Shown piece by piece: positions 1-64,000 of a stretch of 64,000 nucleotides of DNA. The notes below the pieces were generated by a model. That model was not told where the DNA came from and did not search any database. It worked only from the letters and a program-made list of their open reading frames with translations. The DNA comes from Candidatus Limiplasma pullicola (lineage in GTDB: Bacteria; Bacillota; Clostridia; Christensenellales; Aristaeellaceae). The stretch spans positions 1-64,000 of the forward strand of contig DVIV01000064.1 of NCBI GenBank assembly GCA_018710985.1, in the 5' to 3' direction. How positions within the stretch are numbered: the first letter of the stretch is position 1; every line of letters begins with the position of its first letter. A program made the translations under genes and the position numbers.

Positions 1-130
1 GAAGGTGGCAAAGCGACCCGAAGGAGTCAACCGAAACGAGCGGCGGACGCGGCCAGCGGCCGTCGCGACGATTGAGGTTGCGGACCTGCGGGTCCTCCAA
101 ACCTCCCCAAATGGGTTATTTGACAGTCTG

Positions 131-179
131 AGCAAGACGCCTCCGCTCCATTCGGGCGGAGGCGTCTTGCTGCTTTTTT
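131..179 (+). terminator. Intrinsic terminator
   Basis: Perfect 15-bp inverted repeat gcaagacgcctccgc (132-146) / gcggaggcgtcttgc (156-170) followed by a T-tract. Confidence 0.85.
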
Positions 180-199
180 CTTTTCACCATCCGGAAAGC

Positions 200-715
200 T
201 CAGGCGTTGCCGCCGGTTTCGCCCTCGTCGATGGGGTCCGGCTCCACGGGCCGCAGGTCCGGGCGGGGTTCCTCCTCGTCCGGGCTGCCTTCAGCCTCGC
301 CGGCTTCGTCCAGCTCGCTTTCCCAGCCCGTGCCGTCCGGCTCCGCGCCCGTTTCCGGCACGGCGCTTTCGCCTTCCTCCGCAGGCTCGGCTTCCGGCGC
401 GTCCGCTTCGCCTTCGGGCACGGCGCCCTCGGCTTCCACACGGGCGTAGCGCTGGGCGCGCAGCACGGTGAGCTGTTCGTCCAGGGCGCTGAGCTCGCTG
501 AGCATGTCGCCCAGGGGCTGGGGCATGGGCTCGCCCTGCTGCCACAGGTCCAGCGCCCGCACGGGGATTTCGCTCAAAAGCTCGCGCCGGCGGGTCTCGA
601 GGTTGATCTCATTCAGCTTCTGGTGGGCGTTGGTGGCCATGTTGCTGGCTCCCTTGCCCAGCGCCTCCAAACCTTTCAGAAACGCCATCTTTACGTTGTT
701 GCCCAAAGCTGCCAT
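200..715 (-). CDS. Hypothetical protein, helical N-terminus with acidic low-complexity C-terminal half
   Basis: 171-aa ORF MAALGNNVKMAFLKGLEALGKGASN...; RBS-like aaaggatgtt upstream on minus strand. Confidence 0.6.
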   Translation of the reverse strand: MAALGNNVKMAFLKGLEALGKGASNMATNAHQKLNEINLETRRRELLSEIPVRALDLWQQGEPMPQPLGDMLSELSALDEQLTVLRAQRYARVEAEGAVPEGEADAPEAEPAEEGESAVPETGAEPDGTGWESELDEAGEAEGSPDEEEPRPDLRPVEPDPIDEGETGGNA

Positions 716-948
716 GCGCTAACATCCTTTCTTGTCTTTCGACAGCGAAACAGGCCGGCATGCGGCAAACCCCCGGGCCTTCCCGCCGTGAAACATCATT
801 CCTTCATCAGTCTACGCCGTTGTCCGGCGACAGATACCCCCGGCGCGCCGCACGGACAGGCGCGCCGTTCCTCCTGTCCACCATTATACCATAGGGTGGC
901 CGGGATACGGCCTTTCCAGCCGCCGCCGGTCCAAAAGTTTACAAAAAG

Positions 949-1821
949 CTACCAGTGCAGCAGCAGCGCGTCGCTTTCGCACACAAAATGCGTGCGCTCC
1001 ACTGGCAGAATCTCGCCGTCAAGCTGCAGGCGCATGCCGGGCGATGTCAGGGTGCAGCTGCTCGCACGGTAATTGTGCGCGGGGGGATGCTTGAACAGCG
1101 TCCCCATCATGAGCGAAGGCAGGTAAAAGGGGATTTTCCAGCGGGGTACGGCATCCACCAGCTGAATGTCGAACAGGCCGTCGGCCACGTCGGCCTTTGG
1201 CGTGATGGGAATGCCCCCGCCGATGAAGCGCCCGTTGCCGACCGAGCAGATCATGTATTGCCCGTCCAGCACGACATCCGTGCCGATTTCCACATGCATG
1301 GGAATGGGCCGGAAGGCCGAAATCGCGCGCAACACCCCGTAAAGATAAGACCAGATGCCGTGAAGCCGCTCGCGCGCCGCGTTGGCAAAGTCCAGCACCA
1401 TCACGTCAAACCCCGCGCCGCCCACATTCAAAAAGAAACGGTCGTTCATCATGCCGCTGTTGACCGGGCGCGCCGGATGGGTGAGAATAAATTCCAGCGC
1501 CTCGCGCCACTCGCGCGGCGTGCCGATGGTCTTGATAAAATCGTTGCCCGTGCCGGCGGGAACCACGCCCAGCGCCGTGCGCGTGTGCCTCAGGCCGGCG
1601 GCCGTTTCGGTGAGCGTGCCGTCGCCGCCGAAGGCGATCACCGTCTCTGCCCCGCGCCCGGCGGCCTCCCGGGCCAGCTCCGTGGCGTGCCGGGGATGAT
1701 CCGTCAGGTGCTTGATGAAGTCAATGCCGCGCGCCTTGAGCAGAGCGGCCGCCTCCTCGCCGATGCGCAGGGCGCGTCCTTTGCCGGCCACGGGGTTGAT
1801 GACAAGCTCGATCACGGCCAT
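949..1821 (-). CDS. Diacylglycerol/lipid kinase family protein (YegS/DagK-like)
   Basis: MAVIELVINPVAGKGRA..., FGGDGTLTE, PAGTGNDF motifs; start placed at 1821 after an RBS rather than the long 5' extension in the ORF track. Confidence 0.9.
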   Translation of the reverse strand: MAVIELVINPVAGKGRALRIGEEAAALLKARGIDFIKHLTDHPRHATELAREAAGRGAETVIAFGGDGTLTETAAGLRHTRTALGVVPAGTGNDFIKTIGTPREWREALEFILTHPARPVNSGMMNDRFFLNVGGAGFDVMVLDFANAARERLHGIWSYLYGVLRAISAFRPIPMHVEIGTDVVLDGQYMICSVGNGRFIGGGIPITPKADVADGLFDIQLVDAVPRWKIPFYLPSLMMGTLFKHPPAHNYRASSCTLTSPGMRLQLDGEILPVERTHFVCESDALLLHW

Positions 1822-1968
1822 CCGCTCCTCTTTTGAAAAAAGCTGCGTTTCTGATTTATTGTACATCATTTGCGAAGAAAAGGGAAGATGCGCGCGTATT
1901 GTGTTTTTCAAAAAAAAGCGGTACCATAGCCCTGCCGGCCCCGGGCCGAAGCGGAAGGGAGGAAGCCA

Positions 1969-3105
1969 ATGCGGTTTTTGCATCTGTCTGATTTGCACAT
2001 CGGCCGCAGGATGAGCGGCATGAGCCTGCTCGATGATCAGCGGGCCGTGCTTGCACAGGCCGTGGAGATGGCCTCGCAGTGCGACGCGGTGCTGCTGGCC
2101 GGCGATCTCTACGACAAACCCCAGCCTGCGGCGGAGGCCATCGGGGTCGTCAGCGATTTTCTGGTGGCGTTGCGCAACCTGGAAAAGCCCGTCTTTGCCG
2201 TCAGCGGCAACCACGACTCGCCCGAGCAGGTGGCCTATTGCCGCGAGCTGCTGGGCCGGTGCGGGGTGTTTCTTTCCCCGGCGTTTGACGGCGCGCTGCA
2301 TGGGCATACCCTGCGCGACGCCCATGGCGAGGTGCGCGTGTGGCTGATGCCTTTTTTGCGCCCGTCCACCGTGCGTCCGTATTTTGAGAACGTGCGTACC
2401 TTCGAGGACGCGGTGCGTGCGGCGCTGTCCACCGTCGTGCGGGAGCCGGGCGTGCGGCAGGTGCTGGTGGGGCACCAGTACGTCACCGGCGCCGCGGTCT
2501 GCGATTCGGAAACCCTTTCGCTGGGCGGGACGGATCAGGTGAGCGCCGCACTGTTTGAAGGGTTTGACTATGTGGCGCTGGGTCACCTGCATTCGCCCCA
2601 GAGGCTGTGCGGCGGGCGCGTGCGTTACTGTGGCTCGCCGCTGAAATACTCGCTTTCGGAGGAGCGCCAGCGCAAGGCGGCACTACTGGTGGATCTGGGG
2701 CCGGAGGGCCTGCGCGGCGTGGAGGAGCGCCCCTTTGCGCCCCTGCGCGATCTGCGCACGGTGCGCGGAACGCTGCAGGCGCTTACCGCCCCCGAATGCT
2801 ACAGCGAGGACTATGTCTATGCCGAGCTGACCGATGAGGAGGCATTGGCCGATCCGATCGGCGCATTGCGCGTCACCTATCCCAACCTGATCGGCATGCG
2901 GGTGCGCAACAGCCGCACAAACGACGGCCTCGCGCAGGTGGAAGCGGAGGTGGAGGCGGCGGAAAAGCGCACGCCGCTGGAGCATTTCACGGCGTTCTAC
3001 GAGGCGCAGAACAACGGCGTGCCGCCGGACGAGCGGCGCCTTGCGGTGATGCGGCAGGTGATTGAGGAAGCGGAGGCGATGCGGCATGCGGCCCATCAGG
3101 CTTGA
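1969..3105 (+). CDS. sbcD: Exonuclease SbcCD subunit D
   Basis: MRFLHLSDLHIGRR, AGDLYD, SGNHDS metallophosphoesterase motifs. Confidence 0.95.
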   Translation: MRFLHLSDLHIGRRMSGMSLLDDQRAVLAQAVEMASQCDAVLLAGDLYDKPQPAAEAIGVVSDFLVALRNLEKPVFAVSGNHDSPEQVAYCRELLGRCGVFLSPAFDGALHGHTLRDAHGEVRVWLMPFLRPSTVRPYFENVRTFEDAVRAALSTVVREPGVRQVLVGHQYVTGAAVCDSETLSLGGTDQVSAALFEGFDYVALGHLHSPQRLCGGRVRYCGSPLKYSLSEERQRKAALLVDLGPEGLRGVEERPFAPLRDLRTVRGTLQALTAPECYSEDYVYAELTDEEALADPIGALRVTYPNLIGMRVRNSRTNDGLAQVEAEVEAAEKRTPLEHFTAFYEAQNNGVPPDERRLAVMRQVIEEAEAMRHAAHQA

Positions 3106-5698
3106 AATGAGCGCCTTCGGCCCCTACGCGGGGCTGGAGACGGTGGATTTTACCCTTTTGGGCGAAAGCGGCCTGTTTCTGATCGCCGGGGATACCGGCG
3201 CGGGCAAGACCACGCTGTTCGACGCCATTTCCTTCGCGCTCTACGGGGTGGCCTCCGGCGGGACCAAACGCCGCAGCGGCAAGAGCTTCCGAAGCGATTT
3301 TGCAAGGGCGGAGGATGAAACCTGGATACGCTTCACCTTTGAGAGCGGCGGCAAGCGCTGGACCGTGCGCCGAAGCCCCGAATACCTCAAGCCCGGCCGC
3401 AAAACGCCGCGGCCGGCCGAGGCGGAGCTCGTCTGCGAGGACGGTGCTGTTCAGAGCCGCATCGACGCGGTCAATGCCGCGGTGGAGGAGCTGCTGGGGC
3501 TGGACGCGGCGCAGTTTGCGCAGGTGGCCATGATCGCCCAGGGGGATTTCCTCTCCATCCTCCGTGCGGACAGTCAGAAGCGCGCGCTGATCTTCCGCCG
3601 TATCTTCGATACGCAGCTGTACGAAAACATCACCCAGATCCTGCGTGACCGACGCGCCCAGGCGCAAAGCGGGCTGGATCAGGCGCAGGCCGCCTACGCC
3701 GCGCTGGCCGCGCAGGCGGGCGTGGACACCCCGCCAGAATGGCGGGAGCCCGCCGCCGCCAGCGTATACGGCGCGCGGCTGCTGGAAAAGCTGCGCACAC
3801 AGCAGGACACCGACCGGGAGGCGCTCAGGCAGGCCAGCCGGATGCGGGAGACGGCGCAGCGCGAGCTGCGCCAGGCGGAGGCCGAGCTGGCCAACGTGCA
3901 GGCGCACAACCGCGGTGTGAAAAGCCTTTCGGAGAAACGGGCGGAAACGCTTGCTCTGCGCGCGCAGCAGCCGGAGATGGACGAGCTGAAGAAGACGCTG
4001 GACCGTGTGCGCCGCGCCCGCGCCGTGCACCGGCTGGAAGAAGCCGCCCAGCGTGAGAATGCGCGTCTTGAGGCGCTGGACGGGCGCATCCGGGAACAGG
4101 AGGTTGCCGTTGCCGGAGCCGAGGCCGCAGAAAAAGAGGCGGCGGAGCGCGCAGCGCAGGTTCGGGCGTGGCAGGAGCGCATGGAGGACCTGCAGCGCAA
4201 GCGGGACCGCCTGGCCGAGGTGCTCCCTCTGTTTGACGCCCATCGCAAGGCGGCCGGGACGTTGGAAAATTGCAACACTGCGCTGGCCCGCGCGCTGGAG
4301 GCTCGCGAGGCCGCCGCTGCCCGCTACGCGGAGCTGTCCGCGGCCTATCTGGCCGATCAGGCGGGCGTGCTGGCGGATCTGCTCCGCCCCGGACAGCCCT
4401 GTCCGGTGTGTGGCGCATTAGAGCATCCCGCCCGTGCGCAGCATCTGGACGCGGCGCCGGGCAAGGCGCAGGTGGATGCCGCCGCCGCGCAGCGCGACAA
4501 AACCGACCGTGCCGCCAGCCGCGCCGGGGAGGAATGCGCCGCGGCCCGAAGCGATCTTGAGCATCTGCGCGAGCGGCTGACCGGCGTTATCGGCGGCAAG
4601 GCGCCCGACGAAGCGCTGGAGGCGGAATGCCGGGAAAAACACGCGCGCTTTTCCCGAATGATCAACGAACTGCGCCAGAGCATTGAGGAGGCGCAGCGCG
4701 ATCATCAGGCGGCCCGCAGCGCCCTTGAGGCCGCGCGGGCCCTGCTGAGCGGCAGCCGGAGCGAGCGTGCGGCGCAGCAGGAGGCAGCCCGGTCCGCGGA
4801 GGCGGCCTGGCGTGATGCCCTGGGCGACGAAGGCTTTGACGGCGAGACAGCCTACCGTGCCGCGCTGGTGGGGGAGCAGGAGGAAGAGGCCATGGCCGCG
4901 CGCCTGTCGAAGTACGAAAACGCGCTTTCGGCAGCGGAGGCGGCGCTGGCCAGCCTGGCCGAACTGTGGGAGGGCAGGCAGCCCGTGGACGGCGAGGCGC
5001 TCAGGGCCCGTACGGAGGAGCTGCGGGTTCAGGCCGAAACGCTGCTGCGGCAGGAAAAGGAGGCGGATGCGCGCCTGGCGCACAACAGCCGCCTGCTGCC
5101 GCAGCTGGAGAACGGCGTGAGGGAAACGCAGGAGCGTCTGGAGGACTTCGGCGTGCTGGATGACCTGTACCGCACGGCGTCGGGCAACGTGCGCGGCGCG
5201 CGGAAGATCCCGCTGGAAAACTACCTGTTGCAATACTATTTCCGAAGAGTCATCATTGCGGCCAACGTGCGTCTTACGCGCATGTCGGAGGGTCGGTTCA
5301 GCCTGTGCCAGAAGCAGGAGGAGGGCCTGGGCGGCAAGGCGGGGCTTGCGCTGGACGTGCTGGACCGCCACACCGGCAAGGTGCGCGACGTGGGCACGCT
5401 CTCCGGCGGGGAGTCGTTTCTGGCGTCGCTGGCCATGGCGCTGGGCTTTGCCGACGTGGTGCAGGCACGGCGCGGAGGCGTTCGGCTGGACACGCTGTTT
5501 ATCGACGAGGGGTTCGGCACGCTGGACGAGGAAACGCTGCTCCGCGCCTTGAACGTGCTTGAGGAGCTGGCCGGCGGACGGCGGCTGATCGGTGTGATTT
5601 CGCATGTGGCCGCGCTCAAGGAATGCATCCCCAGGAAGATCGAGGTGCGCGCGTCGCCCGCGGGCGGAAGCGCTGTCAGCGTCGTCTGCGAGGATTGA
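3086..5698 (+). CDS. sbcC: Exonuclease SbcCD subunit C (SMC-like ATPase)
   Basis: N-term GDTGAGKTTLFDAI Walker A, CPVCG zinc hook (PGQPCPVCGALEHP), C-term LSGGESFLASLAMALGFADVV and FIDEGFGTLDEETL. Confidence 0.95.
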   Translation: MRPIRLEMSAFGPYAGLETVDFTLLGESGLFLIAGDTGAGKTTLFDAISFALYGVASGGTKRRSGKSFRSDFARAEDETWIRFTFESGGKRWTVRRSPEYLKPGRKTPRPAEAELVCEDGAVQSRIDAVNAAVEELLGLDAAQFAQVAMIAQGDFLSILRADSQKRALIFRRIFDTQLYENITQILRDRRAQAQSGLDQAQAAYAALAAQAGVDTPPEWREPAAASVYGARLLEKLRTQQDTDREALRQASRMRETAQRELRQAEAELANVQAHNRGVKSLSEKRAETLALRAQQPEMDELKKTLDRVRRARAVHRLEEAAQRENARLEALDGRIREQEVAVAGAEAAEKEAAERAAQVRAWQERMEDLQRKRDRLAEVLPLFDAHRKAAGTLENCNTALARALEAREAAAARYAELSAAYLADQAGVLADLLRPGQPCPVCGALEHPARAQHLDAAPGKAQVDAAAAQRDKTDRAASRAGEECAAARSDLEHLRERLTGVIGGKAPDEALEAECREKHARFSRMINELRQSIEEAQRDHQAARSALEAARALLSGSRSERAAQQEAARSAEAAWRDALGDEGFDGETAYRAALVGEQEEEAMAARLSKYENALSAAEAALASLAELWEGRQPVDGEALRARTEELRVQAETLLRQEKEADARLAHNSRLLPQLENGVRETQERLEDFGVLDDLYRTASGNVRGARKIPLENYLLQYYFRRVIIAANVRLTRMSEGRFSLCQKQEEGLGGKAGLALDVLDRHTGKVRDVGTLSGGESFLASLAMALGFADVVQARRGGVRLDTLFIDEGFGTLDEETLLRALNVLEELAGGRRLIGVISHVAALKECIPRKIEVRASPAGGSAVSVVCED

Positions 5699-5792
5699 GG
5701 CTTGTCCGTGAGGGAACGGATGTGATATAATCAGACAACGAAAGGCGGTCTGCCCAAGGGATCGCCGGAAACAGAAAGGATGTGTGGTTTCC

Positions 5793-6290
5793 ATGAAAAG
5801 AATGACGCTGCGGCTCGTGATGCTCCTGATGGCGGCCCTGATGGCCTGCGCGCCCGCCATGGCCGAGGTGGACGCCTTCACCAGCGCCTCCGTGACCGAT
5901 TTCTACGGCGACAACGCGCTCGCCGGTGACGAGCTGATGAACGCCATCAACTCCTTCTCCGGCTTCTATCTGGTATGCACCACCAACCCCGACGGAAGCG
6001 CCAACGCGGGCTACTTCATCTATGGCTGCGCGGAGCTGGACGGCAAGTATTACCTCAAGATGGGCCTGGCTGAGAACCAGAGCCGCCAGAACCTGCTCAC
6101 CAATGGCGAAGGTGTGGCCGTGTATGCCGCTACGCCTGCCGGCGGCGAGGAGGATCAGCTTTATGCCGTGTCCGGCGCGCGCATGCGCTTCACCGTGACC
6201 ACTGACGCCGATGTGCTGGCCGCGCTGGAAGTGGAAGAGGGCGGTTCCACCATCGTGTGCGAAATCACTGAAACCAAGTCTCTGGGCTGA
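5793..6290 (+). CDS. Secreted PPOX-like/pyridoxamine-oxidase-fold protein
   Basis: Signal peptide MKRMTLRLVMLLMAALMACAPAMA followed by a domain with flavin-reductase/PPOX-like pattern (GFYLVCTTNPDGSANAGYFIYGCAEL). Confidence 0.5.
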   Translation: MKRMTLRLVMLLMAALMACAPAMAEVDAFTSASVTDFYGDNALAGDELMNAINSFSGFYLVCTTNPDGSANAGYFIYGCAELDGKYYLKMGLAENQSRQNLLTNGEGVAVYAATPAGGEEDQLYAVSGARMRFTVTTDADVLAALEVEEGGSTIVCEITETKSLG

Positions 6291-6308
6291 TCCGGGATGC
6301 TTACCACA

Positions 6309-6342
6309 GGGACCGCTGACGGCTGCGTCAGCGGTCCTTTTT
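6309..6342 (+). terminator. Intrinsic terminator
   Basis: ggaccgctgac/gtcagcggtcc stem followed by ttttt. Confidence 0.85.
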
Positions 6343-6396
6343 GGTTGGCGTGGGGGAGGGGTCCCGCCTCTCCCACGAATTGCATCGGCCAAAACC

Positions 6397-6424
6397 TTGA
6401 CAGCCGCCGCGCAGGGGTTATAAT
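6397..6424 (+). promoter_or_regulatory. SigA-type promoter for ilvE
   Basis: TTGACA - 16 bp - TATAAT. Confidence 0.7.
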
Positions 6425-6497
6425 AAGGGTTAGCGCCTGGACGCTGAAATGATCTTGCTTTCCATGGAACGCAGGAGGATGTGGAGGAAGAAGCGGT

Positions 6498-7568
6498 ATG
6501 AACGTACAAATGAATCTGTCCCGGAATCTGAAAGACAAGCCGGCCGATGAGAGCAAGCTGGGCTTTGGCCACATCTTCACCGACCATATGCTCATGATCA
6601 ACTACACCGACGGCAAGGGCTGGCACGACGCCCGCATCGTGCCCTACGGCAACCTTTCGCTGGACCCCGCCTGTCAGGTTCTGCACTATGGCCAGGAGAT
6701 TTTCGAGGGCCTCAAGTGCTACCGCACGCCGCAGGGCGGCTTCAACCTCTTCCGTCCCCGCGCCAATTTTGAGCGCTTCGCCCGCAGCGCCGAGCGCATG
6801 GGCATGGCGCCCCTGCCCGTGGAGGACGGTCTGGAAACGCTGATGGCCCTTCTGGACGTGGAAAAGGAATGGACCCCCCATCAGGAGGGCACCTCCCTTT
6901 ACATCCGCCCCACGATGATCGCCACCGACAACCATCTGGGCGTGTCCACCTCCAGCACGTATCTCTACTACGTCATCCTCTCGCCCTCCGGCGCGTACTA
7001 CGCTTCGGGCCTGGCCCCGGTGGGCATCTATGTGGAGGATTCCTATGTGCGCGCCGTGCGCGGCGGCATCGGCTTCGCCAAGACCGGCGGCAACTACGCG
7101 GCGAGCATCCTGGCCGGCATGAACGCCAAGCACAGCGGCTATGCGCAGGTTTTGTGGCTGGACGGCGTGCATCAGCGCTACATCGAGGAAGTCGGCGCCA
7201 TGAACATGATGTTCGTCTACGAGGACCGCAGGATCGTTACGCCCGTCCTCAACGGCAGCATCCTGCCCGGCATCACCCGCGACAGCGTGCTCAAGCTGGG
7301 CAAGCATCTGGGCTATGAGACCGAGGAAGCCCGCATGGACATCCACGATGTGATCGCCGATATCAAGGCCGGCCGCGTGACCGAGGCATTCGGCACCGGC
7401 ACCGCCGCGGTGGTCTCGCCCGTCAACAAGATCCGCTTCCAGGGCGAGGAGATCGGCATCGGGGACGGCGGCATCGGCCATATCACCCAGCAGCTTTACG
7501 ACGTGCTCACGGGCATCCAGTTCGGCAAGACGGACGATCCCATGGGTTGGGTCGTTCACCTGAAATAA
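6498..7568 (+). CDS. ilvE: Branched-chain amino acid aminotransferase
   Basis: Class IV aminotransferase: GQEIFEGLKCYR, LYIRPTMIA, EEVGAMNMMFVYE, GSILPGITRDSVL. Confidence 0.95.
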   Translation: MNVQMNLSRNLKDKPADESKLGFGHIFTDHMLMINYTDGKGWHDARIVPYGNLSLDPACQVLHYGQEIFEGLKCYRTPQGGFNLFRPRANFERFARSAERMGMAPLPVEDGLETLMALLDVEKEWTPHQEGTSLYIRPTMIATDNHLGVSTSSTYLYYVILSPSGAYYASGLAPVGIYVEDSYVRAVRGGIGFAKTGGNYAASILAGMNAKHSGYAQVLWLDGVHQRYIEEVGAMNMMFVYEDRRIVTPVLNGSILPGITRDSVLKLGKHLGYETEEARMDIHDVIADIKAGRVTEAFGTGTAAVVSPVNKIRFQGEEIGIGDGGIGHITQQLYDVLTGIQFGKTDDPMGWVVHLK

Positions 7569-7605
7569 ATCATTTGCCTGAGCAGAGGGGAAAGGGGGTC
7601 GCCGC

Positions 7606-8652
7606 GTGCTCAGAGAAGTGACCCTTCATGCGGATTGGTGCGAGATGACCATGAGCATGATGCGTGAAAAACAATTCGAGGCATGCGAGCGCCGGCTTTT
7701 TGCCCATCCGGGGGTGGGGCTGTTTGCGCCGGAGGCCACCGAGGCGGACGCGCAGGCCCTGCTGGCCGGCTCGTTTGACGATGTGGGCGGCAGGAGCCGC
7801 CACACGCTGGCAACGCTGGAGGGGCTGCGCGCGGCCGTGATGGAGCGCCTGCCCAAGGAGGCGCTCTATATCAGCGCGGGCGAGATGCAACTGGTGGAAC
7901 GCCTGCTCATCAATGACGGCGAGCTGCTTCTGGGCGACTGGGACGACCTGGGTGCGGCGGAGGCGCTGGTCAGCCGCCTGTGGTGCAGCTTTCATGCCGA
8001 GGGCGACGATTGGACGCTGCTGTTGCCCAAGGCGCTGCACGATCCGCTGGCACGCGCCATCGCCGCCGAGGAAGCGCCCGCCGCGCGCGAGCGCCTGTTT
8101 CGCTACGACGCGACCATCCACGGACTGCTCTACATCGCGGGGCTTCTGCACTCGGCGCAGCCTGTCGGCTTTTTCATGCATGATGTGATGCATGAGGATG
8201 GGCAGGCCGCGATGCAGATCGCGCGGCGCTATCTGCAAGCGTCCTTTGAATACGTGACCGACGCCAACGGCGATCTGATTCTCCTGCATCCCGGCCTGGC
8301 CGATCCCTACCGCCTGGTGGGCGGCGAGCGGGCCGACGGGGGGATTTTCACGCTGGAATTGTCTCAGGAGATGATCGCAGGGGGCATGAACGGCATTCTG
8401 CCGGAGGAAGAGCCGCTCAACGACGCCCTGTGCGGCGCGCTGAGCGGCGCGCTTCGACCCGAATACGAGCTGGGCGAAGCTGCCGAGGACCTGCGCATGC
8501 TGGCCAAGCAGGGCGTGAGCCTGAGGGAAATGGAAAACGTGATGGCCTCGATGCTGGCGGTTCTGCCCACGCAGGCCATGAAGGATGCGCTCAAGCGCCT
8601 CTACCTGTGCACGCCGCACTGGATGGGCCTCAGGGCTGCGCTCGCACACTGA
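7606..8652 (+). CDS. Hypothetical protein
   Basis: 348-aa ORF in the same direction as neighbours with tight spacing; no family recognised. Confidence 0.65.
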   Translation: MLREVTLHADWCEMTMSMMREKQFEACERRLFAHPGVGLFAPEATEADAQALLAGSFDDVGGRSRHTLATLEGLRAAVMERLPKEALYISAGEMQLVERLLINDGELLLGDWDDLGAAEALVSRLWCSFHAEGDDWTLLLPKALHDPLARAIAAEEAPAARERLFRYDATIHGLLYIAGLLHSAQPVGFFMHDVMHEDGQAAMQIARRYLQASFEYVTDANGDLILLHPGLADPYRLVGGERADGGIFTLELSQEMIAGGMNGILPEEEPLNDALCGALSGALRPEYELGEAAEDLRMLAKQGVSLREMENVMASMLAVLPTQAMKDALKRLYLCTPHWMGLRAALAH

Positions 8653-8658
8653 CAAGCT

Positions 8659-9516
8659 ATGAAACGTTATGATTTTACCGTGCCGGAAAACGCGCGGGGC
8701 ACCCGCCTGTTCGCCTGCGCCTGCCGGATGCTTCCGCAGGTGCCGGCCTACGCATTGCGCCATGCCTTCCAGAAGCGCGACGTGAAGGTCGATGGCCGTC
8801 GGGTGGACCTGTCCGCCATGGCGCAGCCCGGCACGGAGGTATGCATCTATACCGACGAGGCACGGGAAAAAACCGTGCCTGTCGTCTATCAGGACGAAAA
8901 TGTGCTGATGGTGGTCAAACCGGCGGGCATCAGCTGCGAACCGGATCGCAGGGGTGGAAGAACGCTGCCCCAGCTTCTGCAGGAGCAGCTGGGTTCCGCA
9001 GCCGGGGATGCGCTTCTGTGCCACCGGCTGGACAACCCCACGGAGGGGCTGCTGCTGCTGGCCCGCACGCCAGACGTGCAAAAGGCGGCGCAGGACGCGT
9101 TCCGCCGGGGCGAGGTCCGCAAGGAATACGAGTGTCTGGTGCGCGGGACGCCCAGCCCGCGGCACGCGATATTGGAGGACTGGCTCGTCAAGGACGCGCT
9201 CCACGCGCGCGTGCGGGTGCTCGCCCGTGAGGCAGAGGGCGCCAAGCGCATCGTGACCGAATACGACGTGCTGGAACCCGGCGACTGCGCCCGCCTGCGC
9301 GTCAGGCTGCATACAGGGCGCACGCATCAGATCCGCGCGCACATGGCCTTTATCGGCCATCCGCTCCTAGGCGACGATCAGTACGGCGACCGGGACTTCA
9401 ACCGCGCGATGAAGGCGCGAAGACTCATGCTGTGCGCCGTGTCCCTCACGCTGCAGACCACCGGGCCGCTGGCCTATCTGAGCGGGCGCACGTTTACCGT
9501 CGCGCCCTCGTTTTGA
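8659..9516 (+). CDS. RluA-family pseudouridine synthase
   Basis: VVKPAGISCEP, CHRLDNPTEGLLLLART, GRTHQIRAHMAFIGHPLLGD motifs. Confidence 0.93.
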   Translation: MKRYDFTVPENARGTRLFACACRMLPQVPAYALRHAFQKRDVKVDGRRVDLSAMAQPGTEVCIYTDEAREKTVPVVYQDENVLMVVKPAGISCEPDRRGGRTLPQLLQEQLGSAAGDALLCHRLDNPTEGLLLLARTPDVQKAAQDAFRRGEVRKEYECLVRGTPSPRHAILEDWLVKDALHARVRVLAREAEGAKRIVTEYDVLEPGDCARLRVRLHTGRTHQIRAHMAFIGHPLLGDDQYGDRDFNRAMKARRLMLCAVSLTLQTTGPLAYLSGRTFTVAPSF

Positions 9517-9531
9517 CGGGAGTGGAAACAC

Positions 9532-10383
9532 ATGACGGAATCCTCCGTTGCCCTGATTGCCATGGATATGGACGGCACGCTGCTGGATTCGCACCAGCGC
9601 CTCACCCCGGGCAACCTGATAACCCTGCGCGAGGCACAGGAAGCCGGCATTCGTCTGGCCATCTGCAGCGGCCGGCTGCCGGGCGACGTGGCCATGTTTC
9701 TGGATGAGGCCGGCCTGTCCGATTGCGCCATCCTCTCGCTCAACGGGGCCTATTGCCTTGAACGGTGTATGGAGGGCGCGTTTTTCAACCGGACGCTGGA
9801 CGGCGAAACGCTGGACGCGACGGTGGAAATTCTCTGCCACGCGCGGTTTCCCTTCGGGTGCTTCGCCCAAAACCGGCTGGCCATCTTCGAGGGCGATTTT
9901 CCGGTGGAAGGCGAGTTTTGGGGCACATATACCCGCGGCCGCTTCGCGCCGCAGTATCTCTACGGCGTGTCGGGACTTCATGCCCTGAAAGCGCAGGGTG
10001 TAAACAAGCTGCTGTGCATGGCGCAGGATGAGGCAAAGCTGGAGCGCGTCCGACGCGAGCTGGCGGCGCTGCCCGGCCTGGACGTGACCAGCTCATGGAG
10101 CATGAATCTGGAGCTGATGCCCGCCGGGGTGAACAAGGGCCTGGCGGTAGCCGCCCTGGCGCAGAGGCTGGGCATCGGGCCGGCGCGCGTGATGGCTCTG
10201 GGTGACTATGACAACGATGTGAGCATGCTGTCGTATGCGGGGGTGAGCGTAGCCATGGCGAACGCCAGTGAGCAGGCGCGTGCGGCAGCCGGATACCGCA
10301 CCTTCAGCAACGACGAGGATGGCGTGGCTTATGCCATCCGGCGCTACGCGCTGGACGGCAGTCCGGCCAGGGAAACACCGTGA
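9532..10383 (+). CDS. Cof-type HAD-IIB hydrolase
   Basis: MDMDGTLLDS, GDYDNDVSML, VSVAMANAS. Confidence 0.93.
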   Translation: MTESSVALIAMDMDGTLLDSHQRLTPGNLITLREAQEAGIRLAICSGRLPGDVAMFLDEAGLSDCAILSLNGAYCLERCMEGAFFNRTLDGETLDATVEILCHARFPFGCFAQNRLAIFEGDFPVEGEFWGTYTRGRFAPQYLYGVSGLHALKAQGVNKLLCMAQDEAKLERVRRELAALPGLDVTSSWSMNLELMPAGVNKGLAVAALAQRLGIGPARVMALGDYDNDVSMLSYAGVSVAMANASEQARAAAGYRTFSNDEDGVAYAIRRYALDGSPARETP

Positions 10384-10416
10384 GGCGGGGAACGCCGAAA
10401 CGCATTGATCGCATCC

Positions 10417-10455
10417 AAAGGGACCGGCGGACAGCATGCGCCGGTCCCTTTCGTA
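10417..10455 (+). terminator. Intrinsic terminator-like hairpin
   Basis: Perfect 13-bp stem aaagggaccggcg (10417-10429) / cgccggtcccttt (10439-10451). Confidence 0.7.
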
Positions 10456-10519
10456 TGGCGCACAGCATGGAAAAAGTCTCCGACGCATAGCATGGACGTA
10501 TGCGGGGAGGGATGCTTTC

Positions 10520-11611
10520 ATGGCGAAAAGGAGCGGCGCGGCGGGCCTGGCGGCATGCCTTGGAGCGATCATAGGGGCGGGTTTCGCCTCCGGGCGCGAG
10601 GTAATCGTCTTTTTCACGCGATACGGCACGCATGCCTGCTGGCTGATTGCGCTCTCGGCGGGGGTGCTGGCGCTGCTTTGTGCCCTGTGTATGGATGTAG
10701 CGCGGCGGCGCGGTACGGGCTGCTGGTGGAACCTGTACGACGGCATGCCACCCTGGGTACGGGCGGCTGCGCGACTGTGTACCGCCATGATGCTGGCGGT
10801 GACGGGCGGAGCGCTGATTTCCGCTTCGGGCTGGCTGGCCATGCTGCTCTGGCCCGGCGAATGGGCATATCCCACCGGCGCGGTGGGCACACTGTTGATG
10901 GCATGGATGGTGGGGCGGCGCGGCCTTGGGGCGCTGGGCTGGATCAGCGGGCTGCTCACGGCGGCGCTGGTGGCGGCGCTGCTGGCTGCGGGCGTGGACC
11001 GCAGCGCGCCGCCTGCGGCGCTGCTTGCAACCGGGCCGGTATCCCTCCTGCAGGCAGCGGTGCGCGCCGTTGCCTATGCGGCCATGAACCTGGCGCTGGC
11101 CATCGGAGTGGTGTGCCGCTGCGCGCAGGGCACGGGGCGCCGCATGGCGCTTCTGTGCGCGGGACTTGGCATGGCGCTGGCCGCGCTGCTCTGGCTCAGC
11201 GACGGCGTGTACCGGCAGCGGCCTGAACTGCTGTCGGAGGCGTTTCCGATCGTGCGGCTGCTGGCGCGCTTCGGCCGGACCGGCTTTCTCGTCAGCGCGG
11301 GGCTTTTGTTTCTGGCGGTGTTCACGTCGCTGGCAGCGGTGCTGTGCGCGCTGGATGGGGCGGCCCAGGGACATGGGTCATGTCTGCGCGCCGCGCTGAC
11401 GCTGGGGCCGCCGCTGGCGGTTTCGCTGGTGGGCTTCGAAGGCATTGTGGACGGCCTCTATGCCCCGGCGGGGCTGGCCTGCCTGGCGCTGGTGTTTGCT
11501 CCGCTGCTGTGGGCGCGCCGCAAACTGCCCCTTGACAATCCGCGCCCGATACAGTACGATAGGAAAAAACGTACAAACGATTGCACAAGCGAAAGGAGAC
11601 CGCTGCGATGA
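10520..11611 (+). CDS. YkvI-like integral membrane protein
   Basis: Polytopic membrane protein with GAIIGAGFASGREVIVFFTRYG motif; RBS ggagg upstream of ATG 10520. Confidence 0.7.
   Translation: MAKRSGAAGLAACLGAIIGAGFASGREVIVFFTRYGTHACWLIALSAGVLALLCALCMDVARRRGTGCWWNLYDGMPPWVRAAARLCTAMMLAVTGGALISASGWLAMLLWPGEWAYPTGAVGTLLMAWMVGRRGLGALGWISGLLTAALVAALLAAGVDRSAPPAALLATGPVSLLQAAVRAVAYAAMNLALAIGVVCRCAQGTGRRMALLCAGLGMALAALLWLSDGVYRQRPELLSEAFPIVRLLARFGRTGFLVSAGLLFLAVFTSLAAVLCALDGAAQGHGSCLRAALTLGPPLAVSLVGFEGIVDGLYAPAGLACLALVFAPLLWARRKLPLDNPRPIQYDRKKRTNDCTSERRPLR
11532..11560 (+). promoter_or_regulatory. SigA-type promoter within the 3' end of the membrane protein gene, upstream of GH65
   Basis: TTGACA - 17 bp - TACGAT. 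Confidence 0.7.
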
Positions 11612-13866
11612 GCTTTGAGATTCATCCCTGGAAGGTTGTGGAAACGGGACTGGACAAGGAACGCATGCGCCTGTCCGAAAGCCTCACCTCCACGGGAAAC
11701 GGCTATATGGGCATGCGCGGAAACTTCGAGGAGGATTATACCGGCGATACCCATCTGGGCACATATATCGGCGGCGTGTGGTTTCCCGATAAGACGCGGG
11801 TGGGCTGGTGGAAAAACGGGTATCCGCAGTATTTCGGCAAGGTGATCAACGCCGTAAGGCTCAACGGCATCCATGTGGAGGTCGACGGCGAGACGCTGGA
11901 CCTGAACACCGCGCAGGTGGAGGCGTTTTACCGGGAACTGGATATGCAAAATGGGCTGTTCCTGCGGCGCTTCACCGTGCGCACGGCGCGGGGCGGCGTG
12001 CGGGTGGAGGCGGAGCGCTTCGTATCGCTGGCGCAGAAGGAGCTGCTGGCCGTGCGCTACAGCCTTACGCCGGATTATAACGCGCATGTGGTGATGCGCC
12101 CCTACCTGGACGCCAACGTGCGCAACCTGGACAGCAATTATGACGAAACCTTCTGGGATATGCTGGAGGAGGAGGAAACCGAGGACGCCTTGGCCCTTCT
12201 GACCAAAACGAAGGAAAATCCCTTCGGCACGCCGCGCTTTGCCGTGAGCGCCGCCATGAGCTGCTGGGCGGACGGGCTGGAGATGGCCGGGCGCAGGCTG
12301 GACAGCGGATATGTGGAAACCCGCTACGAGGGCGACGTGCAGGCGGGGGAGACCGCCGTGCTGGAGAAATACGCCCTGTGCTTTACCAGCCGCGACTATG
12401 ATGAAAAGGTGCTCAGCACCCTGTCGCTCAAGGCTGCCGCGCGTGCGCGCGAGCTGGGCTACGGAGAGCTGCGCGATGCGCATACCGCCGCATGGCATGC
12501 CCGCTGGGCAGGCTGCGACGTGACCATTCAGGGCGACGATGCGGCCCAGCAGGGCATCCGCTTCAACCTCTTCCAGTTGCTCAGCACCTATTCCGGCGAC
12601 GACGCGCGCCTCAACATCGGTCCCAAGGGCTTTACCGGTGAAAAATACGGCGGCGCTACCTACTGGGATACCGAGGCGTACTGCCTGCCGGTATACATGG
12701 CCATCGCCGGTCAGGACGTGGCCAAGCAGCTGCTGCTCTACCGCTGGCTTCAGCTGGACGGCGCCTATCACAACGCGCGCCAGCAGGGCCTCAAGGGCGC
12801 GCTGTATCCCATGGTGACCTTCACGGGCGTCGAGTGCCATAACGAATGGGAGATCACCTTTGAGGAGATTCACCGCAACGGCGCCATCGCCCATGCCATC
12901 TTCAACTATGCCACCTACACCGGCGACATGGATTACATGCTGCGCGAGGGGCTGGACGTATTGTGCGGCGTGGCGCGCTTCTACACCGACCGGGTGCATT
13001 TCTCCAAGCGCCATGGCAAATACATGATTCACGGCGTCACCGGCCCCAACGAATACGAAAACAACGTCAACAACAACTGGTACACCAATCGCATCGCGGC
13101 CTGGAGCATCGGCCTGTTCGTGACCCAGGCGCGCCGTGCCCCCGAGAGCCGCCGCCGGGAGCTGGCCATCACCGAGGAAGAGCTTGCGCGCATGGTGGAC
13201 GTGGTGGAGAAAATGTACTATCCGGAGGATGCGGAACTGGGCATTTTTGTGCAGCACGACACCTTCCTGGACAAGGATCTGATGCCCGCCTCGGATATCC
13301 CTGCCGGTGAGAGGCCCATCAATCAGCACTGGTCGTGGGACCATATTGTGCGCAGCTGCTTCATCAAGCAGGCGGATGTGTTGCAGGGTCTGTACTTCCT
13401 CAACCACCTTTATGACGTGGAGACCATCCGCCGCAACTTCGACTTCTACGAGCCCATGACCGTGCATGAGAGCAGCCTGTCCCCCTGCGTGCACAGCATT
13501 CTGGCCGCCCAGCTGGGCTATCACGAAAAGGCCGTGGAGATGTACCAGCGCACCGCCCGCCTGGATTTGGACAACATCAACAACGATACCGACGACGGCC
13601 TGCACATCACCAGCATGGCCGGCAGCTGGCTGGCCATGGCGCACGGCTTCGCGGGCATGCGCACCACCGACGGCCTGAGCCTGTCGCCGTTCCTGCCCGC
13701 CGCCTGGCAGGGCTACGCCTTCCAGTTCCACTACCGCGGCCGCGTCATCCGTGTCAGCGTGCGCCCGGGACAGGCGCTGGTGGAGCTGCTTGAGGGCGAA
13801 CCGCTGAAGATGACCCTCTGCGGCCAGGAGCAGACGCTTTCCGATTCCATTTCGCACGCGCTCTAA
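11608..13866 (+). CDS. Glycoside hydrolase family 65 (maltose/kojibiose phosphorylase-type)
   Basis: TGNGYMGMRGNFEE, GGATYWDTEAYCLPVYMA, GVECHNEWEITFEEIHRNGAI, MIHGVTGPNEYENNVNNNWYTNR. Confidence 0.93.
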   Translation: MSFEIHPWKVVETGLDKERMRLSESLTSTGNGYMGMRGNFEEDYTGDTHLGTYIGGVWFPDKTRVGWWKNGYPQYFGKVINAVRLNGIHVEVDGETLDLNTAQVEAFYRELDMQNGLFLRRFTVRTARGGVRVEAERFVSLAQKELLAVRYSLTPDYNAHVVMRPYLDANVRNLDSNYDETFWDMLEEEETEDALALLTKTKENPFGTPRFAVSAAMSCWADGLEMAGRRLDSGYVETRYEGDVQAGETAVLEKYALCFTSRDYDEKVLSTLSLKAAARARELGYGELRDAHTAAWHARWAGCDVTIQGDDAAQQGIRFNLFQLLSTYSGDDARLNIGPKGFTGEKYGGATYWDTEAYCLPVYMAIAGQDVAKQLLLYRWLQLDGAYHNARQQGLKGALYPMVTFTGVECHNEWEITFEEIHRNGAIAHAIFNYATYTGDMDYMLREGLDVLCGVARFYTDRVHFSKRHGKYMIHGVTGPNEYENNVNNNWYTNRIAAWSIGLFVTQARRAPESRRRELAITEEELARMVDVVEKMYYPEDAELGIFVQHDTFLDKDLMPASDIPAGERPINQHWSWDHIVRSCFIKQADVLQGLYFLNHLYDVETIRRNFDFYEPMTVHESSLSPCVHSILAAQLGYHEKAVEMYQRTARLDLDNINNDTDDGLHITSMAGSWLAMAHGFAGMRTTDGLSLSPFLPAAWQGYAFQFHYRGRVIRVSVRPGQALVELLEGEPLKMTLCGQEQTLSDSISHAL

Positions 13867-13879
13867 GGCGCACCCCCAT

Positions 13880-13932
13880 TCCGCCTCCCGCATAGGATGC
13901 AGTATCATGCATCGGCGGGAGGCGGTTTTTTT
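13880..13932 (+). terminator. Long intrinsic terminator overlapping the spoVFA translation start
   Basis: ccgcctcccgc (13881-13891) / gcgggaggcgg (13915-13925) plus inner gatgca/tgcatc stem, then 7 T. Confidence 0.75.
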
Positions 13933-14776
13933 GCTTAGAAAGCTGTTGGTGGCCGGCGGCGACGGCCGCATGCTGCGCATGGCGCGCATGCTGGCCGGGG
14001 ACGGGTTCGACGTGTCCACGCTGGGCCTGGTTTCCGGAGATGAAAAGACGGCCGGCATCGCGTCGGCGGAGGCGCTGCTCTTTCCCTATCCCTTTGCGGT
14101 TCGGGACGGGCGCGTGCCCACGCTCACAGGTCTGACGCTGCATCCGGAGGACGTGCTGGAAAGCGCGCGTCCGGGCGCGGCGCTGCTGGCAGGCAGGGGC
14201 CTTGAACCCTGTCTGGAAGCGCCGGAGACACATGCGAAGGGGTTTGGGCTGTTCCGGTATGAAAGCAGTCCGGCCTTTCTGGAGCGAAACGCGGAGCTGT
14301 CCGCGGAGGGCACGCTGCTGCAGGCCATGGGCCGCACCGGCGACGCGCTGCCGGACATGACGGTGCTGGTGACGGGCTACGGCCGGTTCGGCCGGGCATT
14401 GGCGCAAAAGCTCAGGGCGCTGGGCGCGGACGTATGGGTGGCCGCGCGGCGCGAGGAGCAGCGCCTGGCCGCCAGAAGCGATGAGATGCGCGCCGTGGCG
14501 CTGTCGGAGCTGCCGGGTCTGGCCGGCCGCATGGACATGGTGCTCAATACCATTCCCGCCCGCGTGCTGGGCCCGGATACGCTCGCGGCCCTGCCCAAAG
14601 GCACCTGGCTTTTGGAACTGGCCAGCGCGCCCTATGGCTTTGACCGGGATGCCGCTGCGGCGCTGGGCCTGAGCGTGGAGGTTCTGCCCGCGCTGCCCGC
14701 ACGCTACGCGCCCCAGAGCGCCGCACGCGCGCTCAAACAGGTCAGCTTGGAACTGCTCCGGGAGGCATCGCTATGA
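13931..14776 (+). CDS. dpaA: Dipicolinate synthase subunit A
   Basis: KLLVAGGDGRMLRMARMLAGDGFDVSTLGL; VLVTGYGRFGRALAQKL; adjacent to subunit B. TTG start at 13931 (ggagg 8 nt upstream) or alternatively ATG 13907. Confidence 0.9.
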   Translation: MLRKLLVAGGDGRMLRMARMLAGDGFDVSTLGLVSGDEKTAGIASAEALLFPYPFAVRDGRVPTLTGLTLHPEDVLESARPGAALLAGRGLEPCLEAPETHAKGFGLFRYESSPAFLERNAELSAEGTLLQAMGRTGDALPDMTVLVTGYGRFGRALAQKLRALGADVWVAARREEQRLAARSDEMRAVALSELPGLAGRMDMVLNTIPARVLGPDTLAALPKGTWLLELASAPYGFDRDAAAALGLSVEVLPALPARYAPQSAARALKQVSLELLREASL

Positions 14777-15378
14777 AAAAGACGAGCATCGGGTTTGCCA
14801 TGACGGGTTCCTTTTGCACCTTCGAGCGGGTGCTCAGGCAGATGGAGGCGCTGGTGCGGCGCGGGTACGAGGTGGTGCCTGTGCTGTCCTTCAACGCCGG
14901 CATGCTGGACACGCGCTTTATGACGGCGGAGCACCTGCGCGCCCGCATCGTGGAGATCACCGGCAACGAGCCCATTGATACATTGGCCGGGGCCGAGCCT
15001 ATCGGCCCCAAGAAGATGACCGACGTGTTTCTTATCGCCCCGGCCACGGGCAACAGCCTGGCAAAGCTGGCCGGCGGCATCTATGACACGCCCGCTCTGC
15101 TGGGCGCCAAAAGCCACCTGCGCAACGACCGGCCCCTGGTGCTGGCCGTTTCCACCAACGACGGGCTGGGCGCGGCGGCGCAGAACATCGGCCGCCTGCT
15201 CAACGTGCGCAACATCTACTTTGTTCCCTTCGGTCAGGATGATCCGGTGAAGAAGCCCCGGTCGCTGGTGGCGGATTTCACCCAGATTCCGCGCACCATC
15301 GCGGCGGCGCTCTCCGGCGTGCAGATGCAGCCCATGCTGTCTTACCGCGCGGAGGAGGAGGCGCCGACTTTGCACTGA
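14773..15378 (+). CDS. dpaB: Dipicolinate synthase subunit B
   Basis: Flavoprotein-like MKKTSIGFAMTGSFCTFERVLRQME..., LIAPATGNSLAKLAGGIYDTP; follows dpaA. Confidence 0.93.
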   Translation: MKKTSIGFAMTGSFCTFERVLRQMEALVRRGYEVVPVLSFNAGMLDTRFMTAEHLRARIVEITGNEPIDTLAGAEPIGPKKMTDVFLIAPATGNSLAKLAGGIYDTPALLGAKSHLRNDRPLVLAVSTNDGLGAAAQNIGRLLNVRNIYFVPFGQDDPVKKPRSLVADFTQIPRTIAAALSGVQMQPMLSYRAEEEAPTLH

Positions 15379-15431
15379 TGGCCGCGCCCCCTGTCAGAAC
15401 CTGTCCGCTGTGGGGAAATAATGTAACAAAC

Positions 15432-15460
15432 TTGCAATAAAATTGATTTCGTTGTAAACT
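15432..15460 (+). promoter_or_regulatory. SigA-type promoter
   Basis: TTGCAA - 17 bp - TAAACT. Confidence 0.6.
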
Positions 15461-15498
15461 ATACACTGCACAAGAATCGCCGGAAGGAAGTGACCGCC

Positions 15499-16644
15499 AT
15501 GCGAAAAATGCTTTGTATCCTGCTGCTCCTGCTGGCGCTGGCCGCGCCCGCCCTGGCCCAGACCCAGGTGGACGAGGTGCGCACGCAGATCGGGGAAAAC
15601 TACGTGGCCTACCCGCAGCTCACCGGCATGGCGGACGAGGCCGTGCAGAAGAAAATCAATGACGACATCGTGCTTTCCTCCGGCGTGACCAATCACCTGG
15701 TCACGCTGGCCACGCTGGGGGACAGCCCGTGGGGCCTGAAGGTGGACTATCGGGTGGCGCTCCTGGAGGACGGCGTGTTTTCCGCCGTGATCAACGCCCA
15801 GGGCAAGATGCCGGATGGACATGAGGGACAGGCCTATTCCGCCCTGACCTATGACCTCACCACCGGCGAGCGGCTGTCGCTGGACAAGCTGTTTGAGGAT
15901 GTGGACGCAGCGGTCGCGTGGATGGAGGCCGCCGCGGAGGAAAGCCTTGGGCAGGAGCTGAGCGGCTATATGGAATACAGCGACCTGACACCCCTGCCGC
16001 GGGAGGCCTTCACGCTGGACGCGGACGGCATCACTTTCTGGTATCCGTCCGACCAATTGCGTCTGATGAGCGGCTACAGCGGAGCATGCCAGTTTTTCTA
16101 CAGCGAGCTTGCGGGTTTTTTTCTGACAGGAGAGGACGAGCTGCCTGCCCAGATCTGCGCGGTGCAGGCTCCGCTGTCCCGGCAGGAGGCGCGCAAGGCC
16201 ATTGAGGATGCGGTCGCGGCGGGCAAGCTGCCCCACGTTCCCGTCGCTTTGGGCGACCGCATGACCGATGTGGTGGACCGCTACCGCCTGCTGCGCACCC
16301 CGGACGAATTTCCCGGCGGGCGCTACTACGTGCTGGAAGAGCCGGTTTTCCGTGAGGTGCTGGTTATTTCGGATGCCATTCAGACCGGTTATGGCGCCTC
16401 CGTGGTGGAAGGCGTGCAGATGCGCCGCGGCGATCTGTGCGGCCTGCAGATCGGACAGGCCGTGCGGGAGGACTGGCGCGCCATCTTGGGCGATCCCGAC
16501 GAAACCATGATCTTTACCGACAGCATGGCCTATGATTATGGTCTGCCTGTGGGGGAAAGCGACGTTTATCATTTTGGGGAGCACGAGCTCAGGCTTCACA
16601 CTGATGCGGACGGCGTGCTGCGCGCCGTGCAGCTTGGCAAGTAA
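15499..16644 (+). CDS. Secreted DUF3298-like protein
   Basis: Signal peptide MRKMLCILLLLLALAAPALA; repeated beta-rich domain (YSALTYDLTTGERLSLDKLFED) typical of the DUF3298/RsiV-type family. Confidence 0.55.
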   Translation: MRKMLCILLLLLALAAPALAQTQVDEVRTQIGENYVAYPQLTGMADEAVQKKINDDIVLSSGVTNHLVTLATLGDSPWGLKVDYRVALLEDGVFSAVINAQGKMPDGHEGQAYSALTYDLTTGERLSLDKLFEDVDAAVAWMEAAAEESLGQELSGYMEYSDLTPLPREAFTLDADGITFWYPSDQLRLMSGYSGACQFFYSELAGFFLTGEDELPAQICAVQAPLSRQEARKAIEDAVAAGKLPHVPVALGDRMTDVVDRYRLLRTPDEFPGGRYYVLEEPVFREVLVISDAIQTGYGASVVEGVQMRRGDLCGLQIGQAVREDWRAILGDPDETMIFTDSMAYDYGLPVGESDVYHFGEHELRLHTDADGVLRAVQLGK

Positions 16645-16661
16645 CGGAGGAACGGACATTC

Positions 16662-19535
16662 ATGGCAAAGAGCAAAAAAGCCGCCGCACAGTATGAATCG
16701 GGCACGCTGGCGGCGTTCGCGGTGGTGGGCATCCTGCTCATCGCGCTGGGCGTGGTATCGCTTCTGGCGGTGGTGGGCGGCCTGCAGGGCGCGTTTTTTT
16801 CCATGGTCAAGCGCGTCATGCAGGGCCTGGGCGGCGGACTTTGCCTGGGGGTCAGCGTGCTGCTGATCTGGGCGGGGGTGCTGGTGGCGTTCTCCTCCGG
16901 CCGCAGCATGCCCAAACGCGGGTTTCTGCTCTTTACGCTGCTGCTCTTTGCCGTGCTGGGCATCATCGACCTGGTCAGCCGCGTGGGGCAGGACACGCTT
17001 CCCGCCTATCTGGTGAAATACAACAATCAGGCCGCGCTTCCCGCTACGGAGGCGTCGGGCTACTGGAACATGATCTGTGCCGCGTTCAACGTATGCGGCG
17101 CCAGCGGGGCGTTCGGCGGCGCGCTGGGCATGGTGCTGGGATGGCCGGCCTGGACCTTTCTGGGCACGGTGCTGGGCACGGTAGCGCTGGGCGCGGTCTG
17201 CGCGGCCTGCGTGCTGCTGGTGTCCCGCTTTGATATCCTGCAGATGGTCGAAGGCGTGCGCGACGGCTGGCAGGCGCGTCAGCAGGCGATCCAGCAGCAG
17301 CGTGCCCAGCGGGAATATCAGGAGCAACTGGAGGATCAGCGCCTTCAGGAGCAGGAGGACGACCGCCGGATGCGCTCGCCGGCCTTCCGCCGCCGGGGCG
17401 AGACAGAGCCTCCCGCGCAGGAGATGCCGGTCTATCCGCCCTATGGCAGCATGATGATGCAGCAGCCACCCATGCAGCAGCCGCCCATGCCGCAGGGCGG
17501 CATGCCCGTCTATCCCTATGGCATGCCGCCGGTGTATCCCCAGCAGCCGCCGCCGGCGCAGCCCCAGGCGGAAATCTATGACGAGCTGATCATCCCGGAG
17601 GGACGGCAGCTCCCCTGGCGCAAGACGGAAGGCAAGGGCAAAAAGAAAGAGAAACAATATCAGACCCGCATGACCTTCACTCCCGGCGAAATGGGCGCCG
17701 ATACCACCGAAACGCAGCTGCCCGATACGCTGATCATGTCTGCGTCCAAGCGCAAGGCCATGGACCGCATCGAGGAAATCCGGCGCCGCAAGGCGGAGAT
17801 TGCCGGCAGCGTAGGGGAAGATGGCGTGGCGGAGGAGGCGGCGCCGTATGCCGCGGTGCCGCCGCAGATGGCGCCCACGCCCATCGTGCCGGTCGCTCCG
17901 GTGCAGGAGGCGCCTGCAGCCCCTGTGCAGCAGGCGCAGGCCCCGGCGGCTCCGCCGCTGCAAAGCGCGCCGCTGTCGCCCAAGGCCGAAGCCGTGGAGG
18001 ATCGAAACGCGGCGTACAAGCGCCCGGCGGGCCAGCCCCGGCCCATGCCTCCGGCCGGTGAGCCCCGGCCCGTGGAGCGCACCCCCTACGCCTATCCCTC
18101 CATCGACCTGCTCAATATCCAGCAGCGCCGCGCAGCGACCGATACCCGCGCACAGGACACGGCGGACGCCACGCGCCTGGAAAAGACCCTGGAGAGCTTC
18201 GGCATCCCCGCGCGCGTGCAGCGCGTGACCCACGGCCCCGCCGTCACCCGTTTCGAGCTGGGACTGGTGTCCAGCGGTGTGAACGTCAAACGCATCATGA
18301 GCATCGCCGACAACATTGCCCTGGATATGGCGGCCAACGGTGGCGTGCGCATCGAAATTCCCATCCCCGGCACCAACCTTTTCGGCGTGGAAATTCCCAA
18401 TAAGGAAATCCAGAGTGTGTCGCTGGCCGAGGTGCTATTAAGCCCCGAGATGCAGGCCGCCAAGTCGCCGCTGGCCGTGGCGCTCGGCCGCGACATCGCG
18501 GGCCGCGCCGTCATCTGCGACCTGGCCAGGATGCCGCACCTGCTCATCGCGGGCCAGACGGGCAGCGGCAAATCCGTGTGCATCAACGCCATCGTCAATT
18601 CCATCCTCTTCCGCTCCCCGCCGGAGGAGGTGCGCATGATCATGATTGACCCCAAGGTGGTCGAGCTGCAATGCTACAACGTCGTGCCGCATCTGCTCAT
18701 TCCCGTGGTGAGCGATCCGCACAAGGCCGCCGGCGCGCTGCAGTGGGCCGTGGCCGAAATGCTGGACCGCTATCACAAGATGCAGTCCAAGAACGTGCGC
18801 GAGCTGTCCGCCTATAACGCCAAGCTCGGCCCCGGCGAGGAAAAGCTGCCCCGCATCGTCATCATCATCGACGAGTTGGCCGATCTCATGCTCGCCTGCA
18901 AAAAGGAAGTCGAGGAGAGCATCATCCGCATCGCGCAGCTTGCGCGCGCAGCGGGCATTCACATGGTGGTTGCCACCCAGCGCCCCACGGTGGATGTCAT
19001 CACCGGCCTCATCAAGGCAAACGTGCCCTCGCGCATCGCCTTCGCAGTGTCCTCCAGCATCGACAGCCGTACCATTCTGGACCAGAACGGCGCGGAAAAG
19101 CTGCTGGGCCGCGGCGACATGTTCTACTTCCCCACGGGCGCCAGTGCGCCCATCCGCGTACAGGGCTGCTTCCTCAGCGACGCGGAGACGGAGCGCGTGG
19201 TGAATTACATTGCTCAGCATTCGCATGTGGACTTTGACCCCAACGTGATTGAGGCCATGGAAAGCGATGATGTCGCCGGCAGCCCGCTGGCTGACAGCGA
19301 CGAAGAAAGCGGCGTGGACGACCGCCTGCTGGAGGCTATCGACATGGTCATTACCGACGGGCAGGCCAGCATCAGCATGCTCCAGCGCCGCATGAAGATC
19401 GGCTACGCCCGCGCGGGCCGTCTGATCGACGACATGGCCGCGCGCGGCATCGTGAGCAAATCCGTGGGCAGCAAGCCCCGCGAGGTGCTCATCAGCCGCG
19501 AGGAATTCGAGAAGATCAAGGATACGCTGGTTTGA
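16662..19535 (+). CDS. FtsK/SpoIIIE family DNA translocase
   Basis: N-terminal TM segments, Pro/Gln-rich linker, GQTGSGKSVCINAIVNSILF Walker A, MIDPKVVELQCYN, C-terminal gamma winged helix (SISMLQRRMKIGYARAGRLIDDM). Confidence 0.97.
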   Translation: MAKSKKAAAQYESGTLAAFAVVGILLIALGVVSLLAVVGGLQGAFFSMVKRVMQGLGGGLCLGVSVLLIWAGVLVAFSSGRSMPKRGFLLFTLLLFAVLGIIDLVSRVGQDTLPAYLVKYNNQAALPATEASGYWNMICAAFNVCGASGAFGGALGMVLGWPAWTFLGTVLGTVALGAVCAACVLLVSRFDILQMVEGVRDGWQARQQAIQQQRAQREYQEQLEDQRLQEQEDDRRMRSPAFRRRGETEPPAQEMPVYPPYGSMMMQQPPMQQPPMPQGGMPVYPYGMPPVYPQQPPPAQPQAEIYDELIIPEGRQLPWRKTEGKGKKKEKQYQTRMTFTPGEMGADTTETQLPDTLIMSASKRKAMDRIEEIRRRKAEIAGSVGEDGVAEEAAPYAAVPPQMAPTPIVPVAPVQEAPAAPVQQAQAPAAPPLQSAPLSPKAEAVEDRNAAYKRPAGQPRPMPPAGEPRPVERTPYAYPSIDLLNIQQRRAATDTRAQDTADATRLEKTLESFGIPARVQRVTHGPAVTRFELGLVSSGVNVKRIMSIADNIALDMAANGGVRIEIPIPGTNLFGVEIPNKEIQSVSLAEVLLSPEMQAAKSPLAVALGRDIAGRAVICDLARMPHLLIAGQTGSGKSVCINAIVNSILFRSPPEEVRMIMIDPKVVELQCYNVVPHLLIPVVSDPHKAAGALQWAVAEMLDRYHKMQSKNVRELSAYNAKLGPGEEKLPRIVIIIDELADLMLACKKEVEESIIRIAQLARAAGIHMVVATQRPTVDVITGLIKANVPSRIAFAVSSSIDSRTILDQNGAEKLLGRGDMFYFPTGASAPIRVQGCFLSDAETERVVNYIAQHSHVDFDPNVIEAMESDDVAGSPLADSDEESGVDDRLLEAIDMVITDGQASISMLQRRMKIGYARAGRLIDDMAARGIVSKSVGSKPREVLISREEFEKIKDTLV

Positions 19536-19688
19536 CGTTCACAGGCGCCGTTCCCTGATGGGAGCGGCGTTTTGCTGCCTGCGAACGGAAAGATTTTCTA
19601 CGCCGAAAACCGATCTTTAGCAGGCAAAGAAGGGGCATCCACTCGGCCAAATGCCGTCGTGGAAATGACCTGCCGTGCCAGCCAACGC

Positions 19689-19723
19689 AAAAAAGCGCCC
19701 CGGCGAACTTCGCCGGGGCGCTT
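19689..19723 (-). terminator. Intrinsic terminator of the ABC transporter operon
   Basis: Perfect 13-bp stem aagcgccccggcg/cgccggggcgctt; a-run on + strand gives U-tract on minus transcript. Confidence 0.88.
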
Positions 19724-19742
19724 CGGTGTGGTTTGTGTCCGA

Positions 19743-20753
19743 TTACTGATCCTTCTTGGTGGCGTAGGCCGCGACCAGAGCCAGGGCCAGCACGGCGCCC
19801 TTCACGGCGGGCAGCACGTAGTAGGGCACGGCGCAGATGGTCAGGCCGTTTTCCAGCGTGGATACCAGCATGGCGCCGATCAGCGTGCCCAAAGCGTTTG
19901 GTTTCTCCGCACCGCCGACCGAGCGGCCGACGAACACAGCAGCCAGCGACTGCATCAGGTAGTCGTCGCAGCACATAACCTGTGCGGAAGAGCCGCGGGA
20001 GGAAACCAGGATGCCGCCGATGGCGATGAACACAGCGGTGATCATACCGGCCAGGTAGCGGTACGCCTTGACGTTGATGCCGCTGAGCTTGGCGGCCTGC
20101 TTATTGCCGCCCATGGCATAGATGAAGCGGCCATGCTTGGTGTACTCCAGGAAGATGTAGGCGATCAGCACGCACACCAGCATGATGACGATCAGCCAGG
20201 GCTCGCGGCCGATGGCGCTGAAGGAAGGCTCCAGCTTGGTGCGCACGGGGGAGGCGCCGCTGGGCAGGCGCATGCCGGTGGAGACAGCGCCGCCGCCGAT
20301 GTACCATTGGCCCAACCCCTGATGCACGAACATCAATGCGCAGGTTGCCAGCATGTCGGGAATCTTGCAGACCAGGATGAGGAACATGGTCAGCTGATAC
20401 ATCACCAGCGTGACGAGGATACATACCAGAATGCAGGCCCACAGCGGCAGGCCGTACCACAGGTACATGCTCACGAACACATAGGCCGAACAGCTGGCCA
20501 GCGTACAGGCCGACATGTCAAAGCCGTCGGGCGCCATGGTCACGGTGGCTGCGATGCCGAACACCGTGGTGATGGACATGGCGCGCAGAATGTTGATCAT
20601 GTTGTTAACCGACATGAAGCGGTTACCCTTGAGCAGAGTGAATGCCACAAAGCACAGCACCAGCGTGATGACGGCCGCCCAGTCCAGCAGGAAGCGGAGG
20701 AAAGTCTTGTTTTGCTTTGTCGCCAGCGGATTTGGTTTCAACGTTGCTTGCAT
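19743..20753 (-). CDS. Sugar ABC transporter permease (RbsC/BPD_transp_2 family)
   Basis: Polytopic protein with TVTMAPDGFDMSACTLASCSAYV, AMGGNKQAAKLSGINVKAYRYLAGMITAV. Confidence 0.92.
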   Translation of the reverse strand: MQATLKPNPLATKQNKTFLRFLLDWAAVITLVLCFVAFTLLKGNRFMSVNNMINILRAMSITTVFGIAATVTMAPDGFDMSACTLASCSAYVFVSMYLWYGLPLWACILVCILVTLVMYQLTMFLILVCKIPDMLATCALMFVHQGLGQWYIGGGAVSTGMRLPSGASPVRTKLEPSFSAIGREPWLIVIMLVCVLIAYIFLEYTKHGRFIYAMGGNKQAAKLSGINVKAYRYLAGMITAVFIAIGGILVSSRGSSAQVMCCDDYLMQSLAAVFVGRSVGGAEKPNALGTLIGAMLVSTLENGLTICAVPYYVLPAVKGAVLALALVAAYATKKDQ

Positions 20754-20788
20754 AACGAAATGCCCTCCTGTTATCGCCTGCCCTGCGG

Positions 20789-22312
20789 TCAGGCGTACTT
20801 TGTGGTGCTGCCCACAGCGTAGTGCATGATCTCGTCCTCGTTGGTTTTCGCGGTTTCCAGCTCCGCCATGATGTGGCCGTCATAGAGCACGTAGATGCGG
20901 TCGGTGATGGAAAGGAGCTCGGAGTTTTCGCACGAGGCATAGATCACGCTGCTGCCGCGCTTGGTGATGTCGTTGATCAGGCGGAAGATGTCCTGCTTCG
21001 CGCCCACGTCCACACCCTTGGTAGGCTCGTCGAAGATGTACACGTCGCAGTCCGCGGCCATCCACTTGCCCACGGCCACCTTCTGCTGGTTGCCGCCGGA
21101 GAGGTTCTTCACGTACTGCTTGATCGACGGGGTGGCGATGCCCAGGTCGTTGACATACTGGCGGGCGTTGGCATCCACCTTGTTTTTCAGGATGAACGAC
21201 GCCTTGCAGAACCGGCTCAGCGACGCGGCGGAGAGGTTGAAGCTGACGTTTTCGTTCACCAGCACGCCTTCCTTGCGCCGCTCCTCCGGCACCAGGGCGA
21301 TGCGGTTTTTGACCGCGTGGGAGGGGTTTTTGATCTTGAGTTCCTCGCCGTTCAAGCGCACGGTGCCGGCCGTGCGTTCGTAGGCGCCGAAGATGGTCTT
21401 GCACAGCTCGGACTTGCCCGCGCCGACCAGACCCGCGATGCCCACGATCTCGCCCCTGCGCACGTAGAAGGACACGTCGTTGACCTTGCCGTCCGCGCCG
21501 GACAGGTTTTCGACCTCGAACACCTTTTCGCCGATGGGCACATGCTCCTTGGGGAAGTTTTCCTCAAACGAGCGGCCCAGCATCTTCTCCACGATTTCGC
21601 GGGTGGTGGTCTGGGGTGTGATGGGCGAGGTATCCACGATTTCGCCGTTGCGCATCACGGTGTAGCTTTCGCAGATCTGGATGATCTCGTTGATGCGGTG
21701 GGAAATAAAGATAATGGCGATATTCTCCGTTTCCTGAAGGTGCTTGACCAGCCGGAAAAGCTCGGCGGTTTCCGTATCGCTCAGCGGTGCGGTAGGCTCG
21801 TCAAGAATCAGGAAATTGCATTCGTTGGCTATGGCTCTGGCGATGAGGACCATCTGCTTTTGCGCAAGGGAGAGGTCCTGCACCAGCGTGCGCACGTTTA
21901 CATCGATGTTCAGCCGGTCCAGCACGGCCTTGGCCTGCGTGCGCAGCTTGGGCCAGTTGACGAGGGGATTGCGGCCGGCGTTCATGACCATGTCGTTGAG
22001 CATGACGTTTTCGGCGACCGAAAGCGTGGGAACCAGCGCCATGTCCACCTCCTGGTAGACGATCTGGATACCCAGCTTCTTGGCAGCCATGGTGGAGCGC
22101 AGCTCAACGGGCTTGCCGTTGAGGTACACCTCGCCTGTATAATCCGGATTTGCACCCGCAAGGACCTTCATCAGGGTGGACTTGCCCGCTCCGTTGGCGC
22201 CTACGAGCGCGTGAATCTCACCGGTGCTGACCTCAAAGTCTACATTGGTTAACGCCTTTACACCGGGAAATTCGATGGATACCTTGCGGGTACCAAGTGT
22301 CAGTCTGTCCAT
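20789..22312 (-). CDS. Sugar ABC transporter ATP-binding protein (RbsA/MglA-type, two NBDs)
   Basis: GANGAGKSTLMKVLAG, DEPTAPLSDTETAELF, second NBD GAGKSELCKTIFG, LSGGNQQKVAVGKWMA, DEPTKGVDVGAK. ATG at 22312. Confidence 0.95.
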   Translation of the reverse strand: MDRLTLGTRKVSIEFPGVKALTNVDFEVSTGEIHALVGANGAGKSTLMKVLAGANPDYTGEVYLNGKPVELRSTMAAKKLGIQIVYQEVDMALVPTLSVAENVMLNDMVMNAGRNPLVNWPKLRTQAKAVLDRLNIDVNVRTLVQDLSLAQKQMVLIARAIANECNFLILDEPTAPLSDTETAELFRLVKHLQETENIAIIFISHRINEIIQICESYTVMRNGEIVDTSPITPQTTTREIVEKMLGRSFEENFPKEHVPIGEKVFEVENLSGADGKVNDVSFYVRRGEIVGIAGLVGAGKSELCKTIFGAYERTAGTVRLNGEELKIKNPSHAVKNRIALVPEERRKEGVLVNENVSFNLSAASLSRFCKASFILKNKVDANARQYVNDLGIATPSIKQYVKNLSGGNQQKVAVGKWMAADCDVYIFDEPTKGVDVGAKQDIFRLINDITKRGSSVIYASCENSELLSITDRIYVLYDGHIMAELETAKTNEDEIMHYAVGSTTKYA

Positions 22313-22362
22313 GGATTTCCCTCTTCTCTCATTCACTGCAAGCGGTCGGGATATTTTATGGG

Positions 22363-22396
22363 AAGAAGCGTCGGAGCAAATACTCCGACGCTTCTT
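22363..22396 (-). promoter_or_regulatory. Intercistronic stem-loop between SBP and ATPase genes
   Basis: Perfect 14-bp arms aagaagcgtcggag / ctccgacgcttctt, 6-nt loop, no U-tract on the minus transcript. Confidence 0.75.
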
Positions 22397-22441
22397 TGTC
22401 AAGAAACATTGCTCGAATGGGTTATGAATTGCTGCGGAGGC

Positions 22442-23554
22442 TTACTTGTGCAGCAGGTCGGCGGGCATCCAGTCGGCCACGGACAGGTAGCTCAGGTTGC
22501 CGTAGGTCTCGCCGGCGATTTCGCCGAGGTTCTCAACGGTGCTGTCTTCCTTGAGGGCGGAGGCCAGGATAGCGCTGCCAGGGATCTCAACCACGTCCAC
22601 GCCGTACTCGCCGGTGGCGGGGTCATAGATCTTGTCGTACTCGCCGGCCAGCTCCAGCATGAGCAGGCGCATGGCGATCTCGCCGTTCAGGGTCCAGTCG
22701 GTGGTGCCGGCCGCGTACCAGATGTCGGGGCGGGTCTGCATGTTGGTCACGTCCACCTGGTCGATGTCAACGGACGCCATGGGCAGGGCTTCGCCGGCCT
22801 CGCCGTTGAAGTTGGCGTTCTCGAAGATGGCGTTGTACACGCCCTGGCCGTAGAGGTCGTAGTAGGCGATGACGCCGTCCACATCCTCGCGGTTGATGCT
22901 CTGCAGCTTGGCGGCGGTCACGCTGTTGGCGCTGTCAACGCTGTCCTGCAGGGGCTGGATCTCGTCCACGGTCACGATCTTGCCGGCGGCTTCATACTCC
23001 TGCCAGCCAACCTCGCGGCGGTCGAACGGGCTGTTGTAGTTGGGGCCGCGCCATACCTTGATCAGACGCACGCCCTCGCCGAACTTGGCGATCATCTCGT
23101 CCAGAAGAACGGTGACCAGGCTCTTGTCCTGCTGGAACAGCTGGGTCACGCCCTCGATCTTCTGATACTCGCCGTCGGTGTAGAACTGGGTGTCGAAGCA
23201 CACGAGCTTGAGCTCGGGATACTTCTCGGTCAGCTCCTTGAGGAACACATAGGAGCCGTCCTGGTTGCCGTGGCTGACGAGCAGTCCGTCATAGCCGGCG
23301 GCGGCGCAGGTGTTGATGGTGTCCATCCAGCGGTTGAAGTCACCGTCGCAGAAGTAGAAGTCGAACTCCACATCCAGCGCGGCGCACAGGTCAGCGCAGG
23401 AATCCTTCCACATCTGGAAGATGGTGGCGGAGGGCAGCAGCATGATATACGCTACCTTCTTGCCGGCGACGGGGTTGGCCGTTTCCGCAGAGGCCACGGT
23501 CAGCATGGACAGCGCCAGCATGAGAGCCAGGACCAGAGCAACGATTTTTTTCAT
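22442..23554 (-). CDS. Sugar-binding protein of ABC transporter (Peripla_BP_4/RbsB-like)
   Basis: Signal peptide MKKIVALVLALMLALSMLTVASA, periplasmic binding protein pattern; first gene of rbs-type ABC operon. Confidence 0.88.
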   Translation of the reverse strand: MKKIVALVLALMLALSMLTVASAETANPVAGKKVAYIMLLPSATIFQMWKDSCADLCAALDVEFDFYFCDGDFNRWMDTINTCAAAGYDGLLVSHGNQDGSYVFLKELTEKYPELKLVCFDTQFYTDGEYQKIEGVTQLFQQDKSLVTVLLDEMIAKFGEGVRLIKVWRGPNYNSPFDRREVGWQEYEAAGKIVTVDEIQPLQDSVDSANSVTAAKLQSINREDVDGVIAYYDLYGQGVYNAIFENANFNGEAGEALPMASVDIDQVDVTNMQTRPDIWYAAGTTDWTLNGEIAMRLLMLELAGEYDKIYDPATGEYGVDVVEIPGSAILASALKEDSTVENLGEIAGETYGNLSYLSVADWMPADLLHK

Positions 23555-23613
23555 GGTAAACCTCCTATTCACTTTTGGGCGCTTATGGGAAACTATCGCC
23601 CTTTGCTGACATC

Positions 23614-23642
23614 AGTATAGAGCCATTCAGGTGAAAAGTCAA
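23614..23642 (-). promoter_or_regulatory. SigA-type promoter for the ABC transporter operon
   Basis: Minus strand TTGACT - 17 bp - TATACT. Confidence 0.8.
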
Positions 23643-23801
23643 GCGCTGTTTTAGAATATTTTTTAGAAACGTTTATTTTAATTGTTTAGTCCGGTCAAGC
23701 GGCCGAAAAATCTTCGTATGTGTGATGAAGGATAAACAAAATGAACAAAAGCATCTTGTTTAGTGTTTATGACGAAGCGGCAAGTTTTTTTGCAACAAGT
23801 G

Positions 23802-23830
23802 TTGACATTGATAAACGCTCCATCTATAAT
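23802..23830 (+). promoter_or_regulatory. SigA-type consensus promoter for the BMC operon
   Basis: TTGACA - 17 bp - TATAAT, about 105 bp upstream of the aldolase start. Confidence 0.88.
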
Positions 23831-23934
23831 AATGTGCGTAATGGCATGCGGCCGGGTTAGCATAAACAGGCGCTAAACGGCCGCGCATCATAAAGTTATG
23901 TGCGGATCGAAAAAAGTAAAAGCAGGTGAAAAGC

Positions 23935-24813
23935 ATGCAAGGCATCCATCGCTATCCAACGGATGACGAGGCAAAAAAGCTGATCGTGGAGATCGGCCGG
24001 CGGATGTATCAAAAGAATTTCGTGGCCGCCAACGACGGCAATATCAGCTGCAAGGTGGACGACGACATCATCTGGACCACGCCCACGGGCGTGTCCAAGG
24101 GCTTTATGTCGGAGGATATGATGGTCAAGATGCGCCTGGACGGCACGGTGCTGTCCCAGGGCGAGCGCGGGCCGTCCAGCGAAGTCAAGATGCACCTTCG
24201 CATCTATAATGAAAACCCGGAGGTCCGGGGCGTGTGCCATGCGCATCCGCCCATCAGCACCTCCTTTGCCATCGCGGGCATCGGTCTGGACAAGGCCATC
24301 TATCCCGAGGCGCTGGTCAACCTGGGTACCGTGCCCTGCGTGCACTATGAGGCGCCCGGCTCCCAGGGCATTCCGGACAGCATCGCACCCTACTGCCGCG
24401 ACTACAACGCCTTGCTTCTGGCCAACCACGGCGCGGTGGCGTGGGGCGGATCGCTCATGGAGGCGTGGTACCGGCTGGAGTCCACCGAGCACTACGCCAT
24501 GGTCATCATGTACACCGGCAACATCATCGGCAAGGCCAACGTGCTCAGCTGCGAGCAGGTGGGCGAGCTGATCGAGATCCGCAAGAAGATGGGCATCACC
24601 AGCGGCGGCGTGCCGCCTTGCACGGCGCGCGCCACCAACACCGTCGATGTGGTGGCGGGCCATAGCCCCGTGGCGGATAACCCGCCGGCCCTCAAGACCT
24701 ACGGCCAGAGCGCCTCGCCCTGCGGCTGCGCGGGCGGCAGCGCCGCGGCGGACGAGGCCGAGCTTCAGGCCATCACCCGCGCGGTGCTGGAGCGCATCAA
24801 GAATTTGAAATAA
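23935..24813 (+). CDS. Class II aldolase (fuculose/rhamnulose-1-phosphate aldolase family) with C-terminal encapsulation helix
   Basis: ANDGNISCK, GPSSEVKMHLRIY, CHAHPPIS Zn-ligand motif, LLLANHGAVAWG; C-terminal tail after CGCAGG linker: ADEAELQAITRAVLERIKNLK. Confidence 0.9.
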   Translation: MQGIHRYPTDDEAKKLIVEIGRRMYQKNFVAANDGNISCKVDDDIIWTTPTGVSKGFMSEDMMVKMRLDGTVLSQGERGPSSEVKMHLRIYNENPEVRGVCHAHPPISTSFAIAGIGLDKAIYPEALVNLGTVPCVHYEAPGSQGIPDSIAPYCRDYNALLLANHGAVAWGGSLMEAWYRLESTEHYAMVIMYTGNIIGKANVLSCEQVGELIEIRKKMGITSGGVPPCTARATNTVDVVAGHSPVADNPPALKTYGQSASPCGCAGGSAAADEAELQAITRAVLERIKNLK

Positions 24814-24855
24814 GCGGCATTTCAAAATCATTAGATAGAAAGAGGGGGCGCGCGG

Positions 24856-26187
24856 ATGAAAGCAGTGGTCATCGGCGGTGTGGCGGCCGGCATGTCCGCC
24901 GCCTCCAAGCTCCGGCGCGTGATGCCGGATGCGCAGATCGCCGTCTACGAACGGGGCGGCTACGTGTCCTATGGCGCATGCGGGCTTCCTTATTATATTG
25001 GCGGCTTCAACGATGATCCCGGACGGCTGATTGCACGCACGCGCGAGCAATACGCCAAGATGGGCATCGACACGTTCCTCCATCACGAGGTGCTGTCGGT
25101 GGACCCGGCGGCAAGGCGCGTGCGCGTGCGGGACAACGATTCCGGCCGCGAATTTGAGGATACCTACGACGCGCTGATGATCGCCGTGGGCTGCGACAGC
25201 GTGGCCCCCAAAGTGCCCGGCGCGGACCTGCCGTCTGTGTTCTACCTCAAGACCATGGAGGACGGGCTGCTGCTGCGCGAAATCGCCCACCTGCCGGATG
25301 TGCGGCACGTGGCGGTGGTGGGCGGCGGTTACATCGGCGTGGAGATGACCGAGGCGCTTTTGCACCTGGGCAAAACCGTCACGCTCATCGAGGCGGGGGA
25401 GCGGCTGCTGACCCCGTTTGAACCCGAATTTTCCGAGCTGGCCGCGCAGGAGCTGGAGAAAAACGGCGTGCGCGTGCTGGTGGGCCACCGCGTGGAGGCG
25501 ATCAGCGAGCAGGGCGACCGGCGCGTGGTGCGCGCGGGCGGGGAGGACATCCCCTGCGATCTGGTGGTGATGGCCGTGGGCGTGGTGCCCGCGACCGGCT
25601 TTCTGCGCGATACGGGTATCCGCATGGCGCGCAACGGGGCCATACTGGTGGACCGGGAGATGCGCACCTCGCTGGAGCATGTGTATGCCGCGGGGGACTG
25701 CGCCGTGGTCTACCACCGGCTGATGGAGGAGGATTACTTCATTCCCCTGGGCACGGTGGCCAACAAGTGCGGCCGCATCGCGGGCGGCAACATGGCCGGG
25801 GCGCACGACAAGTTTACCGGCGCGCTGGGCACCGCCGCCATCAAGGTCTGCGGTCTGGAGATGGGGCGCACGGGTATGAGCGAAAGCGATGCCAAACGCC
25901 TGGGCGTAGCCTACCGCACCAAGCTGGTGACCGCGCAGGATCATCCCTCCTACTACCCGGACCCGGCCAAGCTCACCATCAAGCTGATTTACGAGGCGCG
26001 CACCCGCCGTTTGCTGGGCGCGTGCGTGGCGGGCGCGAGAGGCGCGGTGCTTCGTGCGGACATCTTCGCCGTGGCCATCCATGCCGGCATGAGTACCGAC
26101 GAGCTGGGCATGGTGGACCTGGCCTACGCGCCGCCGTTTGCGGGCGTATGGGACGCCGTGCACATCGCTGCCAACGCGGCCAAATGA
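24856..26187 (+). CDS. FAD-dependent pyridine nucleotide-disulfide oxidoreductase (CoA-disulfide reductase/NADH oxidase-like)
   Basis: N-term VVIGGVAAGMSAASKLRR, catalytic-Cys motif SYGACGLPYYIGG, VGGGYIGVEM, YAAGDCAVVYH. Confidence 0.9.
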   Translation: MKAVVIGGVAAGMSAASKLRRVMPDAQIAVYERGGYVSYGACGLPYYIGGFNDDPGRLIARTREQYAKMGIDTFLHHEVLSVDPAARRVRVRDNDSGREFEDTYDALMIAVGCDSVAPKVPGADLPSVFYLKTMEDGLLLREIAHLPDVRHVAVVGGGYIGVEMTEALLHLGKTVTLIEAGERLLTPFEPEFSELAAQELEKNGVRVLVGHRVEAISEQGDRRVVRAGGEDIPCDLVVMAVGVVPATGFLRDTGIRMARNGAILVDREMRTSLEHVYAAGDCAVVYHRLMEEDYFIPLGTVANKCGRIAGGNMAGAHDKFTGALGTAAIKVCGLEMGRTGMSESDAKRLGVAYRTKLVTAQDHPSYYPDPAKLTIKLIYEARTRRLLGACVAGARGAVLRADIFAVAIHAGMSTDELGMVDLAYAPPFAGVWDAVHIAANAAK

Positions 26188-26194
26188 GGTGCCT

Positions 26195-26998
26195 ATGAAC
26201 AAGCTGACGACTCTGGAACAGGCGATCTCCCTCATCGGGGACGGCGCGTGCGTGGGCCTGGGCGGCAACACCTTAAACCGCGCGCCCATGGCGGCTGTCT
26301 TTGAGATGGTTCGCCAGAAAAAGCGCGGCCTGCGCGTGGTCAAGACCGCGGGCGCGATGGACGTGGACGCGCTGTGCCTGGCGGGCTGCGCCGCCTCGGT
26401 GGACGCGGGCTTCATCAGCTATGAAAGCCAGTACGGCCTTGCCCAGCGCTACCGCAGAAGCGTGCAGTCCGGGTTGGTGCGCGCCAACGAGCACGCCTGC
26501 TACACCGTGATCTCGGCCCTGCGCGCTGCCAGCTACGGCATTCCCTTCATGCCGGTGCGCGGCCTCAAGGTGAGCGACCTGCGCAAGGTCAACGACTATT
26601 TCGCCGATGTGACCGACCCCTTCACGGGGGAGACGCTGGCCGCCGTGCGCGCCATCCGTCCCGACTTCGCCGTGGTGCACGCGCAGATTGCCGACTCGCA
26701 GGGCAACGCCTTCTTTGAAGGTCCCAAGTACGAGGATGTGCTTTTGTCCCGCGCATCGAAAAAGGTGATCGTGACCGCCGAGCGCATCGTGGGCGACGGG
26801 TATTTTTCCGGCGGCGAGCGCAAGGCGGACATTCCGCATTTTCTGACCGCCGCCGTGGTGCACGCGCCGCGCGGCGCGGCCCCCGGAGCGTGCTATGGCT
26901 GCTATGAGCCGGACGGCGCGCTGATCCGCGCGTTTCTGGAGCTCAAGGACGCGGAAGCGCTGGACCGCTTCCTTTCGGAAGGGGGGAGGCGGCTGTGA
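26195..26998 (+). CDS. CoA-transferase family protein, alpha-type subunit
   Basis: GDGACVGLGGNTLNRAPMAAVFEMVRQKKRGLRVVK; family I CoA-transferase alpha pattern; paired with beta-type ORF. Confidence 0.8.
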   Translation: MNKLTTLEQAISLIGDGACVGLGGNTLNRAPMAAVFEMVRQKKRGLRVVKTAGAMDVDALCLAGCAASVDAGFISYESQYGLAQRYRRSVQSGLVRANEHACYTVISALRAASYGIPFMPVRGLKVSDLRKVNDYFADVTDPFTGETLAAVRAIRPDFAVVHAQIADSQGNAFFEGPKYEDVLLSRASKKVIVTAERIVGDGYFSGGERKADIPHFLTAAVVHAPRGAAPGACYGCYEPDGALIRAFLELKDAEALDRFLSEGGRRL

Positions 26999-27711
26999 TC
27001 CGTCCCTGCGATATGATGACGGCAGCCATGGCGCGCCTCATCCATGATGGCGACACGGTCTTCCACGGCGTGTCCTCGCACATGCCCATGATCGCGACCC
27101 TGCTGGCCAAGCGCCTGCACGCGCCAAACGCCGTACACCTCAACATCCCCGGCGGGGTGGACCCCGTCAAGCCGGCGCTGCGCGAGTTCACCAGCGCGGG
27201 CGGGGAACTGTGGGAAACGGCCTGCGCGGGCTTTCCGCTGATGGAGGTGTTCGACCTGAGCATGCGCGGCGGGCTGGACGTGGCGTTTTTGAGCGGCGTG
27301 CAGTTCGACGACCGGGGCAACGTCAACGCCTCCGTCATCGGCCCCTATGAGAAGCCAAAGGTCCGCCTGCCCGGCGGCGCGGGCAGCGCCGTGCTCATTC
27401 CCACGGCCAAACGCGCCATCATCTGGCGCACCAAGCACGACCGCCGCACCTTTGCCCGCGAGGTGGATTTTGTGACCGCGCAGGGCAACGTGAGTGAAAT
27501 CGTCACCCCCCTGTGCGTGTTTACCATGTACCAGGGCCAGCTCATTTTGAAGAGCGTGCACCCGTATACCACCATCGACGAGGTGGCGGCAAACACCGCG
27601 TTTCCCATCCGCTATTTCACCATTGAGACCACGCCGCCCCCCACCGCCGAGGAGCTGCGCGCGATGGCGGAAATCGACCCGCTGGACCTGCGAAACATCG
27701 AGTTTCGCTGA
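26995..27711 (+). CDS. CoA-transferase family protein, beta-type subunit
   Basis: DGDTVFHGVSSHMPMIATLLAKRLHAPNAVHLNIPGGVDP; GTG start overlapping upstream stop. Confidence 0.8.
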   Translation: MIRPCDMMTAAMARLIHDGDTVFHGVSSHMPMIATLLAKRLHAPNAVHLNIPGGVDPVKPALREFTSAGGELWETACAGFPLMEVFDLSMRGGLDVAFLSGVQFDDRGNVNASVIGPYEKPKVRLPGGAGSAVLIPTAKRAIIWRTKHDRRTFAREVDFVTAQGNVSEIVTPLCVFTMYQGQLILKSVHPYTTIDEVAANTAFPIRYFTIETTPPPTAEELRAMAEIDPLDLRNIEFR

Positions 27712-27763
27712 GGATGAATCCGGAACCAAAAGGCACTTTTTATAGAGAAAGGAAGTCTTGCAC

Positions 27764-28978
27764 ATGCCCCGTTACGACACCTATTTCCTCATGAAGGAAG
27801 CCGATGTGGCCGACTATGTTCAGACCAAGTACCCCGGTCACTTTGACAAGGACGCGGCGCTGACCGTCAAGGAGATCGGCGACGGCAACCTCAACTACGT
27901 GTTCCGCGTGGTGGAGGAGAAGACCGGCAAGTCCATCATCGTCAAGCAGGCGGGCGAGGCGCTGCGCATTTCGGCGGAGATGAAGGTTTCCACCGACCGC
28001 AACCGCATCGAAAGCGAGATTCTGCAGATTCAGGACAAGTACGCCCCCGGCCTGGTGCCCAAGATCTACGGCTATGACACCGTGATGTGCGCCTGCGCCA
28101 TGGAGGACCTGTCCGACCATGCGCTGATGCGCTACGCGCTCATGCGGCACGAGACCTTCCCGCGCTTTGCCGAGGACATCTCCACCTACATGGTCAACAC
28201 CTTGCTCAAGACCACCGACGTGGCCATGGAGCACAAGGAAAAGAAGGCCATGGTCAAGAGCTTCATCAACCCCGAGCTGTGCGAGATCACCGAGGACCTG
28301 GTGCTGACCGAGCCGTACAACGACTGCAACCACCGCAACAACGTTTTCCCGCCCATCGCCGACTTCGTGCGCCGTGAGCTCTATGAGGACGACGCGCTCA
28401 AGCTGGCCGTGGCCAAACTCAAGTTCGAGTTCATGAACAACGCCCAGGCCCTCATCCACGGCGACCTGCACACCGGTTCCATCTTCATCCGGCAGGATTC
28501 CACCCGCGTGTTCGACCCCGAATTCGCCTTCTACGGCCCCATGGGCTACGACATCGGCAACGTGGTCGCCAACCTGATTTTTGCCTGGGACAACGGCCGC
28601 GCCGCCGGGGCGGACGAATTCTGCGACTGGGCGCTCAAGGCCATCGAGGAGACGGTGGACCTGTTCTGCGAGAAATTCCTCAAGTGCTTTGACGAGTGCG
28701 TGACGGACCTCATGGCCAAGACCCCCGGCTTCAAGGAATTCTACCTGGATTCCATCCTGTCCGACACCGCGGCCTATGCGGGCACCGAGCTCATCCGCCG
28801 CACCGTGGGCATGGCCAACGTCAAGGACGTGACCACCATCGCCGACGAAGCCAAGCGCGCCCATGCCGAGAAGGTCAACATCCTCTGCGGCAAGGACTAC
28901 ATCATGAACCGCACGGCCTTCAAGACCGGCGCCGATTTCGTCGCCGCCGTCAAGCGCGCCGATGAAGCGGCCAAGTAA
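27764..28978 (+). CDS. mtnK: S-methyl-5-thioribose kinase
   Basis: [48 protein letters not shown]: characteristic MtnK motifs. Confidence 0.93.
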
Positions 28979-28992
28979 GGGAGGAAACCGCC

Positions 28993-30090
28993 ATGGCTGA
29001 CAAGAGCATCATGAGCTACGAGACCGTCGCGCTGGACGACGAAAAGAGCGCGCTGGTCATCCTGGACCAGACCAAGCTGCCCTACGAGGTGGAGATCCTC
29101 AGCCTCACCGACCAGAAGGACATCTGGAACGCCATCTACCTCTTGCAGGTGCGCGGCGCGCCCGCCATCGGCGTGGCGGCGGGCTTCGGCGTGTATCTGG
29201 CCGCCAAGCAGATTCAGGCCGACACCTGGGACGAATTCTATCCCCAGTTCAAGGCCGCCAAGGATTACCTCAACTCCTCCCGTCCCACCGCCGTCAACCT
29301 CTCCTGGGCGCTTAACCGCATGGAGCAGGTGGTGCTGGACAACAAGGACAAGAGCGTTCCCGAGCTCAAGGAGCTTCTGCACAAGGAGAGCGTGGCCATC
29401 AAGGACGAGGACGTGTGGATGTGCCGCCAGATCGGCGAGTACGGCCTGACCCTCATCAAGGACGGCGACGGCATCCTCACCCACTGCAACGCCGGCCAGC
29501 TGGCCACCTCCAAGTACGGCACCGCGCTGGCCCCCATCCATCTGGGCCGCGAGCGCGGCATGAACTTCCGCGTCTATACGGACGAAACCCGCCCGCTGCT
29601 GCAGGGCGCGCGTCTGTCCGCCTTTGAGATGCAGGCCGACGGCGTGGACACCACCGTCATCTGCGATAACATGGCCTCTCAGGTCATGAAGAACGGCTGG
29701 GTCAACGCCGTGTTCGTCGGTTGCGACCGCGTGGCCGCCAACGGCGACGCCTGCAACAAGATCGGCACCTCCGGCGTGGCGATTCTGGCCAAGTACTACG
29801 GCATCCCCTTCTATGTGCTGGGCCCCACCTCCACCATCGACATGTCGATTGCCCGCGGCGAGGACATCACCATCGAGCAGCGCCCCGCCGAGGAAGTGAC
29901 CGAGATGTGGTACAAGCGCCGCATGGCGCCCGAGGGCGTGAAGGTCTATAACCCCGCCTTCGACTTTGCCGACAACGAGCTCATCGCGGGCATCGTGACC
30001 GAGTACGGCATCGCCCGTCCGCCCTACAACGAGAGCCTCAAGGAGATCTTCAAAAAGAAGGCCGAGGCCGAAGCTGCCAAGAAGAAGTAA
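28993..30090 (+). CDS. mtnA: S-methyl-5-thioribose-1-phosphate isomerase
   Basis: [34 protein letters not shown] (catalytic Cys), [18 protein letters not shown] (catalytic Asp). Confidence 0.95.
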
Positions 30091-30141
30091 GAAACTGCGC
30101 CGGGGCGCCCGCCCCGGCCACCCCCCGAAGGGAGGGGCGTT

Positions 30142-31026
30142 ATGAACGAAAAGGAACTGCGCGCCGCGGTGGAGCGGCTGGTGCTTTGCGAGCTGGCTAA
30201 AACGGGTCAGCGCCATGTGCCGGTGATGTCCTCCAACCGCCATGTGCACCTGTGCCAGGCGGATGTGGAGAAGCTCTTCGGCGCGGGCTACCATCTCACC
30301 AAAATGCGCGATCTGGTCCAGCCCGGGCAGTTCGCCTGCAACGAGCGTGTGACCATCGAAACCGAAAAGGGCAAGATGGCGCTGCGCGTGGTGGGCCCGG
30401 CCCGCAAGGAAACGCAGATTGAGCTGTCCTTCACCGACGCGGTGAAGCTGGGCCTCAAGCCCCCCATCCGCATGTCGGGCGACCTGGCGGGCAGCCCCGG
30501 CTGCACGCTGGCAAACGGCGACAGCCGCGTGACGGTCCCCCGCGGGGTGATCGTGGCCGAGCGCCATCTGCACCTGGCCCCGGACGAGGCCGAAGCCTTC
30601 GGCGTGAAGGACGGCGACGTGGTCAGCCTCGTGGTGGAGGGACCGCGCCCCGGCACGCTGGATGGCGTGATCGTGCGCAGCGGCAAGGGGCATCTCATGG
30701 AGGCACACATCGACAAGGACGAGGCCAACGCCTGCGCCCTGTCCGACGGGCAGCTTTGCCGCGTGATCCGAAAGGAGGACGGGCCTGCCGTGTCGAATAA
30801 GAGGGACATATGCGCCTGTGCGCCGCCCCCGCCGCCCCCCGCGCCCAAGCGGCAGACACTTTTGGACCTGAGCGCCGAAAGCCGCCGCCTGGTCACAGAG
30901 GATGATGTGCGCACGGCTGCGCGTGACGGCTACAAGATCATCCGTTATGCGCCCGACGCCATCCTGACCCCCCTGGCCCGCGACGCGGCCTCGGAGAGGG
31001 GCATCGAACTGGTACCCGTGATATAA
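30142..31026 (+). CDS. pduL: PduL-type phosphotransacylase with C-terminal EutQ-like extension
   Basis: VPVMSSNRHVHLCQADVEKLFG, VIVAERHLHLAPDEAE; N-term amphipathic helix; polyproline linker ACAPPPPPPAPK; C-term RLVTEDDVRTAARDGYKIIRYAPDAILTPLARDAASERGIELV. Confidence 0.9.
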   Translation: MNEKELRAAVERLVLCELAKTGQRHVPVMSSNRHVHLCQADVEKLFGAGYHLTKMRDLVQPGQFACNERVTIETEKGKMALRVVGPARKETQIELSFTDAVKLGLKPPIRMSGDLAGSPGCTLANGDSRVTVPRGVIVAERHLHLAPDEAEAFGVKDGDVVSLVVEGPRPGTLDGVIVRSGKGHLMEAHIDKDEANACALSDGQLCRVIRKEDGPAVSNKRDICACAPPPPPPAPKRQTLLDLSAESRRLVTEDDVRTAARDGYKIIRYAPDAILTPLARDAASERGIELVPVI

Positions 31027-31070
31027 CGACCGCCGGGCCGATGGGCCGCGGCATCTGTGAGGGAACGAAC

Positions 31071-32510
31071 ATGGCATTGACGGAACAGCAAATCAGGCAG
31101 ATTACGGACGAGATTGTGCGCAGTCTCTCCGGCGCCATCCGGGCCGAGGCCGCCGCGCCTGCGCCCGCGCCCAAGCCGCAGCCGGCCGAAAGCGGACGCT
31201 GGCTGTGCGACACCGCCGAGGAGGCGGTTCAGAACGCCAAGGCCGCCCAGGCCAAGCTGGCCGACATGACGCTGGAAAAGCGCGGCGAGCTGATCGCCGC
31301 CATGCGCAAGGCGGGCATCGACAACGCCGAGTACCTTGCGCGCCTGGCGCATGAGGAAACGGGCTACGGCCATGTGGAGGACAAGATTCAAAAGAACCTG
31401 CTGGTCAGCCGCCGCACGCCGGGCATTGAGGATTTGCAGACCCGCTGCGAAACCGGCGACAAGGGCATGATGCTCATCGAGCAGGCGCCCTTCGGGGTCA
31501 TCGGTTCGATCACCCCGTCCACCAACCCCACCTCCACGGTCATCAACAACTCCATCAGCATGATCGCCGCGGGCAACGCCGTGGTCTTTAACCCCCATCC
31601 CGCGGCCAAGCACGCCTCGCAGGAGGCCATGCGCCTGATGGTGGAGGCCATCGTGTCCGCGGGCGGCCCGGCGGCGCTGATTACCACGGTCAAGGAGCCC
31701 ACGCTGGAAACCGGCCAGGCGATCATGACCCATCCGGACATCCCGCTTTTGAGCATCACCGGCGGCGAGGCCGTGGTGCGCGTGGCCATGAAGACCGGCA
31801 AGAAGGTCATCGCGGCCGGCCCCGGCAACCCGCCCGTCATCGTGGACGATACGGCGGACCTGCCCGACGCGGCCCGGCGCATCGTGGACGGCGCGAGCTT
31901 TGACAACAACGTGCTGTGCATCGCCGAAAAAGAGGTGTTCGCCTTTACCAACATCGCCGACCGCCTCATGAGCGAAATGGAGCGCTGCGGCGCGGTGCGC
32001 ATCTACGGCGCGGACATCGACAAGGTGCTCAAGACCACGCTCATCAACAAGGACGGCAGGTACGTCATCAACCGCAAGTATGTGGGCCATGACGCGGCGG
32101 TCATCCTGCGCGACAGCGGCGTGAGCTTCACCGGCAACCCGCGGCTGATTATCGCCGAGACGGACCGCAACCATCCCTTCGTCATGACCGAGATGCTCAT
32201 GCCCGTGCTGCCCATCGTGCGCGTGAGCAACATCGACGAGGCCGTCGAGGAGGCCTTCCGCGCCGAGCAGGGCTGCAAGCATTCCGCCATGATCCATTCT
32301 ACCAATGTGCACAACATGAGCAAGGCGGCCCGCAAGCTCAACACCACCATCTTTGTCAAGAATTCCTCCAGCTTCTCCGGCTTGGGCTTTGACGGCGAGG
32401 GCTACACCACCATGACCATCGCCACCCCCACCGGCGAGGGCGTCACCAGCGCGCGGTCCTTCACCAGGCTTCGCCGCTGCGTGCTCTACGGCGATTTCCG
32501 CATCTGCTGA
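31071..32510 (+). CDS. CoA-acylating aldehyde dehydrogenase (PduP/EutE family)
   Basis: APFGVIGSITPSTNPTSTVINN, FDNNVLCIAEKEVFAF (catalytic Cys), N-terminal helix LTEQQIRQITDEIVRSLSGAI plus Ala/Pro linker. Confidence 0.94.
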   Translation: MALTEQQIRQITDEIVRSLSGAIRAEAAAPAPAPKPQPAESGRWLCDTAEEAVQNAKAAQAKLADMTLEKRGELIAAMRKAGIDNAEYLARLAHEETGYGHVEDKIQKNLLVSRRTPGIEDLQTRCETGDKGMMLIEQAPFGVIGSITPSTNPTSTVINNSISMIAAGNAVVFNPHPAAKHASQEAMRLMVEAIVSAGGPAALITTVKEPTLETGQAIMTHPDIPLLSITGGEAVVRVAMKTGKKVIAAGPGNPPVIVDDTADLPDAARRIVDGASFDNNVLCIAEKEVFAFTNIADRLMSEMERCGAVRIYGADIDKVLKTTLINKDGRYVINRKYVGHDAAVILRDSGVSFTGNPRLIIAETDRNHPFVMTEMLMPVLPIVRVSNIDEAVEEAFRAEQGCKHSAMIHSTNVHNMSKAARKLNTTIFVKNSSSFSGLGFDGEGYTTMTIATPTGEGVTSARSFTRLRRCVLYGDFRIC

Positions 32511-32547
32511 TCCCCGCCCGGCGGGCAGAGGGGAGGTTAGGACCGGT

Positions 32548-33879
32548 ATGAACATCGTTGAACAGGTGCGTTTGTCAGGCGTGGTCGGCGCGGGCGGCGC
32601 GGGGTTCCCCACGCATGTGAAGCTGGGCGCCAGGGCCGAGTACGTCATCGCCAACGGCGCCGAATGCGAGCCGCTCCTGCGCGTGGACCAGCTGCTCATG
32701 CAGCGGCGCGCGGACCGCGTGGTGCGCGGCATGGAGCTGGCCATGCAGGCCACGGGCGCCAAGCAGGGCGTCATCGCCACCAAGGCGCACTACGAAGGCG
32801 CGGTCAAGGCACTCAAGGCCGCGCTGGGGAACCGAAAGGACATCACTTTGCACCTGATGGACAGCTACTATCCCTCCGGGGATGAAAAGTCCATCATCTA
32901 TGAGGTCACGGGCCGCGTGGTGCCCAGCGCCAAGCTGCCCGCGGATGTGGGCTGCGTGGTGAGCAACGTGGCTACGCTGTGCAACATCGCCGACGCGGCC
33001 GAGGGCCGCCCGGTGGTGGACAAGGACGTGACCGTGGGTGGCGACGTGCCCCATCCCCTCACCGTGACCGTTCCCGTGGGCACCCCGATGCGCGAGGTGA
33101 TCGCGCTGTCGGGCTTCACGGGCGCCAAGGAGGACTACGCGCTCATCGTGGGCGGGCCCTGCATGGGCAAGCTCGAGGAGGACTGGGACGCGCCGGTAAC
33201 CAAGACCACGGGTGGGCTGCTCATGCTCAGGCGCACGCATCTTCTGATCGCGCGCCGCACGCAGAGCCCCGAGCGGCTGCTCAAGATCGCGCGGGCGGTG
33301 TGCTGCCAGTGCAGCCAGTGCACGCAGATGTGTCCGCGCAACGCCCTCGGCCTGCACGTGGAGCCGCACAAGGCCATGCGCGCCATCACCACCGGCAACG
33401 GCGCCCTGCTGGGCAATGCCCGTTCGGTGCTGGCCTGCTCCAGCTGCGGCGTGTGCACCAACTACGCCTGCCACATGGGCCTTTCGCCCTCGGAGGTCAT
33501 GGCGCAGCTCAAGGATGAGCTGGGGCGCGCGGGCATCCGGCCGGTGCCGGAGGCGGACATTCGCGTGGACCCGTTCATCGTGCAAAAGCGCGTGCCGGTC
33601 AAGCGTCTGATCGCGCGCATGGGTCTGGCGGCGTTCGATACGCCCGCTCCGTACACGGACGCGGGGCTGCGGCCCAAACGGGTGCTGCTGCCGCTTCGCC
33701 AACACGTGGGCAAGCCCGCCGAAGCCACGGTGAAGCCGGGCGACCGGGTGCACCGGGGCGACGTGGTGGGCGAAATTCCCGACAAGGCGCTGGGCGCGCG
33801 GGTACACGCCTCCATCGACGGCGTGGTGACCGCCGTGGACGCCCGGGGCGTGGAAATCACAGGAGGTGAGAGCGCATGA
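32548..33879 (+). CDS. PduS/RnfC-like NADH-dependent Fe-S flavoprotein (SLBB domain)
   Basis: GGAGFPTHVKL, GGPCMG, two Cys clusters CCQCSQCTQMCPRNALG and CSSCGVCTNYAC. Confidence 0.92.
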   Translation: MNIVEQVRLSGVVGAGGAGFPTHVKLGARAEYVIANGAECEPLLRVDQLLMQRRADRVVRGMELAMQATGAKQGVIATKAHYEGAVKALKAALGNRKDITLHLMDSYYPSGDEKSIIYEVTGRVVPSAKLPADVGCVVSNVATLCNIADAAEGRPVVDKDVTVGGDVPHPLTVTVPVGTPMREVIALSGFTGAKEDYALIVGGPCMGKLEEDWDAPVTKTTGGLLMLRRTHLLIARRTQSPERLLKIARAVCCQCSQCTQMCPRNALGLHVEPHKAMRAITTGNGALLGNARSVLACSSCGVCTNYACHMGLSPSEVMAQLKDELGRAGIRPVPEADIRVDPFIVQKRVPVKRLIARMGLAAFDTPAPYTDAGLRPKRVLLPLRQHVGKPAEATVKPGDRVHRGDVVGEIPDKALGARVHASIDGVVTAVDARGVEITGGESA

Positions 33880-34421
33880 CCGCAATTGGCGTGGTAGAGA
33901 CACTCAGTATTCCCATGGGGGTGCTGGCGGGCGACCAGATGGTCAAGACCGCGCAGGTGGACCTGGTCACCGCGCAAACGGTGTGCGCGGGCAAGTACAT
34001 CGTAGTGGTCAGCGGCGAGGTGGCCGCGGTGCGTTCCTCCGTAAACGCCGGAATCGAAAACGCGGGGAGCACGCTGGTGGACAGCCTGGTCATCCCCAAC
34101 GTGGACGAGCGCGTGGTCGCCGCCATGGCGGGCGCATGTCCCGCCGAGCAGGTGGAGGCCGTGGGCGTGGTGGAGACCTTCTCACTGGCCAGCGCCATCA
34201 GCGTGGCGGATATCTCCGTCAAGGCCGCCGACGTGGAGCTCATCGAGGTGCGCCTGGGGCGCGGCATGGGCGGCAAATCCTACGTAATTATCACCGGCGA
34301 GGTCGCGGCCGTGGAATCGTCGGTCCGGGCCGCGGAGGCAGGCGAGGGGCTGGAAGGGCTGATCGCCTCCAGCGTGGTGATTCCCTCTCCCCATATGGAC
34401 ATGATTCGCGCGCTGATGTAA
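33876..34421 (+). CDS. Tandem-domain BMC-T shell protein, PduT-like
   Basis: Two BMC domains ([24 protein letters not shown]... and [24 protein letters not shown]...) with TVCAGKY matching the PduT cluster-ligand region. Confidence 0.93.
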
Positions 34422-34479
34422 GTCTTCTTTCAGGCGCGGGAACATAGATGAAATTCAAATGGCAAAGGAGTTTTCTACC

Positions 34480-34773
34480 ATGCAGGAAGCATTGGGCATG
34501 ATTGAAACCAGAGGGCTGGTAGGCGCGATTGAGGCGGCTGACGCCATGGTCAAGGCGGCCAACGTGCATTTGATCGGCAAGGAGCACATCGGCGGCGGCC
34601 TGGTCACCGTGATGGTCCGCGGCGATGTGGGCGCGGTCAAGGCGTCGGTGGAAGCCGGCGGCGCGGCGGCCAAGCGCGTGGGCGAGCTGATCAGCGTGCA
34701 TGTCATTCCCCGGCCCCATGGCGATGTGGAGGCCATCCTTCCCAACGTCGATGAAACGGCTACCAAGGCGTAA
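34480..34773 (+). CDS. BMC-H hexameric shell protein 1 (PduA-like)
   Basis: [27 protein letters not shown]..., [44 protein letters not shown] before ATG 34480. Confidence 0.95.
34612..34670 (+). repeat. Copy 1 of a 59-bp exact repeat shared by the two BMC-H genes
   Basis: atggtccgcggcgatgtgggcgcggtcaaggcgtcggtggaagccggcggcgcggcggc, identical to 34938-34996. Confidence 0.9.
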
Positions 34774-34802
34774 CCGCCACAGGATAGAAAGGAGTTATCA
34801 TC

Positions 34803-35078
34803 ATGGAAAAGCAAGCTCTGGGTATGGTTGAGACCAAGGGTCTGGTAGGTTCTATCGAGGCGGCCGATGCCATGGTCAAGGCGGCCAACGTTCATCTCAT
34901 CGGCAAGGTTCACGTGGGCGGCGGCCTGGTGACCGTCATGGTCCGCGGCGATGTGGGCGCGGTCAAGGCGTCGGTGGAAGCCGGCGGCGCGGCGGCTAAG
35001 CGCGTGGGCGAGCTGGTCAGCGTGCACGTCATTCCCCGGCCGCACGACGACGTGGAGGCCATTCTTCCCAAGCTGTAA
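34803..35078 (+). CDS. BMC-H hexameric shell protein 2 (PduA-like)
   Basis: [58 protein letters not shown]. Confidence 0.95.
34938..34996 (+). repeat. Copy 2 of the 59-bp exact repeat in the BMC-H genes
   Basis: Identical to 34612-34670. Confidence 0.9.
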
Positions 35079-35114
35079 GCCGCAAAGCGGCCCCATCATA
35101 AGGAGGACAGGGCT

Positions 35115-36131
35115 ATGAAAAAGATCATCAACGCACCGGAGCGCTTTATTCCTGAAATGCTGGAGGGCATCTATGCCGCGCATCCCGACGAATTGATGTG
35201 CGTGGGCGGCGACCTTCATTGCCTTGTTTCCAAGCGGAAGCATGCGGGCAAGGTGGGCATCGCCACCGGCGGCGGTTCGGGCCACCTCCCGCTGTTTCTG
35301 GGCTATGTGGGTGAGGGCATGCTGGACGGCTGCTCCATCGGCGACGTGTTCCAGTCGCCCAGCGCCGAGCAGATGCTGGCCGTGACCAGGGAGATCGACC
35401 AGGGCGCGGGCGTGCTCTACATCTACGGCAACTACAACGGCGACATCTTCAACTTTGACATGGCGGCCGAGATGGCCGACATGGAGGAGGACATCCGCGT
35501 GGAAAGCGTCGTCGCGGGCGAGGACGTGGCCTCCGCGGGCCCCAGCGCCGAGGGCGAGCCCAACAAGCGCCGCGGCGTGGCGGGCATCTTCTTCGTCTAC
35601 AAGTGCGCGGGCGCAGCCGCGGCGGCGGGGCTGGATCTGGACGAGGTCAAGCGCGTAGCCGAAAAGGCGTGCGCCAATGTGCGTACCATGGGCGTGGCGC
35701 TCACCTCCTGCACGGTGCCGCGCGTGGGCCATCCCAGCTTTGAAATCGGGGACGACGAGATGGAAATCGGCATGGGCATCCATGGCGAGCCGGGCATCCG
35801 CCGCGGCAAGCTGCGTCCCGCCGACGAAATCGTGGACGAGATGCTCGCGCCCATTCTCAGCGACCTGCCCTTCCAGGCGGGCGACGAGGTGGCCGTGCTT
35901 ATCAACGGCCTGGGCGCGACCCCCATGGAGGAGCAGTACGTGATGTTCCGCCGCGTCAAGCAGACGCTGGACGAAAAGGGCATCCGCGTCTTCCGCACCT
36001 ATGTGGGCGAATATGCCACCTCCATGGAGATGGCGGGCGCGTCGATTTCGCTCATCCGCCTGGATGACGAGCTCAAGGGCTACCTCTCCGCGCCGGCGGA
36101 TACCCCCTTCTTCAAGCAGTTCCAGCTCTAA
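35115..36131 (+). CDS. DhaK-type dihydroxyacetone/ketose kinase subunit
   Basis: TGGGSGHLPLFLGYVGEGMLDG, NYNGDIFNFDMA, GMGIHGEPGI (substrate-binding His region). Confidence 0.9.
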   Translation: MKKIINAPERFIPEMLEGIYAAHPDELMCVGGDLHCLVSKRKHAGKVGIATGGGSGHLPLFLGYVGEGMLDGCSIGDVFQSPSAEQMLAVTREIDQGAGVLYIYGNYNGDIFNFDMAAEMADMEEDIRVESVVAGEDVASAGPSAEGEPNKRRGVAGIFFVYKCAGAAAAAGLDLDEVKRVAEKACANVRTMGVALTSCTVPRVGHPSFEIGDDEMEIGMGIHGEPGIRRGKLRPADEIVDEMLAPILSDLPFQAGDEVAVLINGLGATPMEEQYVMFRRVKQTLDEKGIRVFRTYVGEYATSMEMAGASISLIRLDDELKGYLSAPADTPFFKQFQL

Positions 36132-36143
36132 GGAGGCATGGCG

Positions 36144-36776
36144 ATGAACGCAACCGATTTGCGCGTCCTGCTGGCCCGGTGGGCCGGCATCATGGCGGAC
36201 AAGCGCGACTGGCTGATTGAGCTGGACAGCGTGGTGGGCGACAGCGACCTGGGGCTTACCATGAGCGACGGCTTCCGCGCCGCCAGCGAGGCGGCTGACG
36301 CATCCGACCTTGCGGATGTGGGCAAGCTGTGCTATCAGGCGGGCAAAGCCATGGCTACCGCCGTGCCCTCCACCATGGGTACGCTGATGGCCAGCGGGCT
36401 GATGAACGCGGGCAAGGTGCTCAAGGGCTTGGAGCAGCTGACCCCTGCACAGGAGGCGCAGCTGTTTGAGGCATACCTGGAGGGCGTGAAGAACCGCGGC
36501 AAGGCCGAGCTTGGAGACAAGACATTCCTGGACGGCCTCGCGCCCGCCGTGGACGTGCTTACGCAGGCGGCGCAGGCCGGCCCCATCGGCGCCAAAGAGG
36601 CGCAGGCGGCGGCGGACGCGGCGTGGCAGGCGTTTGAAAACACGCGCGGCATGCTGGCCAGGCACGGCCGCATGGCCATCCGCGGCGAGGCCTCGCGCGA
36701 GCTGCTGGACCCCGGCGCGGCGGTGGCGGCCCTGCTGATGAAGGGATACGCCGAATATAAAGCGGACAGTGAGTGA
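36144..36776 (+). CDS. DhaL-type dihydroxyacetone/ketose kinase subunit
   Basis: LDSVVGDSDLGLTMSDGF, STMGTLMASGLMNAG, GDKTFLDGLAPAVDVL, DPGAAVAALLM. Confidence 0.9.
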   Translation: MNATDLRVLLARWAGIMADKRDWLIELDSVVGDSDLGLTMSDGFRAASEAADASDLADVGKLCYQAGKAMATAVPSTMGTLMASGLMNAGKVLKGLEQLTPAQEAQLFEAYLEGVKNRGKAELGDKTFLDGLAPAVDVLTQAAQAGPIGAKEAQAAADAAWQAFENTRGMLARHGRMAIRGEASRELLDPGAAVAALLMKGYAEYKADSE

Positions 36777-36778
36777 TG

Positions 36779-37789
36779 GGCATGACCATCCGAGAAATCG
36801 CGGCCATCGCGGGCGTATCGCCCGCGGCGGTCTCGCTGGTGATGAACAACAAAAAGGGCGTCAGCGAGGAAACGCGCCGCCGCGTGATGAGCGTGGTGGA
36901 AGAATGCGGCTACGCGCCGGCGCTTCAGAAAAAAAAGGTGGAGCGCTTTCGCCTGATGGTGCTTAAATTCCGTGCGCATGGTATTGCGCTGGAAGAAAAC
37001 CAGGGCTTCATCGCCTCCATCATCGACCGCATCGAAAGCGAGTGCCGCCGCTTCGCCTTTGACCTCATCATGTGCAACTGCGAAGCCAAAACCGCGGCGG
37101 CGACCATCCGCGAGCTGATGCAGAATCCGCCCGACGGCGTCATCGTCATCGGCACCGAGCTTCGTGAGCCGGACTATCCGTTGCTCAAGCTCTTCACCGT
37201 GCCCGTGGTGGTGCTGGACAACAACATCATTCTGGACAACATCGACAGCGTGGTCATGGCAAACCGCGCCCTGATGGCCAACGTCGTTCACTACCTCTAC
37301 AATCTGGGGTACCGGGAAATCGGCTATTTCAAATTCACTCAGCCCGTCAACAACTGCGACGAGCGCTACGAGGGATATCTGGCGGAGCTGGAACGGCTGG
37401 GCCTGACCGCTCCCGAACCCATCTGGCTCAAGCCCACGGTGGACGGCGCGTTTGAGGACATGAAAAACCTGATCAAAAGCGGCGCCTATGTGCCGCACGG
37501 CGCGGTGGTGGCGGACAACGACACCGTGGCCATCGGCGCGGTCAAGGCCATCCGCGAGGCGGGGTACAGCATTCCGGAGGACATGTCCATCATCGGCTTT
37601 GACGACATTCCCTTCAGCGCCGTCACCATGCCGGCGTTGACCACCATGCGCATTTCGCGCTCCGCCATGGGCATGCTGGCTGTGGACATGATCCGCAAGC
37701 GCATCAAATATCCCGACTGGCCGGGCATGCACATGCTCATCGGCGGCAAGCTGATCGTGCGCAACAGCACCCGGCCCAAAAACGGCTGA
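36779..37789 (+). CDS. LacI-family transcriptional regulator
   Basis: N-term HTH MTIREIAAIAGVSPAAVSLVMNNKKGVSEETRRRV; C-term periplasmic-binding-like domain. Confidence 0.93.
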   Translation, partial: GMTIREIAAIAGVSPAAVSLVMNNKKGVSEETRRRVMSVVEECGYAPALQKKKVERFRLMVLKFRAHGIALEENQGFIASIIDRIESECRRFAFDLIMCNCEAKTAAATIRELMQNPPDGVIVIGTELREPDYPLLKLFTVPVVVLDNNIILDNIDSVVMANRALMANVVHYLYNLGYREIGYFKFTQPVNNCDERYEGYLAELERLGLTAPEPIWLKPTVDGAFEDMKNLIKSGAYVPHGAVVADNDTVAIGAVKAIREAGYSIPEDMSIIGFDDIPFSAVTMPALTTMRISRSAMGMLAVDMIRKRIKYPDWPGMHMLIGGKLIVRNSTRPKNG

Positions 37790-37800
37790 AGGAGGACCCT

Positions 37801-38124
37801 ATGCTGGTAGGGCGGGTTACGGGCAATGTGGTGAGCACCAACAAGGTCGATACGCTGCGCGGGGCGAAGCTGCTGATCGTGCAGCCCGTGGTGCTGGAGA
37901 CGCTGGAGATGAAGGACGATTACGTGGTCTGCGTGGATGACGTGGGCGCGGGCGAGGGCGACCTGGTGTTCTGCGCCTACGGAAGCTCCGCCCGGCAGTC
38001 GGACACGTCCAAGAAGGTCGCTTCGGATTACACCATCTACGGCATCGTGGATTCCATCAACATGCGCGGCACGCGCACCTACGACAAGGCAAAGGAGGCG
38101 GAGGCATGCAGCTGGCAAAAGTGA
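37801..38124 (+). CDS. BMC-P pentameric vertex protein 1 (EutN/CcmL)
   Basis: MLVGRVTGNVVSTNKVDTLRGAKLLIVQPV; VDDVGAGEGDLVFCAYGSSAR. Confidence 0.93.
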   Translation: MLVGRVTGNVVSTNKVDTLRGAKLLIVQPVVLETLEMKDDYVVCVDDVGAGEGDLVFCAYGSSARQSDTSKKVASDYTIYGIVDSINMRGTRTYDKAKEAEACSWQK

Positions 38125-38408
38125 TCGGGAGCATGGTCAGCACCCGCAAGTCGGACCGGCTGCATGGGCTCAAGCTCCTGGTGGCCGTGCCCATCGACAT
38201 GGACACCTTTGAGGAAAAGGGCGCGCCCTTCATCACCGTGGACACCGTGGGCGCGGGCGAGGGCGAGATCGTGATGTGGGCGGGCGGCAGCTCGTCGCGT
38301 CAGACTGATCTGACCACCAACAAGCCCGTGGACAGTTCCATCGTGGGAATCGTGGATTTCGTGGACATTCTGGGCAAGCGCGTGTACGACAAGGGGAATG
38401 CCTCATGA
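38106..38408 (+). CDS. BMC-P pentameric vertex protein 2 (EutN/CcmL)
   Basis: MQLAKVIGSMVSTRKSDRLHGLKLLVAVPI; VDTVGAGEGEIVMWAGGSSSRQ; overlaps preceding gene. Confidence 0.93.
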   Translation: MQLAKVIGSMVSTRKSDRLHGLKLLVAVPIDMDTFEEKGAPFITVDTVGAGEGEIVMWAGGSSSRQTDLTTNKPVDSSIVGIVDFVDILGKRVYDKGNAS

Positions 38409-38695
38409 AGATCGCGCGCGTGACGGGGACGGTGGTTTCCACCGTCAAATATGAGAAATATCGAGGCTATAAGCTGCTCAAGGTGAGGCATCTCACCCTG
38501 GAGGGCGAGCTCACAGGCGAAGAGCTCATCGCTCTGGATGCGGCGGACGCGGGCATTGGCGATATCGTGCTGGTCAACAACGACGGCGGCGCTGCGCAGA
38601 TGGTCACGGGGGACAAGACGCTGATCGCGAGCGTCACCATCTGCGGCGTGGTGGACTGCTATACCTGGCAGGGCAAACACGTGGCCTGCCATTAG
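38405..38695 (+). CDS. BMC-P pentameric vertex protein 3 (EutN/CcmL)
   Basis: MKIARVTGTVVSTVKYEKYRGYKLLKVRHL; ADAGIGDIVLVNNDGGAAQM. Confidence 0.9.
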   Translation: MKIARVTGTVVSTVKYEKYRGYKLLKVRHLTLEGELTGEELIALDAADAGIGDIVLVNNDGGAAQMVTGDKTLIASVTICGVVDCYTWQGKHVACH

Positions 38696-38705
38696 GGGGA
38701 AGCGC

Positions 38706-38969
38706 ATGAACATCGGAAAGGTCGTGGGCTCCGTGGTCTGCACGGTTAAAACCCCCACGCTGGAAGGCATCAAGCTGCTGGTGGTCCGCCAGATCGTCAA
38801 CGGGAAGGAAAAGGGTCTGATCATCGCCTGCGACGGCACACGCCAGGCGGGCATCGGGGACGTGGTGTACATGATCGGCCGCAAGGAGGCGGCGCTCATG
38901 CTGGACCTTCAGGACCCGCCGCCCAGCGACATCACCATCGCCGGCATCATTGACCCGGAAACGCTGTAA
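38706..38969 (+). CDS. BMC-P pentameric vertex protein 4 (EutN/CcmL)
   Basis: MNIGKVVGSVVCTVKTPTLEGIKLLVVRQI; RQAGIGDVVYMIGRKEAALML. Confidence 0.9.
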   Translation: MNIGKVVGSVVCTVKTPTLEGIKLLVVRQIVNGKEKGLIIACDGTRQAGIGDVVYMIGRKEAALMLDLQDPPPSDITIAGIIDPETL

Positions 38970-38975
38970 ACAAAA

Positions 38976-39010
38976 GCGGCCCGGCTCCCTTGACGGGAGT
39001 CCGGGCCGCG
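38976..39010. terminator. Hairpin terminator between convergent BMC operon and cell-wall gene
   Basis: gcggcccggctccc ttgac gggagtccgggccgc, one bulge; T-rich on the minus transcript. Confidence 0.7.
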
Positions 39011-39021
39011 TGCTGCGTCCG

Positions 39022-40329
39022 TTACCAGGTTGCCTTGCTGGCGGTAGTCACCGCCGCCTGATGGTCGGGATCGACCTTGTCGCTCTCATGGGTCTTGCTG
39101 TTCTTGAAGTGGATGCAGAAATGTCCGTCAAAGTTGTTGGAGGAGATCGTGGTGGTGCCGTGCGGCATGCCGTTCATGGACGCTGCGTAGACATGGCCGT
39201 TATAAAGAATCAGGATGGCGCGCCGGCTCCAGCTCCATTCGCCGCCGTAGATGCTCTTCATGGTGGCGGTGTCCTCGGCGGTGCGGGGCTCGGCGTCCAG
39301 ATGATTGTAGCCCGACCAGCGCACGACTTCAAAGGTCTTGCCGGTTTTCACGTCCTTGACGGTGAAACGGGCGTTCTTGGGAATGACGTTGGTCACCTTG
39401 TCCTCGAACCAGTCCAGCACCTCGGTTTCGTAGGTCTTGGAGCCGGAGGAGGAAGAGTCGGACGAGCCCACCGAGCCGAAGATGACGCGGATGGTGGAAG
39501 AACCGGCGATGCCGTCCTCCTTCATGTTGCGCTTCTTCTGGAACTGCTTTACCGCAGCCACGGTGCCCTCGCCGTACACGCCGTCAATGGCGCCGTCATA
39601 GTACCCCAGGCATTCCAGCGCCTGCTGGAGCTTGACCACGTTGGACCCGCTGTCGCCCTCGCGGCTGGTGCCGGGCGCGGAGCCGATTTCCGATATGTCG
39701 GAAACGGTGGGATATTTTGAGCTGGACGACGAGGACGATGACGTGCTCCCGGAAGCGCTGCTGCCCGGCTCCGGTTGGGTGGTCATGGAGGTTTTGCTGC
39801 AGCTTCCAAAGATGCTGGTCACCGTGGAGGTGCCCGCATAGCCGTCGGCTTCCAGCCCCTCGTCCTTCTGGTACTGGGTGACGGCCTGCGTGGTGCCGTC
39901 GCCGTAGATGCCGTCGATCTTGCCGTCGTAATAGCCCAGGATGTCCAGCGCCTGCTGTAGCTTCTTGACGTCGCTGTTCTCATCCCCGATGCGCATGATG
40001 CCCGGCGCGCTGCCCAGCGCCTTGATGCTGGCAGCCGCGGCCGCGGCGGCGGAGGGAGATTGCGTTACGTATTTTTTCATCATATAGCCGGTAAAGTTGC
40101 CGTAGCGCACCTTGTACCAGTCGCCGGATTTGCCCAGAATATCCACTTCTTCGCCTTCCGGTACGGTTTGCAGGGCGCTGGATTCCTTGTCCGCCTCCTT
40201 GCGCAGCACGACCTTGGCGTTCGTCACGCCCGTATCCGCCGCCAGGGCGGCCCTGGGAGGCGCCATGCAGCTCAGCGCGACCGCCAGCGCCAGCGCGGCG
40301 CAAAAAACCTGCCGCAGGGCGCGGCGCAT
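39022..40329 (-). CDS. Secreted SH3b plus double peptidoglycan-binding-domain protein
   Basis: Signal peptide, SH3b (LRKEADKESSALQTVPEGEEVDILGKSGDWYKVRYG), two PG_binding_1 repeats (VKKLQQALDILGYYDGKIDGIYGDGT; VVKLQQALECLGYYDGAIDGVYGEGT). Confidence 0.85.
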   Translation of the reverse strand: MRRALRQVFCAALALAVALSCMAPPRAALAADTGVTNAKVVLRKEADKESSALQTVPEGEEVDILGKSGDWYKVRYGNFTGYMMKKYVTQSPSAAAAAAASIKALGSAPGIMRIGDENSDVKKLQQALDILGYYDGKIDGIYGDGTTQAVTQYQKDEGLEADGYAGTSTVTSIFGSCSKTSMTTQPEPGSSASGSTSSSSSSSSKYPTVSDISEIGSAPGTSREGDSGSNVVKLQQALECLGYYDGAIDGVYGEGTVAAVKQFQKKRNMKEDGIAGSSTIRVIFGSVGSSDSSSSGSKTYETEVLDWFEDKVTNVIPKNARFTVKDVKTGKTFEVVRWSGYNHLDAEPRTAEDTATMKSIYGGEWSWSRRAILILYNGHVYAASMNGMPHGTTTISSNNFDGHFCIHFKNSKTHESDKVDPDHQAAVTTASKATW

Positions 40330-40419
40330 GCCGCTACATGCCTTATCTACGACCATGTGAATCAGTTCCTCCTTTGCAGTGGGGAAAAGAGGGCAGTATC
40401 CCTCACAGGTTGCAACGCC

Positions 40420-40448
40420 AATATATTACGAAATTATTAAAATGTCAA
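40420..40448 (-). promoter_or_regulatory. SigA-type promoter for the SH3b/PG-binding gene
   Basis: Minus strand TTGACA - 17 bp - TATATT. Confidence 0.75.
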
Positions 40449-40531
40449 GACGGTTGTGTGAACTGTTACAGGCGTTGCAGCTTCCAAAAACCAGTCATTT
40501 TGATATCTTTTCAGCAAAATTGGGGAAACTA

Positions 40532-40618
40532 TTGACGAAAACGGAAATCGAGATTAAACTATCATGGTGTTCATGGTTCATTCATAATTTTGCCATGCCA
40601 CGGACACACCGATATGAT
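40532..40618 (+). promoter_or_regulatory. Two tandem SigA-type promoters upstream of the 809-aa ORF
   Basis: TTGACG-17-TAAACT (40532-40560) and TTGCCA-17-TATGAT (40590-40618). Confidence 0.6.
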
Positions 40619-40633
40619 GTAAGGGGTTAGTGT

Positions 40634-43063
40634 ATGAAGGAGATCAACGGTACCATCACGCTTGCCTATGTAGAGGAGGACAACAGGCAGCGCGTCATTT
40701 TCCGCGTCATACCGCTTTGTACCCGCGAGGGGAACGTTTTTCACGGCGGCGCGGACGATTTTCCCGACGAGGGCAGCCTGCGCATCGTGCCGGATAAGCG
40801 CGAGCAGAGCACTTTTAAGGAAAGAATGCGCGAGGCCGGCGGCCTGTGCGCCATCCAGCTCGCCAGCGAAGGCAAGGAACTGATGAAGGTTCGGCAGAAC
40901 CGCAACTACGCCCCCGATGAGGGAGAACGCAACCAGTACGCGATTTATTCGGATGTGATCTGCGAGCTGGCCGAGGACGGCTGCTTCGAGGTGGTGGAAC
41001 CGGGTACCGACGCTTCCCAGGCCCTTACGGCAAAGGTGCTTCTGCATAAGGACAAAATGCTATACGGCCCCGTGGAAAAGGAACAGGCGCTGACGACGGC
41101 GGTGGAAGGGCTGAAGCCCTTTGGCAACGACCGCTTTTTGCTGCATACGGTGGAAACGCCCGCCCTGGGCCGGCACAGCATTTACTGGGACCCGGAGGCG
41201 ACCCTGAACTGGCGGCAGCGCCGCAACAGCCTGCGGCGCAAGGATAAGGAGCGCGCCGCCGCGACGGAGGAGGAAAAGGCCAAGAAAGCCGAGCCCAAGG
41301 CCAAGTCCGAAGAGAAGCCCGAGAAGCCCCGCAAGGAAAAGCCTGAAACCGCGCCCAAGGCGGAGACAAAGCCGGAAAAGCCCGCCAGGCAGGACCCGCA
41401 TACCCGCCGGGTGGAGCGCGCCGCCGAGATCGCGCGCCAGGAAGAGGAGCAAAAGGCGCGCGAGGCCGAGACGGCCGGTGCGCGGCAGCCTGCTGCGGAA
41501 GAAGCGGAGGAGGCGCTGCCCATCGGCGCGCGACTGGATATTCTGGACAGCGAGCTGCCCTTTGAGCAGCAGATTTCCCGCCTGGCCCAGCCCCTCAGCG
41601 AGAGCGCCAACCGCCTGACGAATGACGCTCCCGCGCCGGAGGAGGAAGTCCCCCAGGCCGTGGCGCGCTTTTCGGGAACGCCGCTGGTCGGCACGGGGGA
41701 GAAAATCGTTCGTACGCGCCGCCGTCCGGAGAGCATGCATCATGTGGTGGAGCGCCAGATGCGCGGTCAGCGGGACGAAATCATGGGGGAGGAGCTGGGC
41801 AGCGGAACCTATGGCCTGGTGGAAAACCCCATCGAAAGCCTGCGCACCTGCATGGAATACGTCTGGCAGAACGCCGACATGCGCCAGCAGGCCATGGACA
41901 TGCTGATGGAAAATGAGGCGTTCACCACGGATGTCGCCGCCGCGCTGCGCCGGGGCGGAATCAACCTCAACGCTGCCGCGGCCGCCCGCGAGCAGCTGGC
42001 CGAGATTGAGGCCGATCGCCTCAGCCTGCTGATGCAGCTGGAGACGGCCAAGGAGAACGAAAAGAAGTTCCGTGAAGAAGTGATCGCCAAGCTTTCGCAG
42101 AAGCGCCGGGATGAGGCGGAACGCCTGAAAAAAGAGGTGGACCAGCTTTCGCGCCAGCGCGAGACGCTCTTGGAGCAATCCCGCGCGCTCAGCACCGAAA
42201 ACGCCTCCCGCCTCATCGACTTTATCGCCGGGCAGATGAGCTGCCTGAGCGGCGCGGGGGAGCAGCGGGTGCTGCTTTCGCCCGTGATCGGGCACACCTA
42301 CACCCAACAGGAGCTGGCCGAGCAGCTGCGCGTGCACATGAACGACAGCGGATTCAGCATCAGCGATGACGAGGCCGTGAGCCTGCTGATCAATTTCTCG
42401 CTCTATGACGCGCTGTGCTTCCGCGCCCGCACCATCACCGATGCGCAGCTTTTTGCCGAAGTGCTGCTGGAGAGCTTCGGACTCAAGAGCGTATCGGCCA
42501 CGGTTTGCCCCGGCGCCTACGTGGAGATGATCAGCCTGCTGCCCGAGGACGGCCGGCGGACCCCCACCGTGACCGTGCAGCCCCTTGGCACCGAAACCAT
42601 GACCGTCTACGGCCACAAGACCCTGTTCCTCACGGATGAAAGCGCCATGCCCGAACCCGACCGCCTGCTGCCGTATCCGGTGATCAGCGTGCCGGCCATG
42701 TTCAAGCGCGGCTTTGGCCGCGCGGCGCAGTGGCAGCCCGTGGAGGCGGCTTCGCTGGAGTCGTTTACCGCCATCCGCGCCGATTCGCACCCCATGCTCA
42801 GCGACGCCGAAAAATGGTTCACCGACCTCAAGCGCGTGCTTTCCCAGGCGGAACTCGTGCTTCCGGACGCGATGGCCGTCGGCATGCGGCGCTTCATCGA
42901 AGTGGCCTCGCGCAAGGTGCGCGGCGGTTTCCTGGCGGCGGCCGATATGGCGGCCAGCAACTGGGTGGTGCCGCTGCTGACGCTCAGCGGCTGCGATACC
43001 GCGAAGGTGGCCGACGCACTGGCCGGCCTGCCCCGTACGATGGACCTGCTGGGCATCCGTTGA
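40634..43063 (+). CDS. Large hypothetical protein with charged low-complexity and coiled-coil regions
   Basis: 809-aa ORF; Lys/Glu/Pro-rich middle, coiled coil around AEIEADRLSLLMQLETAKENEKKFREEV; no family recognised. Confidence 0.8.
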   Translation: MKEINGTITLAYVEEDNRQRVIFRVIPLCTREGNVFHGGADDFPDEGSLRIVPDKREQSTFKERMREAGGLCAIQLASEGKELMKVRQNRNYAPDEGERNQYAIYSDVICELAEDGCFEVVEPGTDASQALTAKVLLHKDKMLYGPVEKEQALTTAVEGLKPFGNDRFLLHTVETPALGRHSIYWDPEATLNWRQRRNSLRRKDKERAAATEEEKAKKAEPKAKSEEKPEKPRKEKPETAPKAETKPEKPARQDPHTRRVERAAEIARQEEEQKAREAETAGARQPAAEEAEEALPIGARLDILDSELPFEQQISRLAQPLSESANRLTNDAPAPEEEVPQAVARFSGTPLVGTGEKIVRTRRRPESMHHVVERQMRGQRDEIMGEELGSGTYGLVENPIESLRTCMEYVWQNADMRQQAMDMLMENEAFTTDVAAALRRGGINLNAAAAAREQLAEIEADRLSLLMQLETAKENEKKFREEVIAKLSQKRRDEAERLKKEVDQLSRQRETLLEQSRALSTENASRLIDFIAGQMSCLSGAGEQRVLLSPVIGHTYTQQELAEQLRVHMNDSGFSISDDEAVSLLINFSLYDALCFRARTITDAQLFAEVLLESFGLKSVSATVCPGAYVEMISLLPEDGRRTPTVTVQPLGTETMTVYGHKTLFLTDESAMPEPDRLLPYPVISVPAMFKRGFGRAAQWQPVEAASLESFTAIRADSHPMLSDAEKWFTDLKRVLSQAELVLPDAMAVGMRRFIEVASRKVRGGFLAAADMAASNWVVPLLTLSGCDTAKVADALAGLPRTMDLLGIR

Positions 43064-43090
43064 GAGCCCTGTGCAAAGGAGGAAAAACCC

Positions 43091-43342
43091 ATGCTGGAGT
43101 ACAAGTTCGATACCCAACTGCTGATCGAGGGAACGGGGCTGGACGAGGACAAGATCAACGATTATATCACCCGCAACATCAAGGGCGACTGTCTGCTGGC
43201 CGTGGGTGACGACGAGCTGATCAAGATCCACTACCACACCAACGAGCCTTGGCAGGTGCTGGAATACTGCGCCTCGCTGGGCGACATCCACGATATCGTG
43301 GTGGAGAACATGGAGCGCCAGTCCGCCGGGCTGGACGGCTGA
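43091..43342 (+). CDS. Small stand-alone protein resembling the middle region of FakA/YloV-type DAK proteins
   Basis: 83 aa: KFDTQLLIEGTGLDEDKINDYITRNIKGDCLLAVGDDELIKIHYHTNEPWQVLEYCASLGDIHDIVVENMERQ. Confidence 0.75.
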   Translation: MLEYKFDTQLLIEGTGLDEDKINDYITRNIKGDCLLAVGDDELIKIHYHTNEPWQVLEYCASLGDIHDIVVENMERQSAGLDG

Positions 43343-43357
43343 AAAGCGAAAAACAGT

Positions 43358-43398
43358 GGAGCCGGAGCACATTGCGTGCTCCGGCTCCTTCGTTTTTC
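43358..43398. terminator. Bidirectional intrinsic terminator
   Basis: Perfect 13-bp stem ggagccggagcac/gtgctccggctcc followed by ttcgttttt. Confidence 0.85.
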
Positions 43399-43406
43399 TT
43401 TTCGGA

Positions 43407-46205
43407 TCAGTAGGCGCTTGCCATGGCCTGCGTGAGCAGGGCCATGGCGCCGGCCACATCCGCCATGCCCGGGTTGCCGCTGGAAAGGATGCTTTCCAGC
43501 GAGGCCGCCGCATTCTGGATGTTGAGATAGGCGGCGGAGGAAGCGTCCATGGACCCCATCAGGTCATAGGCGCTTTGCAGAAGCTGCCGCGCGTCGGGCA
43601 CGAGCGAGTTCTCCGTGGACCCGTCGGTAAAGCCGACGTCGGCCCAGCCGCCTCCGGTGGAGGTTTCATAGCTGGTATGCAGCGTGCAGTAGCCCAGGTT
43701 GCTGGCCGTGCCTAGGTATTCGGCGATGACCGGGCCGTACTGGCTGTCGTTGACATAGGCGCTGAGCGGATGGCCGTTTGGAATGACGACCACGCCCGTG
43801 GTGGTGGTGCTGGGGCAGTATTCCGTCGCCAGCATGCCGGTCTGCGTGCAGGTGACCACGGACTGGTGCATCTGGCACGATACGGTGGGCACCGTGGGCT
43901 CGTACCAGTAATCGGTCACCACGCCGTAGCCCTTGCTGTCGTTGTAGCAGGCTTCGGTGGCCAGCTGGCCGCTCACGGCGCAGGTCGTCACCTTGACCAG
44001 CCCCAGGTCCTCGGGGTTGGCCTCGATGATGTCGCGGTCCTCCAACCCCTTGACCTCGTGAATCTTGGTCATGTAGCTCTTCCAGATGGGCAGCGCGCCG
44101 GAGCTGCCCGTGGTCTTGGAGGACAGGGGCTTGTAGTTGTCATGGCCCACCCAGATGGAACTGACGTACCAGCCCGTCATGCCCACGAAGGTGACGCCGC
44201 GCTGGTCGCTGTTGGTGCCGGTTTTGCCGGCTACGGTCTGTCCGCTGATCTTGGCGGCGGTGGCCGTGCCGCCGGAGACCACGTCCTTCATCATGTCCAC
44301 GATCATCCAGGCTGTGGACGGGCGGAACACCTGCCGGCGTTCCTGCTGGGCATGGCTGTCATAGACCACGTTGCCGGCGCTGTCCGAGATGCCCAGGAAG
44401 GAAATCGGCTCCTGATAGACACCCCCGTTGCCAAGGACCCCGAAAGCTACGGCCAGCTGCACCGGGGTGATGCCGCTGGAGCCCAGCGACAGGCCGAAGG
44501 GCGTTGCGTCGATGTTGTCGCGGTCCACCCCCATGCGCAGGAGGAAGTCCACCGACCGGTCCACGCCGACCATGGTCAGAAGCGTCTGGGCTGCGGCCAC
44601 GTTATGGCTGCGCTTCATGCCGTTGCGCAGGGTTTCGGGGCCTACGTAATCGCCTCCGCCATAGTTTTTCGGCCAGGTGTCCTTGCCGTCCGAACCGGTC
44701 CATCCGCTGATGGGCACGGGGATGTTATAGACGACGCTGGCAGGGGAGTAGCCCATCTCCAGCGCGGGCGCATAGACGGCAATGGGCTTGATGGCGGAGC
44801 CGACAGGCATCTTCATGTCCGTGGCCCGGTTGAGCGTCTTGCGGGCGGTGGGCCGCGTGCGCGAGCCCACGATGGCCTTCAGCTCGCCCGTGCGGTAGTC
44901 CAACACCACCGCTGCGGCCTGCGGCTGCACGATCTCGTCATAGGTGCCGTCGTAGTTGAGGGTGCGGTAGACCTTGTCGCTGGGGTCGCGCAGGGCGGGA
45001 TAGCTGTCCCACGTCTCCAGCGTTTCCTCCACGATCTCCTGAATCTCGGTGTCGATGGCCAGCGTCACGTGGTAGCCGCCGGTGCGCAGCTCGTTTTCCA
45101 TCTTGCTGCGGTTTTCGCTGGTATCCTCCAGTCCGTTGAGCTCAAGGAAGCAGTCCACGATGTCCTGCACGGCGTATTCCACATAATGGGCGTATTTGTA
45201 CATGCCGTCGCCCTCGGTGGTGGAGGTTTCCAGCACATGCGCGGTGGAGGGGTCCAGCGCCTCCTGATACTGCTGCTGGGTGATGAACTCGTTTTCATAC
45301 ATGCAGCGCAGCACATAGTCGGTGCGGTTGTTGGTGATGGCCTTGTAATCGGTGGTGTCGGAGGAACGGGTGTAGAAATTGCGGCGCGGGTTGTAGTAGT
45401 AGGGATTGTTGGTCAGCCCCGCGAGCATGGCGCACTCGCGCAGGGTCAGCTCGCTGAGCTCCTTGCCGAAATAGCCCTGCGCCGCCACCTGCACGCCGTA
45501 GTAGTTTTCACCCAGATAAATGGTGTTGAGATAGTATTCCAGAATTTGCAGCTTGGTGTATTTGGTCTCCAGCTGCATGGCCAGATAGGCCTCCTGAATC
45601 TTGCGCTTGTAGCTGAGCTCGTTGCTCAGCACCGTGTTTTTGATCAGCTGCTGGGTGATGGTCGAGCCGCCCTGCTGCGTACCGGAGACGAAGTTCTGGA
45701 TGAAGGAGCCGATGATGCGCTTGATGTCAATGCCGTTGTGGGTATAAAAGCGGGCATCCTCCACGGCGACAAAGGCATTTCGCAGGTTTTCCGGCATGAG
45801 GGAGATATTGACCATGATGCGGTTTTCGGTGCCCTTGTAATCGGTGATCACATTGCCCTGGGCATCGTAGAGAAAGCTGGTCTTGTCCTGGTCATCCAGA
45901 AGGGTCAGGTCCAGCGTGGGGGCGGTTTCCATATATCCCTTGGCAATGCCGACCACCGCGCCCGCCAGTGCCAGCCCGCACAGCACGATGAGCAGCGCCG
46001 TCAGGCGCACGGCGTTGACCAGCACCGACAGCACAAAATTGGGCTTGGTCAGCCTGGGTTTGAATATGGTGCGCTTGCGGGGCGCGTCCTCTTCCTGAGG
46101 CGGATGGTAGGCGGGATCGCTCTCCCAGCCCTCCTCATAGGAGTCGCCGCCGCTCTGTTCATAGGGCTTGGGCTGGCCGTCATACGGCTCGTTGGAATGA
46201 TACAA
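43407..46205 (-). CDS. Class A penicillin-binding protein (PBP1A-like)
   Basis: Transglycosylase FVAVEDARFYTHNGIDIKRI, GGSTITQQLIKNT; transpeptidase GSAIKP, SHN, KTGT motifs; TTG start with GGGAGGGAA RBS. Confidence 0.95.
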   Translation of the reverse strand: MYHSNEPYDGQPKPYEQSGGDSYEEGWESDPAYHPPQEEDAPRKRTIFKPRLTKPNFVLSVLVNAVRLTALLIVLCGLALAGAVVGIAKGYMETAPTLDLTLLDDQDKTSFLYDAQGNVITDYKGTENRIMVNISLMPENLRNAFVAVEDARFYTHNGIDIKRIIGSFIQNFVSGTQQGGSTITQQLIKNTVLSNELSYKRKIQEAYLAMQLETKYTKLQILEYYLNTIYLGENYYGVQVAAQGYFGKELSELTLRECAMLAGLTNNPYYYNPRRNFYTRSSDTTDYKAITNNRTDYVLRCMYENEFITQQQYQEALDPSTAHVLETSTTEGDGMYKYAHYVEYAVQDIVDCFLELNGLEDTSENRSKMENELRTGGYHVTLAIDTEIQEIVEETLETWDSYPALRDPSDKVYRTLNYDGTYDEIVQPQAAAVVLDYRTGELKAIVGSRTRPTARKTLNRATDMKMPVGSAIKPIAVYAPALEMGYSPASVVYNIPVPISGWTGSDGKDTWPKNYGGGDYVGPETLRNGMKRSHNVAAAQTLLTMVGVDRSVDFLLRMGVDRDNIDATPFGLSLGSSGITPVQLAVAFGVLGNGGVYQEPISFLGISDSAGNVVYDSHAQQERRQVFRPSTAWMIVDMMKDVVSGGTATAAKISGQTVAGKTGTNSDQRGVTFVGMTGWYVSSIWVGHDNYKPLSSKTTGSSGALPIWKSYMTKIHEVKGLEDRDIIEANPEDLGLVKVTTCAVSGQLATEACYNDSKGYGVVTDYWYEPTVPTVSCQMHQSVVTCTQTGMLATEYCPSTTTTGVVVIPNGHPLSAYVNDSQYGPVIAEYLGTASNLGYCTLHTSYETSTGGGWADVGFTDGSTENSLVPDARQLLQSAYDLMGSMDASSAAYLNIQNAAASLESILSSGNPGMADVAGAMALLTQAMASAY

Positions 46206-46363
46206 GGCGTTCCCTCCCGAAAAGCATAAGGCGTTGATCCGCCTTTCATTATAGCATACCTGAGGCGGACGCGCCATAGCGCCCCTGTAACAATCGGCCG
46301 GAACGCGGCGGGTTGTTTTTCAGGCGCGCCGCGCATATCCATGCAACGAAAGGAGGGGGTGAA

Positions 46364-47020
46364 TTGGCTGCATGCGCGCGCAAAAAAAGCGGCAGGCTGC
46401 GCTGGCTGATCCTGGTCATCCTGCTGCTTGCGGCAGGGGTGATCGCCATGGAGCAGAACCTCAGCCAGACCATGCTGGACATGGCCTTTGCCCGTGCCTA
46501 TTCAATGGCCGTGGAAACCATCAACCGCGCGGTGAAGCAGGCCATGGCCCAGGGCGTCACCTATGAGGAGCTGATCGACGCGCAGATGGACGCCCAGGGC
46601 CGCGTATCCATGCTCAGGGCCAACACCATGCGCATGAACGAGCTGGCTTCGCAGACCGCATTGCTGGCCGAGCGGGAGCTGGGCAGCGCGGAAAACCAGG
46701 TGGTGGAAATTCCGCTGGGCGCGGCGTTGGGCGTGAGCTTCCTGTCGGGCTTTGGCCCGCGGCTGGAGGTGCAGATCCTGCCTGTGGGCGCCGTCCACAC
46801 CAGCTTTGACACCGAGTTCGAAACCGCCGGCATCAACCAGACCCGGCACAAGATCTTCCTCAACCTGCGCGCCACCGTGAGCCTCATCGTGCCCACGGGC
46901 TCGCAGCTGGTGGAGGTGACCAGCACCGTGCCCATCGCGGAAAGCATCATCGTCGGAGAGGTGCCGGAGAGCTTCGTGGATGTCAACAACGAGGAGGATA
47001 TGCTCAACCTCATTCCCTGA
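46364..47020 (+). CDS. yunB: Sporulation protein YunB-like
   Basis: Single TM then NRAVKQAMAQGVTYEELIDAQMDAQGRVSMLRANTMRMNELAS, VEIPLGAALGVSFLSGFGPRLEVQILPVGAV. Confidence 0.85.
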   Translation: MAACARKKSGRLRWLILVILLLAAGVIAMEQNLSQTMLDMAFARAYSMAVETINRAVKQAMAQGVTYEELIDAQMDAQGRVSMLRANTMRMNELASQTALLAERELGSAENQVVEIPLGAALGVSFLSGFGPRLEVQILPVGAVHTSFDTEFETAGINQTRHKIFLNLRATVSLIVPTGSQLVEVTSTVPIAESIIVGEVPESFVDVNNEEDMLNLIP

Positions 47021-47107
47021 CGGTTGCGCAAACCGCGCGCCTTTTTCGTTGCGCGGGCGCGTCCCGCCGCGGTTTTCTGCGAAAAAAGCCGGAAGTGCCC
47101 GCGCCGC

Positions 47108-47136
47108 TTGACAGCCGGGCGCTTTTGCAATAAAAT
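47108..47136 (+). promoter_or_regulatory. SigA-type promoter
   Basis: TTGACA - 17 bp - TAAAAT. Confidence 0.75.
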
Positions 47137-47277
47137 ATCATGGAAGAACCATAGAGTTTCCAGAAGTATGCGGAATCAGCAGACCGCCGTATGGAAAGAA
47201 TGACCATAGGCGCGTCCGTACCAATAAGCCGTCGGCTTGCCGAAGGGAGGAAGGGCGGATTCATCCGCCCAACATGC

Positions 47278-49632
47278 ATGACAAAACGCAAGGGACTGAT
47301 CCTGTGCCTGGTGTTTGCGGCGCTGTTGCTGCTCGCGGGGGTCGCCGCCGCGTCCGAGGTAGACCCCATCGTATGCAGCATGGAGCTGGACCCCAATAAG
47401 CTGGCCGGCCCCGGCACGGTCAACGTGACCATCACCATCTCCAATTCGGGCAATACCGATTTGAAGGACCCGGTCGTGCTGTACGACCCCGCGGCGCAGA
47501 TTGTATCCGACTTCGGCACCAACGGCGCGGTGCTGCTCAAGGCGGGCGAAAGCGCCACCTGGACCGGCACCTATGACGTCAACGACCGCACGCTGGAAAA
47601 CGGCGCCGTGGTTTACTTTGTCAAATACACCCTCTATAAGGACAGCGGCGAGGCCGTGGACCAGAGCCAGCCCATCCGCGCGGCCATTTCGCTGCAGACG
47701 GCCGAAACCGATATCGAGGTCAAACGCACCATCAGCCCCACCGTGGCCGGAGAGGACCAGGAGGTGGTCGTGCGCTATGACATCACCAACAGCGGCACCG
47801 TCAACCTCACGGATGTCACCATCCAGGAAAACAAGGATATCCATAAGGAAAAGCAGACCATTCCGCTGCTGGAGCCCGGCAAGACCGCCGAGGTGCGCTA
47901 CACCGTCACCATGGGCAAGAAGGACCTGACCAGCGGCGCCACCATTACCTATCAATCCGAAACCGAAAGCAAAACCCAGACCTACACCGTTGAAAACCAG
48001 ACCATTACCTACGGCGAATCGTCGCTGACGGCCAAGCTGACCAGCGATGTCAAGGGCGTGGTGGAAAACGGCACCGTCACCCTCACGCTGGAGCTGGAAA
48101 ACACCGGCAATGTGGATTACAGCGACCTGCGCGTGACGGACCCCTCCCTGGGCGACGTATTTACCAACCAGCAGCTCAAGGCCGGCGAAAGCCTGACGCT
48201 GGAGAAGGAAATCACCGTGCCCGCAACGGCGGAGTATCAGTTCACCGTCACCGCCACCGATGAGGGCGGGTCAGAGATGTCCGTGGTGACCGAGCCGCTC
48301 ACGGTGACGGCCGTGGCACCCGAGGATGCGCTGAACCTGACCGTGACCGCAACCGCCGACCGCACCGAGGTCTTCGAGCAGCCGGGCCTGGTGCGCTTCA
48401 CGCTGGAGATCGCCAACACCAGCCAGGTGGATGCCACCGACGTGGTGGTGTCCCATGGCGAAACGGAGATTTACACCTTCGCGAGCATCCCCGCGGGCGA
48501 AACCCGCACCCTGTCGCGCGATACGGCGCTGTCCATGGCGGGTAAGTTCCGCTTTACCGTCACCGCCAAGGACCCCCTGGAAAGCACCCTGACCTTTGAA
48601 AGCAATGAAATTCAGATCGCCTTCTCGGTGCCTACGCCCGCACCCGCGACCCCCACGCCGCCGCCCGAACCCACGCCGGACCCCACCTTCAGCCCGGCCA
48701 CGGTGCCGCCGATCACCGATCCCAGCGTGGGCGCGGTGCCCAAGACCATCCAGAGCATTCTGCTGCCCGTGCTGATTCTGGCTGGCCTGCTGCTGGTGGC
48801 CTCCTGCGTGCTGCTGCTTGTCGCCACCAAGCGCAGGGCGGATCAGCGCAAGGCCAGCAAGTCGGCCATTGACCAGCTGGAGCGCGCCAAGCGGCGCGAC
48901 TATGTCACCCCCGCCGAGGAGGAGGAGCCCGAACAGACCGAAGAGGAAACTGTGACCGTCGAATCCAGTGCGCTGGATGAGGATGACCAGGAGGACCTCG
49001 AGCTGCCGCACATGAAGTACGCCCGCAGCGCCAGCCAGCCCGCGCCCGTGGAAGGTGAGGAGCAGGAAGACTATTCCGCCATTCGCGGCGGCCTGTATGA
49101 CAAGGAGCTGGCTACCGCGGCACCTGCCGGAGAAAGCGACGCAGAGGCGGAGCAGGAGAAGCCGGATGCGCCGAAGCAGGAAGCGGCGGAGAGCGGAGAC
49201 GCGGCGCAGGAGGAGAGCGCGGCACCTTACGACGACGGCATGGCCTATGAGGATGCCGCAGCGCAGGACGGCGGCTACGAGACCGTCGGTTACGACGACG
49301 GCGCTTACAGCGGGGAACCCGCCGACTATGACGATGGCGCCTATGAAGGCGATTATTACGGCGATGAAGCGTCCTACGACGATGAAGCCTATGATGACGG
49401 AACCGGTTATGACACCGGGGAAGCACCCTATGACGACGGTACCGGCGATGGTTTTGCCGGGGACGGGCAGGCCTATGACGATGGGTATGACGGATCGGAC
49501 GGGTATGTCTCCGATGAACAGGAGACGGGTTCGCAGCCGGCATACGATGACAGCGCTTTCCGCCGTCCTGCCGGTGAAGCGGAGCCTGCGGGCCGCCGCC
49601 GCCGCAGCCGGGGCCGCCGGTTGGATTCCTGA
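47278..49632 (+). CDS. Membrane-anchored CARDB-like/repeat-domain surface protein with cytoplasmic acidic YDDG-rich tail
   Basis: Signal peptide, repeated Ig-like/CARDB-type segments (ITISNSGNTDLKDPVVLYD; YDITNSGTVNLTDVTIQE; LELENTGNVDYSDLRVTD), TM LLPVLILAGLLLVASCVLLLVATKRR, tail with YDDG repeats. Confidence 0.75.
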   Translation: MTKRKGLILCLVFAALLLLAGVAAASEVDPIVCSMELDPNKLAGPGTVNVTITISNSGNTDLKDPVVLYDPAAQIVSDFGTNGAVLLKAGESATWTGTYDVNDRTLENGAVVYFVKYTLYKDSGEAVDQSQPIRAAISLQTAETDIEVKRTISPTVAGEDQEVVVRYDITNSGTVNLTDVTIQENKDIHKEKQTIPLLEPGKTAEVRYTVTMGKKDLTSGATITYQSETESKTQTYTVENQTITYGESSLTAKLTSDVKGVVENGTVTLTLELENTGNVDYSDLRVTDPSLGDVFTNQQLKAGESLTLEKEITVPATAEYQFTVTATDEGGSEMSVVTEPLTVTAVAPEDALNLTVTATADRTEVFEQPGLVRFTLEIANTSQVDATDVVVSHGETEIYTFASIPAGETRTLSRDTALSMAGKFRFTVTAKDPLESTLTFESNEIQIAFSVPTPAPATPTPPPEPTPDPTFSPATVPPITDPSVGAVPKTIQSILLPVLILAGLLLVASCVLLLVATKRRADQRKASKSAIDQLERAKRRDYVTPAEEEEPEQTEEETVTVESSALDEDDQEDLELPHMKYARSASQPAPVEGEEQEDYSAIRGGLYDKELATAAPAGESDAEAEQEKPDAPKQEAAESGDAAQEESAAPYDDGMAYEDAAAQDGGYETVGYDDGAYSGEPADYDDGAYEGDYYGDEASYDDEAYDDGTGYDTGEAPYDDGTGDGFAGDGQAYDDGYDGSDGYVSDEQETGSQPAYDDSAFRRPAGEAEPAGRRRRSRGRRLDS

Positions 49633-49723
49633 CAGATGAGGCCTGGGGCCGTCCCGCCATTCCGGCGGGGCGGCCCTATTGTATTTGCGCTGTTCAATGC
49701 GGCCCGCAAAGGCCAAAACCGCC

Positions 49724-49752
49724 TTGAAAACGGCCTGGAAATCGGGTATAAT
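49724..49752 (+). promoter_or_regulatory. SigA-type promoter
   Basis: TTGAAA - 17 bp - TATAAT. Confidence 0.75.
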
Positions 49753-49778
49753 ACTGGGAGAAAGGATGAGGTATACCG

Positions 49779-50474
49779 ATGTTTCCCGGCTTTCCTGAAG
49801 AAACGGTCCGCTTTTTTCTGGACCTGCGCTTTCATAATGAAACGTCCTGGTTTCACGCCCACCGCGAGGAGTATGAGGCTTATGTTCGAAAGCCCTTTTC
49901 GCAGTTTATCGAAGCCATGACGCCCACGGTCCTGCGCATTGCCGATGATATGGAAACCCGTCCCAACAAATGCCTGGCGCGCATCAACCGGGACATCCGC
50001 TTTACACGCGACAAATCGCCGTACCGAGACCATATGTGGATGCTGTTCCGCCGCTCGGGCGAGGAGCGGGAGCATTCCGTCATGTACTGGTTCGAGCTGT
50101 CGCCCGAAGTGGTGGAGTGGGGCGTGGGCTTTTGGGGCTACAACCGCCCGGCCATGGACGCCCTGCGGGCGCACATGGTGAAAAAACCCGCCGAGGTGCG
50201 GCGGGTGCTGCGCCAGTGCGGCATCCCGGATGAGACGCTGCACATCTACGGCGATCGTTACAAAAGCATGAAACCCCCGGAGGGCATGCCTGCCGATTTG
50301 GCCATGCTCTATCCCTGCAAGGAGATCTATGTCAAGCGGGTCGGCGTGCCGCTGGCAGAGAGCTACCGGCCGGAAATCATCGACCGGGTTTCGGAGGATT
50401 TTCTGCGCCTCAGGCCCCTCTATCTGCTGCTACGGAAGGCCGCGGACGAGGGCATGGCAAAGCTGGATGCATAA
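49779..50474 (+). CDS. DUF2461 family protein
   Basis: FLDLRFHNETSWFHAHREEYEAYVRKPF; ARINRDIRFTRDKSPYRDHMWMLF. Confidence 0.85.
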   Translation: MFPGFPEETVRFFLDLRFHNETSWFHAHREEYEAYVRKPFSQFIEAMTPTVLRIADDMETRPNKCLARINRDIRFTRDKSPYRDHMWMLFRRSGEEREHSVMYWFELSPEVVEWGVGFWGYNRPAMDALRAHMVKKPAEVRRVLRQCGIPDETLHIYGDRYKSMKPPEGMPADLAMLYPCKEIYVKRVGVPLAESYRPEIIDRVSEDFLRLRPLYLLLRKAADEGMAKLDA

Positions 50475-50492
50475 TTGAAGGAGAGTGACACC

Positions 50493-51998
50493 ATGGATTA
50501 CCGAAAGCTCAAAAGCGGGTCCGACGTGCGCGGCGTGGCTGTGGGCGAGGGAGCAACCCTGACCCCGGACGTGGCCAAAACGCTGGGCATGGCCTTTGCC
50601 CGCTATGTAGCCGGCAAGACCGGCAAGCCCGTGGAGCGCGTCAGCATCGCGCTGGGGCGCGACAGCCGCGTATCGGGACCGCAGCTGCTGGAGGCCGCGG
50701 CGCAGGGGATCGCGTCCGCCGGCGCTCAGGCGGTGGATTATGGCATGTGCACCACGCCCGCCATGTACATGGCGATCCTGACGGACGGCTTCCGCCCGGA
50801 TGGGTCCATCATGGTGACCGCGAGCCATCATCCCTGGCAGCTCAACGGCCTGAAGTTCTTTACCGGCGAGGGCGGCCTGGGCTTCCATGAGCTGGACGAG
50901 GTGCTGGAGATGGCGCAGGGCCTGGAAAAAGAGACGGCCCGTCCCACCGGCGAAATCGTCAGCACCCCCTTCCTGCCCACCTACGAAAACCACCTCAAGC
51001 AGCTGATCATCAACGGGGTGGACCCGGAGGTGCAAAAGCCGCTGCTGGGGCTGCACGTGGTGGTGGATGCGGGCAACGGCGCGGGCGGCTTCTATGCCAG
51101 CATGCTGGAGGATCTGGGCGCGTGGATTGAGGGAAGCCAGTTCCTGGAGCCGGACGGCCATTTCCCCAACCACATCCCCAACCCCGAAAACAAGGAAGCC
51201 ATGGCTTCCATTTCCGCCGCGGTCAAGCGCGTGGACGCGGACCTGGGCATTATCTTTGACGCGGACTGCGACCGCGCGGCCATCGTGGATCATACGGGCA
51301 AGGAAATCAACCGCAACCGCCTGATCGCCCTCATCAGCGCGATTCTGCTGGATGAGACGCCCGGCGCCACCATCGTGACCGACTCGGTCACCTCCTCCGG
51401 CCTGTCGGATTTCATCCGCGAGTGGGGTGGCGAGCACTACCGCTATAAACGCGGCTACCGCAATGTGATTGACGAGGCCGTGCGTCTCAATCAGGCGGGC
51501 ATTGACTGCCCGCTCGCCATCGAGACGAGCGGGCATGCGGCCCTGCGCGATAACCATTTCCTGGATGACGGCATGTACCTGGTCACGGTGCTTTTGATCA
51601 AGGCGATGCAGATGAAGCAGCAGGGCAAGCTGCTCAGCTCCCTGTTGGACGGCCTGCGCGAACCCGTGGAAAGCACGGAGATCCGACTGCCGGTCACCTG
51701 CGAGGACTTTGCCGCCGCTGCCCGCCAGATCATCGAATACGTGCTGGACTATGCCAGCAGCCATGAGGACTGGCATGTGGCCCCCGACAACCGCGAGGGC
51801 GTGCGCATCTCCTTCGACATTGACGGGGAGCTCAACAGCGCATGGTTCCTGCTGCGGCTGAGCGTGCACGATCCCGTTATGCCCCTCAACGCCGAAAGCG
51901 ACGTGCCCGGCGGGGTGAAGGCCGTGCTGCAGAAGCTGTACGAGGCGCTCAAGGATCAGCAGGGCGTGGACCTGTCGCCGCTCAAGGCTGCGCTGTAA
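50493..51998 (+). CDS. Phosphoglucomutase/phosphomannomutase family protein
   Basis: SGSDVRGVA, GRDSRVSGPQL, MVTASHHPWQLNGLKFF, DADCDRAAIVD, ETSGHAALRDN. Confidence 0.93.
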   Translation: MDYRKLKSGSDVRGVAVGEGATLTPDVAKTLGMAFARYVAGKTGKPVERVSIALGRDSRVSGPQLLEAAAQGIASAGAQAVDYGMCTTPAMYMAILTDGFRPDGSIMVTASHHPWQLNGLKFFTGEGGLGFHELDEVLEMAQGLEKETARPTGEIVSTPFLPTYENHLKQLIINGVDPEVQKPLLGLHVVVDAGNGAGGFYASMLEDLGAWIEGSQFLEPDGHFPNHIPNPENKEAMASISAAVKRVDADLGIIFDADCDRAAIVDHTGKEINRNRLIALISAILLDETPGATIVTDSVTSSGLSDFIREWGGEHYRYKRGYRNVIDEAVRLNQAGIDCPLAIETSGHAALRDNHFLDDGMYLVTVLLIKAMQMKQQGKLLSSLLDGLREPVESTEIRLPVTCEDFAAAARQIIEYVLDYASSHEDWHVAPDNREGVRISFDIDGELNSAWFLLRLSVHDPVMPLNAESDVPGGVKAVLQKLYEALKDQQGVDLSPLKAAL

Positions 51999-53145
51999 GG
52001 GCGCCGCTGAGGCTTTCGTGCATGGCGGCCAGCAGCTCTCCGCTGGAATCTCCGCCATATTCCCAGCACATCATCCCCATCAGGCCGTTTTCCAACGCAT
52101 AGGCGCCTTTGTAATGGATGGACACCGGGTCGTCATAGGTCCAGAACGTCGTGCCGTCCGTCGCGTAAGGCGCCTTTGCCTGTTCGTCAAAGCCGATTTG
52201 GGCGTTGGCCAGCACGGCCTTGAGCCGGTCATAGGTGAGCGACTTGCCCGTGCCGGTGGCCTGGGACCAGACGGGTTGGGCGGTGTCTTGCCTGAGGGTG
52301 AAGCTGCGGCCATAGAAGGCCGCTCCGATCATGATCTTGCTGCGGGGAAGGCCCGCCTCCACATAGCTGCGCACCGCCCGGTCCACGCTCTGGGGATAGC
52401 TCTCGCTGGCGCCGTAGAGCGGGGTGTGGTGGCTGGCGACGCCCTCGGCCTGCAAATCGTAGGTCATGAGGTTTACCTGGTCGCACAATGCGCCGATGGC
52501 CTTCACGTCCAGGTTGCGGATGTGCCAGGGGTCGCCGCCCAGGGCCACGGCCAGCATGCGGGGCTTCCCGTCCTGCGCGGTCAGGCTGTCCAGCCCCTCG
52601 CGCAGCGCCTCAAGCAGCAAAGTGAAGTTCTTGCGGTCGTTGGCGCTGGAGGCGATGCCCGCCGCCGAGGAACCGGGATATTCCCAGTCGATGTCCACGC
52701 CCAGAAAGCCGTGGCGCTCCATCAGCACCAGCGTGCTGTCCACAAAGCGCGCGCGCCCGTCCGCGGTGGAGGCGGCCTGCGAAAATCCGTCCGCGCCCCA
52801 GCCGCCGATGGCCAGCACCGGCAAAATATGCGAATGCTTTTCCACGTACCGGCGGAACACGTCGATGCTCTGCCAGTGGCTGCCGGTGACCTCGCCGTTT
52901 TTGATGAGCGCGAAGGAATAGTTCAGCTGGTCGAGGTGAGGCGCGTCGCTGTCGCGCAGGGTCAGGCCGGCGCGGTCGTATACATAGGCGGCGGTGCGCT
53001 TGCCGCCGGCTGCGGCGGCCTCGGCCTCGGTGGGCGAGAAGGGGCCGGGGGAGGCCTGTATGCCCGTTCCCAGCCACATCAGCGACGCCAGCGCCAGGCT
53101 GCGCAGCGCAAACCGCCGCCTGGGACGCAGGGAGAATCGTTTCAT
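51982..53145 (-). CDS. Secreted glycoside hydrolase family 18 protein
   Basis: Signal peptide; VLAIGGWGADGFS and catalytic GVDIDWEYPG motif. Confidence 0.92.
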   Translation of the reverse strand: MKRFSLRPRRRFALRSLALASLMWLGTGIQASPGPFSPTEAEAAAAGGKRTAAYVYDRAGLTLRDSDAPHLDQLNYSFALIKNGEVTGSHWQSIDVFRRYVEKHSHILPVLAIGGWGADGFSQAASTADGRARFVDSTLVLMERHGFLGVDIDWEYPGSSAAGIASSANDRKNFTLLLEALREGLDSLTAQDGKPRMLAVALGGDPWHIRNLDVKAIGALCDQVNLMTYDLQAEGVASHHTPLYGASESYPQSVDRAVRSYVEAGLPRSKIMIGAAFYGRSFTLRQDTAQPVWSQATGTGKSLTYDRLKAVLANAQIGFDEQAKAPYATDGTTFWTYDDPVSIHYKGAYALENGLMGMMCWEYGGDSSGELLAAMHESLSGALTAQP

Positions 53146-53266
53146 CGGGGATGGCTCCTTTCCGCATAGCTGTCATCCGGCGCAAGTATACCATGTCCGC
53201 GGGCGCGCGGGCAATGTTACATGTTGTCATGGCAATGCTTGAAACAACTGCAAGGAGGACACAATC

Positions 53267-53737
53267 ATGGGTGATTACATCATGGACATGCGAAAGCGCG
53301 TAGGGCATATCCCCTTGATGCAGTGCGGCGCGTCCGTCATTGTGGAAAACGAGCGGGGCGAGGTCCTTTTGCAGCAGCGGTCCGATAACGGCGCATGGGG
53401 CTATGCCGGCGGCGCGGTGGAGCTCTACGAGCATGTGGAGGATGCCGCCCGGCGCGAGCTGTTGGAGGAAACGGGCCTGCAGGCTGGAGAGATGGAACTG
53501 CTCGGCGTGTTTTCGGGGCCGGAGATGGCCTATACCTATCCCAACGGCGACCAGGTGAGCAACGTGGATGTCGTCTATCTATGCCGCGACTGGCAAGGCG
53601 AACTGAAATGCCAGCCGGGCGAGGTGGAGGCGCTGGCCTTCTTCGCGCCGGATGCTCTGCCCGCGCCCCTGCATGAGGTAAACCTGCCCGCGCTGAACGC
53701 CTGGAGGAAGCTGGGGGAGGCACGGAGGCAGAAATGA
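53267..53737 (+). CDS. NUDIX hydrolase
   Basis: GGAVELYEHVEDAARRELLEETGLQ Nudix box. Confidence 0.93.
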   Translation: MGDYIMDMRKRVGHIPLMQCGASVIVENERGEVLLQQRSDNGAWGYAGGAVELYEHVEDAARRELLEETGLQAGEMELLGVFSGPEMAYTYPNGDQVSNVDVVYLCRDWQGELKCQPGEVEALAFFAPDALPAPLHEVNLPALNAWRKLGEARRQK

Positions 53738-54645
53738 ACATCCATCAGCTTCGCTGCGCCGTCACCGTAGCGCGCCTAGGCTCGCAGACGCGGGCCGCCG
53801 AGGAGCTGTACATGAGCCAGCCCAATTTGAGCAAGGCGCTCAAGGACCTGGAGCAGACATGCGGCTTCCGCATCTTCACGCGCACGGGGACGGGGATGGC
53901 GCCCACCCGCAGGGGAGAGGAATTTCTGGAGCACGCCAGAGCCGTGCTGGAAAAGCTGGACCTGATGGATGCGATCTATCAGGGGCAGGACCGCCGGTCG
54001 GCAAGCCTGAACGTGGCGGTATGCACGGCGGGCTATCTGTCGCAGGCGCTGTGCGCGTTTCTGGACGAAACCAACCCCGCCGAGGGGCTGGAGGTCAATA
54101 TGCGCGAGGGCCGGGTCGAGGAAGTGGTGCGCGCCGTGCTGGACCGCGAGGCGGAAATCGGCGTGATCCGCTACGCTGTGGACCGGCAAAACCGCGTGCT
54201 GGCCGCCCTGGGCGAGCAGGGACTGCACTATCTGCTGTACTGGACCTTCCAGCATGTGGCGGTGGTGTCCCGCCGCCATCCGCTGGCCGGGGAAAAGCAG
54301 CTGGACAAAGCCCGGCTGGCTTCGTATGCGGAAGTGGCGCTCGCCTCGGAGCTGTCGCCCGTACAGCTGGAGATGCAGACGCCGCAGCAGCCGCGCAGGC
54401 GCGCGCGGGTATGGGACCAGTCTACCCGGTTTGAGATGGTGGCCCGGTCGCGAACGGCGTACATGTGGTCGCCGCCGCTCCCCCCGGAGCTGCTGGAGCG
54501 CTATGGCCTCCGGCAGCTGACCGTCGAGGATGCGCCGCAGTACCAGGACGCCCTGATCTACCCCCGCGGCTACCACATGAGCCGTTGGGAACAGGCCTTT
54601 TACGACCTGGCCCGGCGCGAGGCCCAGCGCGCCCAGGAGGGATAA
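53734..54645 (+). CDS. LysR-family transcriptional regulator
   Basis: N-term MNIHQLRCAVTVARLGSQTRAAEELYMSQPNLSKALKDLE. Confidence 0.92.
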   Translation: MNIHQLRCAVTVARLGSQTRAAEELYMSQPNLSKALKDLEQTCGFRIFTRTGTGMAPTRRGEEFLEHARAVLEKLDLMDAIYQGQDRRSASLNVAVCTAGYLSQALCAFLDETNPAEGLEVNMREGRVEEVVRAVLDREAEIGVIRYAVDRQNRVLAALGEQGLHYLLYWTFQHVAVVSRRHPLAGEKQLDKARLASYAEVALASELSPVQLEMQTPQQPRRRARVWDQSTRFEMVARSRTAYMWSPPLPPELLERYGLRQLTVEDAPQYQDALIYPRGYHMSRWEQAFYDLARREAQRAQEG

Positions 54646-54746
54646 AGGGCGTATTTGTCCAGCTTTCCACCGGGTTGGGAAGCTGGACTTTTTTGGGGTT
54701 TTGTGTCACAATAGCACCGAATCTTTTACACAGGAGGCGCGTTCCC

Positions 54747-56084
54747 TTGGCTATGGATCTTACGGAGGGCAAGCCGGATCGGGTGTTGTGGCGCTACTCA
54801 CTTCCACTGTTTGGCAGCATTGTTTTCCAGCAGCTCTACAACATCGCGGACAGCTTTGTGGCGGGCAAGTTTGTGGGCGAACAGGCCCTGGCTGCCGTGG
54901 GCAACAGCTACGAAGTCACATTGATCTATCTGTCCTTCGCGGTGGGACTGAACATCGGCGCATCGGTGGTGACGGCCCGGCTGTTCGGAGCCCGCAGAAT
55001 CGGGCAGATGAAAACGGCGGTCAATACCGCTTTCCTGCTGTGCCTGGCCGTTTGCGCCGCGCTGATGACGCTGGGTTTCCTCTTCAGCCCCGCGCTGATT
55101 CATGCCATCCAGACGCCGCCGGAAATTTACGACGACACCATGCTCTATCTCAATATCTACACCGGCGGGCTGGTGTTCCTGTTCTTCTATAATATTGCCA
55201 CGGGCATTTTCGCCTCCCTGGGCGATTCCCGCACGCCGTTCCTGTTCCTGGCTGCCTCCTCCATTGCCAACATTGCGCTGGATGTGCTGTTTGTCACGGC
55301 CTTCCACATGGGCGTGGCGGGCGTGGCGTGGGCTACGTTCCTGTGCCAGGGCGTCAGCTGCGTGCTGGCGGTGCTGGCCCTGTTCAGGGCGCTCTCGCGC
55401 ATGGAGGCGGATGAGCCGCCGCGCCTGTTTTCGGGCCGCGTGCTGGCCAATCTGATCAAGATTGCCCTTCCCAGCACCCTGCAGCAATGCTTTATCTCCG
55501 TAGGTAACATTTTGATCCAGAGCATCATCAACGGGTTCGGCACCAGCGCCATCGCGGGCTATGCCGCTGCCGTGAAGTTCAACAACTTCGCCGTGACCAG
55601 CTTCAACACGCTGGGCAACGGCATGAGCAACTTTGCCGCGCAGAACCTGGGCGCCATGCGCGCCGACCGCGTGCGCGAGGGTTACCGCGGATGCCTGAAG
55701 ATGATGGCGGGCATCGCCACGCTGTTTGCGGCGGTGTACGTGTTCCTGGGTCCGCAGGTGATTCAGCTGTTCCTCAACGGGGAAAATGTTCAGGCGCTGG
55801 AAGTGGGCACGCAGTTTTTGCGCGTCGTTTCGCCGTTCTATTATATGGTCGCGCTGAAGCTGGCGACGGACGGCGTGCTGAGGGGCGCGGGCCGCATGGG
55901 CGAATTCATGACCGATACCTTTATCGACCTGGCCATGCGTGTGGCGCTGTCCTTTGCGCTGGCGGCTCCGCTGGGCCTGGCGGGCGTGTGGTGGAGCTGG
56001 CCGGTCAGCTGGACCGTGGCAACGGCCATCGCTGTTTTCTTCTACCGCAGGGGCCGCTGGGCCGTGCCGGAGGGGGAACACTGA
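54747..56084 (+). CDS. MATE family efflux transporter
   Basis: LPLFGSIVFQQLYNIADSFVAGKFVGEQALAAVGNSY; TTG start after AGGAGG. Confidence 0.93.
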   Translation: MAMDLTEGKPDRVLWRYSLPLFGSIVFQQLYNIADSFVAGKFVGEQALAAVGNSYEVTLIYLSFAVGLNIGASVVTARLFGARRIGQMKTAVNTAFLLCLAVCAALMTLGFLFSPALIHAIQTPPEIYDDTMLYLNIYTGGLVFLFFYNIATGIFASLGDSRTPFLFLAASSIANIALDVLFVTAFHMGVAGVAWATFLCQGVSCVLAVLALFRALSRMEADEPPRLFSGRVLANLIKIALPSTLQQCFISVGNILIQSIINGFGTSAIAGYAAAVKFNNFAVTSFNTLGNGMSNFAAQNLGAMRADRVREGYRGCLKMMAGIATLFAAVYVFLGPQVIQLFLNGENVQALEVGTQFLRVVSPFYYMVALKLATDGVLRGAGRMGEFMTDTFIDLAMRVALSFALAAPLGLAGVWWSWPVSWTVATAIAVFFYRRGRWAVPEGEH

Positions 56085-56106
56085 GCAAAAAAGACGAACA
56101 AAATAC

Positions 56107-56135
56107 TTGCGTTTTTCAATAACGTCATGTAAAAT
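56107..56135 (+). promoter_or_regulatory. Promoter of the SRP RNA gene
   Basis: TTGCGT - 17 bp - TAAAAT. Confidence 0.7.
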
Positions 56136-56142
56136 GGATAAG

Positions 56143-56268
56143 CCGAGTGCATGATGACGGTTGAGTCCTGTGCGATTTCAACGCGTGAACCCTGTCAGGT
56201 CCGGAAGGAAGCAGCAGTAAGCGCAGTTTGGGATGTGCTGCGGGGTCGCTCTGCCTGAGTGCACCCGG
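56143..56268 (+). ncRNA. ffs: Signal recognition particle RNA (bacterial small type)
   Basis: Conserved apical core GTGAACCCTGTCAGGTCCGGAAGGAAGCAGCAGTAAGC; pairing ends; followed by T-tract. Ends approximate. Confidence 0.93.
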
Positions 56269-56306
56269 TTTTTTACTTTTTCATGATCAAATAAGGGGGA
56301 GCAGAG

Positions 56307-57557
56307 ATGGACTACAGGCATGTGATGGAAACCGACCCCGAACTTTTCAAGGCGATCGCAGACGAGGTGCAGCGCCAGCGCGAGCACATCGAGCTGATCG
56401 CCTCGGAGAACTTCGTTTCGCCCGCTGTGATGGAGGCCATGGGCTCGCCCCTGACCAACAAATACGCGGAGGGCTATCCGGCCAAGCGCTATTATGGCGG
56501 CTGCCAGTATGTGGACGTGGCGGAAAACCTGGCTCGTGACCGCGCCAAGCTGCTCTTTGGCGCCGAACACGCCAACGTGCAGCCCCACAGCGGCGCACAG
56601 GCGAACACCGCCGTCTATTTTGCCATGCTCAATCCCGGCGATACGGTGCTGGGCATGAACCTGTCCCACGGCGGCCATCTGACCCATGGCAGCCCCGTCA
56701 ACATCAGCGGCAAGTATTTTCATTTCATCCCCTATGGCGTGGACGAGGCCACCGGCCGCATCGACTATGACGCGGTGCGCACGCTGGCTCTGGAAAACAA
56801 GCCGCGCATGATCGTGGCGGGCGCGTCGGCCTATCCCCGCGCCATTGACTTTGCCCGGCTGCGTGAAATTGCCGATGAGGTGGGCGCGCTGCTGATGGTG
56901 GACATGGCGCACATCGCGGGTCTGGTGGCCGCGGGCGTGCATCAGAGCCCCGTACCCTATGCCGATTTTGTCACTACCACCACCCATAAGACCCTGCGCG
57001 GCCCGCGCGGCGGCCTGATCCTGTGCCGCGAGCAGTATGCCAAGGCCATCGACAAGGCCATTTTCCCCGGCACGCAGGGCGGCCCGCTCATGCATGTGAT
57101 CGCCGCGAAGGCCGTGTGCTTCCTGGAGGCGCTCAAGCCGGAATTCAAGGCGTATCAGCGCCAGATCATCGCCAATGCCAAGGCGCTGGAAAACGCCTTC
57201 CGTCAGAACGGCATCCGCATGGTGTCCGACGGCACGGACAATCACCTGATTCTGATGGACCTCACCGGCACCGGCCGCACCGGCAAGGAGATGGAAGCGC
57301 TGCTGGGCCAGTGCAACATCACCGTCAACAAGAACACCATCCCCGGTGAAACGCTCAGCCCCATGGTGACCAGCGGCGTGCGCGTTGGCACTCCCGCCGT
57401 GACTACCCGCGGCATGGTGGAAAGCGACATGGACCTGGTGGCGGGCTTCATCCGCCGCGTGCTGGAGGGCGGCGAGGATGTCTGCCCCGCCGTGAAGGCC
57501 GATGTGGTGGAGATGATGAAGCGCTTCCCGCTGTATGAAGGCTTCCCGAATGAATAA
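56307..57557 (+). CDS. glyA: Serine hydroxymethyltransferase
   Basis: [37 protein letters not shown] lysine motif. Confidence 0.97.
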
Positions 57558-57918
57558 GGAACTGCCCGCCTATGCCAAGGGCGTGCTGGGTGAGGCGGCC
57601 GTATGCCGCCGCCTCACCGATGGGGGAATGGAACTGCTGGAGCGGCGGTTCCGTTCCCCTTTTGGCGAAATCGACCTGGTGATGCTCGACGGGGATACGC
57701 TGGTCTTTGTAGAGGTCAAGCTGCGCATGCGCGGCGGCACGCAGGCCGGTCAGGCCGCCGTGACCCCGCTGAAGCGCCGCCGCATGACGGAGACGGCGCG
57801 CTGCTACCTGGGCGCGCATCCGGAGCATGCACAGCGCTGCATGCGCTTCGATGTGGTCACCGTCACACCGGAGGGGATGCATCACATCCCGGACGCTTTT
57901 TCCGGCTGCGAGTGGTAG
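57550..57918 (+). CDS. YraN family (UPF0102) protein
   Basis: [36 protein letters not shown]; overlaps glyA stop. Confidence 0.92.
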
Positions 57919-57921
57919 GCA

Positions 57922-57950
57922 TTGACACCCCCTGCCCAAAATGATATGAT
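57922..57950 (+). promoter_or_regulatory. SigA-type promoter for the PfkB kinase gene
   Basis: TTGACA - 17 bp - TATGAT. Confidence 0.75.
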
Positions 57951-57985
57951 GCAGGTAATCCGACAGAACTGAGGTGCCATGTCCG

Positions 57986-58870
57986 ATGAAGATTCTCAAC
58001 TATGGTTCCATGAACATCGACAATGTCTATTCCGTCGAACATATGGCCCGGCCGGGTGAAACCATTCTGGCTACGGGCCGCGGAGTGTTCTGCGGCGGCA
58101 AGGGACTCAACCAGTCCATCGCCATTGCCAAGGCGGGCGGCCAGGTATGCCATGCGGGCATCGTGGGCGAGGACGGCGGCATGCTGCTGGACGCCCTGCA
58201 TGCTGCCAAAGTGGATACCGCCTGCGTACGCAAGGCCGCCGGCCCCAGCTCCCATACGGTGATTCAGGTGGATGCCAGCGGGCAGAACAGCATCATCGTC
58301 TTTGGCGGGGAAAACATGCGCCCCACCGAGGCGGACATCGACCGCATGCTGGAGGGCTTCGGCCCCGGCGACGCCGTCATCATGCAAAACGAGCTGTATA
58401 ACTCCCCGCTCATGATGCGCAAGGCCGCGCAGAAGGGTCTTTGCGTCATCTTCAATCCCTCGCCTGTGAACGAGGCGCTGGCCGATTATCCGCTGGAGAG
58501 CGTCAGCTGGTTTTTGCTCAATGAAATCGAGGGTGGCGCCCTCACCGGGCAGACCGACCCCCAGGCCATTCTGGCCGGCATGAAGGAAAAGTACCCCAAT
58601 GCCTCCGTGGTGCTCACCCTGGGCGCCGACGGGGCATACTGCCTGCATGACGGACAGCTCCTCTATCAGCCGGCTTTCCGCGTCAAGGCGGTGGATACCA
58701 CCGCGGCGGGCGATACCTTCACCGGGTATTTCGTCTCCGGCCTGGCGCAGGGCATGCCCTTGGAACGCATCATGAAGCGTGCGGCGCGCGCCTCCTCCAT
58801 TGCGGTGGGCCGCATGGGCGCCGCCGATTCCATCCCGCTGGCAGAAGAGGTCAATGCGGCGGAGGACTGA
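57986..58870 (+). CDS. Ribokinase/PfkB family carbohydrate kinase
   Basis: GRGVFCGGKGLNQSIAIAKAG; VDTTAAGDTFTGYFVSGLAQG. Confidence 0.92.
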   Translation: MKILNYGSMNIDNVYSVEHMARPGETILATGRGVFCGGKGLNQSIAIAKAGGQVCHAGIVGEDGGMLLDALHAAKVDTACVRKAAGPSSHTVIQVDASGQNSIIVFGGENMRPTEADIDRMLEGFGPGDAVIMQNELYNSPLMMRKAAQKGLCVIFNPSPVNEALADYPLESVSWFLLNEIEGGALTGQTDPQAILAGMKEKYPNASVVLTLGADGAYCLHDGQLLYQPAFRVKAVDTTAAGDTFTGYFVSGLAQGMPLERIMKRAARASSIAVGRMGAADSIPLAEEVNAAED

Positions 58871-58892
58871 CCGCCGCCCCGAAACAAAAGCA

Positions 58893-58932
58893 CGCAGCCC
58901 CGGCACACCATGAACGGTGTGCCGGGGCTGCG
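58893..58932. terminator. Bidirectional terminator between convergent genes
   Basis: Perfect 17-bp stem cgcagccccggcacacc/ggtgtgccggggctgcg. Confidence 0.85.
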
Positions 58933-58993
58933 TATATCTTGATAGCGCAGGCCCTATTCACGATCAGGCACCGCAAGGGTGAGGCGCCTGAGA

Positions 58994-59701
58994 TCAGGGC
59001 TCGTCGCCCTCGGCCATGCGGTAGCCCACGCCAACCTCCGTAAAGATGTACTTGGGTTGGGCGGGGGTTTTTTCGATCTTGCGGCGGATGTTGGCCATGT
59101 TGACCCGCAGAATTTTGTTGTCGCCCTTGGAGCAGGGGCCCCAGAGCTCCTTCATGAGAAAGTCATAGGTCAGCACGCGTCCGGCGTATTTGCCCAGCAG
59201 CGCCACGATGCGGTATTCGCCCTGGGTGAGCTGCGCGTCCACGCCATCCACGTAGACGCGGTACTTGTTGTAGTCGATGGTCAGCCCGCCGGAATGAAAC
59301 TGGCCTGTGCGGGCAATCTGGGCATTCTGGCTCATGGTCTGCGTGTGGCGCAGGGCCATGCGGATGCGCGCCAGCAGCTCGGAGGCGCCGAAGGGCTTGG
59401 TGATGTAATCATCCGCGCCCAGGTCGATGGCCTCGACCTTGTCCGATTCATGGGTGCGGGCCGACAGCACGATGACCGGCGTGGAGGTCCACTTGCGCAC
59501 GGAGCTGAGCAGCGTGTTGCCGTCCATGTCGGGCAGGCCCAGGTCCAAAAGGATCAGGTCCGGACAGTGGGAGGTGATCAGGGACAGCGCTTCCGCGCCG
59601 GTGGAGGCCTCCACCACCTCATACTTGTTGGCGGTGAGAATGGTCCGAAGCAGCTTGAGGATGCTTTTTTCATCCTCCACAACCAGCAGTTTAACCGGCA
59701 T
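58994..59701 (-). CDS. KdpE-like OmpR-family response regulator
   Basis: MPVKLLVVEDEKSILKLLRTILTANKYEV, DLILLDLGLPDMDG, C-terminal winged helix LTQGEYRIVALLGKYAGRVLTYDFLMKELWG. Confidence 0.92.
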   Translation of the reverse strand: MPVKLLVVEDEKSILKLLRTILTANKYEVVEASTGAEALSLITSHCPDLILLDLGLPDMDGNTLLSSVRKWTSTPVIVLSARTHESDKVEAIDLGADDYITKPFGASELLARIRMALRHTQTMSQNAQIARTGQFHSGGLTIDYNKYRVYVDGVDAQLTQGEYRIVALLGKYAGRVLTYDFLMKELWGPCSKGDNKILRVNMANIRRKIEKTPAQPKYIFTEVGVGYRMAEGDEP

Positions 59702-60737
59702 ATTCGTTCTCCTTTTCCGGCAGCGTGAAGGAAACGCTCGCGCCGCCCTGTTCATTGTTTGCGGCGCTCATCTCGCCGCCATGCGCCCTGACGATGCTCA
59801 GGCACACCGATAGCCCGATGCCCATGTGCTTTTGCGCATCCGCGCTCCGCCCGCTTTCCGGCATGGCCTGGAACAGCCGGGGCAGCCGGTCGCGGGGAAT
59901 GCCCGCGCCGTCGTCGGATACGGTGACCAGCACGAAACGGCCGCTGCGCGCCGCGCTCAAACGGATGCGCGTGGTGCGCTTGCCGTGATAGACGGCATTT
60001 TCCAGCAGGTTGAGCACCACCTGCTCGATGAGCACGGCGTCCATGTCCGCCAGCAAAATGTCGTCACACAGGTCCATGTCCACCCTGATGTCGGGAAAAT
60101 GCTTCTGGAACTTGATCGCCGCCTCGGCCAGCACATCCTCGACAACCTCGGTTTCCATGTGAAGCGGGGCTGTTTCGCCCTGAATGCGGGTGATGGCCAG
60201 CTGGTTTTCAATCATGCGCAAAAGCCACTGGGCGTCGGCGTTGACGTCGGCCAGCAGCTCGCGCTGCTTCTCCGGAGGCAGGGCGTTGTCCAGAATGGCG
60301 CCCGTCGCGCCCACGATGGAGGTCAGCGGCGTGCGCAGATCGTGCGACACGGCGCGCAGTAGATTGGCGCGCAGCTTTTCGCGCTCCGCGTCCAGACGGA
60401 TCTGCTCCTGCTGCTTGATGCGCGCGGTCAGCACGCTTACGATAAGGGATACCGCCAGCATGGTCAAAAACGTGAGCAGGTATCCCGAAATGGTCAGATT
60501 GAAGGAAAAGTAGGGATAGGTGAACATATAATTGACCAGCGGCACCGATACGATGGAAGCCGCCACGCTCCACACGTAGCCGTCGGTAAAGCGGGCGATC
60601 AGCAGAACCGCCAGAAGGAACAGCATCTGCGCGTTGGCCGTGCCGCCAATGAGCCCGCCCAGCACCAGGCTGCTGAACGTGGCCGCAAGAAGCAGAACCA
60701 CCGTGACCCCCAGGTTCAGCCACACTCGCCGGCGCAT
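59691..60737 (-). CDS. KdpD-like sensor histidine kinase lacking the N-terminal KdpD/USP sensory region
   Basis: DUF4118-like TM block, RAVSHDLRTPLTSIVGA H-box, HATPase VLIEQVVLNLLENAVYHG. Confidence 0.9.
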   Translation of the reverse strand: MRRRVWLNLGVTVVLLLAATFSSLVLGGLIGGTANAQMLFLLAVLLIARFTDGYVWSVAASIVSVPLVNYMFTYPYFSFNLTISGYLLTFLTMLAVSLIVSVLTARIKQQEQIRLDAEREKLRANLLRAVSHDLRTPLTSIVGATGAILDNALPPEKQRELLADVNADAQWLLRMIENQLAITRIQGETAPLHMETEVVEDVLAEAAIKFQKHFPDIRVDMDLCDDILLADMDAVLIEQVVLNLLENAVYHGKRTTRIRLSAARSGRFVLVTVSDDGAGIPRDRLPRLFQAMPESGRSADAQKHMGIGLSVCLSIVRAHGGEMSAANNEQGGASVSFTLPEKENEYAG

Positions 60738-60979
60738 GCCATCGCCTCCTTTGCTTCGCCGACATATATTCAGCATAAGTATAGCAGAAACGACACGGTT
60801 TGCACAGCCGCGCTTTACGGCTTAGCGGTATTTTAGCAAACGGGTACGGCGGATAAGCGGTTTCTTAGCGCGCCGGGTATTGCCATTGTGTATTCGGCAG
60901 GATTACAATCATTCCAATCGGCCTTTTGTATCCCGGTATGCCGGGAACATCATCATACATAAAGGAGTTGAAACGGGCC

Positions 60980-63061
60980 ATGGAAGCCAATCTTTCCCTG
61001 ATGTACGTCATTTCCCTGTTCTCTGTCCTCATTGCATTTGCTTTTGCGGCATACCTGTTTTTGTGGGTGAGGCGCCAAAAGAGCACCAACGCGCGCATCA
61101 ACGAGGTGGCAGCGCTCATCAAGGAGGGCGCGAACACCTTTATGCGCAAGGAATACCGCGTGTTGTCCATCTTTGCGGGGATAGCGGCGGTCATCATCTT
61201 CCTGCTGCTGCCCTCGCCCGTCTGGACGGGACATCCGGGCCGCAACCTGTCCATGGCGGCGGCTTATGTGGCGGGCACGGCGCTGAGCGCCATCGCGGGC
61301 AAAATCGGCATTCTGGTGGCCACCAACGCCAACGCCCGCGCGGCCGAGGGCGCGCGGCAGGGTGTGCGCCCGGCGTTTCTGATCGGTTTCCGCGGCGGAG
61401 CGGTGATGGGGCTGGCCGTGGTGGGCTTCAGCCTGCTGGGCGTGTGCGGCGTGCTCTGGCTTGCGGGCGACAGCAGCATTCTTTTGGGATTCAGCTTCGG
61501 TGCAAGCTCGCTGGCGCTGTTTGCCAAGGCGGGCGGCGGCATTTTCACCAAGACCGCCGACGTGAGCGCGGATCTGACCGGCAAGGTGGAACTGGGCATT
61601 CCGGAGGATGACCCGCGCAACCCTGCCGTGATCGCCGATAATGTGGGCGACAACGTGGGCGACGTTGCCGGAATGGGCGCTGACCTGTTCGACTCCAACG
61701 TGGCAGCCATGACCTCCGCACTGGTGATTGCCCAATCGCTGGGCGGGCAGGCGAACACGGCCATGGTATTCTGCTATGCCGCGCTGGGACTGATCGCTTC
61801 TATTATTGGTATCGCTACCGCACGCATTGACAAGGGCGGCAGCCCCACCCGTGCGCTGAACGCCTCCACCTACGTGACCACAGGATTGTTCATCGTCCTT
61901 ACGGCGCTGGCCACGCTGATCTTCCATGACTTTAGCTGGCGAATCTGGGGCGCGTCCACCGTGGGCCTCCTGGTGGGTGTGATCATTGGCATCACCACCG
62001 ACTATTTTACCGACGATTCCAAACCGATTGTGCAGAAGGTAGCCCGCGCTTCGCGTTCCGGGTCTGCCTTTACGGTTCTCTCCGGCGTCTCCTACGGATT
62101 TGTGTCGGCGTTGCCGGCCATGGCGGGCATCGCCATTTCGGCGCTCACGGCTTACCGTCTCTGCGCGCCGATGGGAAGCGATTACGCGATGTTCGGCATC
62201 GCCATGGCGGCGGTCGGCATGCTGTCCATCGTGGGCATGATCATCTCGAATGACGCCTATGGCCCCATTGTGGACAACGCGCGTGGACTGGCGGAGATGG
62301 GCGGTCTGGGCGAAAAGACCATTCGCGTGGCGGATGAACTGGACAGCGCCGGCAACACCGTCAAAGCCGTGACCAAGGGATTTGCCATCGGCGCGGCGGG
62401 ACTGACGGTCATTTCCCTGCTGGGCGCGTATCTCAGCGAGGTCAACGAGGCCCTGATGGCGGCGGGAAAAGCGGTCATCACCGGTTTTGATATTATGGAC
62501 CCCTCGGTATTTTTCGGCGTGCTCATCGGCGCTGCCATCCCCGCGGTATTCTCGGCCATGCTGATGCTGGGCGTGGACAAAAATGCCCAGCGTATGGTGG
62601 CGGAAATCCACCGGCAATTCAGCAGCATTCCCGGCCTGCGCGAGGGCCACACGGGCGCGAAACCGGAATATGACCGCTGCATCGATATCGCCACCTCCGG
62701 CGCGCTGATGGAGCTGATTCCCGCCGGGCTTGCGGCCATCGTGGCCACGGTGGTGGTGGGCTTCGCGGGTGGACCGCTGGCCATTGGCGGCTTCCTGCTG
62801 GGCAACATTGTAAGCGGTCTGCTTCTGGCGCTGTTCATGTCCAACGCGGGCGGTCTGTGGGACAATGCAAAGAAGTATGTGGAAGCGGGCCATGAGGGCG
62901 GCAAGGGGTCCAAGGCGCACAAGGCGGCCGTGGTGGGCGACACCGTGGGCGATCCCTTCAAGGACACCGCCGGCCCCTCCATCAACACGCAGATCACGGT
63001 GGTATCGCTGGTGGCCTCGCTCATGAGCGGGCTGTTCGCGGCATGGTCGCTGCTTGGGTGA
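60980..63061 (+). CDS. hppA: Membrane-bound ion-translocating pyrophosphatase
   Basis: DDPRNPAVIADNVGDNVGDVAGMGADLFDSN, GNTVKAVTKGFAIGAA, GDTVGDPFKDTAGPSINTQI. Confidence 0.97.
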   Translation: MEANLSLMYVISLFSVLIAFAFAAYLFLWVRRQKSTNARINEVAALIKEGANTFMRKEYRVLSIFAGIAAVIIFLLLPSPVWTGHPGRNLSMAAAYVAGTALSAIAGKIGILVATNANARAAEGARQGVRPAFLIGFRGGAVMGLAVVGFSLLGVCGVLWLAGDSSILLGFSFGASSLALFAKAGGGIFTKTADVSADLTGKVELGIPEDDPRNPAVIADNVGDNVGDVAGMGADLFDSNVAAMTSALVIAQSLGGQANTAMVFCYAALGLIASIIGIATARIDKGGSPTRALNASTYVTTGLFIVLTALATLIFHDFSWRIWGASTVGLLVGVIIGITTDYFTDDSKPIVQKVARASRSGSAFTVLSGVSYGFVSALPAMAGIAISALTAYRLCAPMGSDYAMFGIAMAAVGMLSIVGMIISNDAYGPIVDNARGLAEMGGLGEKTIRVADELDSAGNTVKAVTKGFAIGAAGLTVISLLGAYLSEVNEALMAAGKAVITGFDIMDPSVFFGVLIGAAIPAVFSAMLMLGVDKNAQRMVAEIHRQFSSIPGLREGHTGAKPEYDRCIDIATSGALMELIPAGLAAIVATVVVGFAGGPLAIGGFLLGNIVSGLLLALFMSNAGGLWDNAKKYVEAGHEGGKGSKAHKAAVVGDTVGDPFKDTAGPSINTQITVVSLVASLMSGLFAAWSLLG

Positions 63062-63221
63062 GACAGAAAAGAATGGGACCGTCGTGGATACCTGGAATAT
63101 ATATGGTCGGGGATAGCCGGGGAAATCATTTTGTGATAAGATAAATATGGAATGTATGCGTAGAGCACCCGGCGGAAGCCGCGCCTGAGGCGTTTTTCTG
63201 CGGGCGTACGGAGGAGGAACT

Positions 63222-64000
63222 ATGCGATTGATCAGTATTCTCGTGGCCGTGTTTCTTCTGCTGCCCTGCATGGCCTGCGCTGAAGATGGCGACCCCGGCA
63301 TACCGGAGGGCTATGTGCTGGCCTTTTCGGACGAATTTTCCCGGGATGGACCGCCGGACCCTTCCCACTGGACCCTGGAGGAAGGACCGGCCCGGTACAA
63401 CGAGGAAAAGGAGTATTACAGCGCGGAAAATGCGTGGGTGGAGGACGGCCATCTGGTGATCGAGGCGCGCCTGGAAGAGCGGGAGGGGATGGACTACACC
63501 TCGGCGCGGATGAACACGCAGGAACAGTTCAGTTTCTGCTACGGGCGGCTGGAGGTTCGGGCGGCTCTGCCCGTGGGGCGGGGCGCATGGTCGGCAATAT
63601 GGCTGCTGCCCAGCGATACCCGCTACGGCGGCTATCTTAAATCAGGCGAGATTGACCTGGTGGAACATGTCGGCTATGATCCGGAAAAGGTCCACAGCAC
63701 GCTTCACACGGAGCGCTACAACTCGCTCAGGAACAACGCCATAACCGGAAGCGTCGCCTTGAACGGAGAGCCGGGCGCATTTCACGATTACGTTCTCATG
63801 TGGGACCCGGAGGGAATCGAAACCTACATGGACGGCGAGCGGGTGATATCCTATCGCCCCGAAAGCGACCTGCTGGACGATTCTGATGTGTGGCCGTTCA
63901 ACGTGCCGTTTCATCTGGTCGTCAATCTGGCCATCGGCGGCATCTGGGGCGGACGTCACGGGATCGATGACGACGCCTTCCCCCAGCGCATGCTGGTGGA
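63222..64000 (+). CDS. Secreted glycoside hydrolase family 16 (beta-glucanase-like), truncated by window end
   Basis: Signal peptide; SGEIDLVEHVGYDPEKVHSTLHT active site, VPFHLVVNLAIGGIWGG. Confidence 0.93.
   Translation, partial: MRLISILVAVFLLLPCMACAEDGDPGIPEGYVLAFSDEFSRDGPPDPSHWTLEEGPARYNEEKEYYSAENAWVEDGHLVIEARLEEREGMDYTSARMNTQEQFSFCYGRLEVRAALPVGRGAWSAIWLLPSDTRYGGYLKSGEIDLVEHVGYDPEKVHSTLHTERYNSLRNNAITGSVALNGEPGAFHDYVLMWDPEGIETYMDGERVISYRPESDLLDDSDVWPFNVPFHLVVNLAIGGIWGGRHGIDDDAFPQRMLV

Follow-up and report, generated by a model that had tools for sequence, protein, structure and literature searches.

5-Deoxyribose and methylthioribose are by-products of radical-SAM and polyamine chemistry. 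In Bacillus thuringiensis, the DHAP shunt DrdK-DrdI-DrdA forms DHAP from both sugars, together with acetaldehyde in the case of 5-deoxyribose and a thio-aldehyde in that of methylthioribose; DrdK uses the two equally well (PMC6079011). A shunt of this kind has also been described in E. coli (PMC10986504, PMC12632272), where 5-deoxyribose allows growth but not fermentation (PMC10986504). Like the locus presented here, these systems combine a kinase, an isomerase and a class II aldolase for the two sugars. Bacterial microcompartments (BMCs) offer a second set of relatives. The ACI BMCs and the aldolases of PVM and GRM5 share with our locus a signature aldolase of family PF00596 and a core acylating aldehyde dehydrogenase (AldDH), and a C-terminal encapsulation peptide (EP) has been reported for ACI (PMC8217296, PMC4207490). 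PVM-like BMC loci of Firmicutes likewise pair a class II aldolase with AldDH and usually have no alcohol dehydrogenase (PMC4207490, PMC8156839). In SPU BMCs, as proposed here, a sugar-phosphate aldolase passes acetaldehyde to AldDH, and EUT satellite modules (EutA/B/C/EutL) have been described for SPU3, SPU6 and HO BMCs (PMC8217296).

The window, a stretch of 64,000 nucleotides from Candidatus Limiplasma pullicola, carries genes of both kinds of system in a single locus:

19743-23572, minus strand: sugar ABC importer (permease, ATPase and binding protein; PF02653, PF00005, PF13407), kept beside the locus in relatives
23935-24813, plus strand: class II aldolase (PF00596) of 292 aa, putative signature enzyme, with 159.9 bits in Pfam and invariant metal-site and catalytic residues
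24856-26187, plus strand: CoA-disulfide-reductase-like flavoprotein (NF007123, 525 bits, cut-off 458)
26195-27711, plus strand: CoA-transferase subunits A and B (PF01144 in both)
27764-28978, plus strand: MtnK, 5-methylthioribose (5-deoxyribose) kinase (TIGR01767, 426 bits, cut-off 275)
28993-30090, plus strand: MtnA, methylthioribose-1-phosphate isomerase (TIGR00512, 405 bits, cut-off 279)
30142-31026, plus strand: PduL phosphotransacylase (PF06130), the sole PduL in the genome, with a putative N-terminal EP, MNEKELRAAVERLVLCELAK, that matches the terminal motif
31071-32510, plus strand: AldDH (NF011927, 644 bits, cut-off 403), the only close copy in the genome, with a putative N-terminal EP, MALTEQQIRQITDEIVRSL, that matches the terminal motif
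32548-33879, plus strand: PduS/RnfC-like electron-transfer protein (PF01512, PF13375 and a 4Fe-4S domain)
33876-34421, plus strand: BMC-T shell protein, PduT-like (two PF00936 domains)
34459-34773, plus strand: BMC-H shell protein (PF00936, 104 bits)
34803-35078, plus strand: BMC-H shell protein (PF00936, 98 bits)
35115-36776, plus strand: dihydroxyacetone-kinase-like DhaK (35115-36131; PF02733) and DhaL (36138-36776; PF02734)
36773-37789, plus strand: LacI-family regulator (PF00356)
37801-38969, plus strand: four BMC-P vertex proteins of the EutN/CcmL type (PF03319 in each), the only four in the genome

The metabolosome gene set of BMC-H, BMC-T, BMC-P, AldDH and PduL lies entirely within this locus, from which the importer is divergently oriented. 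No alcohol dehydrogenase was found among the annotated locus proteins, as in several published BMC types; an Fe-ADH lies instead near an EUT module on contig C7. Since DhaK and DhaL genes also follow MtnK-MtnA-aldolase in shell-less Lachnospiraceae loci (L133, L144), they may be part of the pathway and not of the shell. PduL additionally carries a C-terminal extension (30742-31026) behind a CACAPPPPPP linker, with a weak match to TIGR02536 (eut_hyp), and related C-terminal endings occur in the PduL proteins of relatives.

The aldolase frame opens with an ATG at 23935, closes with a stop codon at 24811-24813 and encodes 292 residues, in which Pfam recognizes a single domain, Aldolase_II, at residues 16-190. 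The solved class II aldolases YgbL, DrdA and FucA are 207-222 aa long, and their alignment to the window's enzyme stops at about residue 221. They thus end before the region that an earlier note on this DNA had singled out as an extension:

24616-24747, plus strand: linker, residues 228-271, rich in Cys, Pro and Ser and variable in length, with pLDDT below 50 at residues 253-270 and enrichment in Cys
24748-24810, plus strand: putative C-terminal EP, residues 272-292, with a predicted helix at 274-291, a conserved motif and coupling to shell genes

The Ser/Pro/Gly/Cys-rich stretch of the linker is YGQSASPCGCAGGSAA (residues 256-271; 24700-24747), and the terminal segment is ADEAELQAITRAVLERIKNLK (residues 272-292; 24748-24810). 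An AlphaFold model, computed from an input alignment of 46 natural sequences, has a mean pLDDT of 89, with the catalytic domain mostly above 90. Values fall below 50 only at residues 253-270, which corresponds to a disordered linker, and one separate helix follows at residues 274-291 (block mean pLDDT 80 and 90). The tail is therefore predicted to be a short helix on a flexible linker at the terminus, as expected of an EP. The earlier note had described a linker followed by an amphipathic helix and had suggested the helical moment as a check. The residues it gave were exact, and the disordered linker and the helix are both predicted, whereas amphipathy found no support from the single sequence, whose hydrophobic moment of 0.41 is ordinary (shuffle p = 0.16). 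The family profile of tails, however, is strongly periodic, with p = 0.05 for the moment at 100 degrees and a maximum at 90 degrees (heptad-like). Among 51 non-redundant tails, motif positions 7, 10, 14 and 18 hold V/I/L/M/F in 94, 100, 100 and 96%, compared with just 0-4% at positions 8, 9, 12, 13, 16 and 17; in the window's aldolase the periodic hydrophobic residues are Leu277, Ile280, Val284 and Ile288. It is this conservation of positions across the family, not the moment of one sequence, that places the tail beyond chance. The linkers preceding the EP contain 6.4% Cys versus 1.6% in the catalytic domains, often as CGC. Cys-rich linkers were seen at 24616-24747 of the window and in the tails of L052-L070, L118, L058 and L059, with ten Cys in L118; a metal, disulfide or redox role is possible.

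The same motif was sought on other proteins using a matrix whose training set consisted solely of tails from outside the window's own clade. The scan covered 66 proteins, namely the longest non-overlapping ORFs of the window, the locus proteins and EutC of contig C7, which was added deliberately. Within five residues of a terminus, the top four 18-mers among these 66 proteins were the C-terminus of the aldolase and the N-termini of AldDH, EutC and PduL. Because internal stretches of a few unrelated proteins reach equally high scores, the motif is informative at termini only. The termini of MtnK and MtnA showed no EP motif. Pairwise likeness of the aldolase tail to the ends of AldDH and PduL was weak (p 0.23 and 0.10), and the family matrix was used instead.

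The association of the tail with shell genes was evaluated on aldolases gathered from same-family genomes and from named genomes. The tail was trimmed off, a tree was built from 102 catalytic domains, and 97 loci were scored for both tail and local shell genes. Tail and shell genes occurred together in 40 of the 97 loci, neither in 44, a tail without local shell genes in 13, and shell genes without a tail in none. In other words, the tail was encoded in 40/40 loci with shell genes beside the aldolase, and shell genes lay beside 0/44 tail-less aldolases. On well-supported branches, the tree yielded eight independent contrasts in tail state, about six of them concordant with the shell and none discordant (median p 0.03, range 0.016-0.125). 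When shell genes were scored anywhere in the genome, the coupling was weaker and not significant (median p 0.22), because many genomes carry other BMC loci; statements of presence or absence at genome level come from searches of the genomes' contigs.

The tree also supplies natural controls in the form of close aldolases with neither tail nor shell. In the Selenomonas loci L071, L074 and L075 and in L046, an aldolase 76% identical to the window's adjoins MtnA only and has no tail and no local shell. Loci L047 and L048 keep the importer, MtnK, MtnA and the aldolase, while AldDH, PduL, shell and tail are absent. A frame check for a relic EP in tail-less L046, the Selenomonas loci and L045 found no clear relic, the tail of L045 being a degenerate basic stretch.

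The reading of the earlier note implies that the extension is absent from non-BMC homologues. The 44 tail-less aldolases without a local shell agree with this, but the 13 tailed aldolases without one, a minority, partly contradict it. All 13 are nested in clades in which other tailed aldolases do adjoin shell genes. For L088, L096-L098, L100, L101, L115 and L079, shell genes turned up only in other parts of the genome, and for L062, L076, L081, L102 and L122 no PF00936 genes were found in the genomes; several assemblies are drafts. The simplest reading is that the shell was lost recently and the tail has yet to decay. Missing assembly would also fit, and a second role for the tail in shell-less loci is possible. 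A 229-residue protein with a EutN/CcmL domain (L112:8222-8908, Christensenella sp.) is the neighbor of MtnA and of a tailed aldolase; no PF00936 was found in the contigs of its genome.

These shell-less cases lend some weight to the view that the extension is not a shell tag but serves another end, such as oligomerization or a heptad-like contact joining cargo enzymes to one another or to MtnA, which would be why it is kept without shells. Tails kept in genomes without PF00936 (L062, L076, L102, L122) and the heptad-like period near 90 degrees are consistent with it. Nevertheless, this is unlikely, since the tail is never missing where shell genes adjoin, its state shifts repeatedly with the shell on the tree, and the same motif recurs on AldDH, PduL and EutC, which have only BMC membership in common. 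The best reading of the tail is still that of the earlier note, a BMC encapsulation peptide on the signature aldolase, given its coupling to shell genes on the tree, the motif common to the N-termini of AldDH and PduL, and the linker-plus-helix architecture.

With regard to the reaction, Glu83, His102, His104 and His165 are invariant among 46 relatives, and Glu83 pairs with Glu76 of DrdA in the alignment, so that the residues expected of a DHAP-shunt aldolase are in place. The best fold matches of the model are YgbL, DrdA and FucA, with a TM-score of about 0.9 by target length. By both sequence and fold, the closest solved structures are YgbL-type enzymes (possible tetronate decarboxylases), followed by DrdA, and no curated NCBIfam cut-off is reached; the aldol reaction is thus assigned from gene context. 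MTR kinase and isomerase genes lie alongside the aldolase, as in the DHAP shunt, and MtnA, often with MtnK, accompanies it in shell-bearing and shell-less loci alike. A 595-residue frame (L051:2403-4187) contains a class II aldolase and MtnA, a possible fusion seen in a single case in a draft assembly; if real, it would tie these two steps together. Because the aldolase adjoins MtnK and MtnA, the encapsulated step is most likely that of the DHAP shunt, in which 5-deoxyribulose- or methylthioribulose-1-phosphate would yield DHAP and acetaldehyde or methylthioacetaldehyde. An aldolase supplying an aldehyde would also explain the presence of AldDH and PduL, both of which a dehydratase or decarboxylase would leave unexplained. 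The proposal of the earlier note that this is the signature enzyme inside the shell, setting the reaction that releases the aldehyde, is supported.

Two other readings concern the substrate and the enzyme itself. The tail could be an EP on an enzyme that forms lactaldehyde from a 6-deoxyketose phosphate, either fuculose or rhamnulose phosphate, as assigned to PVM and PVM-like BMCs; the enzyme superfamily is the same, the PVM and GRM5 aldolases also being PF00596, and PVM-like loci have been described as likely using a PVM-like substrate. We judge this improbable, as MtnK and MtnA exceed their curated cut-offs and stay with the aldolase in loci that lack shells, whereas the L-fuculose-phosphate aldolase models score far under theirs (TIGR01086, 62 vs 400 bits; NF040649, 102 vs 250 bits), and the annotated locus genes include no fucose or rhamnose kinase or isomerase and no lactaldehyde reductase. 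Least probable is a methylthioribulose-1-phosphate dehydratase (MtnB-like) or YgbL-like decarboxylase in place of an aldolase: the fold is common to MtnB and YgbL, the latter being the closest solved structure, and the top NCBIfam match is NF043034, under its cut-off (119 vs 250), but neither reaction gives the neighboring AldDH and PduL an aldehyde to work on, the MtnB model TIGR03328 is far under its cut-off (76.5 vs 137), and no further methionine-salvage enzyme was recognized among the annotated locus genes.

Judging from sequence, the predicted structure, the shared terminal motif and the co-occurrence with shell genes, we therefore consider it highly probable that an EP-tailed aldolase docked in a BMC carries out the DHAP shunt on 5-deoxyribose and/or 5-methylthioribose. 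The importer would take up one or both sugars, and MtnK and MtnA would act in the cytosol to form the ketose-1-phosphate. The last 21 residues of the aldolase, as a short helix on a flexible linker, would attach to proteins of the shell or core as the BMC assembles, and the encapsulated enzyme would split the ketose-1-phosphate into DHAP and acetaldehyde (or 2-methylthioacetaldehyde). DHAP would exit to glycolysis and the aldehyde would be retained inside the shell, where the EP-bearing AldDH would convert it to acyl-CoA and the EP-bearing PduL would convert acyl-CoA to acyl-phosphate, with PduS probably dealing with NADH. A toxic aldehyde would thus be both released and consumed inside a protein shell. 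Since DrdK uses 5-deoxyribose and methylthioribose equally, MtnK cannot separate the two sugars; one clue favoring acetaldehyde as the product is the EUT module in the same genome:

L064:5435-11076 and 16617-17807, contig C7: EUT satellite module with EutA, EutB, EutC (EP-like N-terminus), EutL, a EutK/EutM-like shell protein and a EutT-like protein, and the nearby Fe-ADH

Searches of the genome turned up no AldDH, PduL or BMC-P for this module beyond those in the window. If the module operates inside a shell, the acetaldehyde it forms would consequently need the core encoded in the window, and this coreless ethanolamine module probably shares the window's organelle. EutB was found in only 2/27 genomes tested, most of them with a window-type locus and some shell-less, namely the window genome and its close relative G007, so the sharing appears to be a local addition. 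We give roughly even chances to the broader proposal that DHAP-shunt organelles fermenting 5-deoxyribose and/or methylthioribose make up a widespread BMC type of Firmicutes, and that here one shell, AldDH and PduL also serve EutABC-EutL, handling acetaldehyde from two unrelated substrates. This would suggest that gut and soil Firmicutes use an organelle to ferment a sugar that arises as a toxic by-product of SAM chemistry.

The described systems differ from this locus in several respects. PVM and GRM5 have been assigned fuculose/rhamnulose phosphate and ACI is undefined, while the window's MtnK and MtnA point to 5-deoxypentose phosphates. For PVM-like loci, to whose type the Lacrimispora loci of this analysis may belong, the published substrate guess is fucose/rhamnose-like, GRM5 fragments have been suggested, and the main texts make no mention of MtnK or MtnA (PMC4207490, PMC8156839); their regulator is mostly DeoR, in contrast to LacI in the window locus. 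The DHAP-shunt aldolases have not been described as encapsulated, their papers mention no BMC, and DrdA, with 222 aa, has no tail (PMC6079011, PMC10986504, PMC12632272). Unlike the window locus, SPU BMCs employ a DeoC-type aldolase and RpiB on 2-deoxyribose (PMC8217296). Among the papers that could be searched, none links a microcompartment with the catabolism of methylthioribose or 5-deoxyribose. The one near hit concerns Acetobacterium woodii, in which an MTR kinase gene beside a pdu cluster (Awo_c26590) was called 'unrelated to BMC function' (PMC7593272), a reading that the locus type described here makes worth revisiting. The tail is, in itself, an EP of the textbook kind. It is valuable as a marker of the aldehyde-releasing enzyme, and because this enzyme travels with MtnK and MtnA, BMC loci for which fucose or rhamnose had been guessed gain a specific substrate that can be tested. 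Already known were a C-terminal EP on a class II aldolase (ACI) and class II signature aldolases in PVM and PVM-like loci, and as part of GRM5, and existing catalogues may list this type of locus by a different name. The substrate assignment and the shared EUT module seem to be the new elements.
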